A program made the translations under genes and the position numbers. Positions 1 to 64,000 of a DNA stretch of 64,000 nucleotides are shown piece by piece. How positions within the stretch are numbered: position 1 is the stretch's first letter; every line of letters begins with the position of its first letter. The DNA comes from Chloranthus sessilifolius. Lineage: Eukaryota > Streptophyta > Magnoliopsida > Chloranthales > Chloranthaceae. The notes beneath the pieces were generated by a model, which saw only the letters and a list, made by a program, of their open reading frames with translations, ran no database searches and was not told the origin of the DNA. The DNA is taken from NCBI GenBank assembly GCA_021018995.1, contig CM037584.1, forward strand, positions 149,003,317-149,067,316, given 5' to 3'.

Positions 1-222
1 AAGTACATTGGCCTCTCCAAAAAGATAAAATCAGAAGAATACACTGAGCTGCAAAACACTATCCAGGAGAAAGCTCAATCAAGTTCGGACTCCAATACTG
101 ATTCTAGTTCTGATTCTGACAGTGATTCAATTCCGAGCCAATTGAACCAACTTATGATACAGATTTTGACCCCAGTTATTAGATCACATTGTACTTTTCT
201 GTGTTATGAGTTTGTAATATAA
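1..222 (+). pseudogene. C-terminal end of an unidentified ORF in L1
   Basis: Frame 1 is open from the window edge to a TAA at 220-222, giving 73 residues with no start in the window. It begins with a lysine-rich helix-like stretch (KYIGLSKKIKSEEYTEL) followed by an acidic Ser/Asp run (SSSDSDSDS) and a hydrophobic tail. Low-complexity Ser/Asp tails are common in retroelement structural proteins, but I do not recognise a family. It may be the end of a gag or an extra ORF of the element that continues to the left. An intron boundary cannot be excluded. Confidence 0.3.
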
Positions 223-1297
223 CATTCTGTTTCTTCTTGTGTAATTTCTGTGCATTTCTATCTGTCTTCTTGGCATCATGATGTTTTGTTTTTCTTTCTT
301 GCTTATATCGTTTCTCTACTTTGAAACAGTGTGGACCCTGCTCTCCTTTGGTTTGGGGGTATGGCAGGTATGCCAATAAAATAAGTAAGTTAATGCTTGG
401 TGCAGCTTATGATCAGTAGAACTTTGAAAATGAAGTAATTTCACACCTGTTGTTTTGAAAAATGAGGAAGTTAAAACTTTTTAAAATTAATTTCTACTGT
501 AATTCTAATACGTTCATGAAATGAATGTCAGAAAATTTCCAAAAGAAAATTGATGTTTCAGTAAACCTAAAAAGAGAGAAAACAGTGCTGATATACCTCA
601 GGAATTTGATAGAAAACCACACCCAGTGAGATTTGGACCGGAAACGTATTCTTTGGAGGTATGAATTGGCAATTTTTTCTGCTCTAGGGACTGTTTAAAC
701 CTGCTTGTTATCATTAGAAGTTACATATATCCAAGTTGAAATTGTTTGACAGCAATCATGATATCAAAGACATGATGTAGGGCCTTCTTTTGGACAGTTT
801 GAACTTCAAAAAGCCCCACCTTTTAAAAACTGCCCTTGATACACACCATTTGAGCTTTATAAATCAAAGATTTCTTTGAAACCTCATCAACCTCATTTAG
901 CCTAACCCTCACTCTGAGAATTCAGAAGGTAAAGGAAAGAAAGCTGAAGAAAGGTGAGTTGGGTAATAGTTTGGTAAAAGAAAAAGAAAAATAATTGAAG
1001 GCAACGATGTATCAGCAGAAGAAATGGGGCATTCCAGTCAATGTTGATTTGAGAAAATTGGGAGAAGTCATTTCATTGGAAGTTTGAAAAAGAAAGAGAA
1101 AAAGATGGCCACTTTGGCTCTGAAAATTCAAAGAAGAAGATGAAATTGTGCTGAAATAAAGAAGGTGTCCATACCACCTCCTTACCTTGACTGACTTCTA
1201 AAATTTTGAACTCCACTCCAACCCTTTTATTCTTGATAAATTTCACCCATAAGCCACATTACAACCCAAGTTAAAGTCCTTACTGATCAAAGATGGA
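223..1297. other. Decayed L1 interior
   Basis: AT-rich sequence without a long frame. A short open stretch at about 572-659 is flanked by an AG and a GTATG and could be an exon remnant. A Lys/Glu-rich stretch lies at about 925-1150. No domain is recognisable. Confidence 0.4.
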
Positions 1298-1558
1298 TTG
1301 AGCTGTCACATGGAGATAAGGATTTGTGTAATCTATGGTGAAAAGAGCAGTGAATTCGTAACTAAAAGCAATGCCTATGCTCACATATCCTATTTGAGGG
1401 TCAGAATCGCTCTTGAGTCTGTGAAATACTACAACCCTCTTACTTGCATGTTGAGTGAAAACCTGGTGAGAGTTGGGTTTGAAATCGACTCATTTGGGGT
1501 AACATCAAAGGATTCTCAAATAGAAGGCAAGCTGTTCATTAATTTTTCTTGTAAATAA
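1298..1558 (+). pseudogene. Short unidentified ORF in L1
   Basis: An open frame of about 86 codons ends with TAA just before 1560. The first codon in frame is TTG, so the true start or upstream exon is unknown. The product has a middle stretch with alternating hydrophobic residues (YAHISYLRVRIALESV) and the ending GKLFINFSCK. This pattern vaguely recalls a beta-rich movement or coat-like domain, but the resemblance is too weak for a call. It lies about 170 bp before the conserved pre-PPT segment, where some LTR elements carry an extra ORF. It may also be a chance frame. Confidence 0.25.
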
Positions 1559-1724
1559 CTTTTTGACACAAATTGAGTGAATGGTAAAAGGAATTACAAC
1601 AGAATTTTAGTTTTGAACTGATGTTTTCTTGAAAATCTTCTTACAGCCTGACTGATGCAGGTGTGAATAATCTGATTGGATGAAAGTTTGCTTTAACAGA
1701 ACTGCATTGATCTTAACTAATTTA

Positions 1725-1913
1725 TTGAAGAAGTTTGTGGGTACCTTCACTAAAAACCCTCAGGAGACTTCACTCCTCCACTAGGGATCACCTAGGGGTT
1801 TAAAAGGCTTGTTGCATATGCTAAATGCAACTGCGCTCCCTACAAAAATGGCTTTTCATTCTATTTTTAAATTTTGTCTTTGCTCAGGGACTAGCAAAGT
1901 TTAGGTTTGGGGG
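1725..1913 (+). other. Conserved pre-PPT segment and polypurine tract of L1
   Basis: The tract GGTTTGGGGG (1904-1913) directly precedes the LTR start TG, as expected for the plus-strand primer. The 180 bp before it match the reverse complement of 60658-60850, including the block ACTAGGGATCACCTAGGGGT and ACTAGCAAAG. This identifies 1914 as the 5' edge of a 3' LTR. Confidence 0.75.
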
Positions 1914-2218
1914 TGTGTTGAGAACTGGAAAATACCATTTTTCACCCCTTAATCTAGGCCTTGATAGACCCTTGAGAGAACTAAATAAGTGTTTTAAGTG
2001 TTTGTTTTATAGCTAACAATAAAGGCAGGCTTAACCTTGAAAGTAGCTCAAAAGTGCCAAAAAGATGACATTCCATGTCAATCCAAAGGAAGAAGAAGAA
2101 GAAACAACCTCACTAGCTGTTGAAAGGTTCGAATTGAAGAGGCAAAGACGTGGTCTCAACCTTAAAAGAAGTATGGAGCAATTGAACAAAAATGCACTCT
2201 AGTACTTTTCAAGAAAGA

Positions 2219-2420
2219 ACTCGAACTGCTCAAGAAGAACTCAAACTCGCGAAAAAGAACAAAAACTCCAGGCTTAGCTTTCGAAGAGCATCTGAACTCT
2301 TCGAAGAGATGATTTACCTTTTCGAAAAGAAGAAAACTCAATTCGAACAGAACCAGAACCTTGCGAAAAGAGCTTCAGGAGTTACAACACCTTGCGAAAA
2401 GCCCCCTAAACTTTGTGAAA
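2219..2420 (+). promoter_or_regulatory. Phased TTCGAA-type motif array in the L1 U3
   Basis: Nine related sites of the form (T/G)(T/C)(C/G)GAA(A/G)AG occur in 200 bp. TCGA or its variant GCGA starts at 2221, 2249, 2281, 2301, 2322, 2343, 2363 and 2393, with a GTGA variant at 2414. The central run is spaced 20, 21, 21 and 20 bp, about two helical turns. The array lies 350-550 bp upstream of the TATA box. Confidence 0.55.
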
Positions 2421-2633
2421 AGGTATTCTGGAGGTTCTTAGCTTTTGCAAGGGTAATTTAGTAATCTGTTTCATGCGTCCCAATGTATTTAAAAACCTAG
2501 GGACATTCCAGAGGATTCTAAGCATAAAGCGAAGGCATATTCCACCCCACGTGAGCACCTAGAGATGAAATAACTTGGCGAGAACTTCTAGAAACTCTAA
2601 CAGATTGCATAACAGAATTGATGCCTTTTTCAC

Positions 2634-2778
2634 CTGATTGGCTGAACCAGATCGGGGAATTCTGATTGGCCAGAACAGATCTGGATCCTCGTGCTCGACC
2701 ACCATTGGTCAATACAGATCTGAGCACCTCTGATTGGTTGATACACATCTGAGCTGGAGTTGGGGAAAACTATAAATA
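2634..2778 (+). promoter_or_regulatory. L1 LTR core promoter: four ATTGG boxes and TATA
   Basis: ATTGG (CCAAT on the other strand) occurs at 2637, 2665, 2704 and 2733, within imperfect repeats containing CAGATCT, spaced 28, 39 and 29 bp. TATAAATA follows at 2771-2778. This is a classic RNA polymerase II arrangement. Transcription would start about 30 bp downstream and make R-U5. Confidence 0.7.
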
Positions 2779-3732
2779 GACGAACCATTTGCCCAATTGG
2801 GGCATCCAGATTTTGAGTTTCATTCATATTCCCTCATTTCCAAACCAGATAGTTTGTCTGAAATCCCTGTAATAGCTTCACTTTGACTTGCAATTGAGAG
2901 CTGTGAGATATTTCTGTAATTCAAAAGAGAGTTGTATTCAAGACTACAAATCTGAGAGTCATGTAAGTGCTTCTCAGAATTGTAATGGTGGATTCGAATA
3001 GGTTGTCAGAAACCGTATATTCTCAATTGGACTCATGTTAAGGGTTCCTCCGATCTCCTTATTGCATTAGACTCCTTTAGATTTACTATTTTTCATGCAA
3101 TTTCCTTGATTCATTAATCTGTCAATTAGTGTTGGTAACCTAATCTCTCACGGCATTTGTAGTGATGCTTCTTGTTCTAAACTAAGGCTTTGGATTAAAG
3201 ACTATTGGATGGTTTGTGGCCATTAAAGTGGACAGACCATAGCCATGAGCTTAAACCTAATCCTTAAATTAGATTTATTTCCGCTTGTAGCCAGATGAAG
3301 ATTGGATCATCTCTCAGTTGAGCTGCAGTCATTCTCATTAGTTTTCAAGGACCAAATCAAAGTTAGATATTACTTCTCCATTTTTTGTATAAGTTTACCT
3401 CAAACGCTTCCCCAACTCAGATCTGGATCACTTAGTTTAATCTTTACTTTTATCATTTAGTTAATGTGACAAATTCAACCTCCCATCTTATGTGCTTTGT
3501 AGATAGGATCAGAGGTCAAATCTGGTAGCTCAGATCTGGAAGTTTATCTTGCATTTTAGACAAATTCTCTGTGGACGATCTTTCACTCACTTACATTTAA
3601 AACTTGCTACAATTGGCCCTGATCTTGCAGGCTAATTCACTTCTACCTGTGCTGATATTTCTTTACTCTTTTTAATATTCTAGATTCAGTATAATTTAGC
3701 AGTTGCAAACCTATTTTCAAAACACACATAAA

Positions 3733-3779
3733 TCCCGCCTGTCACGCTGGTGACCCGAGTTCGTTCCCCGACAACGGCG
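3733..3779 (+). pseudogene. tRNA-Asp(GTC) 3' half
   Basis: The 47 bp match the 3' half of plant tRNA-Asp from the anticodon arm to the discriminator region: anticodon stem-loop CCCGCCTGTCACGC, variable region GGTGACCC, T arm GAGTTCGTTCC and acceptor CAACGGCG. I count about four differences from the plant tRNA-Asp I recall. The 5' half is absent: the preceding bases are L1 LTR sequence. It is therefore a fragment and not a working tRNA gene. tRNA-Asp is also the primer of Athila-like elements, whose PBS occurs at 44046. Confidence 0.65.
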
Positions 3780-3944
3780 GTAGAGGACAACTCGGATGAA
3801 TTTGACTTTGTGTAACTTGTCAACTTTCACTTTAACTTGAAGGGCGGTTTGTGGGTGCATCCTACGGAGTTTTTGGTTAACAGGTTTTGCATCGAGTTCC
3901 AAGACGAGACAATGTTCTACTAAACTTGGGACTAGATCAGGCAT
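3780..3944 (-). pseudogene. Reverse transcriptase, N-terminal fragment (Tat-H)
   Basis: The minus strand encodes VEHCLVLELDAKPVNQKLRR followed by MHPQTALQVKVKVDKLHKVK and FIRVV. This is the typical start of a Tat/Ogre RT domain, where the family has H-x-L-P-L...KPVKQKLRRM and KVKEEV...FIR. The frame is cut after FIRVV at about 3790, where unrelated sequence with the tRNA-Asp half begins. The palm with its YxDD site is therefore missing and the fragment cannot work. The lineage call rests on the KPV-QKLRRM motif and on the upstream G-patch. Confidence 0.8.
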
Positions 3945-4103
3945 ATCTTCATAGGACCATGCAAAGGAGTCGAGGTGTTCTTGTAGGACTTGTACGATTT
4001 ATTGACATTCCTTGGAGTTGAGAATTGCACTAATTAGTAGTTTCTTAAGTTTTTCTTCAGTGCCAAAGTTGATTTCTTCTGTAGGTTTCGCGGCAGCTTG
4101 GGT
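3945..4103 (-). pseudogene. Decayed protease-RT linker, distal part
   Basis: A short decayed stretch joins the linker ORF to the RT fragment. No motif is visible beyond the flanking frames. Confidence 0.4.
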
Positions 4104-4631
4104 TTACTCGTCGAAATGCTTGATAATCCGTTGGAAGTCCTGTGCCTCCTTAGCGACTGGTGTTTCTTCTTCATCCTCGGTAAGCTCATATACTGTAAAA
4201 TTGTTACACTGGAGATTCAATTTTGCGAAAGGTAGCCCTTCATTGGCATAATTTATGAATGAGAGATCTTTGGTAAGGTGAAGGTCAAGGCTATTGATCC
4301 TTTTCTCAAAGTCACAAAGTATCTCGTCTGGTCTAATCACTGACTTGCTGCTTCGCCTAGACACCTTGCGTCTTTGTGCAGGAGAGGGGATAAAAGCCTT
4401 AGGAGAGAAGTCTCCTTGTTGGTCGCAAACTCGATTCGGGACGAAGGGTTCCCTTTCTTTTCTGGGATTTTCTGACTTTTTTGGATTTTGTATTTTTGAA
4501 TTTTTAGGGTTTTCTTCTTTTTCTATTTTTTTGATTTTTGATAGTAGATATGGTACAAGGTCGATCGCATTAAGAGGCGTCGGGAGAGTTGCTTCCTCTA
4601 ATTGAGGGAGCGAGACGACTGCTGGAGCCAT
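4104..4631 (-). pseudogene. Pol linker ORF between protease and RT (Tat-H)
   Basis: An open frame of 175 codons starts with ATG at 4631. The product begins MAPAVVSLPQLEEATLP, has a Lys/Glu/Asn-rich low-complexity middle (KIKKIEKEENPKNSKIQN) and ends in an acidic stretch with YELTEDEEE. Tat/Ogre polyproteins have such a poorly conserved region between protease and RT. The same region with many stops lies at 9410-9590 in Tat-A, so this is element sequence and not a host gene. The ATG is probably internal to a longer original polyprotein. The function of the linker is not known. Confidence 0.65.
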
Positions 4632-5885
4632 TCGGGCGATTCTTCAAGAAATGTAGACTTGTTCTGAATTTGACATTTTTTTTTTGAAATCCTCATCTAA
4701 TGAGACCTTTTAAATAACTGACGCGGGTGACAGTGGCACTAACGTTCATATTTCCTCCATGACATTGATTGCCTCACCTTGGAAGAAGCTCTGGAGATCG
4801 TAATCAGTCGAACTATCATCTTCTGAGTTATAATACGGTTGCTCTTCTTGTTGAGGGCGATCTCCTAAAGGATCCTCAGGGGTAGTGAGCACTTTCCCTT
4901 GAACCTCATAGTATGTTAGGATAAGCATGCAGGCTCGGCAGTGAGGCTGGTAATGGTGAGATATGTAGGGAGATCCCCAAGGGCATTCCCATCATTCTGG
5001 GTTGGAGTCGAGGCTGGTATTAAACTCATCTTCTTGATCTGAAATGCTTAAAGTCCTAGGTTAGCCTGCTCTGCTAGCTCGAGTGCAGGGAGGTCTATCC
5101 AGTAGTCCTCATCATCACTCGGAACGGGTTGTCATTTTTCCTCGAGAGATTTCAAAAATATTTAGAGTTGTGGCATGTCTGGGGATGGAGGAGTGTCTAA
5201 TTTAAGTTCCTCTTCAAACTCAACGAGGGCAATGTGGGTGTTTCCCCCTAGGTTGACCAAATGGCCGTCAAAATTTTCTTCTTCTTGTGCCGGTAGCTGA
5301 GTTGGTAGGTCATTACTTATTTTTATTGTTACGGGGTCAGAATCATTTGATCCTACTATCGTGGAGTGTCGGATCCAACTAGCGAAGCATTTTAATATGT
5401 AGGTGCATGCCCTACAGTGGGGTTGGTATGGGTGAACGATACAAGGGGAGTCTCACGGGCATTCCCATCCTCCAAGGCCAAGGCCGAGGCGGATGTTATG
5501 CGAGCTAAGACTTCCTAGTGGGGTATCATCCTCTTCCCATGTTAAGTGTAAGTGCTCTTCACTATCTTGCAAGGTAGCTATGTGGAAATCTTTGTCGTTA
5601 GTGGATTCCCAATCTCCCACTTGCGGCTTGAGTTCTAAAGGTTCTTCCTTCTCTTTTCTGTAGCTCCTTAGTGTCAAACAAGGGTTTGACTCTCTCGAGC
5701 GGTTTATCAATATCGTCATTCTGATTGGTTAAATCATTAAATGTTTTGGCCATTTATTCAATTTCTACTTCTTGGGATCTAGGGAAGGACGCTTCCTTCT
5801 GCCTTGGTATATCTACTTTCTTAGTGGTCCCATAGATGAAGTGGTCATATAGAGACCATTTCGGTGAGGTAAGGAGCAAGTCAGC
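4632..5885 (-). pseudogene. Decayed pol linker, proximal part (Tat-H)
   Basis: Several short minus-strand frames, at about 4746-4928 and 5453-5719, encode acidic low-complexity protein such as DDSSTDYDLQSFFQGE. The 4746-4928 part matches 9110-9320 in Tat-A, which confirms its origin. Stops and frame changes separate the pieces. No catalytic motif is expected in this linker. Confidence 0.6.
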
Positions 5886-6170
5886 TTATGGGTCATCCGA
5901 TTGGTAACCTAACCCTATGTTCTTGTGTATTTTCGTTGGGACAACGTGTTTGACGCGACCTTGCATATTTTTACCAAGTTCGGTGTGGGGGATGTACCCG
6001 AGCTGATATATAAGGTCCCACCCTTTTATCACGGTTGAGTTGATGTCATAGAGTTTGGCGAGGTCTAGGCCAGCCTCTCTTCTCATTAATTTTGGTTGAA
6101 GTGTTGGGTGAGAACTAGGAGGGGTAGGGGGACGGACTTCCGTAATGGTTGTCTCAGGGATTTGGGCCTT
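5886..6170 (-). pseudogene. G-patch-like segment of Tat-H pol
   Basis: The frame 6086-5886 encodes a segment with LIYQLGYIPHTELGKNMQGR, then VKHVVPTKIHKNIGLGY. The spacing of aromatic and glycine residues (LGY...LGKN.QGR...GLGY) is that of the G-patch-like motif Tat/Ogre elements carry just after protease. G-patch domains usually bind RNA or RNA helicases. Its role in the retrotransposon is unproven. The sequence toward 6170 is decayed. The location directly after protease fits the family order. Confidence 0.7.
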
Positions 6171-6384
6171 TCAATATGAAATCATGGGCTATCAGAATAC
6201 TCGCAGTGTAATCAGTGTCAATCTCCTGGATGGGTGCATAAGCATATATACGGACAATAGAGTCCTTGTACGAGAATTTGACACATTGATGGAATGTGGA
6301 TGCGACGGCTTTCATTAACTCTAACCTTTTTCTTCCTAAGATAAGATTTTATGTACTAGCGGAGTCAGAAACATGGAAAGTGAC
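6171..6384 (-). pseudogene. Aspartic protease, C-terminal half (Tat-H)
   Basis: The minus strand encodes VTFHVSDSAS near the junction, then NLILGRKRLELMKAVASTFH and QCVKFSYKDSIV. The ILGR motif, followed by a hydrophobic stretch and a TFHQ-type segment, is the conserved second half of the gypsy aspartic protease (usually LLGRPW....STLHQ.LKF). The first half, with the catalytic Asp, lies at 35669-35931. Tat-A inserted between them, so the enzyme is split. The pieces meet at GTGAC, which supports a single insertion event. Confidence 0.8.
6380..6384 (+). repeat. Target site duplication, left copy (GTGAC)
   Basis: GTGAC directly precedes the Tat-A LTR start and is repeated at 35669-35673 directly after the other LTR. 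A 5-bp duplication is normal for gypsy integrase. Confidence 0.9.
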
Positions 6385-6469
6385 TGTAGACACCCCCATT
6401 TTGCCCTCTCAGAATATACAAATTTGTTCAGTCAACCTTTGACCTCATAACCCTAATTGGGACCATATG

Positions 6470-6925
6470 CTGAACCAATAGTATATGGCTGGAAAAGGTT
6501 GAAACAATAGTTATGTGGCTCAAGCCCCATACCCCCGACGTGGGAACCATGCGCTGAAATAATAGTACATAGCTGAACACAGGCTGAAATAATTATTCTG
6601 TGGCTCAGGTCCCAACGTAGGGAGACTATTTATTGAAACAATAGTATATAGTCGGAATGCAGACTGAAACAATAGTCTCGCATTTAAGACCCTTTTACCC
6701 TAATATGGGACTATATACTGAAACAATAGTATATGGCTGAACACAGGCTGAAACAATAGTTCTATGGCTCAGGCCCCATACCCCCGATGTGGGAACCATG
6801 CACTAAAACAATAGTACATGGCTGAGCACAGGCTGAAATAATAGGTCTGTGGCTCAGGTCCCAACGTAGGGAGACTATATACTGAAACAATAGTATATAG
6901 TCGAAATGCAAGCTGAAACAATAGT
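6470..6925 (+). promoter_or_regulatory. CTGAAACAATAGT motif array in the Tat-A U3
   Basis: Twelve copies of a 13-bp motif start at 6470, 6499, 6554, 6584, 6633, 6664, 6718, 6748, 6803, 6833, 6882 and 6913. Spacings alternate between 29-31 and 49-55 bp. Six motifs form a 248-bp unit that occurs twice. Corresponding arrays are present in the other two LTRs (about 33110-33590 and 40930-41400). Confidence 0.85.
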
Positions 6926-6964
6926 CTAGCATTTCAGACCCGACCCGGACCTAGACAACCCCGA

Positions 6965-7401
6965 ATTAAGCGCCTAAAACCAAACGCTCAATTCGATTAC
7001 ACACCAAATCACAAGCGCCCAATCAGTCTCTTCTCATACCAGACTTCCTTTCCCCAGACCAACTCGAGACTCGATCACACACCTGACACCGAATGCACGA
7101 TCAGATTGAGCGCCCCATCACTGGCGTGCAATTGGCCTACGCCCGACCTAGTCTTACAGTCCTTGACCCCGAAGTTTCCTCAATTAAATGCTTTGAGAGT
7201 GTCACTTAATTGGATTATGCACCCCAAAATGGGCGCGCAATTAGTTCTAACACTATTAAGACTAGGAAACTCACTGAGCAAGTCAACCGGTCGCTCACTG
7301 ATTCGGTGACCAACTCAAAGCAATTAAGCACCGGGAAACCGGCTCGCAATTTGATTAAACACCTGAAATAGGGCTTTTAATTAGAGAAAAACCTATAAAA
7401 G
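6965..7401 (+). promoter_or_regulatory. Tat-A LTR promoter: GCGC-AATT motif region and TATA box
   Basis: TATAAAAG at 7394-7401 is conserved at 34037 in the 3' LTR; in the Tat-H LTR the corresponding bases are mutated to ATGAAAG. The 400 bp before it hold about a dozen degenerate copies of a motif such as GGCGCGCAATT or CGCTCAATTCGATTA. The same motif type precedes the antisense TATA boxes at 18056 and 30770. Confidence 0.6.
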
Positions 7402-8859
7402 ATTTTATTCTTAATTCGCCTGAAGAGGCTGGCAATTTTCAAGAGAGAATGAATTTTTTTTTCGATTCCGAAATCGGAGTACTCCAAGAATGAGCATATA
7501 GAGCAACCTAATCATGATTTCGAGATTCAAGCTTCGAATCTTCGAGATTTCTCTCCACAGTCCCGGTCCTAGGTAAAAATTTTAGTTTTAGACTTAAAAT
7601 ATTTCTCTTAGTTTTAATTATAGGTTTTAATTTTCAGTCTGAGACCGTAGCACCCTTTTCAGGCTATAAATTTTTTATATCTCGTTTTAGTTCTCCGAAT
7701 TTAGAACCAATCTTTAATTTGACGGTCTAATTTACCAACCCTAGGCTTTAATTCCATTCTAAAGTCTCAATTTCTAGTCCTATCATCAATTTCTGGTTCT
7801 AGTCCTTGGATTCTAGAACCAGTCTTTAATCATACGGTCTGATTTTTCTCATTTTGGACCTGAATTCAGTCCTAGAAATTTTAGTTTTAATTTTAATTTC
7901 TTGGTTTAATACCTCCAAAAATCCTAAATATTAATTTTAGTTTCTATATTTCTAGTTTCTCAATTTCGTTCATAATTATCACTCCGAAATCGTCTCTGAA
8001 AAATCTAAAATACAATTTTATAATCCTAAATCCAATTTATCTTTAATCTCAAACACCCGATTTGCCCATGGGAGCTTATGGAGGGTACTCGGGAACGAGG
8101 CCAATCCTCCTTAGCATAGCAGGCCTAAAACCCCTTTTTTTTTCTTAAAATTCTAGAATTAATTAATTGCTTTTCTTATCTTTTAGTATAATTAACTAGT
8201 AGATTTATTTTATTTCAGCATAATTAATTAAGTTAATTAGATTTTAGTATGATTAATTAATTTCTTTAAATCCAATTTTTAATTGGTTAATTTCTTGCTT
8301 TAATTAGAATTTCAGTCTGATTAATTCATTGCTTAAATTAGAGTTTTAGTAAAATTGGTTTTCTATTTCAATTAGAATTCTGGTAAGACTGTTATACTTG
8401 ATTTAATTAGAATTCCAATACAACTAGCATACTTGCTCAATTTGAATTTTAGTATAATTAGCATGCTCGATTTAATTAGAGTTTCACCATAACTACTACA
8501 TTGCACTCCTAGTACAATTAGGAAACTTGATCACAATTAGACTTCTAATGGGATTAGGAAACTAAAATCAATTAGACTTCTAATGGGATTAGGACACTTG
8601 ATTAATTAGACTTTCAATAAGGATAGGAATAGTAAAAATTAACTAGACTCTTAATAGGATTAGAATAAACTTATATAATTAAACTCATAACAGAATCATG
8701 GAAGTCTAAACTGATCAGAACCATAAACTAGGAACCTTCCTAGAGAACTTGTATTTGTAACATTCCAAATGCCGCATCGCTAGAGTCCACTAGGATAGAA
8801 TTGGAGCCACTGATTCAACGGGGACTGAGAGGAACCAGAAAAAGCGTGCACCAACAGAC

Positions 8860-8878
8860 TGGCGATCGCGATGGGACA
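8860..8878 (+). other. Primer binding site of Tat-A
   Basis: TGGCGATCGCGATGGGACA lies 3 bp after the LTR end. The same sequence occurs in Tat-H at 38868-38886 (-). The leading TGG pairs with the tRNA CCA end. The primer tRNA was not identified. Confidence 0.8.
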
Positions 8879-8970
8879 CTTTTGCAAACTCTTTTTCTAG
8901 ATAGTTAGTTTTCATCTTATCTCTCTATTTTTCTTTCCATCGTGTCATTTAGATTCCCTTTTATATATAT

Positions 8971-9102
8971 ATGAGTCTTCGTCAAAGACTCGAGATGCCT
9001 GGTATACGAAGGGTGAGTTTAGGAGACCCACCATTGTGGAAATATCATAACAACCCCACGTACGAAGAAGAACCATTTCACAATTATCAACCTTGCTGCT
9101 GA
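8971..9102 (+). pseudogene. Gag N-terminus (Tat-A), truncated
   Basis: ATG at 8971 opens a 43-codon frame beginning MSLRQRLEMPGIRRVSLGDP and containing PPLWKYHNNPTYEEE. It matches the gag start of Tat-H (MSLRQRLEMPNIRR at 38782, -), so the start codon is supported by both copies. The frame ends with TGA at 9100-9102. Right after it the sequence jumps to the protease-RT linker, so most of gag, the zinc knuckle and the protease have been lost in an internal deletion. No product with gag function can come from it. Confidence 0.85.
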
Positions 9103-9590
9103 GCATGCGCGCTCATCCTAACATATTATGAAAATTAAGGAAAAAAACTCGATACCCCTGAGGATCCCTTGGGAGATCCCCCTCGGTGGAAAGAACAACA
9201 TTATTATAACCCAAAGGATGATAGTTCAATTGACTATGATCTTCAGAGCTTCTTCGCAGAAGAGGTGATAGATGTGGCAGGAGAAGTCCAAGCGTTAGTG
9301 CCGCTGTCACCAACGTCACTCATTCAAAAGATTTTATCAGATGAGGACTCCAAAAAAAAATGCCAAATTCACAACAAGTCTGCATTTCTCGAAGAATCGC
9401 CTGAATGGCTCCAGCAGTCGTCTCGCTCCCTCAAGTAGAGGAAGCAATTCTCTCGGCGCCCCTTGAGGCGACCGACCCTGTACCATATTTATTATCAAAA
9501 ATAAAAAAAATAAAAAAAATAGAAAACCCTAAAAATTCATAAATATAAAATCTAAAAAATTAGAAAACCCCAAAAAAGAATACCAGTTTT
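9103..9590 (+). pseudogene. Pol linker remnant (Tat-A)
   Basis: The stretch matches the Tat-H linker at 4940-4100 (-). An open part at 9169-9438 encodes DPPRWKEQHYYNPKDDSSID, and a second part begins MAPAVVSLPQVEEA at 9411. It then runs into stops within the Lys/Asn-rich part. Its left edge joins the gag start, and its right edge joins the RT palm at about 9590, so two internal deletions flank it. It shows that Tat-A derives from a longer element with the same plan as Tat-H. Confidence 0.75.
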
Positions 9591-10260
9591 AAGACTTCCT
9601 TCACCACACCATGGGGAACATACTGTTACATCGTTATGCCTTTTAGGCTCATGAACACAGGAGCCACGTATCAATGTGTCATGATGGCTATCTTTCACGA
9701 CATGATGCATAAGTGTGTAGAAGTCTACATTGATGACATACTAGTGAAGTCCCAAATGCAAGTAGGACATGTTGAAGCGCTCCAACTGGTGTTATAAAGA
9801 GCTAAGAAATAACAACTAAAAATGAATCCAAAGAAATGTGTCTTCGAGGTCACTTCCGAAAAATTACTTGGTTTCATAGTTAGCAAGTGAGGGATCGAAG
9901 TTGAGCTTGTAAAAATAAGATCCATCCTCGAGATGCCGCCTCCTAGTAATATCAAAAAGTTACGAGGCCTGATCGGAAGATTGTAATTCATCAGAAGATT
10001 TATCTCCCAGCATTCGGAGAGATGTGATCCTTTCTTCGGACTACTTAAAGGAGGAATTGAGTACAAATGGGATGATTAGTGTCAGCAAGCCTTCAACAAT
10101 ATCAAGAAGTACCTCCTTAGCCCGCCAATACTATCACCACCTGTCCCCAGAAGACCCCTAATTCTATACCTCTCAACGAACGACAAAACAATGGGAGTAA
10201 TTCTGGGATAATATGAAGAAGACGGCAAGAGAGAGAAGGCTATCTACTACCTCAGGAGGA
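9591..10260 (+). pseudogene. Reverse transcriptase, palm to connection (Tat-A)
   Basis: The translation begins FTTPWGTYCYIVMPFRLMNT, followed by GATYQCVMM and the catalytic site VYIDDIL (YIDD at 9726-9737). Later come the NPKKCVFEV and LLGFIVS motifs, then a LRGLIGRL segment and a NTPPIL-like stretch. RT would copy the element RNA into DNA inside the virus-like particle. The N-terminal fingers are missing because of the deletion at 9590. In-frame stops are frequent (for example after QLVL, SK and LIGRL). The two Asp of YIDD are intact, but the protein cannot be made whole. Confidence 0.88.
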
Positions 10261-11340
10261 CGATGGTCGAATCCGAACAAAAATACACTTCAATGGAGAA
10301 GAGTTGCCTCACATTGGTGTGGGCCTCTACCAAATTACGAAACTACTTCGGAGCCCATAAAATACTAGTACTAGCCCAAATGGACCCTCTGAAGTACATA
10401 TTCGAGAAGCCCACCACATCAAGAAAGATCGGCCCCTGGCATATGCTCCTGCAAGAATTTGATATCACTTACATCACGCACAAGTCGATCAAAGAACAAG
10501 CAATCGTCGATTACCTTGCAAATCTCCCACTGCCTAGTGATGAACCCATACATGCGGATTTCTCCGATGAGGACCTACTCATAATTCATAACAAAGAGCC
10601 CGATAAGACGTTATGGACCCTTTATTTCGACGGCGCTCTAAACCACAAAGGAAAAGGCATCGGGATAGTCCTCCTAAGCCCAGAAGGAGTTGTCATACCT
10701 AAGACTTTTCAACTAGATTTCTCTATCACTAACAGTGTCGCATAATAAGAAGCCTTTATAGTTGGACTATGAGCAGCGCTACAATTAGGTTTTAAACAGT
10801 TAAAAACCATCGGTGATTCCAAACTAGTAATTTCACAAGTCATAGGAAATAGAAAACTAAGGAAATGAGACTAATGGCATACCTAGAAACTGCTCAATAT
10901 TCAGTAAAAAAATTTGAAAGAATCTCTTTCACGCACATCCCTAGGTTAGAAAATAAGCTCGCAGATTCCTTAGCAACGCTAGCCTCAGTCATCTAAATAC
11001 CCATCGGGCAAAATACCAAGACCTTCTTCATCGAAAAGCTGACAGTACCCACCCACGAGGTAGCATGGACCGTTAAGAGAGAATTGCCCGTCCTCCCCAT
11101 AAGTACAGGACCGAAAGAAGCAATCAACTTGGAAAAGCACGTCAAGATAGAAACCGAAGTTGCTATGTTTATATTTGAAAAATCACTGACCGAAGATGGA
11201 CAACCGTGGTATTTCGACATCTGACACTTCTTGAAACATCAACACGTCCCTCCATATGCCACGAAGATCGAATGGAAGACTATAAGGAACTAATGCGCCC
11301 GATTCTGCATACTCGTTGAAACATTATACAAAGAGGCCTT
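10261..11340 (+). pseudogene. RNase H domains (Tat-A)
   Basis: The first part continues the RT-linked RNase H: SEQKYTSMEKSCLTLVWAST, then a region ending ADFSDEDL. It is followed by TLYFDGALNHKGKGIGIVLL, the start of a second RNase H-like domain with its YFDGA motif at about 10620. Tat/Ogre elements often carry an additional archaeal-type RNase H here. The frame is open for 160 codons (10263-10745) and is then broken by TAA/TAG stops. RNase H would remove RNA from the hybrid during cDNA synthesis. The piece up to integrase is decayed but still shows ENKLADSLATL-like residues. Confidence 0.8.
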
Positions 11341-12480
11341 CACTAAAGGAGTACTACTACGATGCATCATGACTGTCGAAGGACAATATATCATCCGAGA
11401 AGCACACGCCAATGCCTATGGCGCCCACTCCAATAGACAGAGACTCGCTAATCAAGTTACACGACAAGGCTACTTCTGGCCGACTATGATCAGAGATTGC
11501 CACCTCTACGCCCAATCCTGCAAGCAATGCAAAGAACACGCCACACTCGTCAAAGCTCCATTAGTTGCATTGAATACTATGACCTCACCATGGCCATTTT
11601 TGATGTGGGCCTTCGATGCCATTAGACCTTTTACAGACACCATTGGGAACACTCACAAGCATGTGTTCATACTTACACCAACTGAATACTACACCAAATG
11701 AGCAGAAGCTGAATCTTATGTCAGAATCATCACTTCAACACCATAAAGTTTATCGTTCAGAATATGATCACCAGGTTTGGAGTACCCAGGATATTTGTCA
11801 CTAACAATGGACCGCAGTTCATCACGGAGAAGACAAAGAAGTTATGTAAGAAGTACGACATCGATCTATGCCACTCATTACGGTTCTACCCTCAAGGCAA
11901 TGGATAGGCAGAAGCTATGAACAAACTGCTGATTCGAATCCTAAAATGCACAGTAGAAATAAGCAATAGAGTTGACTGGCCTGAACGACTACCAAAAGCA
12001 CTCTAGGCCTATAGGACCTCTATTCGTACAGTCACTGGCCAAGCTCCCTATCTCCTTACCTACGGGATGGAGGCAGTCCTACCATATGAGATACAAGTAC
12101 CATCCTTAAGAATTCAACTCGATGATGAGCTATCCTTAGACGAGAGGAGAATTGCCCTACTCATGCAGCTCGATGAAACACATCTAAGGGTAGCTGATCA
12201 CGCTCAGGTATATCAGAGGAGAGTGGCCAGGGCTTATGATAAGAAAGTTCTTGAACGAACCTTAAATATTAGGGAATTAGTCTTGAAGAAGATCATGCCT
12301 TCCAAGCACGCCCATCCGAAAGGAAAACTAAAACCAAACTAGGAAGGCACATATGTCATAACAGTCGCGCACCCTAGAAATGCCTACAAACAGGTGAACA
12401 AGGCAAGGAAGCACACCCTAACCCTTGGAACACCATGTACCTTAGAAAATATTACCCTTAGCCTTGTGATCATCACATCT
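11341..12480 (+). pseudogene. Integrase (Tat-A)
   Basis: The zinc-binding part has HANAYGAHSNRQRLANQVTR then GYFWPTMIRDC and CKQCKEH (HHCC pattern). The core begins WPFLMWAFDAIRPF with the first catalytic Asp. The second catalytic position reads VTNNGPQF: it is Asn (AAC at 11803-11805) where the family has Asp. The Glu region is GNG, then a TAG at 11905-11907, then AEAMNKLL. The C-terminus includes YGMEAVLPYEI. Integrase would join the cDNA to host DNA, but this copy has a lost catalytic residue and several stops. The end of the domain near 12440 still shows NTMYLRKYYP in another frame. Confidence 0.88.
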
Positions 12481-13985
12481 TGTGGTTAAATACTTATACT
12501 TATCACCCATGTAGTTGTCACGACCCTTTCATTGGTCATACGCCTTCAATTCTCAGAATATCCTTAAGACCTCCAACTTATCACCCACCTTTTCTCACTC
12601 GGGCAATCTGATTAAAGGACAAGTGACCTATATAACCTCTTTCAAAATCATAAGTAACATCTGATCCTCATTTCCCTTCTCCCGCCATTGGAGGAAATGT
12701 TAGAACAAAAAAAATAAAGATGTTAGGATCAATCAAAACTCTTTATTCTTGTGCTAGCAGGATGCTTTTAAGAATACATACATCAAAAATTGAGTGAGAG
12801 CATTATGACGAATGAACAAGTCAATGAGCTCAGGGAAGCATAAGAAGACCATGAGGACATCCTTGGTAACGCTACTAAATATGTATAAGCAAGCTGCGTG
12901 GGCGTCCCTGATGTCCCCATACTACTAGATGTCGTCGTAAGGTGGCGGGAGGAGGACAAACTCCTGCTAACCATAAAATGTGAGATTTTGATGGTATTCT
13001 GCATTTCTCTAAGAAAAAGATTGCTACTTATCCCTTTTGGGAAACATTAGATACAAACTATTCCCCAAGTCACTGAGCCTTACGTCCCTCTTCTATTTTT
13101 ATTTCAGACGATAAATCAGAAGCCTTACAGGATGCTCGTAGAAATGAAACTAAAAACTGATGAATGATGACTGATGCAATCACCTACTATACCTACCATA
13201 CTTCTTCCTAATAACCATGAGATAGGATGACCACCACTCTAAGATGGACCCCCGTATATAACTAACCTAATAAAAAAAAAAAGACCTCCTCGGTTCGATG
13301 ACAACACTAATCAACTTTTCTTCAAAACTAACTCACCGAATACCCAAGACTACTTATAGACCCAGAGTGCTCATCTCGCAACCCAGAAAAGCTCCATTGC
13401 ATCTTCACACTGGGGCATTCTTGTTTAGATTAGAAGAAGAATCATATCTAAAGTGCTGGCTTGTCCACAAAGAAGATGAGGAACGACGAAGTTACCATCC
13501 GAAAAGTGCTACCGAAGATACCATACTACCAATCCTACCACGCTCCTACACTGGGGCATTTTTATTTTTATTGTTATTATTTTGATCTTAGCTATTTGCT
13601 TTTCCTGTTGCATTATTTTCATTCCAAAAAGCAGAAAGAAAAATATATCTATAGAGAAAAAAAGAAAAAATAAAAGCACATATCCATCTTTTGCTACCAG
13701 ACTCCGGTCTAAGACACTTACCCCTTGACAACTAGCAAGGGGGAGAACAAAAACTACTGATAGGATCACTATCACATGTGCAGATACGAAGCAACCTTCA
13801 ACTATAACCGGGCCAGCTCAGGAAGCATCCAAGTCCCAATGAAGGTTGATGGTGCTAAAGCAACTAAAACAAACAAAAGTAGATGCAAGGGATAACTAAA
13901 AGAAAAGGAGCCAATCAGGTACATCTAAACCAAAAATCTCTCTATATATGTCAAAATCATTTCATTTCTTTTTACACTTATCACC
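12481..13985 (+). other. Post-integrase non-coding region of Tat-A
   Basis: No coding frame is supported. The segment 12781-13010 matches 47114-46884 (-) in T3, so it is a conserved part of this family. Two copies of ACTGGGGCATT occur at 13409 and about 13550, resembling the PPT core GGGGCATT that lies before the LTRs. An A-rich stretch lies at 13620-13680 and a G-rich AGCAAGGGGGAG at about 13734. Confidence 0.5.
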
Positions 13986-13996
13986 GGGGGCATCCC
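13986..13996 (-). other. Hairpin-like GC motif at the 3' end of the antisense PMD gene
   Basis: The GGGGGCATCCC stem follows CACC, directly beyond the stop of the antisense gene. Similar hairpins occur at 18945 and 29771. Confidence 0.4.
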
Positions 13997-16900
13997 ACCT
14001 ATATATAAAACACACACATACCATGGATACAAAAATGCACGCATGCACCCCTACTCCCTACGCTGTCGCTGGGATGGCCGAGCATCGCTGCCCCGGTATA
14101 ATCAGCTTGGAGGTCAGTAGATTGGTCCTCTGAAAATACAATCCCAGTACCTAAAGTCCTCAAAACCTCTAAACAACAAGGCCCCGCCACAGAACCCCCC
14201 TCACTCGCCTGTCTAACAGATCGCCTCGATCGCGAATGAGGAGGATACCTCGCAAGAACCTCACGAACAATAGAATCCTCACAAGCATCACCCTTGATAC
14301 GATCATGGGACGTGTGACGAGACTACCCAGCCAAGGAACTCGTAGCCCTAGACTCTGACCCACCAAGCTGACAAGCCACCCTATGTATCCCTCGCTCTCT
14401 TCTTGCCAAACGATACTGCAGTTGATCTAGGGTCACCTGCGACTCTGCCCGCATTATCTGATGTGCTGCTTCCAATGCCTCACTCTGAGTCCTCTGCGTA
14501 GTCATCATCTCGACAAATAAGTCATCACGACTCTGCGTCTCCCTAAGGATTCGTCTCGCCTTGAGAGTGGCGCGTGCTCGCGCCACCTCTAGATGCGCCT
14601 CCTCAAGTTGACGGACCTGCATAACCACACCAAGTCAAAGGAAAAGTAATATATACATGAACAAAATAAGAAACTTTGAAAAGAAAAGGATTATATCATA
14701 TCCAGCCTCTCCTCCGAGAGTCGCCTAACTGTCTCAGCAGTCACTGGATCAACAGGAGGCACGGAAGGAACAACGAACGTAGGTGGCTGCAACAAGAACA
14801 AATAAATACATTCGAAAAATATTATAATAATAAATAAACCATGAATACAATAACTAAAATATACTTGAGTAGGGATAGGAATAGACTCCTGAGGGGGAGC
14901 CTCAGGAGCAGAGTCTGGAACAGCCTACACAAAGAACTAAACAAACCAACACAAGACATGTCAGAATAAAACAAAGATGAAATAACCTAAACAGCATTAC
15001 GCCACATAAAAAAAACTATACCTGACTCTCCAGGCATAGAGAGGCAGCAATCGCCTCCCTCGCCTGAAGATCCTTGGCAACCCAAGGCTGAAATACCGTA
15101 TGATATTAGTAAGCTACTAAGAAAGTGAAACAATGACACCCAACAAACTAATGCAATTTCACAAACAAGATAAAAGATTGAATGGAACTTACCCAATGAT
15201 CTAGCTCGGCCCAAAGCTGAGCCATCACTGGATCCTCCCGGCTGGAGGAAGCAACTGAAGTTGGATCAAATGCTTGAACGGAACCTCCAGCAGCGAGCTT
15301 GGGTCTCTAAGAATAACAATAACCACATCAGTTGGCAAGCTCACAATGCTAACAATTAACAAAACCATATTTGTAAAGACACTTACCAATTCGATAAGAT
15401 CTAGTAGACATCAAGTCACCGACGAGCAACCTCACCCTCCCTCTCAAACTGTCCAAAATAAAATAAAACGAGACACCACAACCATGTCAGAACGACCAGA
15501 AGACCGAGTCCACATAATATAAAAAAAAAACTATAAATTAACTCACCAGGAGCCGTCGAGTCTCCGCTAGCTGAGCGCCTAACTCATCCTCCACTGCCCT
15601 AGCTTGAGCAATCGAGTAGGCTAAGGAGTGTAGCATCTCCTCATCTGGATGAGGAACACACCCCATCTGTTCCATCTCCCTATGGAGGGCATCTAATGCC
15701 CCCTGCACACCCGTGGTGAGATGGCCCTGCTACAACATAGCCAACCTCTCCCTCCAAGTTGGCACTGACTCTGGCGCACCGATCACGAAAGAGCCACTCC
15801 CATGGAAGGGACGTGTGAGGATGCGCTCGCCACCCAATGCACTAAACCACCGCACATACTCCCGGACGTATGCCTCATCACGTGCCCCTATAACCCTGAT
15901 CCCTCTAGCTCTAAAATCTATTATCTGAAGCACCATCTGCTCTGTAAAATTCTGGCCAAGAGGGCCGGTCATCCTCTTGGCCACTTGATGGCGAATCTCT
16001 AAAGGAACTCCTTGAGTGAGCCCTAGCTGTCGTACCACTCGAGATGTGTGGATCCTCTCCACCCTCTCAAAACAATAGACCCATATGTCCACATCGAAGA
16101 AGGGTCGGCCAGACTAAATCACTGGCATGCCAGCATCCTCCTCATCCCCATATGACCTCCAAATCACCTACAACCAAGCAAGACCCCTCAACGAAGGCTC
16201 AGATCCTAAAAGACCGAAATGAAATAAAAAAAACATATGCATGTTGATCTATACTTGCCCCGCGTGCATATCCTCAAAGAGACCACGCGCGGTCTGAAGA
16301 TCTGAAGACCAACAATGACCCCTCAACGCCTCCCTCCACACATGCATCCGCAAAAATGTGAACCTCACCTCCAACGGAACCCTCGAACGAAGAAAAGCGA
16401 AGTGATCATATGCCCAAAACTAGAAAACAAAATAGAAGAAATACTAAGTATATGCTACTATCAAAAGACTAAAAAATAGAGATACTATGACATTAATTAA
16501 CTAAAACTCACCTAGAGGAAGGGAATGAAACCTCCGATCGACGCGATGCCCCATCCCCGACGGTAAAGCTGCTCATAGAGATGCACCAATGCGGCTGCAC
16601 CCCATGCATAGGTGGGGACTCGATCCAAGTCCTCGAGAACCATAAAAAATAATCCTGTGATGCATCCCTGAGTTGAAGAAGAGAAGAGTACCACACCAAG
16701 GAAGTGTATAGAGAATGCTCAAAGTACCCTATCCGCAACCAACCCTGGCTCCACCATGGGCTCCTGACCCGCCACTATCACACAATGCACCTCATAAGTC
16801 ACCTTCGCCTCTGAATGGCGCCTCAAGGAGATGAAGCCACTCGCAAATGTATCAAAAAACCATGTGACTTGAACTACACTTGACCCCGAGCTGCTCGACC

Positions 16901-17880
16901 TATATGGCACACCCAAAATCTCCTCACACACCTCCAAATAATGTCCCACCATTCGCCCCATAATCGACTCACCCTCAAAACGAAGGCCGGTAATGCAAAC
17001 CCAGTCCTCTGGAGTCGGCAACATCATACCAACTGGAAAGAGAAGTGCCTGATGCTCCTCCCTCCACCTCTCAAAGATCGCCGCGATCAGGCCATGATCG
17101 ACCTGAAAGGGCTCCAGCGCTAGGATCGGTTCAAAACTGAAAGACACCAGTCGCGCCCGCTGAAACTCTGGCAAGACACTGTACCAAGTATGAGACTCAG
17201 TCCATGCCAAGCTGATAGCCAGCTGTGGGGGCTCCTATTGAACGAAACACAAACAATAATAATAAGACTAACACATACCTATGACGAAAGATAAACAAAT
17301 TTAGAACTAAAAGCCAGACAAATATGTCCCAAACACAATACCAATTTACGACAAACACACAAAGCATGATAAAGGAAACTAAATAGAAACATGACCTATC
17401 TCTAGATGCTGTCATGATGCATGAGTGAGCACACAACCAAGGATCAATGCAAGTTTGACATAAATTAGAAGGGTTTCCAGAGCCTAAAAAGCCTATGTCA
17501 TAACCTAAGTGGCTAAGAAAATGAAAGAACTCTTGCTTATGGATGCTTACCCGGCTTTGAGCAAAGAAATCCTCCAGCGGGAAGTGTCTGGGATCTCGAT
17601 GCTGGTGCTCCTCAGCCGTACCCTCAGTTCTCTCACCCTCAGGTATCTCACTCTCAACCCTCTCACCTTCTTCCTCAGCAACCCCTTGCTCAATCTCGAG
17701 CACCTCCTCCCTGACCCCCGACTGGTCATCCTCCAGTACCTCCTCTCTAACCACCTCCCCAACATCCACCTCCCCAACAACGTCGGTACGAGCCTCGGAA
17801 GTCTCACTCATCTCCGCCCCTAACATCCTCTCCCACTCAGAAATAGTAATATCATAGCCACCAATACCCTCACCCTCCAT
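13996..17880 (-). pseudogene. Antisense PMD (plant mobile domain) gene of Tat-A, multi-exon
   Basis: ATG at 17880 begins MEGEGIGGYDITISEWERML and an acidic N-terminal exon ending at about 17552 (CGG/GTAAGC). Exon 2 (about 17236-16512) carries the PMD core: FQVDHGLIAAIFERWREEHQ, LPTPEDWVCITGLRFEG, VLEDLDRVPTYAWGAAALVH. Exon 3 (16422-16255) has FWAYDHFAFLRSR. Exon 4 (16150-15553) has WVYCFERVERIHTSRVVRQL and a Leu-rich helix. Short exons and a long coiled coil (14618 on) follow. Splice sites are GT-AG. Four nonsense codons interrupt it (16719, 16512, 16114, 14323); all fit CGA-to-TGA or CAG-to-TAG. PMD proteins occur in host MAIN-type silencing factors and in transposons. A role in the element is unknown. 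Confidence 0.8.
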
Positions 17881-18055
17881 CCTAGAATGAAGAGCTCAAA
17901 AAACTGAAGAGAACGAACGAAGGAGACGATGCCATAAACGGATGGCTGGATAGAAAAATATCATAAAAACATAAAAATTAGAGCACAAAGAAACAAAAAA
18001 ATAAAGAATCAAAGACCAAAACGGATAGCATGAGAAGAATGAGACATTTTTTGAA

Positions 18056-18440
18056 CTATATATAGAACCTACCCAAATCATGCGTAAACTCACGCACGCA
18101 ACCGAATCACACACCACTGTTCTCGCGCTTAATCCAGATCAAATGCTCGTAATAGGGCACAGAAACGGATTGTCACCCGCTCAAACTAACCCGACCACTT
18201 GGTTGCGCATCTCCCAGCAGGCGCATAATCATATCAAGCCTCCACATAGTGGCGCGTGAATGCCAATGGTCACTCGTACAGTGACCAGCCACCGTCCTAA
18301 TCAAGCGCCTGGTACCGTGCATTTAAATCGGTTAAACGATCAAAAACTGGTGCTTAATGATGTTCTGACGCTCTGAACGCGCATCCACCCTCTGGCGCAA
18401 AATTAATTTATGCTCTCAAAGTGAAGTGCATAATTCCCTA
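18056..18440 (-). promoter_or_regulatory. Promoter of the antisense PMD gene
   Basis: CTATATATAG at 18056-18065 lies about 180 bp before the ATG at 17880 on the minus strand. The 370 bp upstream hold many GCGC/AATT-type motifs (TCGCGCTTAATC, GGCGCATAATCA, TCAAGCGCCT). These resemble the sense LTR promoter region at 6965-7390. Confidence 0.6.
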
Positions 18441-20088
18441 GAAACACAAAAAAATGCCCAGAACAACACATTCACAGCCCTGAATTGGGTGATCTCCGAC
18501 GCTAATTATTAGCCTAAACTACGCCCTTGTTAAGCCCGATCCAAAACATTCCAGACTTAAAAAAATATGCACCCCGATAACTGAAATAAAATGTTGTAGA
18601 CTAAGACCGAACTAAAAAAAAATACCCCGACACCGTTTACACACTCCAATCAAAACTAAACAAAAATACTTGCCCTAACTAAGGCAAAACTAAACAAGAA
18701 AAATGTTCTCGTCGTTCATACACTCCAACTAAGCCCAAACTAAGTCAAAACAAAAAAAATGCTACTAACATGCCCCGATCCAAAACAAATAAATTAAACA
18801 AATAAGCCTCACCCTCAAAACAAGTCAAATAAGCTACAAAGTCAACCAAACCAAAAGTTACTAAATATAAACAATCACAAGCATAATTAAAAAAATAAAA
18901 TAATAATCATTTCACAAATAGATAAAATAATTATAAAATACACCGAGGGCGTACCCTCTGAATATACAACTTGAAATAAGAAACTAACAACAAAAAAATA
19001 GCCCGTTCAGGCAATGCCCGAATCCGGATTTATTCGGGAAACTAGAAATCTTGGAGAAGCCCGGAGGGGGGAAGCGCCTTGAACAAATTCTAGCCGTAAT
19101 AACCTCTTCCCCTTGCCACGAGCCGGTAGAAAAGAGAGAGTGGCTCACGGAAAGCTACCCAGGACCTACGGTATCCACCCTTAGAAGCTCACCTTGGAAA
19201 CCATAACAAGGAAGAGCAACTAATAGGGAATCTACAGAGCCTACCGAGGAAAAATAGGCATCGGTCACAAGAATTCTGACCCTACCTTATCCATGGGTTT
19301 CCTTTCTACCACCTCTTTCTCCTCCACCTCTTCCCTTAGCATGGCAGTAATTCGATTCTTACCCTGCATTCCCAATCCCGTCCATTCTCAATAATCCACT
19401 CAATAAGCACAACTCTTTGGGTCCAACACTTGAGATACAAAAAAGAAAGGAAGAAAAGACATTAATGAACAAGAAAATGCCCAAAACAAAAATGCCCCAA
19501 AACTCTTAATCCCAAACTTGGAATAAAATCCAAAACAACAAGAACCCAAAACTTTTAGCTTACACATTTATAAACTATACCTCGTGAATTACCAAATGAC
19601 AAGTGTCATACCTTTAAACCCTTCCAATCCAGTTAAATCTAAACCAAACATATACCCCCTTTGAAAGACCACAATCCATGACGGACTCAGATGAACCACT
19701 AATCACAGAACACTTAATCCCCTAAGAAACACCAATCCCCCCAAGCCTAGATAAACCAATAGGATTTAAACATTTAACACCCATTTAGAACCTTTGAAAA
19801 CTCACACCATTTAAGTCTCATGTTAAATCAAATAAAAGACTAAAACTCAAGTTAAATCAAACCTTAAATCAAACAAAATTTTAAACAAAAAAAACCTCTC
19901 TAAAGTGACACCCTAACTTATTTGGGACAAAAAACAATTCCCCCAACAAACCCATCGGAACCAAGTAAACCCTCTAAACCAAACTCAATAAAGCAAATTA
20001 ACCTCAGGATAAGCCCTGAATAATTTCAGAATGAATCCTAAAACTCTAAGCTAAATCAAAACTAAGTCAAACAAATCAGATAAATCCA
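18441..20088 (-). other. Antisense non-coding/decayed gene region of Tat-A
   Basis: A-rich on the plus strand. The part 18500-18900 holds repeated AAACTAAGTCAAAAC-like stretches. A minus-strand ATG at about 19395 begins MDGIGNAG, echoing MDG...GIGNE at about 30150. A separate open stretch, AMLREEVEEKEVVERK, lies downstream. This looks like a decayed second antisense gene, interrupted by the CACTA insertion to the right. Confidence 0.35.
18945..18958 (-). other. Hairpin motif GAGGG-CGTA-CCCTC
   Basis: A perfect 5-bp stem with a 4-nt loop, preceded by CACC and followed by TGAAT..ACAAC, as at 29771. It may mark the 3' end of an antisense transcript. Confidence 0.4.
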
Positions 20089-20091
20089 ACT

Positions 20092-20430
20092 CACTACGTG
20101 AAAATGCAAAAAAAATAACTGTCCAAAACAGTCGTTTTCCACAAAAATGACAGTTTTTGACAGTCGAGTGAGCCGTCCTAGAAAAAGCAGTAGTATTTTT
20201 TAACATATTTAGACCGTCATTTATGTCATCAAAATAATGACTGTCTTCGGCTGTCGACCATAAACAACTGTTTTGAGCGGTTGTTTTTTATGTCGTTTTA
20301 TTGAAAAAGACATGACGTATTCCCCGCATAATCGACATATTATGACTGTCGTTTATTTTTAGAATAATCACGTTCATGAAACAATCACGGTTTTGAGCAG
20401 TCGTATTTTTTTATTTATATATATTTTAAA
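20092..20430. repeat. CACTA left end: TIR and subterminal repeats
   Basis: After the TIR there are at least ten variants of ACAGTCG/GACTGTC at 10-60 bp spacing, in both directions (for example AAACAGTCG, GACAGTCGA, GACTGTCTTCGGCTGTCG). This is the usual subterminal arrangement of CACTA elements. Confidence 0.8.
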
Positions 20431-21089
20431 AATATTTAAATTTTAAAAAATGATGATTTTGTAACGTCATTTTTTTAATAATTTTCGTCTAAAATCTAAT
20501 GAAATCTATAATCATCAAAATACATAAATTTCTAAATTCACCATAAGAAAATTCACATCTTAAAATAAATAAATGGATAATCATCATCCTTAATTACAAC
20601 TTTCAACTTTCAATTTTGAAATAATCATAAAAAACATAAAACTTAAAATTCCCAAAAAAATCTACTAAGCATCCAAATCCATTAAATGTCTATAACCAAA
20701 TAAATCCAATTTATATTATGCCTAACAACAATCATATAAATTGGATAAGTCCCTTTGGCCAAATAATTGTATCCCCAATTGTAATATCTGCTAATGTCTC
20801 TTCACTAGCATACCGCTCGGCGGCGATATCATAAACATCATCTACTATGATGCTAAATGAATCTGTTGATGTTGTCGTCTCTCTATTAATATGTCCCAGT
20901 AATAAGTTTTTTCCTGAAGTTCTTTAATAAGCAGCACGTGGATGATTGATCCACTAGTGAATTAGGAAGAACCGATGAATGTCGTTGTGCCTACGAAAAT
21001 AATGATAACTGATTAGTATTAAAAAAATTATATCGAAAAATTATAATTTTGAAAAGGAATTTGGGCCTTCATGAGATTGAAATTTGTAC

Positions 21090-22575
21090 CTAAGAAGAAC
21101 CTGAATCCGACATATGTGTTCCTTGAGAGAGAACTTGACTCGATAATGCATTGACTTTTTCCTCAAGGGTCTTGCGTGCCTTACGGTCCTCATCAGATTG
21201 TTGAATAAGTAAATCAAACTTCAATTCAATGTTTTCACGTACTCTCTTCTCCCGTTGAGCATTCTCTCTGCAAGGCGCTGATACTTGAATAGCAGTCTTA
21301 GATACACCCCTACCCATGCCCCGTACACAACCTCTTCCATCACGGCCACAAACCTAAGCAACAAAATATTTTAGAACTATAAATTCTTTACAAGGAAAAG
21401 AAGAAATAAAAAAGGAAGGTGACCATTTTGCTTTAGCAACAGGGTCAGTATCTAAATTGTTATCCCCTAGGAGAGGAACATTCATGATGATTCTTCTAAT
21501 ATCATCCTGTAAAAAATAAATATTAATTAAATATTTCAATACTAAAATTTTGATGTAAAATGAACTAAAATAATAGTCTTACTAGTTGATTGCTCATAGC
21601 GGGAAAAGGACAAGTCCCATCTTTCTTGGTATGAGAGGCTATATATATTTGTATCCTAGTGACTCTACCATCAAAACTCTACTTTTTCTGTACAATAAAA
21701 ATTTTATGTAAATATTAATATTTTAAATAATTATATACAAATTGAATATTGGATATATATTATCAATTCCTCTGCTATGTTAGCTGCTCCTCGTCTACCA
21801 GTAGTGTGTGGGTTTTTCATCTTTTCCCTAGAAGACTTTCCTTTTTCTCGACGTGCTTGCTCTTGTTCCGTCGAACACATATCAACAAAATTTTCTCAGT
21901 CTTCCTTCTTCACACGATTTGGTATATCATTTTTCCGTTCCACATTTGTCTGATGTTTATCGTAGTGTATGCGCAGGTCATGTTTCCACTGCTTCCATGA
22001 AGTATTAACTTTTGATAAGACCATGCTTTTGTGACTTGTTGAAATATCATATTTAGCCTATGATAATAAAAAAAGAATAAAAAAATTATTAGTAGAACAA
22101 TTAAATTTAATTTTAACTGATTTACTTCCACTCATAAAGACTTTACTCCATATAATAAAAAAAAGATTAAAAAAATTATTAGTAGAACAATTAAATTTGA
22201 TTTTAAATGATTTACTTCCACTCAAAGACTTTACTCCATATTTGCTCTTTCACGACAATTGGTACGTCACGCCAAGTACTGTATGTAGGTGGGCAATGTG
22301 CCCTCGCCATTCGACCTACAAACGTAGAGAATTCTGCTGAACCCTCTCCAACAGGTTGCCCATATTCATTGAAATGCAGTGATTTTTAGGCTCACCTAAA
22401 TGAATAATATCTTGTTAGTAATCTATTCATAACAATTATTATATAAAAAAGAAGAAGCAAACTAACTAGTCCCTTGAATACCGCTTTGTTCAGACCGATT
22501 TTCTTGAGTGTCGTTTTGTTCAGACCCATTTAGTCGAGACTCAAACCCACTTGTTTCAGATTCAGATTGTGCCAT
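21090..22575 (-). pseudogene. TnpA-like gene with plant transposase (PF03004-type) domain
   Basis: ATG at 22575 begins MAQSESETSGFESRLNGSEQ. The next exon (about 22393-22216) encodes HFNEYGQPVGEGSAEFSTFV, GRMARAHCPP and WRDVPIVVKEQIWSKVFEW, the hallmark of the Ptta/En/Spm plant transposase family. Following exons give TSWKQWKHDLRIHYDKHQTN, NPHTTGRRGA and RIQIYIASHTKKDGT. The last exon (21356-21090) has GRGCVRGMGRG and a coiled coil ending DSGSS. Introns have GT-AG ends. Two Trp positions are stops (in KED-stop-ENF and KK-stop-SF), so it is inactive. Proteins of this type bind subterminal repeats in En/Spm. Confidence 0.82.
22065..22241. repeat. Tandem duplication, about 88 bp x 2
   Basis: Two adjacent copies (22065-22153 and 22154-22241) share TTATTAGTAGAACAATTAAA and GATTTACTTCCACTC. 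It duplicates an exon end with its donor site in the TnpA-like gene and may disturb splicing. Confidence 0.75.
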
Positions 22576-25500
22576 CAATTCTTTGCTAAAAATAAAAATA
22601 GAAAAGATCTATTCATTAGTTGCTTGCTTCATAGTCGCAAACAGAACACGTACATTCATTGTCTTCACAATAAATATTTCAGAAAAATTACAATTATTCT
22701 TTTTAATATTGGATAAACAATTATATTGAATGATATAAACCCAATTTTTGGTGCAATTGATTCAAACCCCGAATCAGTCCCACCCTACTGCTAGTGTGGT
22801 TGGGTTCAAAAAACATGTAGGCCCAAGGATATGGGTAATGCATGGTGATCCCTTACTAATAGACCAAAAAACTGTATATAAACAACACCACAATTCGCCT
22901 ATAAAAAAATCATAGCATGAGATTATAAATTTGCCAGTGTTCCACAATAACTAAACAATGGAATTTTTAGAAGAAGAAAAAATGATTGTTGCATAAAAAA
23001 TGACCAAATAGAATTATTATGTTGTGTAGAAAACAGAGTTATCCCCAGCTTTGGTTTCCTTAAAGATATTTGCTTTCATAAGTAACAAACACCAAAAGAG
23101 GGAATGAAAATGCAACGTGAAAGGTCCCTTCATCAAGTGCCTTAAGAAAGCATATGCACTTCCAGGTTTGCTTTTGTATCTAATTATGATAGCATCTTCC
23201 TTTATTAAAATTTTTTGTGGGATTGTGTTTGATTAGTTTTTTAAAGGAATGTTTCAACTTGGATTATCATGTCCCAGATAATGTGATCTAAACTGGAGGT
23301 CTTATGCAAATTGAAATGCTATCCTCGGCATATCAAAAGTAAGGGGATCAGGGTCCACATGTCTATTTTAATGTCACATTTCTCCACTCAAAGCATTTCT
23401 CTCTCTAATTAGTTGATTGAAATTGAAAAAATGGGGATCTTTCGCAAGCACCGACCGCATAAAAGAGCCAATGCCTCTTTTTTCGTCCCTTATCTTCTTA
23501 GTAATTGATATTAGGAATTCAAATCCCTTAATAGTCTCTCACTCTCACTCTTACTTCTATAACTACATTAGAATTGAAAAACCCAAAGAAAAACCAAATA
23601 CTTCTTTTCTTGCTCTTTTTGTTTGTCAATCGAAATCAGAACTCCCTCAAACTCTTGCATACTCTCTCGTTTATTACTATAAAATAAATGCCCCTCTCCC
23701 TTCTCATTTCCTTTGGAAATTTTATGTGCTCCCATGTGTCCACATCTATCTAAAGAACTTACCTTATCATAGCATTTTTTATTCTAGCCCGTCCACCGAG
23801 GAGATTTATTGACCTCTAGATCCCATCAGATAAATCAGTTGTGAACTTCGTACTTCGCTTTGACTATTTTGAACCACTTTAACTAGCATTTCAAGTTATT
23901 GGGATAGAAGCGGTTCACAAAAGGCACGGATAGAAGGGCTTTTGTCAGAAGGACAAATGATGTGGGCGATCCCATGAAGAAGTCTTTGCAAACGTCCTGG
24001 TGGAAGGATGCAGCGCTAGGTTGGTGCGGATAGAAGGGAAAGTTCACTCAATTGGTATATAGATTCCTTTTTGGCAATAGAATTCCGGTGGCCCGCGAGA
24101 CCCATAACTCAAAATAGCCTTTTGATTCACACTTAGAACCCATTCAAATGTAATTCCAACTTGGTTAGAGACGTAAAGGGTGGATGTTATGTCTTTCTGT
24201 CACTCCTGATCGGCAGATTGAAAGATCAATCAAGACTTTATGTGAGCAAGGTTCAAAACACTATGTATAATCCATTCTTCTATTAATCGATAAAAGAAAC
24301 CAGTCTAATAATTCTTACATCTCTCAACTCAAGGCCTCCTAAATTAAGCCAGAAGGCTACTTCCTTCCCACATACCCCCTATCTCTTTCTATACTAGCAC
24401 AAGCAATCTTTCACCTTTTCCAAGAAGAACCTCATTAAAATCTTGTTAGATAATTTACAAAATTCAATACATATTACTGTTATGTATAGGTATTGACTAA
24501 GTTTTATAACCATGGGTTTGAGTCCATGACCTTCAGATTCCTGTTGACAACAAACTTCCTCCCAAGTTTACCAAGTATACTTTCCCTTATCATTCAATAA
24601 GAAAAACAATAATGCCTAGGAGGTCGAATTACCAACCGATCATGACGTCTCTTCGAATTTGCTAATCTATAAACTTATTAAGGACTAGGGTTCTAAATGG
24701 GCTGGGCTTGATACCGACCCAGCCCGCCATGGGCGAGGCATGGACTAAGGTAAGTAAGCCCCATCCAAGGATTTTATTGCTTTTCTTTGTACTTGTTATT
24801 TAAACAAACTTCGTATGTTCTTTCGTAGATTGCATCTTTTGATGTTCAATTGCAAGAACTATAGCATAAAATCTGTTGATGGTTTAATATTATTCTTTAC
24901 TTCGTGTGGCAAAGACTTAATATGCATAAATTATCAATCTTCAGCAATTCTATCTGTCACCTTTCTATGGTAGTTTTTAGTTAAAGAAGTAATCTCAGAA
25001 TTGACAAGTGTCTTATATTACTTTCAGAAAATGTTCCGTATTAAAACTGAATTTACATTTTCTGCAGGTAACCCAGTAGATTGTACTTCTTTGGGAATCT
25101 CTCAAGTACTTTTCTCGGGTTCAGTTCCTGAATTGGTAGTCCTCATGACTTCTATACGAAAAACTACATAAACAAGCAGACACTTATATGAGCGGAGTAC
25201 CCAAATTGTGCACCAAGTGAGTTGGAGCACCTAGACTCATAAAATGAGAAGAACTAGTTTAATTTGTATATAAGCACACCTTTCTCAAATATTTTTCTAA
25301 TGAACTCTGAATCTAGTAAATCATGGCAATCATGAGAATGGTTAGTTAAATTCTCAAGAAGCCTTTCTACAAAATGTCCCCTGGAGTGTTACGTTGTTTT
25401 ATATATGACAGATTAGATCAAGGAGCATTCATTTAATAGTGCACAGTTATATGATCTCATAGTTATGAAAGAATAAAAGCACTTTACTTTCAACAAAGAA

Positions 25501-28244
25501 AAGAGAATAAATTAGAAAATAAGTAGGAAGACATGATGTGAATGGCCAGATTCATCCAAATAGGAAAAAATGAAAACTCATAAATTTTTATATCAAGCAA
25601 GATCACACTTCCTACACTACTATTTTGCATTTAGGTTATCAATCTAAGAGAACAAAAATGATCAATAGGTTCCACTATGCAAGAGAGCTACAAAGATTAA
25701 ACATAAATTTTCAAAAGGTTTTTATTTAACACATTGGTAAGAAGCCACCTGAACCACAACTGTTGGTAGAAAGAAATTGATGCAGAGCAAAATTGGAGGA
25801 TCAAGAAGGGAATATCCATGGCTGAACAATCATCAAAAAGGGGTTGCTGCAGATCTGTTGGAGATTCAGAAAAGCGCAGAGTTTCGGAGGTCATAAATTA
25901 AGAGAGTAACTGCTAAAGAAGATTAAACCCCATGTGATCACATTAACTGTTCACGTGAGACCTTGTGTTTCGAGACATTAGTCTTGATAATTGGCTCTGA
26001 AGTTGCAATTATCGAGATTCAATCTCGGTGATTAAAGTGGTAGAAATTTTTTTCCTTCAATTATTTTTCAAATCCTAAATTCTAAGGGCAGTAAAATTGC
26101 AAGTTATTTTTATTTACTTGTTGTTTAGAGTCCTAGGTTTTAGGGGTTAAGTTAAAGATAATTTCTTTATTTACTTTGTTTGGAGCATGAATTTTAAGTC
26201 ATATTTACTGGATATCCACTAGGGTTTTGACCCTTGTGAATGATCGAGATTTCGAATCTTCTCAGATTGGTCAGAGGTCACTAATCTGCTGTCTTGTTAG
26301 ACTAGAGTTCTTTTGAATCTGTTCTTACACCTAAATTACTATTGTTGTTGCCGCAAGTATCAGCAGTAATTTTACTGCTACTACACTACTGAATTTGAAC
26401 CTATATTATCTATAGAGTGTTGAGTTCCTTTTTTTTTTTATTGGTGACTTCCTATCATTGTTGCTCATTCTATAGCTGATACCTATTTTCATTGTTGCTT
26501 CAACTATTTTCTTCCTCTACAGGTAGTGGCAGAGGCATGAATTATACATATTATAGGAGCATATACAATTCTCTAGGCGGGAGTAGAGGTACCCTTACAT
26601 ATATTGATCTAGGAATTATACAGAGCTTAAATATACATTTGGACATAGCTAGGAATTATACCGATTAAGGCCCCTCCCTAATAAGTAGACGAGGGAGATT
26701 TGAAGGTGTGTCGTAGTTGCAAAGAAGATGGCATTGACAAAAAGAAAATGGAGGGAGGCAAAAATATAGGAGTCTTTGAAACACATTGAACATCTTATGA
26801 ATCAATGATCAAATGTTATACATTTGAGCTAATAAAACAAGTGTTGAAGAAGAGACTCAACTGAGGAGGAACTCTAGCCAGAGAAAGAGGAGGAGATGTC
26901 GTTGGAATCCATGAATTTTAGGAAGAAGACCAAGCAGATCTTGTAAACCTTGATAAGTCGCATCAGCTGATCGATCACAGCAGATGTTTTGTTGACATGA
27001 GGAGATCCATCGGATTCACAAGAAACAACAACAGCAGAACCCAACCCACGCATTCTACTAATAGACCGTATACTTCTCGAGGAGGAGAGGCCAATGTGCC
27101 CTTAGCAAACTTGGCCACTAATAAACCTCAGAGGGTTTAGCGAGACGGCCAGCTACTAGCTCAGGAAGTGGAAGACCTCACTGCGAATGCCCCTTTGATT
27201 TTTAGATTTATATTTTGTTAGGTTGGCCATGGTTGGAAAACTGGTTCGGTTCGTCTTGCTCTGGGTTGGTTGAGTTGTGTTAATATTCTGGATATGTGCA
27301 CACGTGGTGTTTGTTCTTTTATGGTGAATGAAGGTACCCTATCAGTACACGTTATTATTAGCATGGAATTACAAATTCACTTTCCAATTCATAAAAAGAA
27401 ATTCACCATGCACCATAAAGTCTACACAGGGATAATGGTCTCCCTTCTTACAATCATTTAACACTTCAGCAAAGTATACTTAATTTTCATATAATTCCCA
27501 ACTTTCTGGTCGATCAAAGTTTCTTAACTCACTGCCTTTCAACTTTTATGTTCCATAAGTGACTAAAACTCCAAGAAATAAATACACTAAATGCATGATT
27601 ACCAGACAGCAACCTCATCCAAAAGATGATATGCTTTCCATCTCTCAATATCAGGCCAGACTCTCAGCATGCCAATCACTGGCACAAATAGAAAAAAACA
27701 AATAATCCCAGAAACCAGACTTTTTAGCAGCCAAATAGAATAAATTTCCTGAAAATAATTAAATAAAACAATAAACTAGAGAGAAGAAATTACCTGATTT
27801 TGTGAAGAAATATCCATCTATAGAGCAGTTTTAGCACCATATTTGTTTCAGTTTTCAGGAGGGAGTTCCATAGGTTTTCACTATCACTAACACAACCATG
27901 GAATCAAAACCAATACAGGTATCGAGGTGGGTGGTATTGGTATTTGTATTAGCACACAGTCGTCTGGTCGATCAATTAATCTTGCCTCGGTATTTTAATC
28001 TTGATGATACATATTTATCAAAAAATAAAATAAATTATCGATTCTGTTTTGGAGATACTGTATCCTATCGGCCAATCCGTATTGGTCCGAGATAGACTGA
28101 TCCCCACATTGAGACTGATACTTTGCCCATTAATGGTATGAAGAGGAAAGGACCGATTGTTGCAGTCAAAAGATGAGATGAAACTTTTTTCATTCTGGTC
28201 GGACATACAGGACCAGAGCAACCTCACATAAGTAATTCTCAACA

Positions 28245-28246
<2 letters not shown>
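22576..28246. other. CACTA interior without recognised gene
   Basis: About 5.7 kb without clear coding content. The part 23400-24700 has a long chance-like frame and text that may be a captured sequence. The part 26690-27160 shows short open pieces such as SLESMNFRKKTKQI and ILLIDRILLEEERP that look like decayed captured exons. No TPase motifs were seen on either strand. The source of these pieces is not recognised. Confidence 0.4.
23417..23812 (+). CDS. Unidentified 131-codon ORF inside the CACTA element
   Basis: An open frame beginning MKLKKWGSFASTDRIKEPMP and rich in Phe, Tyr, Ser and Leu. No domain is visible. Its length is unusual for chance in such AT-rich DNA, but it could be a captured organelle or intergenic piece: the following 400 bp (GGATAGAAGCGG..., GATCGGCAGATTGAAAG...) are less AT-rich than the surroundings. 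No promoter or splice context supports it. Treat it as a reading frame only. Confidence 0.2.
   Translation: MKLKKWGSFASTDRIKEPMPLFSSLIFLVIDIRNSNPLIVSHSHSYFYNYIRIEKPKEKPNTSFLALFVCQSKSELPQTLAYSLVYYYKINAPLPSHFLWKFYVLPCVHIYLKNLPYHSIFYSSPSTEEIY

Positions 28247-28292
<46 letters not shown>
28247..28292. repeat. (AT)23 microsatellite
   Basis: An uninterrupted AT dinucleotide run of 46 bp. It is likely polymorphic. Confidence 0.97.
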
Positions 28293-28294
<2 letters not shown>

Positions 28295-28975
28295 TCATAT
28301 TCCTGCTTTGTCTTAATTTTAATAAGCAGGGGAACTAATAAATAAATCAATAAATAAAAAAAAGTCCCACCATCCAAAAAGAAGAAGACAAAGATTCAAA
28401 ATTCTTAATAAAATCAGCGATCCAAGCCCAATCCCTAAACTCAAATTCAATGATCCCAAAATCCTCATACAAAAAAAAAATCCAAATATTATAATTCAAC
28501 ACACCCCAAAAGCTAAAATAATTTTTAACCGTTCATTCTAAAAGGGTTTATAAGAGATCAAATGCCTTCAATCATAGAAAGCATACCTTGGAATGCAAAC
28601 AAAGTACAAAAATGGGAAAATAAATCAGCGCAGAGAAAACATACCTTGATTTACTGATTATCGGCTTGAGCAGAGACCTTAGAATGCAAACAAAGTACAA
28701 AAATAGAAAAATAAATTAGAGAAAAAAATACCCTAAATAAATTTGGGGGAGAAGAAGATAAAAATAAATCAGAGCAAAAAAAATCCTAAATAAATTTATG
28801 GGAGAAGAAGATACAAAAAAGAGATTAGTAAACCCTTAAAAATAAAAATAAAATATGTTATATTAACCTATTGATGGAATGCATGCAAATCTGATAACCC
28901 GAGAGAGAGAATGAGAGAGAGAAAGCACCGAGATTTCCAGATGAGGATTCGAAGGAGGAAGAAAGAGAACTAGAG
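28293..28975. other. AT-rich CACTA interior with short repeats
   Basis: Non-coding. Two similar stretches containing GAATGCAAACAAAGTACAAA occur at about 28590 and 28682. Nothing else was recognised. Confidence 0.5.
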
Positions 28976-29040
28976 AGTTGGAGAAGTTGGGCGTCGAAGA
29001 GGTCGAGAGTTGGAGAAGTTTGGGAGTCGAAGAGGTCGAG
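28976..29040. repeat. Two tandem copies of a 32-33 bp unit
   Basis: The units run 28976-29007 and 29008-29040, both beginning AGTTGGAGAAGTT and ending CGAAGAGGTCGAG. They sit in a short GA-rich region of the CACTA element. Confidence 0.85.
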
Positions 29041-29559
29041 AGTGAGTGGGAGAGTTTGTTAGGATTGTTTAAGTAATTAGAAAACTTTTTTATTTGCAAC
29101 CACAATCTTTGAGGGCAGCTTCGCCCAAACACATTGATTGGTTTGAATCAAACGTTGGAGATCATTTTTTAGGTCCATATTCAACTCATTAGATCTTGAC
29201 ATAATGAGAATATCATCTGACGGTCCCCTTTTTATTTCCATGGTGACCGCACCCAAAAAATTTGAATAAAAGACACATGCATGATATCAATCTCAAGCAT
29301 GATTTTCATGTAACTTGTGCCATATGAAATTTAAAATGCACCATCTGATAGTATGTGCATGATGTCAAGATTGATTTTGTGAAACATTGGGGTAAAACAT
29401 GATCTCTACCATTTGATTCAAAACAGTCAATATTTGTTTAGCTTAGGTGCCCTCAAATATTGAATATGTGCAAATAAAAGTAACTTCTCTTTTATTTTTG
29501 CATGTAGCGTGAGGGTGCAAATTACTCCTACAATCTTTCAAAACCCGATGGAAAAAACT

Positions 29560-29679
29560 CGGGAAAGTAACTACAACACAATAAACAACTGTTTTAGGGT
29601 GTCGATTTATTTACAAGTGTTTTTAGCTGTGGTTCTTTTATACTGATTAATGTTGTTTTTTTTGCATTTTCACGTAGTG
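29560..29679. repeat. CACTA right end: subterminal motifs and TIR
   Basis: Motifs such as AACTGTTTTAGGGTGTCG and AGCTGTGG precede the inverted end GCATTTTCACGTAGTG. They mirror the left end. Confidence 0.85.
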
Positions 29680-29770
29680 ACTAATCTACTAATAAGTTTA
29701 AACGAATAAATAGGCACGACAAAAAAAAATGCCTCTTTATTCATAACTCAAAAGTTTTACAAGTATCACC

Positions 29771-29784
29771 GGAGGCATGCCTCC
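29771..29784 (-). other. Perfect palindrome GGAGGCATGCCTCC
   Basis: A 14-bp palindrome preceded by CACC and followed by TGAATTTACAAC, matching the context at 18945. It is a likely 3'-end or processing signal of the decayed antisense transcript. Confidence 0.45.
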
Positions 29785-30670
29785 TGAATTTACAACCCAA
29801 AACGAAAACATAAAACATTAACCTACAACCCAAAATGAAAATCTAAAACTTTAACCTACAACCCAAAATAAAAACCTAAAACTTTAACCTATTACCTAAA
29901 ACAAAGACTGAGTTCAAAACTGAGATGAAGTGAGGAGCAGATTTCGCTCGGAGCTTTCAATCGGAGACTTCAGGGAGAATTAGTTGGGGAACACATCCCT
30001 CCACTTTTTACTCCTTCTCTTCTGCTAACTTCAGCTCCTCCACCGCCACTTCCTCAACGCTACCTTCACTGCTCCCTAAAAAGGACCGATGTGAAGACTA
30101 GCACTCTCATTCCCAATACCACCCATGCCAAGAATAGCACCGTCCATGGGCATCACCTCGGGACGGAGATCATGCGAAATAATGAATATAGGAAGAAACG
30201 ATATCCCAATCGGATGGTTGGATCACTTGAATTTAAAACCCAAAACAAAAACATAAAACTTTAACCTACAACCTAAAATGAAAATCTAAAACTTTAACCT
30301 ACAACCCAAAATAAAAACCTAAAACTTTAACCTACAACCCAAAACAAAGACTGAGTTCAAAACTGAGATGAAGTGAGGAGCAGATTCCGCTCGAAGCGTT
30401 CAATCGGAGACTTCAGGGAGAATTAGTTGGGGAACACATCCCTCTACTTTTTACTCCTTCTCTTCTGCTAACTTCAGCTCCTCCACCGCCGCTTCCTCAA
30501 CGCTACCTTCACTGCTCCCTAAAAAGGACCGATGTGAAGACTAGCACCCTCATTCCCAATATCGCCCACGCCAAGAATAGCACCGTCCATGAGCATCACC
30601 TCGGGACGGAGATCATGCAAAATAATGAATATAGGAAGAAACGATATCCCAATCGGATGGTTGGATCACT
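29785..30670 (-). repeat. 443-bp tandem duplication in the antisense gene region of Tat-A
   Basis: Unit 1 (29785-30227) and unit 2 (30228-30670) are nearly identical, each starting TGAATTTA.AACCCAAAAC and ending GGTTGGATCACT. Each contains smaller internal repeats of AAAACTTTAACCTACAACC. The minus strand of each unit has an ATG with MDGAILG...GIGNE and a second frame EGSVEEVAVEELKLAEEKE. The duplication probably copied an exon of the second antisense gene. Confidence 0.9.
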
Positions 30671-30769
30671 TGATATCACTAAAACATGAATTTCATAACA
30701 TAAAATATCCATAAAAGGTAAAAACTCGAGACTAAACCAGAGAATGAAAAAAAAATGAAAGCTCCCTCG

Positions 30770-31160
30770 CTATATAGAGTATGAACTCAATCACGCACCA
30801 GAACACATGCGCTTAACTCGATCATGTGCCACACATGCTACGCACAATCCAAAATATGCGCTACTACCCAAGTGCTCAATGAAACCATCGCTCACGCCAA
30901 CGGCACGACGCTCCGATCGTGCGAACTCCATGGACCGCACAACCCGATCAAACGGCTGACCTCGGCAGCATAATACAAAAGGTCACCCGTACACTGACCT
31001 GGTGACGCTTCGATCATGCGCTTCTATTATAATGTAGAATACAATCACACGCTCACTCACACACTCATAAACAACCCCTCAAACCTGTGATTGCACACCC
31101 AAAAATAGGCGTGCAATCGTATTAAGCGACCTAAAGCAAGCGTGCAATACCTGACTTTGG
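30770..31160 (-). promoter_or_regulatory. Second antisense promoter of Tat-A
   Basis: TATATAG on the minus strand (30770-30778) is followed upstream (30785-31160) by many GCGC/AATC-type motifs, for example ATGCGCTTAACTCGATCA, GGCGTGCAATCG and AGCGTGCAATAC. The arrangement copies that at 18056-18440 and at 45480-45850 in T3. Confidence 0.55.
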
Positions 31161-31204
31161 ATGAAATGTACACCCTCACACCTTTGTATCCCATCTTGGT
31201 CAAA

Positions 31205-31760
31205 TTCTTCTGTCCCATCGCGTAGCCTCACAGGTTATTCCGACAAAAAAAAAAGACTTACTCACCCAACCCATCATGTACCCTTACATGAGAAGGAAGT
31301 GTTGAAAGCACCCATCCCCATCGCGATAACATGTACACATGCGATATCACCTCAATATCCAGGCCCATCATAATAAATTAATCATACCCTCTATGTCCCA
31401 TCGCGAGAAGCCGGAAGCAAATCTCCCGAGAATGCGAGCATGCCATCGCTAACTACGCTCAATAGACATCCCATCGCAAACATCACTACCTGAAAAAAAA
31501 AACTCTGATAGCACATGCCATGCCGTATGACAAAAAGAGGGAAAAATTGATCATGTCCCACCACTAAAGCAGAGGGCTCTCTCTCTCTCTCCCGAATTGA
31601 TCCCCACGTCCCACTAGGACTCACCCAGCATGTAGCCAAAGGAAGGGAGAATCCCCAAGTCCCATCGGAACATCATTTCTCTCAAGACATCACATCACAA
31701 CTGCCAAGCCCTGCCACGATAGGCCTGAAGAGAAGAAATCTCCAAAGTCCCATCCCGACA
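31205..31760. repeat. Degenerate TGTCCCATCGCG array
   Basis: About nine related sites occur: TGTCCCATCGCG (about 31208), CCCCATCGCGA (31316), TGTCCCATCGCGA (31401), GCCATCGC (31442), ATCCCATCGC (31469), TGTCCCAC (31555), CGTCCCAC (31608), AGTCCCATCGG (31655) and AGTCCCATCCCG (31748). The full form equals the complement of the element's PBS. A matching array lies inverted in T3 at 45040-45360. Confidence 0.65.
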
Positions 31761-31966
31761 CAATGACACCACTAGACAGTACAAGCTACGCACAATTCAG
31801 GTAGGTATCACCACTAGGTAAGTACTACCCAGTTTCTTTTTATTCTACTCGATATTCCTCGTAAATATATAGTTAGCTATGATTAAGTCAAATATTTTTA
31901 AAACCCGTCGCTCTCGACTCGTGAATCACTGTAGTCCTCCCATAAGAGACAATCATCAGTACTCAC

Positions 31967-32081
31967 CGAGAAGGTTAGACAGAGTATCCGACATGTCAAG
32001 TGTCATCTTGAAAACCATAATAACGGTTGGGTCCACAAATCCCGTATCGATGGATCTGCTTAACAATGTCTCGAAATCCAT
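31967..32081 (-). pseudogene. Exon-like antisense ORF in Tat-A
   Basis: ATG at 32081 begins MDFETLLSRSIDTGFVDPTV, continues IMVFKMTLDMSDTLSNLLG and meets a good donor (CG/GTGAGT) at 31967. The open frame ends at that donor. This suggests a first exon of a third antisense transcript or a distal first exon of the second one. A weak TATA-like TCTATTTATC lies on the minus strand at about 32222-32231. No family was recognised. Confidence 0.35.
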
Positions 32082-33028
32082 GTTTTTTACTGTTTTACCA
32101 CCAAATTGATCTTAAGTTAAAATCCCTAAAATTTTAAAATTTCAAAATTCCCAAATCTTTAAAGTCCCCTTACTTGAAAAAAAAATATAAAAGAGAGAGA
32201 AGAAAAGAAGAACAAAGCAACAAGATAAATAGACCCAACTCACCTTTCTTTAAATATCAAAAAAAAAATTGATTAAGCGCCCCATCACCCGTGCCTAATA
32301 AATTACACTTAAGCCTGACCTTTAACTCCTAAGACCCCCGAACTCGCAATCAAGTGCATATCCTACTGCGCAGAATTGGATCAAGTGCATACTCCACTAC
32401 ACAGAATCATTTGTTCAGATGCATTAGGGTTAGAATTTCCAACTTAGAGGCTGACTTCAGATGAATCAAGCACACGCGCCACTGCGCAAAATTCAATTGA
32501 ACACACCTAACAAGACCCCCACTTCAATTACCAGCCCAAATCAACCATTCCCCTAGAAAACTGAATATTGAGGATATTTAATCTAAGAACTTACAAACAC
32601 CTATTGGAAAAGGAATGCCTGACGCGCATTGGTGTGAACAATGGCTCGCCCAGTCTGATATGACTTACAAAATTTTTCGATATTACATGATACTTAATTT
32701 TATTATTATCGGTCCCTGGACCTTGTTTTGGACATTTAATTGATGCCTCGGTACCTTGATTGCATAAAATCCCTTTGTTTGCCTGCGCCATGCGGCGGGA
32801 TGCGCCATGCACCCACAGACTCGGAATGTACCCTTTGACAGCTACTATTTGCCCTTCACATACTCTATTTTAGCTTGTGCTGATAGATAAGAAAGCCAAG
32901 CATGTCATGTCAGCATCCTCAGTTCACATTTGTAATTTCTCAAGAGAAACGAGAAGACACCATGAATGAGGAGTGTCGACTTCTTCGACGCATTCTTACT
33001 TCACAAGAGCGGGCTGAAGAGGGGCATT
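32082..33028 (+). other. 3' non-coding region and PPT of Tat-A
   Basis: GCGC/AATT-type motifs recur at 32270-32520. The purine-rich AAGAGGGGCATT (about 33017-33028) directly precedes the LTR start TGTAGACACC, as expected for the plus-strand primer. No gene was seen. Confidence 0.6.
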
Positions 33029-35668
33029 TGTAGACACCTCCATTTTGCCCTCTCAGAATATACAAATTTGTTCAGTCAACCTTTGCCTCATAACCCTAAT
33101 TGGGACCATATGTTAAAATAATAGTATATGGCTGGACACAGGCTAAAACAATAGTTCTGTGGCTCAGGCCCCATACTCCCGAAGTGAGAACCATATGTTG
33201 AAATAATAGTACATGGCTAAACACAATCTGAAATAATAGCTCTGTGGCTCAGGTCTCGACGTAGGGAGACTATATATTGAAATAATAGTATATAGTCGAA
33301 ATGCAGACTGAAATAATAGTCTCGCATTTTAGACCCTTTTGCCCTGATTTGGGACTATAAACTGAAACAATAGTATATGGATGGACAAAGGTTAAAACAA
33401 TAGTTTTGTGGCTCAGGCCCCATACCCCCGACATGGGAACCATGCACTGAAACAATAGTACTTGTCTGAGCACAAGCTAAAACAATAGCTCTGTGTCTCA
33501 GGTTCCAACGTAGGGAGACTATATACTGAAATAATAGTATATAGTCGAAATGTAGGCTAAAATAATAGTCTGGCATTTTAGACCTGACTCGGACCCAGAC
33601 AACCCCGAATTAAGTGCCTAAAACCAAGCGCTTAATTCGATTACATGCCAAATCACAAGTGCGCAATCAATCCCTTCTTAGACCAGACTTCCTTTCCCCA
33701 GATCAACTTGAGACTCGATCATGCGCCTGACATCGAATGCACGATCGGATTGAGCGCCCCATCACCGGCGCACAATTGGCCTACGCCCGACCTAGTCATA
33801 TAGTCCTTGACCCCCAAGTTTCCTCAATTAAATGCTTCGAGAGTGGTGCTTAATTGGATTATGCACCCCAAAATGGGTGGGTAATTAGCTCTAACGCTAT
33901 TAGGACTAGGGAACTCACTGAGCAAGTCAGCCAGTCGCTCACTGAGTCGGTGATCGACTCAAAGCGATTAAGCACCGGGAAACTGGCGCGCAATTTGATT
34001 AAAACCTGGAACAGAGTATTTAATTAGAGAAAAACCTATAAAAGGCTTTTTTCTTAATTCGCCCGGAGAGGCTGGCAATTTTCGAGAGAGAAAGAATTTT
34101 TTTTAGGATTTCGAAACCAGAGAACTCTGAGAATGAGCACATAGAGCAACCTAACCATAATTTCAAGATTTAAGCTTCGAATGTTTGAGATTTCTCTCCG
34201 CAATCCCTGTCCTAGGTAAAAATCTTAGTTTTAGACTTAGGATCTTTCTCTTAGTTTTAATTATAAGTTTTAATTTTAGTTCGAGATCGTAGCACCCTTT
34301 TTAGATCGTAAATTTTTTATATGTGGTTCTAGTTCTCCAAATTTAGAAGTAGTCCTTAATCCAACGGTCTAATTTACCGACCTTAGGCCGTTCTAAAATC
34401 TCAATTTTCAGTCCTATCATTAATTTCTTGTTCTAGTCCTTGGATTCTAGAACCAGTCTTTAATCATACGGTCTGATTTTTTTGATTTTGGACCCGAAGT
34501 CAGTCATAAAAATTTTAATTTTAATTTTAATTTCTTAGTTTAATACCTCCAAAAATCCTAAATATTAATTTTAGTTTTTATAATTCTAGTTTCTCAATTT
34601 CGTTCATAATTATCACTCCGAAATCGACTCTGAAAAAACTAAAATATTATTTTATAATCCTAAATTCAATTTATCTTCAATCTCAGCTACCCGATTTTCC
34701 CAAGGGAGCTGATGGAGGATACTCGGGAATGAGACCAATCCTCCTTAGCATAGCGGGCCCAAAACCTTTTTTTTTTTTCTTAGAAATCTAGAATTAATTA
34801 ATTGCTTTTCTTATCTTTTAGTATAATTAACTAGTAGATTTATTTTATTTTAGCATAATTAATTAATTAAGTTAATTAGATTTTAGTATGATTGATTAAT
34901 TTCTTTAAATAAGATTTTTAATTAGTTAATTTCTTGCTTTAATTAGAATTTCAGTCTGATTAATTCATTGCTTAAATTAGAGTTTTAGTAAAACTAGTTT
35001 TCTATTTCAATTAGAATTCGGGTAAGACTGTTATACTTGATTTAATTAGAATTCTAATACAACTAGCATACTTGCTCAATTTGAATTTTAGTACAATTAG
35101 CATGCTCGATTTAATTAGAGTTTCACCAGAACTACTACATGTGCACTTCTAGTACAATTAGGAAACCTGATCACAATTAGACTTCTAATGCGATTAGGAG
35201 ACTAAAATCAATTAGACTTCTAATGGGATTAGGACACTTAATTAATTAGACTTTCAATAAGAATAGGAATAGTAAAAATTAACTAGACTCTTAATAGGAT
35301 TAGAATAAACTTATATAACTAAACTCATAACAAAATTATGGACGCCTAAACTGATCAGAACTATAACAATAACGGGAAATAAAAGAAAAGTTAAACTATC
35401 TAAATTATAAGAAAAGACATAGCCGTAGACGTTTGCAGGCGGACGATTTAGTAAAGAAGTAACCCACATCCACTCTAAAGCGTGATCATTGATGTGTTAC
35501 AGTGTCGTTAAACATCTGCAGCTAGTGATCGCAACAAACTAAGAACCTTCCTAAAAAACCCTTTACTTCTAACATTTCAAATGTCGCATCACTAGAGTCC
35601 ACTTGGATAGAATTGGAGCCACTAATTCAACGACGACCGAGAGGAACCAGAAAAAGTGTGCACCAACT
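33029..35668 (+). repeat. 3' LTR of Tat-A
   Basis: It starts TGTAGACACC and ends CACCAACT, where the last base differs from the 5' LTR (CCAACA). It is 2640 bp long. It keeps about 180 bp (about 35360-35540) that are deleted from the 5' LTR. The motif array lies at about 33110-33590 and the TATA box at 34037. Confidence 0.92.
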
Positions 35669-35673
35669 GTGAC
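35669..35673 (+). repeat. Target site duplication, right copy (GTGAC)
   Basis: It follows the 3' LTR and is identical to 6380-6384. The protease frame of Tat-H resumes here. Confidence 0.9.
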
Positions 35674-36113
35674 GTCTTTCGTTATAGGTCCGAGGTGAAC
35701 CTGTAGTTTGATAATTCCTTTGACAAAATGACGCGAGCCATCATAAGCTATGAGTGATAGTGCCGAGGGCCTGATATCCTGCTTCGTGTATTCAAGCATC
35801 TTTAACATTGTGATAGGACAGATATTAAGTCCTGCTCCTATATCGACCAATCCGTGGGGTATGGAGGATCCTCTGATTATGACCGTAAGGTATATGGGAG
35901 CTGCACTTTCACAGAGGGACTCTTTAGGCATGTCTGCATCTATGAAAGTGAGTGCTGAGCTTGCGCGATGATTGAGGCAATTTGATATAGCTCATCCAAT
36001 GTTGTGTCCTCATCCACTTATGTGTCTTCAAGTGTCCTTATCAATAGTCGGTGATGGTCAAGCAATTTCTTGATGAGTTCTAGTATAGATATCTAGGCTA
36101 AAATCTTTTAAAG
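35669..36113 (-). pseudogene. Aspartic protease, N-terminal half (Tat-H)
   Basis: The minus frame from 35931 encodes MPKESLCESAAPIYLTVIIR, then HGLVDIGAGLNICPITMLKM and RPSALSLIAYDGSRHFVKG. VDIGAGLN is the catalytic site: family members have D-x-G-(A/S), and the Asp is present here. The frame stops making sense at 35669 because Tat-A is inserted. The C-terminal half lies at 6171-6384. Upstream of the ATG the same frame continues with FIDAD, so the ATG is internal to the polyprotein. Confidence 0.85.
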
Positions 36114-37573
36114 ATGCCGCAGAAGGTCATATTCTTTCCCTGGCTCGAGTGTCATTTCTTTGCCCAACCAATGAGCCTTGGGTGCAGGTGCTTGGAGTGG
36201 TTGAGGTGCAGGGATTGGGGGAGGGATAATGTGAGGTGGGGGTGGCAAGTTAACTTCTCTTTCTCACACATTCCCCTCTGGTGGTTGTGCATTCGTGAAA
36301 TCCTTATTTCGAGGGAAGGGTGGAGGTGGATAGTTGGTTCCTGATTTAAGAATTGAGCAGTTAGTCATTAACCGAACCCGGCATGGCTCGACATTGATGT
36401 GTTTGTGAAGTGAGTGGAATTCTAGGTTGTGGCGCGTACTCGTATGGTGCCGCTCCAAGGTGGGAGGTACTGTGTGTAATCCTCTTCTTCTAGGAAAGCA
36501 GAGACTAGTGTCTCGCACGGGTCGGGATGTTCTTCTCACTCACTTTTTTCTATGTTTAGAGAATACTCAAACTCTGTTTCATTTTCTCGGTTTGGGGTCT
36601 TCTGAGTGACACTGTCTACCTATGCGGCAATTTGGGCTGCAGTTTGAAAAACATGATCTCCATATTCTGGCTCAGAATCGAACTAGAGGAGCGACATTGG
36701 TGTTGGTTCAGGATTTGAAGGGGTTGAAGGTTCTTGTGGGCGACTATGGAGGAATTATCTCCGAGCCCTAAATGAGTGGACTCGTATCTGAGTGAATTTT
36801 GGGTAAGGCAGTGGACTTGGCGCGATGATGTGAGTGATCAAGGCCGAGGGGTGCAGAGGTGAAGGAACTCTCGTAGGTGTGGCAGAAGTATTTTAAGGTT
36901 GGATGCAAGTGATTAGGGTGGAGGGCTGGAAGGAGGATTGATCAGGGAGATCTACGGTGGTGACCTAAGCCGGTGTTGCTTGGTTGTGGTTAAGCATGGG
37001 GTTATTAATGATCCCTAAATTTGGTTGGGGTTGGTTATTATTAGGATTAGGATCCCTATGTTCTTCCCAATCAATTTGGTTCTGATTATTCATGTCATAG
37101 ATCACATCCCGGAGGACCCAGTAGTCTTTTAGGTTTGATCCTGCATATCGATGGAATGCGCAGTATTTGCTGTAGTCTAGGTTTGTTGGCCATGGTCAGA
37201 GTCTTTCCTGTAGGAATCAAAGGAGATTTTGAGTGTTGAGGAGATGAAAGATGTTGGGAATCGTATAAGGTAACGGGGGATAGTGTTCCTGCCTTGGCTG
37301 GTAGGGGCCTCTAGCTGGGTTAAAGTTTTACGGTGGGGGTACGTTATTATAGTTCGAAGCGTAGGCTGGTTGATTCTGTGTCATATTTTAGTTTTGGTAG
37401 GTGTTGGGATAATAGTTTCTATTCTGGTGCTAGCCCTGATTTTGGTTATGGCCTTAGTTTTGGTTTGCATATCTTTGTTGATTAGCGCTGTAGTTTTGGT
37501 TTATGTACCGTTGTTGATTTTGATTTTGCCTACAATTTTGCGGTTGGAAGTTTCTATTCTCGGAGTTTTGTCC
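36114..37573 (-). pseudogene. Gag C-terminal region with zinc-knuckle remnant (Tat-H)
   Basis: A Gln/Asn/Tyr-rich stretch (about 37570-37280: QNCRQNQNQQRY, QNYSANQQRY) is followed by a zinc-knuckle-like piece CAFHRYAG...DYWVLRDVI at about 37160-37080, where the family has CxFH...GH...C. The second Cys and the His are not preserved in this reading. A Pro-rich acidic stretch follows. Frames change several times. This nucleocapsid part would bind the element RNA. It is decayed. Confidence 0.7.
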
Positions 37574-38443
37574 TTAGTTTATAATGGTGTTGACTTGTTC
37601 GGTTCCTGAGGCTTTCTTATTATTTTTTGACTTTGATTCACTTGAAGAGCTTACTTTCGACATAACTATGGATAGGGCAAGGTCTCCGCCTTTAATGTGT
37701 CGCGCTAGTCGAGATGCCTGAGAGTGGAGTGCAGTGAAGTCGGGCCAATCACTTATGACAAGCGCACTCTTTAACGGTTCCCTAGTGTTGTCGATGATGA
37801 TGTCAACTGAGTCCTCTTTCATTGAAGTGCCGGTTCTAGCAGCGAGTTTCCTCCATCGGGTGATGAAGTCGGTGAATTCTTCATCGAGTCCTTGCTTTGC
37901 CACCATCAGATCGCTGAGACTGACTATCTCTTGGATCAAGTGTTTGTATTGGTCTAGGAATTGATCGATAAAATCATCGAATGTTTCTATCTTATAGAGC
38001 GGGAGTCCTGCGAACCAATCTAGAGCTTCTCCTTCTAATGAGAGTTGGAAATAGTGGATGAAAAGTCATTGATTATCACGTATGGATCAACAATAGTTGC
38101 AAAAGAGGGCCAAGTGAAGGTTCGGATTTCCCGGGCCATTATATTTGATAAATTTTGGCAGTTTAAATCCTATTGGTAAGTTAAATTCAACGTCTCGGCA
38201 GAATTTCTCGAATCCAAATGAGTGACCGGGGCACTCTCTCTTGGCCATGTATTCATCGAGCATTTTAGGAAGATCTTCAATTTTGATAGTGCTGTCTTTT
38301 GGAGTGGCCTGTGAGCCAATCTTGTCTGGAGAGTCCTCATTAAAGAATGTGTGAGCCGGTTGCCTCAATGGCGTGGCACGGGCTGACACCGTGCTCGGGG
38401 TAGGAGGCGGCCTTTCCTATCATTCTCATTCTTTTGAATATTG
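37574..38443 (-). pseudogene. Gag core domain (Tat-H)
   Basis: Two frames cover the retrotransposon gag domain. The first (38389-38087) has FEKFCRDVEFNLPIGFKLPK then FIKYNGPGNPNLHLALFCNY, the usual PxF..Y.G..DP..HL..F start. The second (37939-37574) has EEFTDFITRWRKLAARTGTS, the F...W..L....... pattern of the domain end. Between them is EALDWFAGLP, matching the ALxW motif, interrupted by stops. Gag would form the particle shell. The copy is broken by stops near 38080 and 37960. Confidence 0.82.
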
Positions 38444-38782
38444 TCATGATCTAATGGTCTTGTATGCAGTAGCCAATCCTCGAAGCAATTCCTCAGAGTC
38501 GTCATCTCCTCTTTGTATTCTTTGAATACTGAGTTTTATGATTTGTTGAGCAGTAAGATTTTGTCCAGTGTTACCATCCCTCCCATTATGATTATTACCA
38601 GTGTGTGGGGTAGAGAAGAGATTTTCTTGTTCGCCAGCCATTTTAATCTCAGGTTGTTGTAGGCTGGAATTATAAAGTGATTCTTCTTCGTACATGGGGT
38701 TGTCATGATATCCCCATAATGGTGGGTTTCCTAAATTCACTCTTCGTATGTTGGGCATCTCGAGTCTTTGACGAAGACTCAT
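38444..38782 (-). CDS. Gag N-terminal ORF (Tat-H)
   Basis: ATG at 38782 opens 112 codons beginning MSLRQRLEMPNIRRVNLGNP, with PPLWGYHDNPMYEEES and a C-terminal helix-like stretch QQIIKLSIQRIQRGDDDSEE. The start is chosen because the same MSLRQRLEMP start is present in Tat-A at 8971 and because it follows the PBS by about 85 bp. A longer frame upstream only reads through the leader. It ends with a stop at 38444, before the gag core, where the full protein should continue, so the ORF is truncated. This N-terminal region is specific to the family. Confidence 0.7.
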   Translation of the reverse strand: MSLRQRLEMPNIRRVNLGNPPLWGYHDNPMYEEESLYNSSLQQPEIKMAGEQENLFSTPHTGNNHNGRDGNTGQNLTAQQIIKLSIQRIQRGDDDSEELLRGLATAYKTIRS

Positions 38783-38867
38783 ATAGTTAAGGAAATCTAA
38801 ATGATGTGATGGAAATAAAAATAGGAAAGTAAAATAGAAACTATGTAAGAGAGAGAGTTTGCAAAAG

Positions 38868-38886
38868 TGTCCCATCGCGATCGCCA
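38868..38886 (-). other. Primer binding site of Tat-H
   Basis: TGGCGATCGCGATGGGACA on the minus strand, 3 bp inside the LTR end and identical to Tat-A. Confidence 0.8.
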
Positions 38887-38889
38887 GTT

Positions 38890-41478
38890 TGTTGTTGCGC
38901 GCTTTATCTGGGTTCCTCGCGGTCCCTGTTGAATCAGTGGCCCAATTCTGTCCAAGTGGACTCTAGCGATGTGGTCTTTGGAATGTTAGAAATAAAATAA
39001 ACGAGGGGATTTCTAAGAAGATTCCTAGTTGGTTGCGGTTGCTAGCTGCAGATATTTAACAATGCTGCAACATACCAGTGATCACAGTTTAGAGCGGGTG
39101 TGGGTTACTTCTTTACTGAATCGTCCGCCTACGAACGTCGACAGCTATGGCTCTTCTTGTAATTTAGATAGTTTAGTTTTCCTTTTCTTTCCCTGTTATT
39201 GCTATGATTCTAATTGGTTTAAATTTCCTAATTCTTTTGTGAGTCTAGTTGTGGTCGTATTTGGAGTCTAATTAATTTAGTGTCCTAATACTACTAGAAG
39301 TCCAATTAATATTAGTCTCCTAATTGTGCTAGGAGTCTAATTAATTTAAATGTTCTAATTTTATTAGTTTTCTAATTAATCTAGTTTCCTAATTTTACTT
39401 GAAGTCTAATTAATATTAGTCTCCTAATCATACTAGAAATGCAGGTATGTTAATTCTAATGGAGTTCTAATTGAATCAGGCATGCTAATTATATTGAAAT
39501 TCTAAGTAAAGTAAGTATACTAGTTCTACTGGAACTCTGATTGGAGTAGAGAACTAATTTTATTAAAACTCTAATTTAAGCAATGAATTAATTTTATTAA
39601 AAAAAATGTAATTAAAACAAAAAAGCTAATTTTATTAAAATTCTGATTAGAGCAAATAAACTAACTTTATTAAAATTATGATTAGAGCAGTGAATTAACT
39701 ATACTTGAAATCTAATTAAAGCAATGAATTAATCGCACTAAAATTCTAAAAAAAAAGGGTTTTGGGCCCGCTAGGCTAAGGAGGATTGGCCTCGTTCCCG
39801 AGTATCCTCCATAAGCTCCCTTGGGCAAATCGGGTGGCTAAGATTAAAGTAAATTGGATTTTGGATTATAAAGTAGTATTTTTGAATTTTTAGAGTCCAT
39901 TTCGAGATTATAATGATGAATTAAGTTATGAAACTAGAAGTTTGGAAAACTAAATTAATATTTGGGGTTGTAGAAATATTAAGCTAAGGAATCAAAACTA
40001 GAATTTAAAATCTTAAGGATTGAATTCGGGTCTGAAATCAGAAAATCAGATCGTATGATTAAGGACTGGTTCCAGAAATTAAGAACTAGAACCAGAGATT
40101 AATGATAGGACTAGAAATTAAGATTTTACAATAGAATTAAAGTCTATAGTTGGTGAATTGGGTTGTCAGATTAAGGACTGGTTCTAGAACCTAAGAACTA
40201 GAACCAGGTACTAAAATTATGATTTAAAAAAAAGGGGTTTACGGTCTAGAACTGAAAATTCAATATTAATAATTGAAACTAAGAGAAAATCCTAAATCTA
40301 AAACTAAGATTTTTACCTAAGACCGGGGCTGTGGAGAGGAATCTCAAAAATTCAAAGCTTGAATCTTGAAATCATGACTAGGTTCCTCTATGTGTTCGTT
40401 CTCGGAGTTCTCTGATTTTGGAATCCCAAAAAAATCTGTTCTCTCTCGTGTTATGTGCCCCTTTCGTCCAACCTCCTAGTCGAATTAAAAAAAAGGCTTT
40501 CATAGGTTTTTTTATAATTAAATGCCCTGTTTCCAGGTGCTTAATCGCTTTGAGTCGGTCACCAACTCAGTGAGCGATCGACTGACTTGCTCAGCGAGTT
40601 TTCTAGTTCTAACAAAGTTAGGACTAATTGCGCGCTTGTTGTAGGGTGCGCAATCCAATTAAATACTTCATTTGAAGCACTTGATCGAGAAAGCATGGGG
40701 ATAAAGGACTGTGAGACTAGGCCTGGTGTAGGCCAATTGTGTGCCGGTGGTGGGGTGCTCAATCTGATCACGCGTCTCGTATGAGGCGCATGGTCGAGTC
40801 TCGAAGTGGTTTGGGAAATGAAGTTTGGTCTGAAAGGGGGACAAATTGTACGCGTATGATTTAGCGTACGATCAAATTACACGCGTGGTTTTAAGCATGT
40901 AATTTGGGGCTATCCGGGTCCGGGTTGGGTCTGAAATGCCAGACTATTGTTTTAGCCTGCATTCTGACTATATACTATTGGTTCAGCCTGCATTCTGACT
41001 ATATACTACATTGGGGTCTGAACCACAGAGCTATTATTTTAGCTTGTGTTCAGCCATATACTATTGTTTCAGTGCATGGTCCCTACGTTAGGGTCATGGG
41101 GGGCCTGAGCCACAGAGCTATTATTTCAACCTGTGTCCAGCCATATACTATTGTTTCAATACATGGTCCCACATTAGGGCAAAGGGGTCTAAAATGCAAG
41201 ACTATTGTTTCAGTCTATATTCTGATTATATACTATTGTTTTGGTCTATAGTCTCCCTACATTGGGATCTAAAATATAGAGCTATTATTTCAGCCAGTGT
41301 TCAGCTATGTACTATTGTTTCAGTGCATGGTCCCTACGTTAGGGTCATGGGGTATTGTTTCAATCTGTGTTCAGCCATATACTATTGTTTTAGTATATGG
41401 TCCCAATTAGGGTTATGAGGTCAAAGGTTGATCGAACAAATTTATACATTCTGAGAGGGCGAAATGGGGGTGTCTACA
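38890..41478 (-). repeat. 5' LTR of Tat-H
   Basis: On the minus strand it starts TGTAGACACC at 41478 and ends CAACAACA at 38890, 2589 bp. It keeps the 180-bp segment that the Tat-A 5' LTR lacks. The ACTATTGTTTCAG array (complement of the U3 motif) lies at about 40930-41400. The TATA position reads ATGAAAG, a mutated box. Confidence 0.9.
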
Positions 41479-42819
41479 GGTATGGGTACACAATTGGACT
41501 TTAGTTCGGCATTCACCTGCAGACGGATGGACAAACATAACATGGTTTCATTATATTTTGAATGTGCAAGTGTGATACTTTTGATCACAAAGAGAAAATG
41601 TGTGTGTGAAGTATGATAAGTATGTGTGTGTTATCGGCAAGAAATCATAAATATGTGTGCATGTGACATCATCAGGATGTGAATATGTGTGAGAACTTTA
41701 GAAATCAGAGATATGTGTGCATTGTGACATCATCAAGATGTGAATATGTGTGAGAACTTGGAAGTCAAAACCTATTATAATTATTACAAACTCACGGTGA
41801 ATAACTATGTGTAGATTTAGCACTTTGATTTAAGGTTTTCGTGTGAATACCCAACAGACACGGTGGCATATCCGTGACTGACACGACAGGATATCGCTAC
41901 AACTTGTGCTCTTGTGCGTGTGGGATAGCTGCTCTTTGATTACCATTATGAAGTAATATGTGTTCGTGTTCAGCAAGTCACCTCCATTCAAGAGGGCTTG
42001 TGTATAGTTATGTGCAAGGGTTTAATTGAACGACGATGGTGGGTATTCCATCAGGGCTCGATGCTATAGATGCTCGGGGAACTATTTAAGTGATTGATAT
42101 AAGTTTTGTGAAGTAAGAAAAGGAATTTTGAGTTATGATAAGTGTAATTTTTTAAATGTGCACCAGTTATCAGTTTCATTCAATTTAATTACTTTTAAAT
42201 TGTGTTCTTCATTCAAGAAATATGTTAATTGTGTTATGTTTCGAAAGATGTGTGATGTTGAAGATATGCATGCTATATTAGTTTTTCCCTATTGAGCTAT
42301 GATGTAGCTCACCCTTCGACTATACGTCATAGGTTCTGAGGATGCAATGGGTACTAGGGATCTAGACCTAGAGGATCCTGAGTACATTGCTGGAGAGGAG
42401 ACAGAGCCACCTCCAGAGGATTTCTTCTAGTGGACTTGGCTGCGCTATTTTGAGATTTGTTTAGTAAGGCTTGGTGTGTCCGGCCATCTTGACTTAGAAA
42501 TGATGTAATTATAAGATATTGTATTCATTTTGGTGAACTATCATAGGGTGACTTTTGGTTGTCACTAATGGTTTGGTTCAGTTCTTTTGCTCATGTGTTT
42601 GGCATGGGATTAGAACCATCTTTTGAGTTATCTATTCAGTGGTTATTGTATAGATATGGAGATTTCTTTAGTATGATGTCTCTATCTATTTAATTAGCTT
42701 TGTGCTTTGTTCCGCTTTGTGTGTGGATGTACCAAGTGTTTTGTGTGATATACAAGGTGCGGCCTCGCGGGTCATACCGATGGTGTGGATTTTGGGGTGC
42801 CAAAATCTGGGCTGTCACA
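41479..42819. repeat. Chromovirus-like LTR fragment
   Basis: The right end, CTGGGCTGTCACA at 42819, has the inverted start TGTGACAGCCC typical of Tekay/Del-type LTRs. Inside is GAGCTATGATGTAGCTCACCC followed by GGTTCTGAGGATGCA, also common in that group. The left part is missing because Tat-H inserted at 41479, with probable target site GGTAT. The orientation and family remain tentative. No coding sequence. Confidence 0.5.
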
Positions 42820-43800
42820 GATGGTGCAGCTGGGTTTTCAGTATATGTGTGAGTCTGGCAATTAGGGTGGCTTGGAAAAGATCTATCTAGGGTGCTAGGT
42901 TTGGCAACCATTAATGTTGCGATTTGTTGTTCGAGGGCTAAAACTTTCGCACTCATGTCATTCTCCTTTACTTTATTATTGCTGATATCGTAAAGTCCAC
43001 CCCTCATGAGCAAGGTGTGGTGAGTGACATCTGGATCAGATCTAAGCAGAGCCTGCTTTTGTTTTGAGTTATTGGCCATTTTCTCGAATAAATTTTAGGA
43101 CTGTTGGTCGTTTTGAGCCATAAAGGCTCCTCCACTCATGGCATCAACTGTAGACTGGTTAGTCTGAGTCAACCCTTGGCAGAAGCTTTGTGATATCGAC
43201 CAATTTGGTACCTCATGATGAGGACACTTCCGTAACAAATTCTTCAACTGTGTCCAACTCTCATGAAATAATTCTCTTGGCTTTTGCCTGAAGTCTTGAA
43301 TCGCTTGACGAATTTGGTTAGTTTTACCAATTGGAAAGTACTCGCCCAAAAACTTGGACTGTAATTCTTCTCATGTGGTAATACCTCTGGCAAGTAACGA
43401 AATTAACCATGCCTTCATCCTATCCTTGAGAGAGAATGGGAACAAACATAGTTTTATGACCTCTTTATTGACAGTAGATAATGGCAGCACTGTGCAAAGC
43501 TCTATGAAGTCCCTTAGATGTTGGTAGGGATCTTCTCGATCAAACCCATAAAAGGTTGGTATAGATTAAAGTATATGGAGCTTGATTTCATAATTTTGAC
43601 CTGCAGGCACCTTTGATATAACTATACAAGAGGGCTCGATCAAAGCTATTAGGCTGAAATATGCTTGGATTGACAAATCGTCAGCCATAACTAAGGATTC
43701 TCTAATGGGTATACGATGTGATGCTAAATTTCGCAAGAGAGTTCTTTAAATTTCTGGATCACGCTCGAAGAAGTCTAGGCTTCTAGATCGAGTGTGATGC
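42820..43800 (-). pseudogene. Athila-type gag (At1), truncated
   Basis: The minus strand encodes GFDREDPYQHLRDFIELCTV, LPLSTVNKEVIKLCLFPFSL, then EYFPIGKTNQIRQAIQDFRQ, ESWTQLKNLLRKCPHHEVPN and STVDAMSGGAFM. FF/YFP..KT..LR..I..F and LLRKCPHH.(I/V)P are diagnostic for Athila gag. Stops and frame changes occur (for example before EELQSKFLG and after NDQQS). The C-terminal part is cut at 42820. Gag would form the particle. The upstream part begins near MADDLSIQAYF at about 43690. Confidence 0.85.
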
Positions 43801-44045
43801 ATACAAAAAGAAAATTATATTTTTTGTATATATATTTGTATTTTATTTTTATTCTAGAAGGCAGTGAGAGAAAACAAATCTAAGCCTCCAACTTCTCTGA
43901 TCAGAGGAAGTTGAAACTCTGATTCATCACTCCGAATAAACTTGCAAAAGATTTAAGAAATGAACAAAGAAAATTAAAAAATATAAAGAAATATAAAAAG
44001 AGAAAGATAAATACTTATTTTATTAAATTAATATAAATCACCTAT

Positions 44046-44059
44046 CCCCGACAACGGCA
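44046..44059 (-). other. Primer binding site of At1 (tRNA-Asp type)
   Basis: The minus strand reads GCCGTTGTCGGGGAT next to the LTR end, complementary to the 3' end of tRNA-Asp with one mismatch. Such a PBS is usual in Athila-like elements. Confidence 0.75.
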
Positions 44060-44062
44060 AAA

Positions 44063-45000
44063 AAAATTTGATCGCTACTTATATGTGTATCTAGCAAAGT
44101 CTTAACCTATTGCAAGCGCACAATGGAAATTGTAGAGCTAGTATAGGATCGTTCCCACGAAGACAGGATTTTTCTATATTAACTTAATTTTTTTGAAAAC
44201 TAATATTTATCTTTTAAGTTCCTAAACTACTGGAGAAATATGAATAAAGAATTATTTCTTAATCTAAATTGTAGAAAATAAATCCTAATCCTCCTTCAGA
44301 TTATGATCGTTAATCACAATCTTCAGCTATAAGATTTTTATGAATTTAAATAGTATCGTTACACTATATATCAAGTTTCCTAGCATTGGTCGTCAATCAA
44401 TACTAAAATCCTATCAATACAGATTTAATCTAATCAATAATCTCCTAAAACTTGGGCATCAACCAAATTCTAAAAAACTAAAGATGGAAAAGTAAAAACT
44501 GTTACACTAATTTGTAAACTTCAACCTGAGTCGTCAATTCAAATTAAAATTCGAAGATGTTTAAAAAGCAAGAAATTATAATAAAATAAATCTAAGCTAG
44601 AAAGTAATAAAATTATATTTTTCACCCCTCAGCCGCGGTCGTCAATTGCTTCGGAGAAACTATAGATATCTACTCTAATCTTCAGCTTCCAATTGTAGTT
44701 GTCAATTTCTCTTGAGAAACCTTAGATATCTAATTTACAAAGCAATAAAAATCTACTCTAAATTTGATTGAAAGAAAACCCAACCTCAGTCATCAATTGA
44801 TGCTGAGAATATTATTGCTCTTTTGGTTCAATCATTTTTTTGTTGCTCTTTTGAGTTCATTTTGACGAATGTTAACACTTTGGCTCTCTTTTACTGATTC
44901 TTCTTAATATCTGCACATCAATAACTTATTAGTAGCAAACTAAGTCCTAGCATCACTAAGTTCAGGGTAATAAAATGGTATCTTATGTGACTGATCAGAC
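44063..45000 (-). repeat. LTR of At1
   Basis: Its 3' end on the minus strand includes GTGGGAACGATCCTATACTA and a GCGCTTGCAATAGG stretch, typical for gypsy LTR ends. Inside (44385-44800) a degenerate (G/A)GTCGTCAATT motif recurs about five times. The right boundary near 45000 is not defined by sequence I can recognise. Confidence 0.5.
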
Positions 45001-45039
45001 AGCCAGGTTTATTTCTTTTTTTGGTAGATCTTGGGTTAT

Positions 45040-45362
45040 ATGATGGGATCGGGTTGTAGTTGCATCACGGTGGAACTCGTTATGGTGTGGCAGAGTTTCA
45101 ATGATGGTGTATTTTATGGGTGTATGGTGCATGCGAGGCTATGTGGTGGGGTAGTATCGCGATGGGAGTGTAAGGGGAGTGATGGGACATTGGTTGAGTG
45201 CGTGATGGGACGAGGGAGTGATTTTGATCGCGGTAGGACATTATTTGTGGTAGCACATTAGGGGGTGATTTGGTCGTAATGGGACTGTGGGGAGATATCC
45301 TCATCCTTGATTGGTTTGTGATGGGCCAAGGTTATTATGTATGTTCCCTTTGCGATGGGACA
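45040..45362. repeat. Degenerate GATGGGAC array (T3)
   Basis: About eight sites such as CGCGATGGGAG, TGATGGGACATT, TGATGGGACGAGG, TAATGGGACTG, TGATGGGCC and GCGATGGGACATG lie at 25-110 bp spacing. It is the inverted counterpart of 31205-31760. Confidence 0.65.
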
Positions 45363-45479
45363 TGTTGTATTGCATGTTTGTTTTGTTTAAGGTTTTTGTT
45401 GAGGGCATATGCTTATTTTGTTAGCTATAGGGTGTGTGTTCTGTTTGAGGTGTGTGTCATAGCCGAGGAATTACGTGTG

Positions 45480-45850
45480 TAGGTGTATGCATGGAATTGA
45501 GTTACACACACATTTTTGGCAACATGGATCGAAGGCGTATGTAATTGCGCACTTTATAGATTACGTATGTCTGATTACGCATAGGGAGTTGCGTGAGATT
45601 GAAGAGTCAGCCATTACATGGCGTGGACATTCAGGCGTCGAATAGGATTCCACGCTATGGACCTGTCACATGTTTTGAATTCTGCACAAGAGAACTTGAG
45701 CGAGACTGGATCATTGCATGCACAATTCAGCAGGGATTGAATTTTGCATTTTGGAGTTTGCGTGTGACTCATAATCCACATGTTGGGATCTGCACTTAAT
45801 CGAATTTTGCATGAAGTTCTAGGAGCGAAATTCATCGGGTGTCTATATAT
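45480..45850 (+). promoter_or_regulatory. Antisense promoter of T3
   Basis: TATATAT at 45844 is preceded by motifs such as ATTGCGCAC, GATTACGCAT, ATGCACAATTCAG and TGCACTTAATCG, the same motif type as before the Tat-A antisense TATA boxes. Downstream, 46080-46140 reads GAAAGCAGTGAAGGCAATGT, matching the Tat-A antisense exon near 30100. Confidence 0.5.
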
Positions 45851-46883
45851 TGATGGGTTTTCTTCATTTTTCCTCACTCCTTTGTGTTTTGTTCCTGTTA
45901 GTGACCCGAGAGTCTACCTCGATGTCTTTTCTCCCTTTCTTCGTGCTTGTTCGCATTCTTCAGTCTGAAGTGATGTTTGGTGATGGTGTTGCTTAGAAGT
46001 GCCACTGTAGTCGAAGGGTGATGTTATTATAATTATCGCCGTAGTCGAGGTGGTCGGTTGACGGGGTAATAGCTCCCCGTTGTTGTCGTCAGAAAGCAGT
46101 GAAGGCAATGTCGGAGGAGGTGGAGATGGCGGAAGGGGGGTGTTATAAGTGGAGGGGAGGTGTTACCCAGCCAATCTTCCCTTCATTTTTCTGTTGCTTC
46201 TGGTTGGACATTCCTCGCGTCGTGTTTTGGATTTGTGTCTTCGGTTTTTGTTTTGAATTGTAGGTTCAAGAGGTATGCCTCTGGTGTTACTTGTATAAAT
46301 TTTAAGATGTGTTTTCGTTTATTGCATTTGTTTCATTATGTTTGTTTATTGTTGTGCATTTTTTGGGTTACATTGGAGGGCGAATGGGTAGGGTTAGGAT
46401 GTGGTTATTATTTTTATTATTTATTATTATTATTGGTCATACGACAAAAAAGTAAGAACTAAAATGCCCCAATTTGGGGTGTCGGTCTTGTGACCTGGTT
46501 GTCGCTACCATGGTGCTACTGCTTTTTAAAAAAAATGCCCAATGTCAAGTTATGGCGGGACTTTTATCGGCCTCACAGATGTCCTGGAGTGTATTTGTGA
46601 TGCTCCCGTGTTGGGAAGTAGTTTGATTATTTCGGCCACATGTTGGACTTGATTGTGTAAGTGTTGAATGATCGTCATGTATCGTAGCTTTTAGCAAGAT
46701 TGAGGTGAATGGTAGGTAATGGGTGATTTCATCACTTGTCATTCGAAAGTTTTCAGTTTTATTTGGAAATAGATTTTGAAAGTCATTTGACTCATTGTCC
46801 GAAAGAGAAATAAAGGGTGAAGAAGAGATAAGGTTTATTGATATGAGGGTAGCTTCTTATTTAACCGATTTTTGAAATAGTAG
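45851..46883 (+). other. Decayed antisense transcript region of T3
   Basis: Short Ser/Gly/Glu-coding pieces (46090-46140) echo EGSVEEVAVEEL of Tat-A. A hairpin CCCCAATTTGGGG lies at 46464-46476, in the place where Tat-A has its GGAGGCATGCCTCC hairpin. No intact gene. Confidence 0.4.
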
Positions 46884-47114
46884 TCAACTACTTTTTTCTC
46901 GGGTGGATAATGCGGTGCCATAATTGAGATCTCTGTCATTGTCCAACACCATCAAATCATCAGATTCTATAGTTAGCAAAAGTTTTATTATCCTCCCCCC
47001 ACCGTATGATGACATGTAGAAGTGGGAAGATGTTAGGGATGCCCTCACAGTTTGCTCATGCTTCCCTGAATTCATTGACTGCTCATTCTCCGCATTACTC
47101 TCGCTCGATTGCAT
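46884..47114 (-). other. Conserved post-integrase segment (T3)
   Basis: The minus strand matches 12781-13010 of Tat-A over about 200 bp (GAGTCAATGA..CAGGGAAGCAT and GTGGGGGGAGGA..AAAACTTTTGCTAAC). It is open for 76 codons here (QSSESNAENEQSMNSGKHEQ, SSYGGGRIIKLLLTIES), but the same frame is not open in Tat-A. It may be the C-terminal end of pol or a small ORF. Confidence 0.4.
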
Positions 47115-47690
47115 TTCTTTTCTATGTGTATATTGAAATAACCTGCTAGCGTAAGAATTGTGAGGTTTGATGGAACCTCACATTTTCATTTTTTTCTGCT
47201 TTATCATCCACTCCAATGGCTGAAGAGAGTGCATAAGAATCCAGAGTTTCTACATTTTAAAAAGAGAGTTTTATGATCCACTAGTCCTTTCGGTCAATTC
47301 GCCTAAATAGGTCAATGAGTCAGATGATTCCCAAAATATTTTTTGAAAATAATGACCTACGACTGGTGAATGCATTGCGATGACTACAAGGATGACAATT
47401 ATATAAGTATGCTTGTTTAGGCTATGAGACATGATCATTGAGTTGTGATTGTAAGGGTTAGAAAGTCTTTCCTTTGTAGCTATTTTTTAGGCATGTTGCC
47501 AAAATAGTGAAAGTACTTCCCATGTGGGGTTTTGATTTCTTCTAAGTGAGGCAGTTATGTAGGCATGGTATAAGAGTTATAAGTCAGAGATATAGTTGGG
47601 CAAATGATATATATATACATATAATTTTTGTTTTGTATATTTTTGTATTATTTTTTGTTATTTTTATTGTGTTATGGTACTTTAGACACC
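47115..47690. other. Unassigned sequence left of Ogre-3
   Basis: AT-rich, with a T-rich run at 47620-47670. No feature was recognised. It probably belongs to T3. Confidence 0.4.
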
Positions 47691-49245
47691 CAGATTTGGC
47701 CCAAGGCCCGATCAAAACACATTTCGAGAGAGGCACACTTCCGAGCTTCTGATGGTAGGTATCGTAACTTTAGAAATCATCCCGGATCACTTAAAACCCA
47801 TCCCAAATCTTTAGAAATCATCCCGGATCACTTAGAACCCATCCCAAATCTTTAGAATCCCTTTCGAACCCTAAACCTAACCTTCCTAGGCAATGGTTGA
47901 AGAGTGGTGCACTGGGACTATCTGAGATCTTCTACTATGATCAAATCATATACGATTGAAAAGTAGATGTCTCTAGCTTTTCAACGAGCCAAGAATCACC
48001 TTAATCGGAATTGCACATTAAAAGATGTAACGTTCCGAAGTTTCTAACAAATTAGGGTTTTGGGTGGGGATCCATATGGGATTTGGCACATGTAATACAT
48101 GCACCAATCCATTTCTGGGATGAAATGGCTCGGTGCAAGTATTAGTTGGACCAGCCTTATGTGTCCCCCCCCCCCCCCGCAGGAATGGAACTTTCCAAAC
48201 ACTGTTTTATTGTACCTAAGCTTGGTGCAAGTATTAATTACGCCAGCCTTAGCTACAGTAATTGTAGATTTTTTTACTCGAATTTCATCTTTGGGGTTTG
48301 ACTTGTTGACCATCTTGATGCCCTAGGTGTGCTTCACTTGTTCTGTTGCACCCTTATCCTATTTGTAACCCTCAAGTGATTTGAAACACTACCCTATCAT
48401 CCACCATTAAAGCTACTTTCACACTTTTCCAAGCTTCAAAAATCATAGGAAACCTTAGATGCTTGATTACCTAATTGCTAATCCAACTTAAGCCTCTAAG
48501 CATCCTCCTAACCTATCCTTTAACTATAAATATAGAGGTACACGTCCCTTTGAAAGGGCTTGAAAAATTTCCTAAGAGACAAGATTAAGAAAGAAGCTCC
48601 CTCTCCCCTTTGGTGCCCCTTTTGCATACAAATTATAATTCCCAAGCTCCCTTTTAGACCTTACCTTTTATGAAACCCTCTTAGTTTAGGTGAGGGCTAC
48701 CCTCTAGCCTTCCTTCTCTACCTCTTAACTATCAAGCCCTAGGAGCTAGAACCCTTGTTCTAACTACAAGCCATTGGAAGCTCACCGAAGTACGCTTATG
48801 CAAGGATCCACAATGGTGCAACAAGGGCCAAGAGTTCCGGCTCTCCCCTCTACTCTACCTTCTTTCTCCTTTCTCTATCCTCGTATTTGTGTCGTTATGC
48901 CGCCAAAATTCTGGTAGGAACGGAGGAGCACAAATAGGATTTTGGTACCCTAGGGCAAGAGGAAGGACTTTTTGCTTCTTTTATTTTATTTTTGTTTTGA
49001 CCATAAGTAGAGACCGCATTAAGCTGGTTGATCGGGTGCCTAACACCTTCCCGATTGATAACCGAAGCCCCTACCCAGGAGCCTTTAGCATAGACCGGTG
49101 ATTCAGAGGCATTTTTGGCACTTCGGTGCTTATAAAATTTATTATAGATTTCTCGGGACACCAAAAGCTCCGGGTGGCAACTCTAACATTTTTAGTAGGG
49201 TGCACATCGTCGCGACGGCTTCGTCACGATTCCCACGGTTGCACA
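47691..49245 (+). repeat. 5' LTR of Ogre-3
   Basis: 1555 bp, matching the inverted LTR at 50325-51927 in its start (GACACCCAGATTTGGCCCAA), its internal GAATCAT/TATAC block and its end (CCCACGGTTGCACA). The TATA box ACTATAAATATAG lies at about 48523. Palindromes are at 48083-48246, interrupted by a C14 run at 48165-48178. Confidence 0.85.
48083..48246. promoter_or_regulatory. 25-bp palindrome cluster in the Ogre-3 U3
   Basis: Three degenerate copies of the palindrome (core GCGCAACTANTAGTTGCGC) have centres at 48095, 48142 and 48234. The first two are 47 bp apart; the third is about two periods away, across a C14 tract. The cluster is about 290-440 bp upstream of the TATA box. Confidence 0.75.
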
Positions 49246-49247
49246 AA

Positions 49248-49265
49248 TGGCGACTCTGCTGGGGA
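49248..49265 (+). other. Primer binding site of Ogre-3
   Basis: TGGCGACTCTGCTGGGGA two bases after the LTR end. This is the PBS known for Ogre-type elements (tRNA-Arg type). Confidence 0.85.
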
Positions 49266-50324
49266 GTAGCTAGTAGAGCTTCCCCTTGAATTTTGGCCTT
49301 TTTATTTTATTTCGCTAACCTTATTGCTTGTTTTTATTATTTTTTTACTCACCCCTATGACTTTGTCATTTTCTCACCGCTACTTTTATGTCATTTACGT
49401 GACTTAGCCTATCGGCGAGCCTACTTACGCATTACATTTACTTTTATTTACTTTTAGGTCATTTAAACTGCCTTAGTCGATTAGCGGACCTACTTGCGTA
49501 TGTCATTTAATTTTTTTTTATTTTTCCGTCATTCACACGCCTTAGCCATTTGGCGAGCCTACGTGCATATTTACTTTATTACAAACATATTCTATCAGTG
49601 GATGACGACCCGTAGAGGCGGCACAGGACCACCACCACCCAGTTTTGGACTTTAAGCAAATTTCCTCTAAAATTAAAAATTAAAATTGAACCAACAAGGG
49701 GAACTTAATCAATTTTTGCGAGGTTAGATTTTCAAGGGTTGGGATTTCTAAGCAAATATATAAACTCCCAGTTCGTAGTATGGTGGCAGCCCCTAGTAGT
49801 GATGATCCGAAAAAGTACCAGCCCACCTAGTATCTGAGAAAGAGCTTGCGCTGGAGGTATATAGGGTGGGTAACCTATCTCATTACGAAGCCTAAAACCC
49901 ATGGGGAGAGAGCATTAGTAGACCTGCACCGGCCTTGTATCCCTTAAGTTCGGTGAGGAGAGACCCGATACAACTAAGTAGTTTGTCTCCAGAAGCATTG
50001 CTTCCAGAAAAAGCTAAAAAAAAGAGACTCATTTCGGGTTGTTGTTTCTGCTGTCAAAGCCTATTTGACCTCCCTTTTTGCCTGGCGCAACTAATACATG
50101 TGCCAAGTAGTTTTTATCTAGGATTGCTTTGGCACAATTAATACATGCACCAATTTAAAAATTGAGCAATTTTGCCTAGTACATCTAATACTTGCGCCAA
50201 GTCTGGTTTAGGCAATGCAGCCTAAATTTGTGGCCTATCTCACCATCCCGGATTCCCCGATTAGTGGTTTAGCAACTCTGTTTAGTTCCCACATTATCCG
50301 ACACCCAATACGCCCCCGCCGGTC
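49266..50324 (+). other. Leader of Ogre-3
   Basis: Non-coding leader with weak repeats (GCGAGCCTAC.TGC, about 49413-49575) and a short frame near 49780 beginning MVAAPSSDDPKKYQPT before a TAG. That frame may be the start of the Ogre first ORF. The palindrome cluster at 50082-50200 lies inside. Confidence 0.55.
50082..50200. promoter_or_regulatory. 25-bp palindrome cluster in the Ogre-3 leader
   Basis: Centres at 50094, 50141 and 50188, exactly 47 bp apart. The arms are partly mutated (for example CTGGCGCAACTAATAC...). Confidence 0.8.
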
Positions 50325-51927
50325 TGTGCAACCGTGGGATTTGTGACGATCCTGTCGCGGTGATGTGCTTGCCTGTAAAAATATAGAGTTGCCACCCAGA
50401 GCTTTCGGTGTCTTGGAAAACCTAGTTCATTTTTATGAGCACCGAAGTGCTAAAAATATGACTCTGAATTCAGTCCACACCAAAGACTCTTGGGCAGGGG
50501 CTTCGATTATCAATTGAGAAGGTGTTAGGCACCCGATCAACCCGCTTAATGCGGTCTTTACTTATGGCCAAAATAAAAATAAAGTAAAAGAAAAGAAAAT
50601 GGCTACCTCTTGCCCAAATGGGCCTCAACTCCTATTTATGCCCCTTCGCTCCTACTGAAAATTCGGCGGCGTAACGGCACAAATGGGAGGATGAGAAAAG
50701 CCAGAAAGAGATAGGAGAAGAAAGGGTAGAGCCGGAGCCCTCGGGCCCTTGTAGCACCATAGGAGAGCCTTGGTGGCTTGCTTTTGATGAGCTTTTGAAG
50801 GCTTGACTGGTGGAAAGAGGGGTTCTAACCACTAAGGCTTACTAGCTAAGAAGTAGAGAAGGGAGGCAAATGGATAGCACACACCTAACCTAGAGATTTT
50901 TTATGAAAGGTAAAGCATGGAATGAGGTTTTAGAATTTTGGAATTTGTATGAGCAATGGTGCACCAAAGGGAGAAAGATCTTCTCACTTTAAGCTCTTTC
51001 TCTCTTAGGCAAAAATTCTCAACCCTTAAACCAAGGGGAGGGGGGCTCTATTTATAGGAAATGAGTGGGTTAGGAAGGTGTTTAGATTCTAATCAAGATT
51101 AGGAGTTAGGTAATCTAACATCTAAGGTTTCCTAGGGTTTTTAGAGCCTTGAAATGTGTGAGAAAGTCCTCCAATGGTGGATGATAGGGTGAGACTTTAA
51201 GCCACTTGATGGGTTGCAAATAGGGTGTGAAAGGATGCAACATAACTATCAAAACACACCCCAAAGGTCAAGGTGGTCAACAAGTCAAACCCCAATCACA
51301 AGTTTTAGGGTGAAAAACTAGGATTACTATTCATATGACTTGCGCAACTAATGTACAGTAAAATAGTTCAATACAGTGCCTTGGAAGTTGCCTCGAGAGG
51401 GTGGGGTCCACTTTAATGTTGGCGCAACTAATAGTTGTGCCAGGCTTAAATTCTAGAAAAATGGCCTGGCACAACTAATAGTTGCACCAAGGAAAAGCAT
51501 AACTGGCATAAATATTATTTGCACCAAATCCCAAGGGGGGCCACTTGAAATTACTCCTTTGCCCTCCAATTTCAGACCGCCATATCTTTTGAAGTATAAC
51601 TCTGATTGGGGCGATTCTTAGACCGTTGGAAAGCTGACAACTTCTACTTTTGAATAGTATATGATTCGATCATAGTAGAAGGCCGTAGCTCATTTCAGTG
51701 TAACAATCCTTTTCCAAGGTTTGAAAGGTTAGGTTTAGGTTCAGAACGGGTTCTAAGGGTTAGGATTGATTTCTAAGGGTTCGGGGTAGGTTCCTAGGGG
51801 ATCTAGGGTGATTCTTAAAGGTTTGGGGTGATTCCTAAGGGTTCCATACATGCCATCAAAAGCTCGGGAATGCGCCTTTCTTGAAATATGTTTCGATCAG
51901 GCCTTGGGCCAAATTTGGGTGTCTATA
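50325..51927 (-). repeat. 3' LTR of Ogre-2
   Basis: On the minus strand it starts TATAGACACCC at 51927 (family TGTAG) after ACTGGGGCATC, the PPT, and ends CGGTTGCACA at 50325, 1603 bp. A TATA box, CTATAAATAG, lies on the minus strand at about 51050-51060. No PBS follows the 3' end, as expected for a 3' LTR. Confidence 0.85.
51339..51527. promoter_or_regulatory. 25-bp palindrome cluster in the Ogre-2 U3
   Basis: Centres at 51351 (half site), 51431, 51478 and 51515. The middle pair is 47 bp apart. The cluster lies about 290-470 bp upstream of the TATA box on the minus strand. Confidence 0.8.
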
Positions 51928-53239
51928 GATGCCCCAGTTTGGTATCTGATCACTAATGATTGAGTGCCAAAGAAAAGAGACATCCGAAGGGGCCCAAGGC
52001 ATTACCAACGAGTCTGTTGCATTCAGAACGAACTTCAAACATCAGGTGAGTAACATGGTGAGAAAACAAAAGTCCTGTATGTCGAGAAAAATATCCGTTT
52101 CTCAAGGTCATCGGTCCCCAAGCGCTTAGGCAACATTACTGGGCATAACCGAGGGAATGAGTTGCGAAAGCCTAATAGCTAGGAAAAATATTCGCTTCTC
52201 GAGTTGCAAAAGCCTGTTAGTTAGGAAAAATGTCCGCTTCTCGAGATGATTTGAAGGTGATTGATATTCGAGATTCATTCTGAATATAACAACTTCGTAA
52301 GTAAGAGCAGTGATCGGCCCATACTCAAAGATAGGTACAAAGTAAAAACATAAGGCTCCACAGTTTGCGTCAAATCCTACGAGGCATTTGATTGTCCCAT
52401 CTGACTGTTCACTGGTGCCCCTACTAAAAGCAGGGTTCAAGGTCTTTGGGTGAACCCATCGATCCCGAAGTTTATTTAGCATGACTGCCCGAGTGAAGTG
52501 AATAGATGTCACAACGCTTTTTAGGAGTTCGTGCCATTTTTGAAAGCATGCCCCAGATCAACATGACCTAGAGCCTCTAGCTTCAACTACCTTGAACAGA
52601 TCCAACCAAACATTCGGTATCTCCTAAAAGGGGCATCCAAACCTAGTTTCTGCCAACAATGATGATAAATGTCATTTAACTATACATAAACATGCACCCA
52701 TTAGGGGCGATAAGCAACAAAGGCAATGGAAGCCCTGACCAGTACCTACCCGAGTACAATTAACGGGAACAAACGACCATCATACAGATACCCAGACGTA
52801 TGGCATAAACTTTATAGGGATACCGTTTCCCATACAGGTTTTAAGCCTACAGAAAATAAAAGGGAAATGAACCCTTCTGAATGCATTGTTGCACATAGTT
52901 TGATTGATACATAATCTCATTCTCAACAGGTTGGTCCCAACCAACGACTGACCTTTTTCAATAGAGAATCTGAAGCTTAAGACACTTAAGTTCATGTGAA
53001 TCTAAAACAGAGTTCTTAGCTCAAAGATTTAGCAGTGGAGTCAACCTAATTAAAACATTGACCGTTTGATCGGGTCACTCCTACTTTGAAGTAGGATCCA
53101 AAGATCCAAGGTGAACCCTAGACTCGGGACATTAATATGGCACAACTGCATTGCTGATAAAATATTGACATTTTACCGCATTGAAAACATGCAAGTGCAC
53201 TGCTTTGTAGGAGAATACAAATCTATTTTTATTTTCGTG
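51928..53239. other. Ogre-2 non-coding region between LTR and minisatellite
   Basis: It holds the PPT (51928-51940) and a small tandem repeat at about 52161-52244 (two copies of a 43-bp unit with TAGGAAAAAT and CGCTTCTCGAG, with a third partial copy before them). No gene was seen on either strand. Confidence 0.55.
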
Positions 53240-53735
53240 GTTTTTCTATTATTATTTTTTGGATTTTAAAGCTGTTATTTTATGTGATTTTTTTTAAATT
53301 TTTCTAACAATCATTTTATGTGATTTTTTTTGGATTTTAAAGCTGTTATTTTATGCGATTTTTTTGGATTTTTCAAACTATCATTTTATGTGATTCCTTT
53401 GGATTTTGAAGCTGTTATTTCATGTGATTTTTTTGGATTTTTCAAACTATCATTTTATGTGATTTTTTAGATTTTGAAGCTACTATTTTATGTGATTTTT
53501 TGGATTTTGAAGCTGTTATTTTATGTGATTTTTTAGATTTTTCAAACTATCATTTTATGTGATTTTTTTAGATTTTTCTAACTATCATTTTATGTGATTT
53601 TTTGGATTTTTCTAACTATCATTTTATGTGATTTTTTATGATTTTGAAGCTGTTATTTTATGTGATTTTTTTGGATTTTTTCAAACTATCATTTTATGTG
53701 AATTATTCCTATTATTTCATGTGAATTATTTTGGC
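53240..53735. repeat. Minisatellite of two alternating unit types
   Basis: About 14 units of 31-37 bp share ATTTTATGTGATTTTTTTGG. Type A continues with AAGCTGTT, type B with CAAACTATC. The order is roughly A B A B A B A A B B B A B plus a degenerate end. Confidence 0.85.
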
Positions 53736-54310
53736 TTTTCTGTGGGGACTTTTTTTTTTTTTTTTTATCATTTTTGGCTTTTTTTTTTGTGTAGGACCGG
53801 GATGCCTATTGATCTTGGTTCGCTTTTATTCTAGCACGGCTTCCTGAGCAAGTTGAAGGAGGATCAAAATGTCGTTTGAGAGTACATACATCTGCCGGGA
53901 GTGACAAAACAAAAATAGAAAGGAGGGGGGGGCGGTTTTCCTATTTGGCCCGTACCAGGCCCGAGACCAGACCTAACTGCCTAGCGCAACTACTAGTTGC
54001 ACCAGGCCAATAGGGGCCTCAAAATAGCTTGGCGCAATTATTAGTTGCGCCAAGCTAGCAATGGGTTTAAACCCATTTTGCTCGGCGAACTAATAGTTCT
54101 TGACATGTGCTTGGTGAGACCAATTTAAATGAAGAGCTTGGACTGTGGGGTTTCATTTTGAAATTTTCTCCCCCCTTTTCCCTTAAAACCAAAAACCGAC
54201 CCCCTTTAGGGTTCCTTTACATTGCATCTATGCGTGCCTCATCACAGTTATTCGCTCGCGTTAATCGATCGCCGTCTTGCGCTAGATCAAAGATCCCTTT
54301 TCTTCCAAAA
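53736..54310 (+). promoter_or_regulatory. Upstream region and 5' UTR exon of the first Ogre-2 antisense gene
   Basis: Palindromes at 53981, 54029 and about 54081 precede a CT-rich leader (54160-54310) that ends at a donor AAAAG/GTAACC near 54311. No clear TATA box was seen. The order palindromes, leader, intron is repeated at 57835-58120. Confidence 0.45.
53981..54105. promoter_or_regulatory. 25-bp palindrome cluster before the first Ogre-2 antisense gene
   Basis: Centres at 53993, 54041 and 54093. The middle copy has 12-bp perfect arms, AGCTTGGCGCAA and its complement, around 7 bp (54026-54056). Confidence 0.85.
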
Positions 54311-54311
54311 G

Positions 54312-57300
54312 GTAACCATTAAAACTCTTCTTTCGATTGATTTTTCTTGCTTTTTCTTGCAAATGTGATCATGATCTTGCACTTTACGAAGGAGTAGTGG
54401 TTTATTTTTGGTTGTGGATGCATTTATTGATGGTGTGTGGATGATTTCTTATGATCAATGCCCTATTCTTTGTTATTTTACGGATTAATTGGTGCCTATA
54501 TGTTTTGTTTGTGTTTTTTATTTTTGTTTTTTTTGGTTTTTGTTAAGGAATGGATGCACTTTTTTTTGTTGGTTTTCTTTATTTTATGGGCCAAAAGAAA
54601 GGACTCTTTGTTTTTTTGGCTTTTGATTTTTGGAGCATAATGAAAGGACTCTTAGTTTGTTTTTTTGTTTTTTTTTTTGTAAACGGATTTTTTTTGGGTT
54701 TTGATTCATGATTTTTTTTTTGAAGCATAAGGACCCCCTCTTTTTTAATTTTTTGTTTTTGTATACAAAGTGAAAGGATTTTTTTTTGGTTTTGATTTTT
54801 TGAAGTATAAGGATTTATTTTATTTTATTTTTGTAAACAAAGTAAAGGATTTTTTTGATGATGATGATTTTTTTTAAATATTTTTTAAAAAATTTTGTTG
54901 CATGTGTATCTTTATTTATGAAAATAAACGAGAAAATGGTGAGCATTCTTACCTCCCCTTGACGCATAGTATATCATGGTTCTTTGTCATTGACCTGACC
55001 GGATGTGATTGCCTTTTGTTACCCCAGCATGTCGAGCAATAATGAGCTTATTCCTGAGGAGGGCCATGAGGAGGGGCTTGAGATAGTATACAGTCCGCGG
55101 GGGGAGCAGTTCCTCTGGGTGGAGCGGAGAGCGGGCCCATGGCTAGAAATGCAGGGCGAGGCTGCCCGAGTCGGCCTCCTACATCAACAGCACACCCATA
55201 ATTCAAATATTGGAATAGCGGGCAAGGTAAAAGAGGTTCAGTTCATTTCCTTTGTGCGACTTTGCTTTACTTCCGTGATCTGATGTGTATTTCTTTGGAT
55301 GCAAGACCTGCCCAACATTGTATTCCATGGGGGTTGACTCGATTTTCAAGACTTCTACCTCTACGTCCCTCCCTCGGTGAAGCTCACATCAGCAGGGCTT
55401 TGGGGAGTTCTCACCGCCTGCTATGAGGGCTGATGCTGCCTACTTGAAGGCCTTGATCGAATGATTTCACCTTGAGACAATGACCTTCCATATGCCGTAT
55501 GTTGAGATGACCTTGACGCCTATTGATTGGGCGATGATTACGGGCATCAGGATGGGAGGGATACCGATAGCTGACATCGCGATACCGAGTAGGGAGGACA
55601 TCATCCGACTGATTGGGGCCTATCACCCTCGCTGGCAGAAGCATGGTATCGAGGTCAAGATGACCTAGCTGACCGCCCTTTATATGCCTGACAAGTTAGT
55701 GGATCTGGGTTAGCCAGACAGGGTGCTCTATATCACGCCTGAGCGAGCGATCATCCTGGCTCGCATCACTCTCCTGCTTCTGCTGGGCAAAACCCTTTCT
55801 ACCAATGCGAGTGGGGGCAGAGTCAGCCTAGCATTGCTGAGCATGATGGACAACTAGGGTGACGTCCATAGGTATGACTGGGGTGGAGCCGGGTACGCAT
55901 GGCTGATGTATAATGTGGCTCGAGTCACGATCGGGGATTCTAAGTCCGCTGTTGGCTTTTGGGCAGCCTTGGAGGTAATCCCTAGCTCTTCCTGTTATTA
56001 TTATTTTTACTCGGATGGTCTCTCATGCTACTGACCTGTTGCTCTTTTTTGTTGTATAATGCTCTTCTCAGGTATGGGGTACCATCATTTCCACCTCGAG
56101 CTCCCGCTTCTCCATTCAGATGCGCTCACCTATCCTCTCCTTAGCAACTAGAATCAGGCCCGGTGCCATGATGTAGGCCTGAAGCACTTGGAAATGGGCT
56201 TGAGGTCTCAACTCGTCTTGATGGTTCCTGAGCAGGTAAAGCTCCTTTTCTACCTTGTTTGTTTGGGCTTAGAAATACTCTTCTATTGAAGTGCTACCTA
56301 TTTGGCCGCCTTCTGACTTGGGCAGATTCTCCACGACCCGTACCTTGTGTCACCCTTCTGGGATTGGGCAGCCGTGGGCCCCTCTCGCCTATTTAACAAC
56401 TGCCACATCATTTTATTTTATGGGGCGTGGGCTAAGTTTTACTATTTGTGAGAGCGGGTCGTGCACCTGTACCAGGGATACTATGCCCTACCCGTGGACC
56501 CTCCCGCAGATGTTTGGGCTCCTGTTGGCACCGTCGAGGTGCTTACGTCGACCTTTCTCAACAATGGGCTCCCTATCAATGCCCTCTTTATGCCCGAAGA
56601 CTATCATGCTTGGTATGAGTGCCTGCCTTATCGGTTCATCTTGCCGCGCTTTGTACCTAGCGCCAATTTCCTTGCATTTGGTGGCCCCCTCAGTCAGGTA
56701 ACTCTCCTCAGATTGGACTAGTTCCCCTTATGTTCTAATTCAGCCTTTGTTTTTTTTTCTAAGCGGATCCTTATTTTGTTCACAGTTTGCTTAGAGAGAT
56801 GACTCGGATGGCGAAGGCGGGATAGGCGCAGCTGACATGTCAAGGGTAGATCCTTCTGGTGCCGGCCCCTCTGGTGCGGGTCCCTTAGGCGAGGGTTCTT
56901 CTGGTGTTGGACAGTCGGGCACCTCCCATGCCAGTGCCCCTAGTAGTGACCCGCCCATGGTTTACGGGACCTTCCGACGCCTAGATGATAGCTTCCTTTC
57001 GGGCCTCTGCGTTGATGTGGATAGGCAAGCACGACTCTCTGCTGAAGCGGCCTGTGTCCCACCTCCTAAGGTGATCCCAGGGGTAAGTCCTCTGATGACC
57101 CATCTCTTTCTTGTTTCGGTCTCCTTTTGGGCATGTTTCATGATTGCCCTGATAACTAATATTGTATCTTTCTAAACGTAGGACTTTTACTTGGCCATGG
57201 AGTATGCTGCGTATCATCGCCACATTGCGGAGCTCAGGGAGGTGGAGACGGTGAGTACCTTGCTGCACTGCTTCTCCCGCTTGCTTTATTTATCATTTGT

Positions 57301-57475
57301 CCCTCAATTGGTACTAATTTCTGATTTCGACTGTGCCTTGCAGCATGCATGTGCCAAGGAGTCACGCTCCTTGCTTAGTAGGAATTCGCAGGCATGGTCC
57401 CGGGTGGGAGATATGCGGACTTTCCAGAGCTCCTCTCCTCATCGGAAGAAGTCCAAAGGCGCGGGCAAGGAATAG
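54312..57475 (+). pseudogene. First antisense PMD-like gene of Ogre-2, multi-exon
   Basis: After a 5' intron (54312-55027), ATG at 55029 begins MSSNNELIPEEGHEEGLEIV. The PMD part (about 55430-55975) reads MTFHMPYVEMTLTPIDWAMI, TGIRMGGIPIADIAIPSR, ERAIILARITLLLLLGK and DWGGAGYAWLMYNVARV. Further exons start at about 56072, 56325 (DPYLVSPFWDWAAVGPSRLF) and 56785 (Gly/Ser/Pro-rich, GAGPSGAGPLGEGSSG). The last two exons encode EYAAYHRHIAELREVET and end KKSKGAGKE with TAG at 57475. Stops (for example 55462, 55855) and a frameshift near 56072 break it. It is antisense to the element, as the PMD gene is in Tat-A. Confidence 0.7.
54460..54900. repeat. T-rich degenerate repeats in the 5' intron
   Basis: About six loose repeats of AAAGGACTCTT/AAAGGATTTTTTT with TTTGTAAACAAAG and TGAAG(C/T)ATAAGGA. 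Probably slippage-expanded. Confidence 0.6.
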
Positions 57476-57834
57476 GCTTTAGTTTCTGCTTTAAAATTCA
57501 GTACTCCTGGGATTGGATTTTGATTTTTTAGACAGTTTGGGATGGATGATGTGACACTTTGGATATATTTTTTTTGAAAATATTTTTAGTGCTTTTGTTT
57601 GGATTGTATGCCATGCCTTCCTTGTATCGTATCTATTTTTCTGTAGGACGTGTTTGCCAAATGCTCTCAGAAAGTGACTTTTTGGGTCGCATGCTTTGAT
57701 GTAGGATCAATCCTGCACATAAATAAAGTAATTTCCAAACCGTTAGTGGTCGGATGTGTATATATATAAAAAAAGCAAAAGGGGTGAAAGTCCCCCCAAT
57801 TAGGCCCCGAGATGGCTGAGGGGGGATCTTTGGT

Positions 57835-57953
57835 CTGACATAACTATTAGTTGCGCTAGGGTAAATCCTAGGGAATTTATATTGGTGCAACTAATAGTTG
57901 CGCCAGGCAAAAATGGGGACAAAATGCATTGGCGCAACTAATAGTTGTGCCAG
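57835..57953. promoter_or_regulatory. 25-bp palindrome cluster before the second Ogre-2 antisense gene
   Basis: Centres at 57847, 57894 and 57941, exactly 47 bp apart. A 5' UTR with a possible donor AAG/GTTAGT follows, and the ATG lies at 58120. Confidence 0.88.
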
Positions 57954-58119
57954 GCTTAACCTGGGGAGCTGTGGGTCCTTACATACTCGAGTCAGCCAAA
58001 AAATCCTCCCTTTTCGGTTTGACTTGGCTCCTTTGACTGATTCTTTTTTCTCTTGCTTTTTCAAGGTTAGTCCATCACCATACATCAATTTTTATCTTCT
58101 CAAAAGATCTTTGTATGTT

Positions 58120-59358
58120 TATGGACCCGCTTTCTAACCCTCCCTTACGTGGAGGGCCCGGAGCCAATTTACGCCCTTCCTTGGGCTTGGGGCCCAAATT
58201 TCTAACAACATGGTTTGGGAGTTTGAATGAGAGTGAGCTCGCCGACTTAGAGCGCCTTGGACTATCTCGCCTTCTTTCCTTTCTTGGGATGTAAATTTCC
58301 ATGTATTCTGTTTTGGGAGGCGGGAGCTAACCCCAACCTTGAGGAGCTATCCAATCTGTCCGGCTTGAAGCTTCATAGGGGCCTTGCAAAAGTCACGCCC
58401 CGGTCGGGCTACTCCAAATTCATTCACCTTATTCTCGGTTTGAAGAAACTCGAGTATGAGAAAAGTCTCATTGGGGGGCCCATAAGGTGTTCGCTGAAAT
58501 TCCTCAAAGAACTTTTCGGTGATGAAAGTCTTCGAAAATTGCTGGTTAAGAACATTTTCAACGGAAAAGCTTTAGCTCTCAGTCTCATTTTATAAATCCT
58601 CTTCTTTACCGAGGGGAGAGCTTCTCCTTGGCAATTTGCGAATTTCTGATTGAGTTGGAGGCAGGCCGATCTATGATGCATTTGGTGCTTGCTAAACTAT
58701 ATTGATGCCTTGATGCATTTGCTTTGGGCAAGGTGGAGGGCCTTCGGGGGTGTCCCTTACTACTTCAGGCTTGGTTGTGCGAGCACCTCGCTATCTTGGG
58801 GCCTGTGCCCTACTTTTATATTGCTCGAGGTGACGGGGCCCAGTGCTTTTTGGGTAGGTGCCACCTGCTTCTGCGTGGTGATTTATTATTTCTGAAGCCT
58901 TAGTTGGCTGATGCTGAGCTGATATGGAGGTTTCCTTGGTTGGACCGGACCTTCCCAGTAGCTCGCTCTAGAGACCATGAGAGCATCACTCTCCTAGGAT
59001 TGACTAGCAGCACCTTTTACTTCTCATTCCAGGTGTTGCATCAGTTTGGTTGCTCCCAGCAGGTGCCTTGCGAGGCCAAACCCCCTTTATGCAACTTGAT
59101 CTTATCTAGGGGGTCCTCCGGAGACATAGATCGGATCACTGCTCTTTGGGAGACGCGTTAGTCAATGCTGATGTGTGATATGGAGCAGGGAGATTCGGTT
59201 CAATATTCTCTCGAGTGCGAGGCCTGGCTATCAACTGAGCAACGTATTGCTGGTGATCCGAATTCAGCAGAGATCATTGACACTGGAGGCCCCTAGCCAA
59301 AGAAAGAGGCGGTACTCAGAGCCCGCATCGAGCTACTGGTGGATGAGAAGAGGGTCCT
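58120..59358 (+). pseudogene. Second antisense gene of Ogre-2 (PMD/MAIN-like, decayed)
   Basis: ATG at 58120 begins MDPLSNPPLRGGPGANLRPS, followed by LTTWFGSLNESELADLERLG. After a frameshift at about 58260 come FWEAGANPNLEELSNLSGLK, then LLLQAWLCEHLAILGP, then ITLLGLTSSTFYFSFQVLHQ and FGCSQQVP. The end has EAWLSTEQRIAGD and a helix (LRARIELLVDEKRVLDQF). The sequence of motifs (NLEEL..L.G, LQ.W..EHL, V..QFG..Q.VP, coiled-coil end) is that of the PMD/MAIN-like proteins found in Tat/Ogre elements. It is cut at 59358 by R1. Stops and frame changes are frequent. Confidence 0.55.
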
Positions 59359-60657
59359 TGATCAATTTTAAATAAACCCTTGCAAGTGTACAAGATCTGT
59401 TCTAGTAAGGCAAGAACAAGGGTGTCGAACCCACAGGGAAATCTGAAATTTTATTCAATTCTTCCTAGAGATTTAAAAAATATCCCCGAGGAAGTACCAA
59501 GGGGCAGATTTTAATTTTTACCAAGAGTTAACACTTTTCTAATTGCAAGAAAGAAAACAAATTAATCTAAAAATTATGTAATGAGAAATCTAAGAACAAA
59601 TTTTAAAAACAAGATCAAGGAATTTGCTACCCCAGATTTATACCCTTTTCTATTTTTAAACCCACAATTTTATGAACATCAACACACCATCATTCTAAGA
59701 GAAACATGACTAGTAATTAAGCGTGATCATTAACCCGGCATACCCTATCTAAAAACAATGACTCAGCCTAATCGCGGTATGAATCATGTGAAAAGCATAG
59801 CGTATCTCGTGGTATTTTCGATCAAAACACTAAAATGTAATCACTACACTTTAAGAAAAACGATTTGATGATGAAATTATCAAACTATGGCATTAAACAT
59901 AAAATATAGGTACTTATCTGGGGATCGCATCCTCCTTGACCTACAGCCTTTAGCCTCTCATCCTTGTTGCAAGATCTTCAATTGTATTCAAAATCATTCC
60001 CAATGTAAAGAGCAAAGAAGGTGTAAAATGAAGAACACAATTTTACTACTCTCCGAAAACTCTCTTACAAAAGTCTCTAGTTATTACACAAATTTCTCTA
60101 ATCAAAACTCTCTAAGAAATAAAAACTCTCTTCAAACAAAAACAACTCTCCCCCAAACAAAAACAACTCTCTCTTTTCAAAGCCGTAAGCCTCTTATTTA
60201 TAATATCCGATTGAAACTAACCCTAATTGCCTCAATCGATTGAGACAGAAGTCTCAATCGATTGACTTAGTGTTCGAATTCCCTTAGGACACTTCTGCCT
60301 TCATGGCTCAATCGATTGAATTTTATGTCTCAATCGATTGACTTTCTAGGGTTGAGTTTTTCTCCATCTGCCAATCGATTGACCATAATGCCTCAATCGA
60401 TTGACTCTTCAATGCAAAGTCTCCCCTTTCTTGATGGAGGTTGATTCTCTTCATGGCTTTCAATGCTTCTTTGGACCTTTTTGTCCGTATCTCTTTTTTT
60501 AGCCTGTAATTTCCTTCTTTTATGCACTTTGAACGATCTAGCTGTCAGAAACACCTGTAAACATCAAAACCTCACAACAACCATCAGATGCTTTCATTGA
60601 ACAGCTAAATGTAGGATTTAAAGTGTGAATTATAGTCATATTTCAACACCGATCACA
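59359..60657 (-). repeat. 3' LTR of R1
   Basis: On the minus strand it starts TGTGATCGGTG at 60657 after the PPT, and ends AAATTGATCA at 59359, 1299 bp. Near the end is CCTGTGGGTTCGACACCC, usual in gypsy LTRs. The flank GTCCT at 59354-59358 is the expected target site copy. The TATA box is at 60195-60202. Confidence 0.8.
60195..60404 (-). promoter_or_regulatory. R1 LTR promoter: TATA box with three TCAATCGATTGA pairs
   Basis: TATAAATA (minus strand, 60195-60202) is preceded by six CAATCGATTG cores at 60233, 60255, 60309, 60331, 60372 and 60394: three pairs, each exactly 22 bp apart. The nearest palindrome is about 30 bp from the TATA box. Confidence 0.88.
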
Positions 60658-60850
60658 CCCCCAAACCTACACTTTGCTAGTCCTCGAGCAAAGAGAATGA
60701 TAAATATAAAAATAACATCCTAAAATTTAAATGCCACTTCGTAGGGAACACGATTGCACTTAGCATGTGCAACATAAGCCTTTAAACCCCTAGGTGATCC
60801 CTAGTGGAGGAGTTGTGTCTCAAGGTTTTCGCTTGAAGGTACCGCAAACT
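60658..60850 (-). other. PPT and conserved pre-PPT segment of R1
   Basis: The minus strand GGTTTGGGGG directly precedes the LTR. The adjoining 180 bp match 1725-1913 of L1. Confidence 0.75.
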
Positions 60851-62230
60851 TCAAGGCTATCAGATTGATTAATCATGTCCTTAAGCAATTAGACGCTCCT
60901 GAAAAATCTTTTAGAATACATCTAACCACGTTCATTCCATTTATGCCACATTCAGTTCAGACCGTTGTCTTCTAATGTTCATATTTCATGCCTCAATGTC
61001 ATGAGATCATCACTGCCCAAAGTTCTTATGTCAGAGGAAAAAAAACTTAAACTGGAACTTTTAGATCACATGTCTAGACTCCAATCCTCACCATGGGTAT
61101 ACACTCAGAATGAAATCACTTCCGATGAATGAGATGGAATTGTAACACAATTAGAAGAAAACCTCACAAGTTTAAAGATATATGGTGTATCAAAGAATTA
61201 TAAGGGAAATCTCATTAAGAAAGATATCTGTATTTTAAGCATGCATATATCAAGCACCATAGACAATTGTGTACTTACTCTCCACAAGGCATTTCATCAC
61301 TCATGATTGGATCAAAAAGGTCTTTTCTAAGGTTGTAATGAGGCTCGGGTTAAGGTTAAGAGAAGAAAGGAAGGATGGATTCAAAAGTTTCTGAGAAATT
61401 GGAAAAGAAACAACTACTGATTTTGTATTTTTATTCTTTTTTTCTTTTCTAGTCTCTCACCATTCTTCTCAATATATTTTTCATTGTTTTTACAATTTCC
61501 TTTTTTTTCCTTTTTTTTTTTTTTTTTTTTTTTTTTCAGTACACACTATAACACATATAATCCCCACTTACTCTCGTTTCACTCATTTTCATCCCTTGTT
61601 CCTAATTTCTCAGAAATAAGTAAGGGCAAGCTGAATTCGAGTAAGCGGTAAGAAGGGTTAAAGGTTATTGCAGCTTATCAAAGAATGTATAAAGGTAAAT
61701 TTCCAATAAGCTCAAAGGTGTACTAGAAGGATAAATTTATAAGGTGGGTCAGTTTAAGCACAGACGAACCAATGATGGCCTTAGATCATTTCCTTTCATG
61801 ATGGTAAAATATGCCCATTTGCCTTAAGTTAGTACACAATGATTTCTAGTGTAATGTTATAACACACATAAAATGACAAATCAATGGGTTTTAACAATTG
61901 GAACAAGGATTTCAAAGATATCAATTTATTTCAAGACTCATTAAGAACAAGGACAAGTGTTTCAAAAACTTTCAAGGTTTTAGTCTTTCTTTGTGATCTT
62001 TAGGATTCCATGTTACACACTTAATCCTCCGATTTTGAGATTGAAAGCGAGTGATGAAAATAATTATTTTTAAGCATGATTCATGATCATTAATGTTCAA
62101 TATCTACACCTTATGGGCACTCATAAAATAACCATGGTATGATAGCATTGATTAAAGAAATTTCAGGAAGAATTTTTCATGCTCACAAATATGGATAATC
62201 AATTAAATTACAGCTTTTGCCAACCATCAG
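60851..62230. other. R1 non-coding interior
   Basis: AT-rich sequence with a long T run at 61500-61540. No supported gene. It is probably the long 3' untranslated region usual in this kind of element. Confidence 0.5.
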
Positions 62231-62380
62231 TTAATCGATTGAGACCAAATTCTCAATCGATTGACTGATTGGACTCAATCGATTGACTGATTGGACTCAA
62301 TCGATTGACTGAGCCACAAATTCTTATATCCTTTAATGTTTATCAGTTGATCGATTGAGACAGTATGCTTAATCGATTGA
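62231..62380. promoter_or_regulatory. TCAATCGATTGA array, internal cluster 1
   Basis: Cores at 62232, 62254, 62276 and 62298 form a quartet with three 22-bp steps. A further pair is at 62348 and 62370 (22 bp). Edge copies have one or two changes. Confidence 0.9.
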
Positions 62381-62774
62381 CTGATAAACATTCAAAAATC
62401 CGAGAACAGCTAAAAGGTTCTTTTTTTTTTTTTTTTTTTAAAAAAATAAGAACAATTACCCCCCCAAACCTGAACGGGCCAATGTCCTCATTGGTGATGA
62501 TGTGGAGAAAGGGAAGAAGGCCTCCCCAAACCTGCTCTATGCAAGCAAAGGACAAAACAACCGAGCAAGGGAAAGAGAGAAAACACAAATACGAAACTAT
62601 ATTGTTATTAAAAAGAAAATTATGACAAAGTAAAGCAAAATCTAACGTGATGCAACACGAAACAAACGAATCCCAAAACGAAAACAAACCGAACTGAAAC
62701 AACAATAACAGAAAAATAACCCTACCCTAAAGACATGTAAAATTAGACCCTAAAAACCGAAAACAAATCCTCTA

Positions 62775-63026
62775 GTCCGCCATGGTAGAGATTCCGCCCC
62801 GTGGCTTTGGAAAAGCGTAGCGCCACATTTCTTCAGAAATTCCAACCGCGCCGACGGGTGGGATTTGGGCCCGAGGTGGTGATAAGGGTGGGGGAGGGTT
62901 GGTGATGACAGGTGATGAAACAGATTCGTCATCAAGGTGGATGATGGCATGGGTGGACCAATCGATGGGTGGTGGAGCGGTGTATCGGGCACGTTTGCGT
63001 GCGGGCTCCATTAACTTTTGGATCAT
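62775..63026 (-). CDS. Small ORF of R1 (84 codons)
   Basis: ATG at 63026 begins MIQKLMEPARKRARYTAPPP and contains IDWSTHAIIHLDDESVSS, a Pro-rich stretch (NPPPPLSPPRAQIPP) and the end PKPRGGISTMAD. It has a basic start (possible nuclear signal RKRAR) and no known domain. It is more GC-rich than its surroundings. A CAATCGATTG cluster lies 180-500 bp upstream on the minus strand, so it could be driven by that cluster. It might also be an exon of a longer gene. Its role is unknown. Confidence 0.35.
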
Positions 63027-63206
63027 GCGCCAGACGGAGACGGATGGAAGACATGGCGACAAGGCGGGGACGGAAACTGCAAATATGGACTAAAAGGAGG
63101 ACCCGGCAAGTGCCTTAAATAGCGAAGAATTTCCTAAAAGAGGGACACTTTAAAAGAAAAAATTCGGAAGTCGGTGCATGGAGAAATATTGAGAAAGGAG
63201 TCTCAG

Positions 63207-63526
63207 TCAATCGATTGACATGTTTGTGTCAATCGATTGACAAGAGAGGGCAAAGATGGTAAATCCGAGCTCCACATCAAATATTTGGAAAAACACCCCT
63301 ATTCCAGCAGGGGTTGACTGGCGGACCAAGTAAGTGTCAATCGATTGGCACCTAAATGTTAATCGATTGATGAACCATGCTAAAAATAGAGACCAAAACC
63401 AGGAATGTCCAAATTGAGGTGCATCAGTCAATCGATTGAGACAGAAGTCTCAATCGATTGACGGAGGAAAATTTAGGAGGGCATGAAGTAGCTCAATCGA
63501 TTGAGAGGGAGATCTCAATCGATTGA
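63207..63526. promoter_or_regulatory. TCAATCGATTGA array, internal cluster 2
   Basis: Eight cores form four pairs: 63208/63230, 63338/63360, 63429/63451 and 63494/63516, each exactly 22 bp apart. The 10-bp spacer GACAGAAGTC of the third pair is identical to that of the first LTR pair at 60233. Confidence 0.92.
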
Positions 63527-63680
63527 CTGAGAGCCAGAAACCAAACACAAAATATGCCCAAAACAAAGCAAACATTATCATTTAACTTGTAGCCACCGAT
63601 CCGATACATCAACAACAAAAAAAAACAAAAATAAAAACACCAAACAGAGAAAAGAAAAACTTCACAACAAAACAAGACAA

Positions 63681-64000
63681 TCACACATCATCATCATCAT
63701 CTTCATCTTCATCTTCCGGTTCCCGCCCCTCGTTCATTGCCGCTCTTGCGCCGTCGATGAAATGGTTGGCACGACCCGGGAATGACTCGCGAGCCATCCG
63801 CATTAGGAGAGCGGTTTGAAACCGGGACCGCCTATCCACACCACCAAGCCGCATTTCAGCCCACCATCCGCACCTCAAGAGCAACAAATACCCGGCATCA
63901 AAATCGGGACCTCTTCGACGAGGTCGCTTAACACCGCCACGCTATACCAGGCGGGGTTTGACGGGAGGAGGAGGAGCATCCTCAACCGGGGCCGATTGCA
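63681..64000 (-). pseudogene. C-terminal part of an R1 ORF
   Basis: The minus strand is open for at least 85 codons up to a TGA at about 63681. It encodes VKRPRRRGPDFDAGYLLLLR, then GGVDRRSRFQTALLMRMARE and an acidic end EDEDEDDDDDV. Upstream, near 63945, a TAG separates it from a Pro-rich stretch (PPVKPRL) in the same general direction. The segment is GC-rich. I do not recognise the family. A basic-then-acidic tail is compatible with a nucleic-acid-binding protein. Confidence 0.35.

Follow-up and report, generated by a model that had tools for sequence, protein, structure and literature searches.

Paired palindromes with covarying spacer ends in an Athila-like retrotransposon of Chloranthus sessilifolius

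Short palindromes that recur in a plant LTR retrotransposon are organized as a 34-bp unit, in which two copies of a 12-bp sequence (TCAATCGATTGA) stand 22 bp apart. The new observation here is that the ends of the 10-base spacer between them covary as base pairs; the unit is therefore also an inverted repeat, with a stem of about 15 bp and a 4-base loop. The first-pass annotation of this DNA had overlooked this inverted repeat and its covarying closing bases. Sequence conservation, spacing, placement in the element and covariation across the dyad can all be read directly from the data below. There are thousands of copies in the genome, including some in apparently unrelated elements, and the paired palindrome therefore suggests a regulatory site with a putative binding factor; the spacing fits paired binding on the same face of the DNA. 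We infer protein binding, a host origin of the factor and an effect on transcription or chromatin.

Sites in the window and their host element

The window, a 64,000-nucleotide stretch of one C. sessilifolius contig, contains 14 exact copies of TCAATCGATTGA, against a mean of 0.01 and a maximum of 1 in 100 shuffles. When up to two mismatches are allowed there are 22 sites, 20 of them within 60232-63526 and the other two (43297 and 54329) solitary and outside it. Twenty palindromes had been reported, in eight pairs and one quartet with all within-group steps equal to 22 bp. The grouping and the step are borne out by the site positions (Table 1), and there are indeed twenty sites, but six of them carry one mismatch (60371, 62231, 62369, 63337 and 63359) or two (62347). 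The spacers were said mostly to differ; nine of the 11 are distinct, yet they are not free, given the covariation of their ends. One spacer (GACAGAAGTC) is common to two distant pairs, and the quartet has CTGATTGGAC twice in succession. In the pair at 62347 the outer flanks (TGTTTATCAG/CTGATAAACA) are complementary too. An Rfam search of the window gave no matches.

Table 1. Coordinates of the paired sites and of the element features in the window
Feature	Coordinates	Strand	Site starts	Spacer	Remarks
Target-site duplication	59354-59358				GTCCT
3' LTR, Athila-like Ty3/gypsy	59359-60655	-			minus strand reads TGATCGG...TTGATCA
TATA box	60195-60202	-			TATAAATA; predicted, read from sequence
U3 pair 1	60232-60265		60232/60254	GACAGAAGTC	
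U3 pair 2	60308-60341		60308/60330	ATTTTATGTC	
U3 pair 3	60371-60404		60371/60393	CCATAATGCC	left copy CCAATCGATTGA in 3' LTR, TCAATCGATTGA in 5' LTR
Polypurine tract	60656-60667	-			GGTTTGGGGGTG; adjoins 3' LTR; read from sequence
Quartet, 22-bp steps	62231-62308		62231/62253/62275/62297	GACCAAATTC, CTGATTGGAC, CTGATTGGAC	
Pair	62347-62380		62347/62369	GACAGTATGC	arms with 2 and 1 mismatches
Small ORF	62772-63029	-			first-ATG start, MEPARKRARY...
Pair	63207-63240		63207/63229	CATGTTTGTG	
Pair	63337-63370		63337/63359	CACCTAAATG	1 mismatch per arm
Pair	63428-63461		63428/63450	GACAGAAGTC	
Pair	63493-63526		63493/63515	GAGGGAGATC	
ORF3 region, 3' end	63681-64000	-			pol-to-3' LTR interval; runs on past window

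The sites are part of an Athila-like Ty3/gypsy element that is 13.3 kb long, complete and young and lies on the minus strand. Its 5' LTR is situated beyond the window, from L026:8719, and differs from the 3' LTR by 7 substitutions in 1278 aligned bases and a few indels of 1-2 bases; the target-site duplication recurs just beyond the 5' LTR (L049). As annotated, sites do lie in U3 near the TATA box, the closest about 30 bp from it, and the three U3 pairs occupy the interval about 30-200 bp upstream. The grouping had been described for copies in a region R1; the element extends past the window, and its examined pieces contain 49 sites (up to two mismatches), of which 46 have a partner 22 bp away; the three that do not are 65276, 67424 and 70673 in extended window coordinates. 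With element and gene boundaries assigned in this analysis, 48 of the 49 are outside gag-pol and one is inside, while the ORF3 region and the small ORF contain no site. Seven lie between pol and ORF3, and others are in the leader and the remaining noncoding gaps.

The Athila-like label is based on the primer-binding site (PBS), pol domain order and an extra ORF. The PBS (TGGCGCCGTTGCCGGGGA, which we take to be of the tRNA-Asp type) is directly inside the 5' LTR on the minus strand, as in Athila elements; the start of this string is the same in L008 and L021 and shortened in L025. RT_RNaseH (L026:3533-3919, minus strand) is upstream of the rve integrase (L026:2540-3226, minus strand), the order of the Athila lineage. 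The extra ORF between pol and the 3' LTR, likewise an Athila trait, is the ORF3 region (L026:998-2139, minus strand), presumably 'env-like' by its position, which in this copy is divided among several frames rather than forming one open frame. Its L026:1259-1849 piece shares 72-73% identity with ORFs of L021 (72%) and L016 and matches PF20167 with an E of 0.0087, below the family cut-off; the L026:1729-2139 piece is 53% identical to L016. A GP67 Pfam match for 63681-63941 was set aside because it is below cut-off and within an acidic run. The small ORF has no Pfam match, and an open frame spanning two pairs, used as a homology query, yielded nothing (one candidate, none scoring).

Spacing, conservation and a putative binding site

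A genome search for the palindrome-N10-palindrome arrangement, proposed in the first-pass annotation, returned 18,872 exact pairs with the 10-base spacer, compared with 921 for spacings 0-9 summed and 3,210 for spacings 11-31 summed. The means per other spacing are 92 and 153, which spacing 10 exceeds about 120-200-fold; the genome-wide repeat counts may be lower bounds. Step lengths of 21 bp and 23 bp also exist (23 and 10 cases beside 144 of 22 bp in one sample; 8 and 15 beside 44 in another count), and thus the 22-bp rule, though strong, has exceptions across families. Relatives lacking it had been named as evidence against the idea; 22 bp stays dominant in the relatives examined. Sites with at most one mismatch lacked an exact 22-bp partner in 117 of 395 cases, and in 74 of 155 in a second sample. 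The loci were picked around listed places with spacing 10 or other spacings (L007-L025, hence biased towards site carriers) or around listed places with other spacings (L027-L048).

Between relatives, divergence is 2.8% in the arms (16/564), 13.6% in the flanks (62/457) and 8.0% in the background (453/5628). Selection on the palindromes and their distance, as argued earlier, is thus supported by arms that have diverged less than flanks and background and by the dominance of spacing 10. Recent duplication, the other objection foreseen, is possible for the quartet and a few arrays, but does not explain pairs with unrelated spacers and flanks.

Our leading reading, held tentatively and at a little less than an even chance, is a dimer-of-dimers cis-regulatory site for a factor that is probably of host origin. 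Each 12-bp palindrome of the 34-bp DNA site would take one homodimer, and the 22-bp step, close to two helical turns, would bring two dimers onto one face for joint binding. The element would retain copies of the unit ahead of its TATA box, in U3, as well as in the remaining noncoding gaps, and the bound factor may aid its transcription, the opening of its chromatin, or both. The factor may be a host protein captured by the elements rather than a product of their own; a host factor is more likely, since the unit also turns up in at least one LTR element with no apparent relation to the present one. That other element (L018) has a tRNA-Met-type PBS and repeats of about 1 kb at 92% identity, with about 2 kb between them, and its repeat contains sites at 21- and 22-bp steps.

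A broader proposal, which we consider possible but on balance improbable, is that the unit represents a distinct class of control site, with palindromes two helical turns apart and a base-pairing spacer. Several unrelated plant LTR lineages would have taken it up separately to recruit one host factor, and it may switch between a linear form with four subunits and an extruded hairpin. 

Should a single factor recognize the 18,872 exact pairs, together with further ones that contain mismatches, then a large number of retrotransposons in this 2.17-Gb plant genome are under its control or exploit it. A site so short, exact and paired lends itself to direct isolation of its factor, and how retrotransposon promoters capture host regulators would thereby become a testable question. 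The covarying spacer predicts that an effect lost on changing one closing base should return once the partner base is changed as well.

Covariation across the dyad and other explanations

Covariation was assessed in samples from contig C1 only, using 86 unrelated pairs ('unrelated' meaning flanks and spacer less than 60% alike, a filter that in one test dropped 90 of 159 pairs; 9 more pairs of 168, each with more than three mismatches, were excluded from that test). The closing bases, spacer positions 1/10, are complementary in 50 of the 86 (expected 23.7), positions 2/9 in 46 (29.8) and positions 3/8 in 42 (26.9), with no covariation at 4/7, 5/6 or three flank positions tested in the same pairs. 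In the second sample alone the covariation is repeated (12 of 17 versus 5.1). Genome-wide, pairs closed by G or C (A/T-closed pairs being uncounted, and copies not independent) comprise 5,933 GC, 2,495 CG, 1,342 GG and 1,354 CC, an odds ratio of 8.1.

With pairing of the inner three spacer bases across the dyad, folding into a hairpin or cruciform is possible, and the main rival to the dimer-of-dimers reading is that the unit was selected as such a structure (stem of about 15 bp, 4-base loop), in DNA or in the transcript. We judge this unlikely overall, although it draws on all of the covariation above, whereas independent protein contacts alone leave covariation of all four base-pair types unexplained. 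Substitutions in the arms point the same way: 12 of 68 cells are compensated across the two arms (versus 2.3; p 0.0017), and two within one palindrome. So do the two-sided changes at 1/10 (15 of the 35 types that changed, of which 8 switch from one Watson-Crick pair to another), which contrast with 1/33, 0/30 and 0/29 in the flanks, counts that are lowered by the use of flanks in the relatedness filter. Spacers of other lengths, as listed, have complementary ends in 12 of 20 cases versus 5.7, and for 57 of the 86 the natural spacer folds more stably than its shuffled versions do on average.

A folded structure, however, needs neither a single arm sequence nor palindromic arms nor a spacer of exactly 10, and a non-palindromic variant forms direct-repeat arrays at 22 bp (five TCAATCTATTGA consecutively at L024:1959-2058). 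The 27 arm cells of the second sample are less clear, with 4 hairpin-compensated, 2 direct and 4 within-palindrome; none of the eight two-sided changes at 2/9 runs between two Watson-Crick pairs, slid registers are mildly in excess (1/8, z 3.0; 2/10, z 2.2; 3/9, z 1.9), and outer flanks are generally unpaired. RNA shows no sign of being the selected form, because on the sense strand G-U is tolerated no more than A-C (48 versus 44, p 0.75; arms alone 19 versus 27), and an RNA-specific hairpin is thus unsupported. One arrangement with compensated loss of the central CpG occurs 110 times genome-wide, a number that gains weight only beside a count of direct TCAATTGATTGA-N10-TCAATTGATTGA. For the dimer-of-dimers reading, spacer pairing would further restrict the geometry of the complex.

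An element-encoded protein such as ORF3 could instead bind the units and counter silencing, in the manner of VANC proteins in VANDAL elements. Like the VANC targets described in PMC5735166 and PMC10398659, the motif arrays occupy noncoding regions and avoid genes; ORF3 pieces are also 69-73% identical among several Athila-like loci with 34-bp units. We consider this decidedly unlikely: units are present in L018, with its other PBS and about 2 kb between repeats, and in clusters B and C, where a non-exhaustive look at the examined pieces found no ORF3 relative. The AlphaFold2 model of ORF3 is unusable (mean pLDDT 34.5), and the ORF3 Pfam matches are below cut-off.

Mostly neutral origins, in which units multiplied through tandem duplication and as the element itself was copied, with strand switching at inverted repeats to make the spacer symmetric, would suit the tandem look of the quartet and arrays, the spacer common to two distant pairs and a few positions alike in direct register (spacer 3 with flank +3, p 0.010; flank -2 with spacer 9, p 0.047), but are very improbable given the low arm divergence, a spacing kept across spacers with no common sequence and a symmetry found inside the unit and not outside, where foldback copying would be expected to spread it.

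Related systems

In Ty1/copia elements integrase precedes reverse transcriptase. The present element is Ty3/gypsy, with RNase H before integrase, and its membership in the Sireviruses is rejected because of this gene order. Palindromes of Sirevirus LTRs, including Tnd-1, are all the same the closest known system. According to PMC2829016, the RM boxes of Sireviruses (Ty1/copia), which are palindromic motifs present in many copies, cluster in the LTR on the upstream side of the TATA box; ENV-bearing members have them 5' of the ENV gene too. The present sites are similarly short, multi-copy and palindromic, with three pairs upstream of the TATA box and seven further sites 5' of the env-like ORF3. 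Among the 13 Sirevirus motifs described there, 12 have a CGG-CCG core and Tnd-1 (ACAATCGATTGT) is the exception; it shares the ATCGAT core seen here (CAATCGATTG) and differs from TCAATCGATTGA in the outermost bases only. Unlike those motifs, the present copies also occupy the leader and other noncoding gaps, and they combine fixed 22-bp pairs with covarying spacer ends, whereas the sections consulted of PMC2829016 describe no fixed spacing. In maize Sireviruses, strong predicted structure in palindrome clusters goes with small RNAs (Bousios et al. 2016, via the relevant part of PMC10760457). There too palindromes lie in a cis-regulatory LTR region with possible secondary structure, but the palindrome itself is interrupted (CACCGGACNNNGTCCGGTG), whereas here structure arises between two perfect palindromes.

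VANDALs (Mutator-like) also have short motifs repeated in the noncoding regions of a plant transposon, the VANC targets YAGTATTAY and AGTTGTCC/AC. As far as the consulted parts of PMC5735166 and PMC10398659 go, these are not described as fixed-step palindromes, and a VANDAL is a DNA transposon whose cognate protein is known; membership was rejected on class, as LTRs, a target-site duplication, RNase H and integrase are present. The first statement, that no named element has this design, stands in the literature searched as far as the 22-bp pair is concerned, but Sirevirus palindromes had been published (PMC2829016). Judged by title and start of abstract, text matches to TCAATCGATTGA included none on plant repeats, nor did those to AATCGATTGA among the matches listed; a search with CAATCGATTG, 'motif' and 'promoter' gave matches including PMC2829016.

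The viral contigs searched contain no exact pairs. Beyond the plant, a search of genome contigs found two homologous Geothrix/Acidobacteria loci, relevant to the plant unit as an analogy only, in which the same 12-N10-12 array lies in the gap separating two divergent ORFs; at one of them (L002) both flanking ORFs match TetR_N.

Paired palindromes in a complete retrotransposon

The window covers positions 149003317-149067316 of C1, one of the 32 contigs of an assembly of 2,168,743,587 bases, and is judged from its sequence to be retrotransposon-dense plant DNA. Within 60232-63526, 20 sites match the 12-bp palindrome (12-mer) with at most two mismatches, and they form eight pairs and one quartet in which each step is 22 bp, as the first-pass annotation had described. 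Its count of twenty 12-mers holds when two mismatches are allowed; exact copies number only 14 in the whole window. The remaining sites of the window at this threshold, at 43297 and 54329, are both isolated.

The paired sites are part of a minus-strand LTR retrotransposon that is complete and 13,343 bp long. The end of the element falls at extended window coordinate 72701, a value derived from the LTR end in locus L049, and the target-site duplication GTCCT flanks it on either side. Aligned over 1278 bases, the two LTRs differ by 7 substitutions, plus a small number of short indels. The primer-binding site is TGGCGCCGTTGCCGGGGA, which we take to be of the tRNA-Asp type, the type of Athila; in pol, RNase H is followed by integrase, and an extra ORF region lies downstream. 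From these three features, the element appears to be Athila-like.

Across the element pieces examined there are 49 sites with at most two mismatches, 46 of them with a 22-bp partner; none of the 49 lies in the ORF3 region (the env-like position between pol and the 3' LTR) or in the small ORF. The sequence TATAAATA is found ~30 to 200 bp downstream of the U3 pairs. From this placement we infer that the sites would affect promoter activity, chromatin opening or both. A short way outside the 3' LTR, window positions 58904-59161 weakly resemble PF10536, the plant mobile domain (E 0.0065, under the cut-off), and the insertion site may be sequence of that kind.

Features of the element and distribution of its 49 sites
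Feature	Position	Strand	Sites	Basis
3' LTR	59359-60655	-	6/49	LTR comparison
3' noncoding part			6/49	
Small ORF to ORF3			8/49	
ORF3 to pol			7/49	
gag-pol			1/49	
Leader preceding gag			15/49	
5' LTR	L026 (stretch following the window) from 8719; L026 position = window minus 62683	-	6/49 (covered part)	LTR comparison

Spacing and carriers across the genome

With a spacer of 10 bases, 18,872 exact pairs are present in the genome, compared with 921 for spacings 0-9 pooled and 3,210 for spacings 11-31 pooled (means of 92 and 153 per spacing); these counts include family copies and are not independent, although the spacers are nonetheless diverse. The reversed pattern, used as a genome control, has 0 matches. 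Of 395 sites with one mismatch or none in 23 loci and the window, 278 have a partner at exactly 22 bp, and distances of 21, 22 and 23 bp are seen 23, 144 and 10 times. In 22 further loci, picked near places listed for spacings other than 10, the partner is present for 81 of 155 sites, and adjacent distances of 21, 22 and 23 bp occur 8, 44 and 15 times. Exact pairs with loss of the central CpG (C-to-T in the left arm and G-to-A in the right) number 110 in the genome, against the 18,872 intact pairs.

In BLAST comparisons among an initial set of loci, most match the window's LTR or one another over some stretches, and on this sharing we treat most of them as several Athila-like families. Cluster B (L003, L014 and part of L016) and cluster C (L004, L005 and L013) are apparently separate, given the absence of long nucleotide matches in the pieces compared. 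Locus L018 has ~1 kb repeats, 92% identical, with units inside the repeat, and its primer-binding site is presumably of the tRNA-Met type. The presence of the unit in apparently unrelated LTR elements favors a host factor.

A palindrome pair identical to the plant one (12-N10-12) is also found in a Geothrix/Acidobacteria intergenic gap, at L001:3649-3682 and L002:5233-5266, with spacer ends C...A that are not complementary. The gap is bordered by two divergent ORFs, and in L002 each matches TetR_N. A back-of-envelope estimate gives ~0.001 exact pairs expected by chance in the collection searched.

Possible protein binding and base pairing

Because the palindrome is its own complement, each pair is also an inverted repeat, and the main rival to a putative protein bound at paired palindromes is base pairing in a hairpin or cruciform. 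Of 159 pairs carrying up to three mismatches, we retained 69 in which flanks and spacer were <60% alike. Spacer bases 1/10 are complementary in 38 of the 69 (expected 18.6), 2/9 in 37 (25.0) and 3/8 in 32 (21.7); in these 69 pairs, 4/7 and 5/6 have no complementarity excess, and among ten outer flank positions a nominal p <0.05 is reached at -5/+5 only (0.047, unadjusted). Every kind of pair is present at 1/10 (AT 7, CG 8, GC 16, TA 7). In a second sample, made up of 17 unrelated pairs, the bases are complementary in 12 at 1/10 (p 0.0006), 9 at 2/9 (p 0.025) and 10 at 3/8 (p 0.014), for pooled values of 50, 46 and 42 of 86. Slid registers are weaker than 1/10 (z 6.5), with some not flat (1/8, z 3.0; 2/10, z 2.2; 3/9, z 1.9). 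Among 11,124 genome pairs with G or C closing both ends (GC 5,933, CG 2,495, GG 1,342, CC 1,354), the odds ratio for complementary closing is 8.1.

Of the types that change between related copies, two-sided changes account for 15 of 35 at 1/10 (8 Watson-Crick to Watson-Crick), 8 of 44 at 2/9 (zero), 12 of 47 at 3/8 (2) and 4 of 44 at 4/7; the three nearest flank positions give 1/33, 0/30 and 0/29, values lowered by the inclusion of flanks in the relatedness filter. Near-identical copies in L004 have T...A versus C...G about one common center. In the arms (the 12-mers of a pair), 74 unrelated pairs with at most four mismatches contain 68 substitutions, and, with each compensated change counted as two cells, 12 cells are compensated across arms (null 2.3, p 0.0017), 6 are common in the direct register (null 1.9, p 0.07) and 2 are kept inside a single palindrome. 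Clear compensated examples, with TTGATCGATTGA versus TCAATCGATCAA, are L009:4588 and L016:1679. The second sample (27 cells: 4 cross-arm, 2 direct, 4 within-palindrome) does not by itself support arm compensation. In transcript orientation, G-U is not favored over A-C (48 versus 44), and thus nothing here points to RNA rather than DNA.

Arm conservation was assessed by comparing five pieces of the element with its relatives L007 and L008. Differences amount to 16/564 aligned bases in arms, 18/141 at spacer ends, 15/93 in spacer centers, 62/457 in 10-bp flanks and 453/5628 in the background (arms versus background, Fisher p ~1e-6), counts that are partly non-independent, as one LTR piece was matched to both relatives. 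One of the five pieces, the pol-ORF3 gap, has 8/96 arm differences. Requiring a recognizable site in one of the two sequences biases arm divergence somewhat low, by less, in our judgment, than the gap between arms and flanks. The arms contain a CpG, which should decay fast in plant repeats.

A protein on the arms would account for one conserved palindromic arm recurring across families and for the step of two helical turns, and base pairing would account for the spacer covariation; neither alone would suffice for arm and spacer features together. We rank the predicted protein first, because under structure alone the arms would drift. A hairpin-only reading also leaves unexplained a row of direct-orientation variants in locus L024. 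Nine consecutive sites at 22-bp intervals make up this row (L024:1871-2058); two are exact, and the other seven are non-palindromic variants, of which five read TCAATCTATTGA.

Known motifs and further repeats

The closest published case found is that of the repeated motifs of Sireviruses (Ty1/copia), described as palindromes that are present in many copies 5' of ENV and ahead of the TATA box; the motif of the tobacco Sirevirus Tnd-1 is ACAATCGATTGT, with 8 LTR copies (Table 3, PMC2829016). The present element differs from that description, as far as it was available, in its 22-bp pairing, covarying spacer and Ty3/gypsy host. Targets of VANC, a protein of the Mutator-like VANDAL elements, resemble our units in placement alone, to the extent covered by the available text (PMC5735166, PMC10398659).

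The window contains other repeats. In 48084-57952, another palindrome family, made up of the 23-mer TGGCGCAACTAATAGTTGCGCCA and its variants, has 14 matches with at most six mismatches, likewise grouped at a near-fixed step (47 bp six times, 48 once) with two more short steps of 92 and 37; compensating arm changes are seen (CAACT...AGTTG versus CATGT...ACATG). Repeats built around AGGCTGAAATAATAGTTCTGTGGCTCAGG, several spaced 85 bp apart, lie at 6496-6858, 33140-33502 and 41017-41296, and a tandem array with a period of 34-35 bp occupies 53257-53713.
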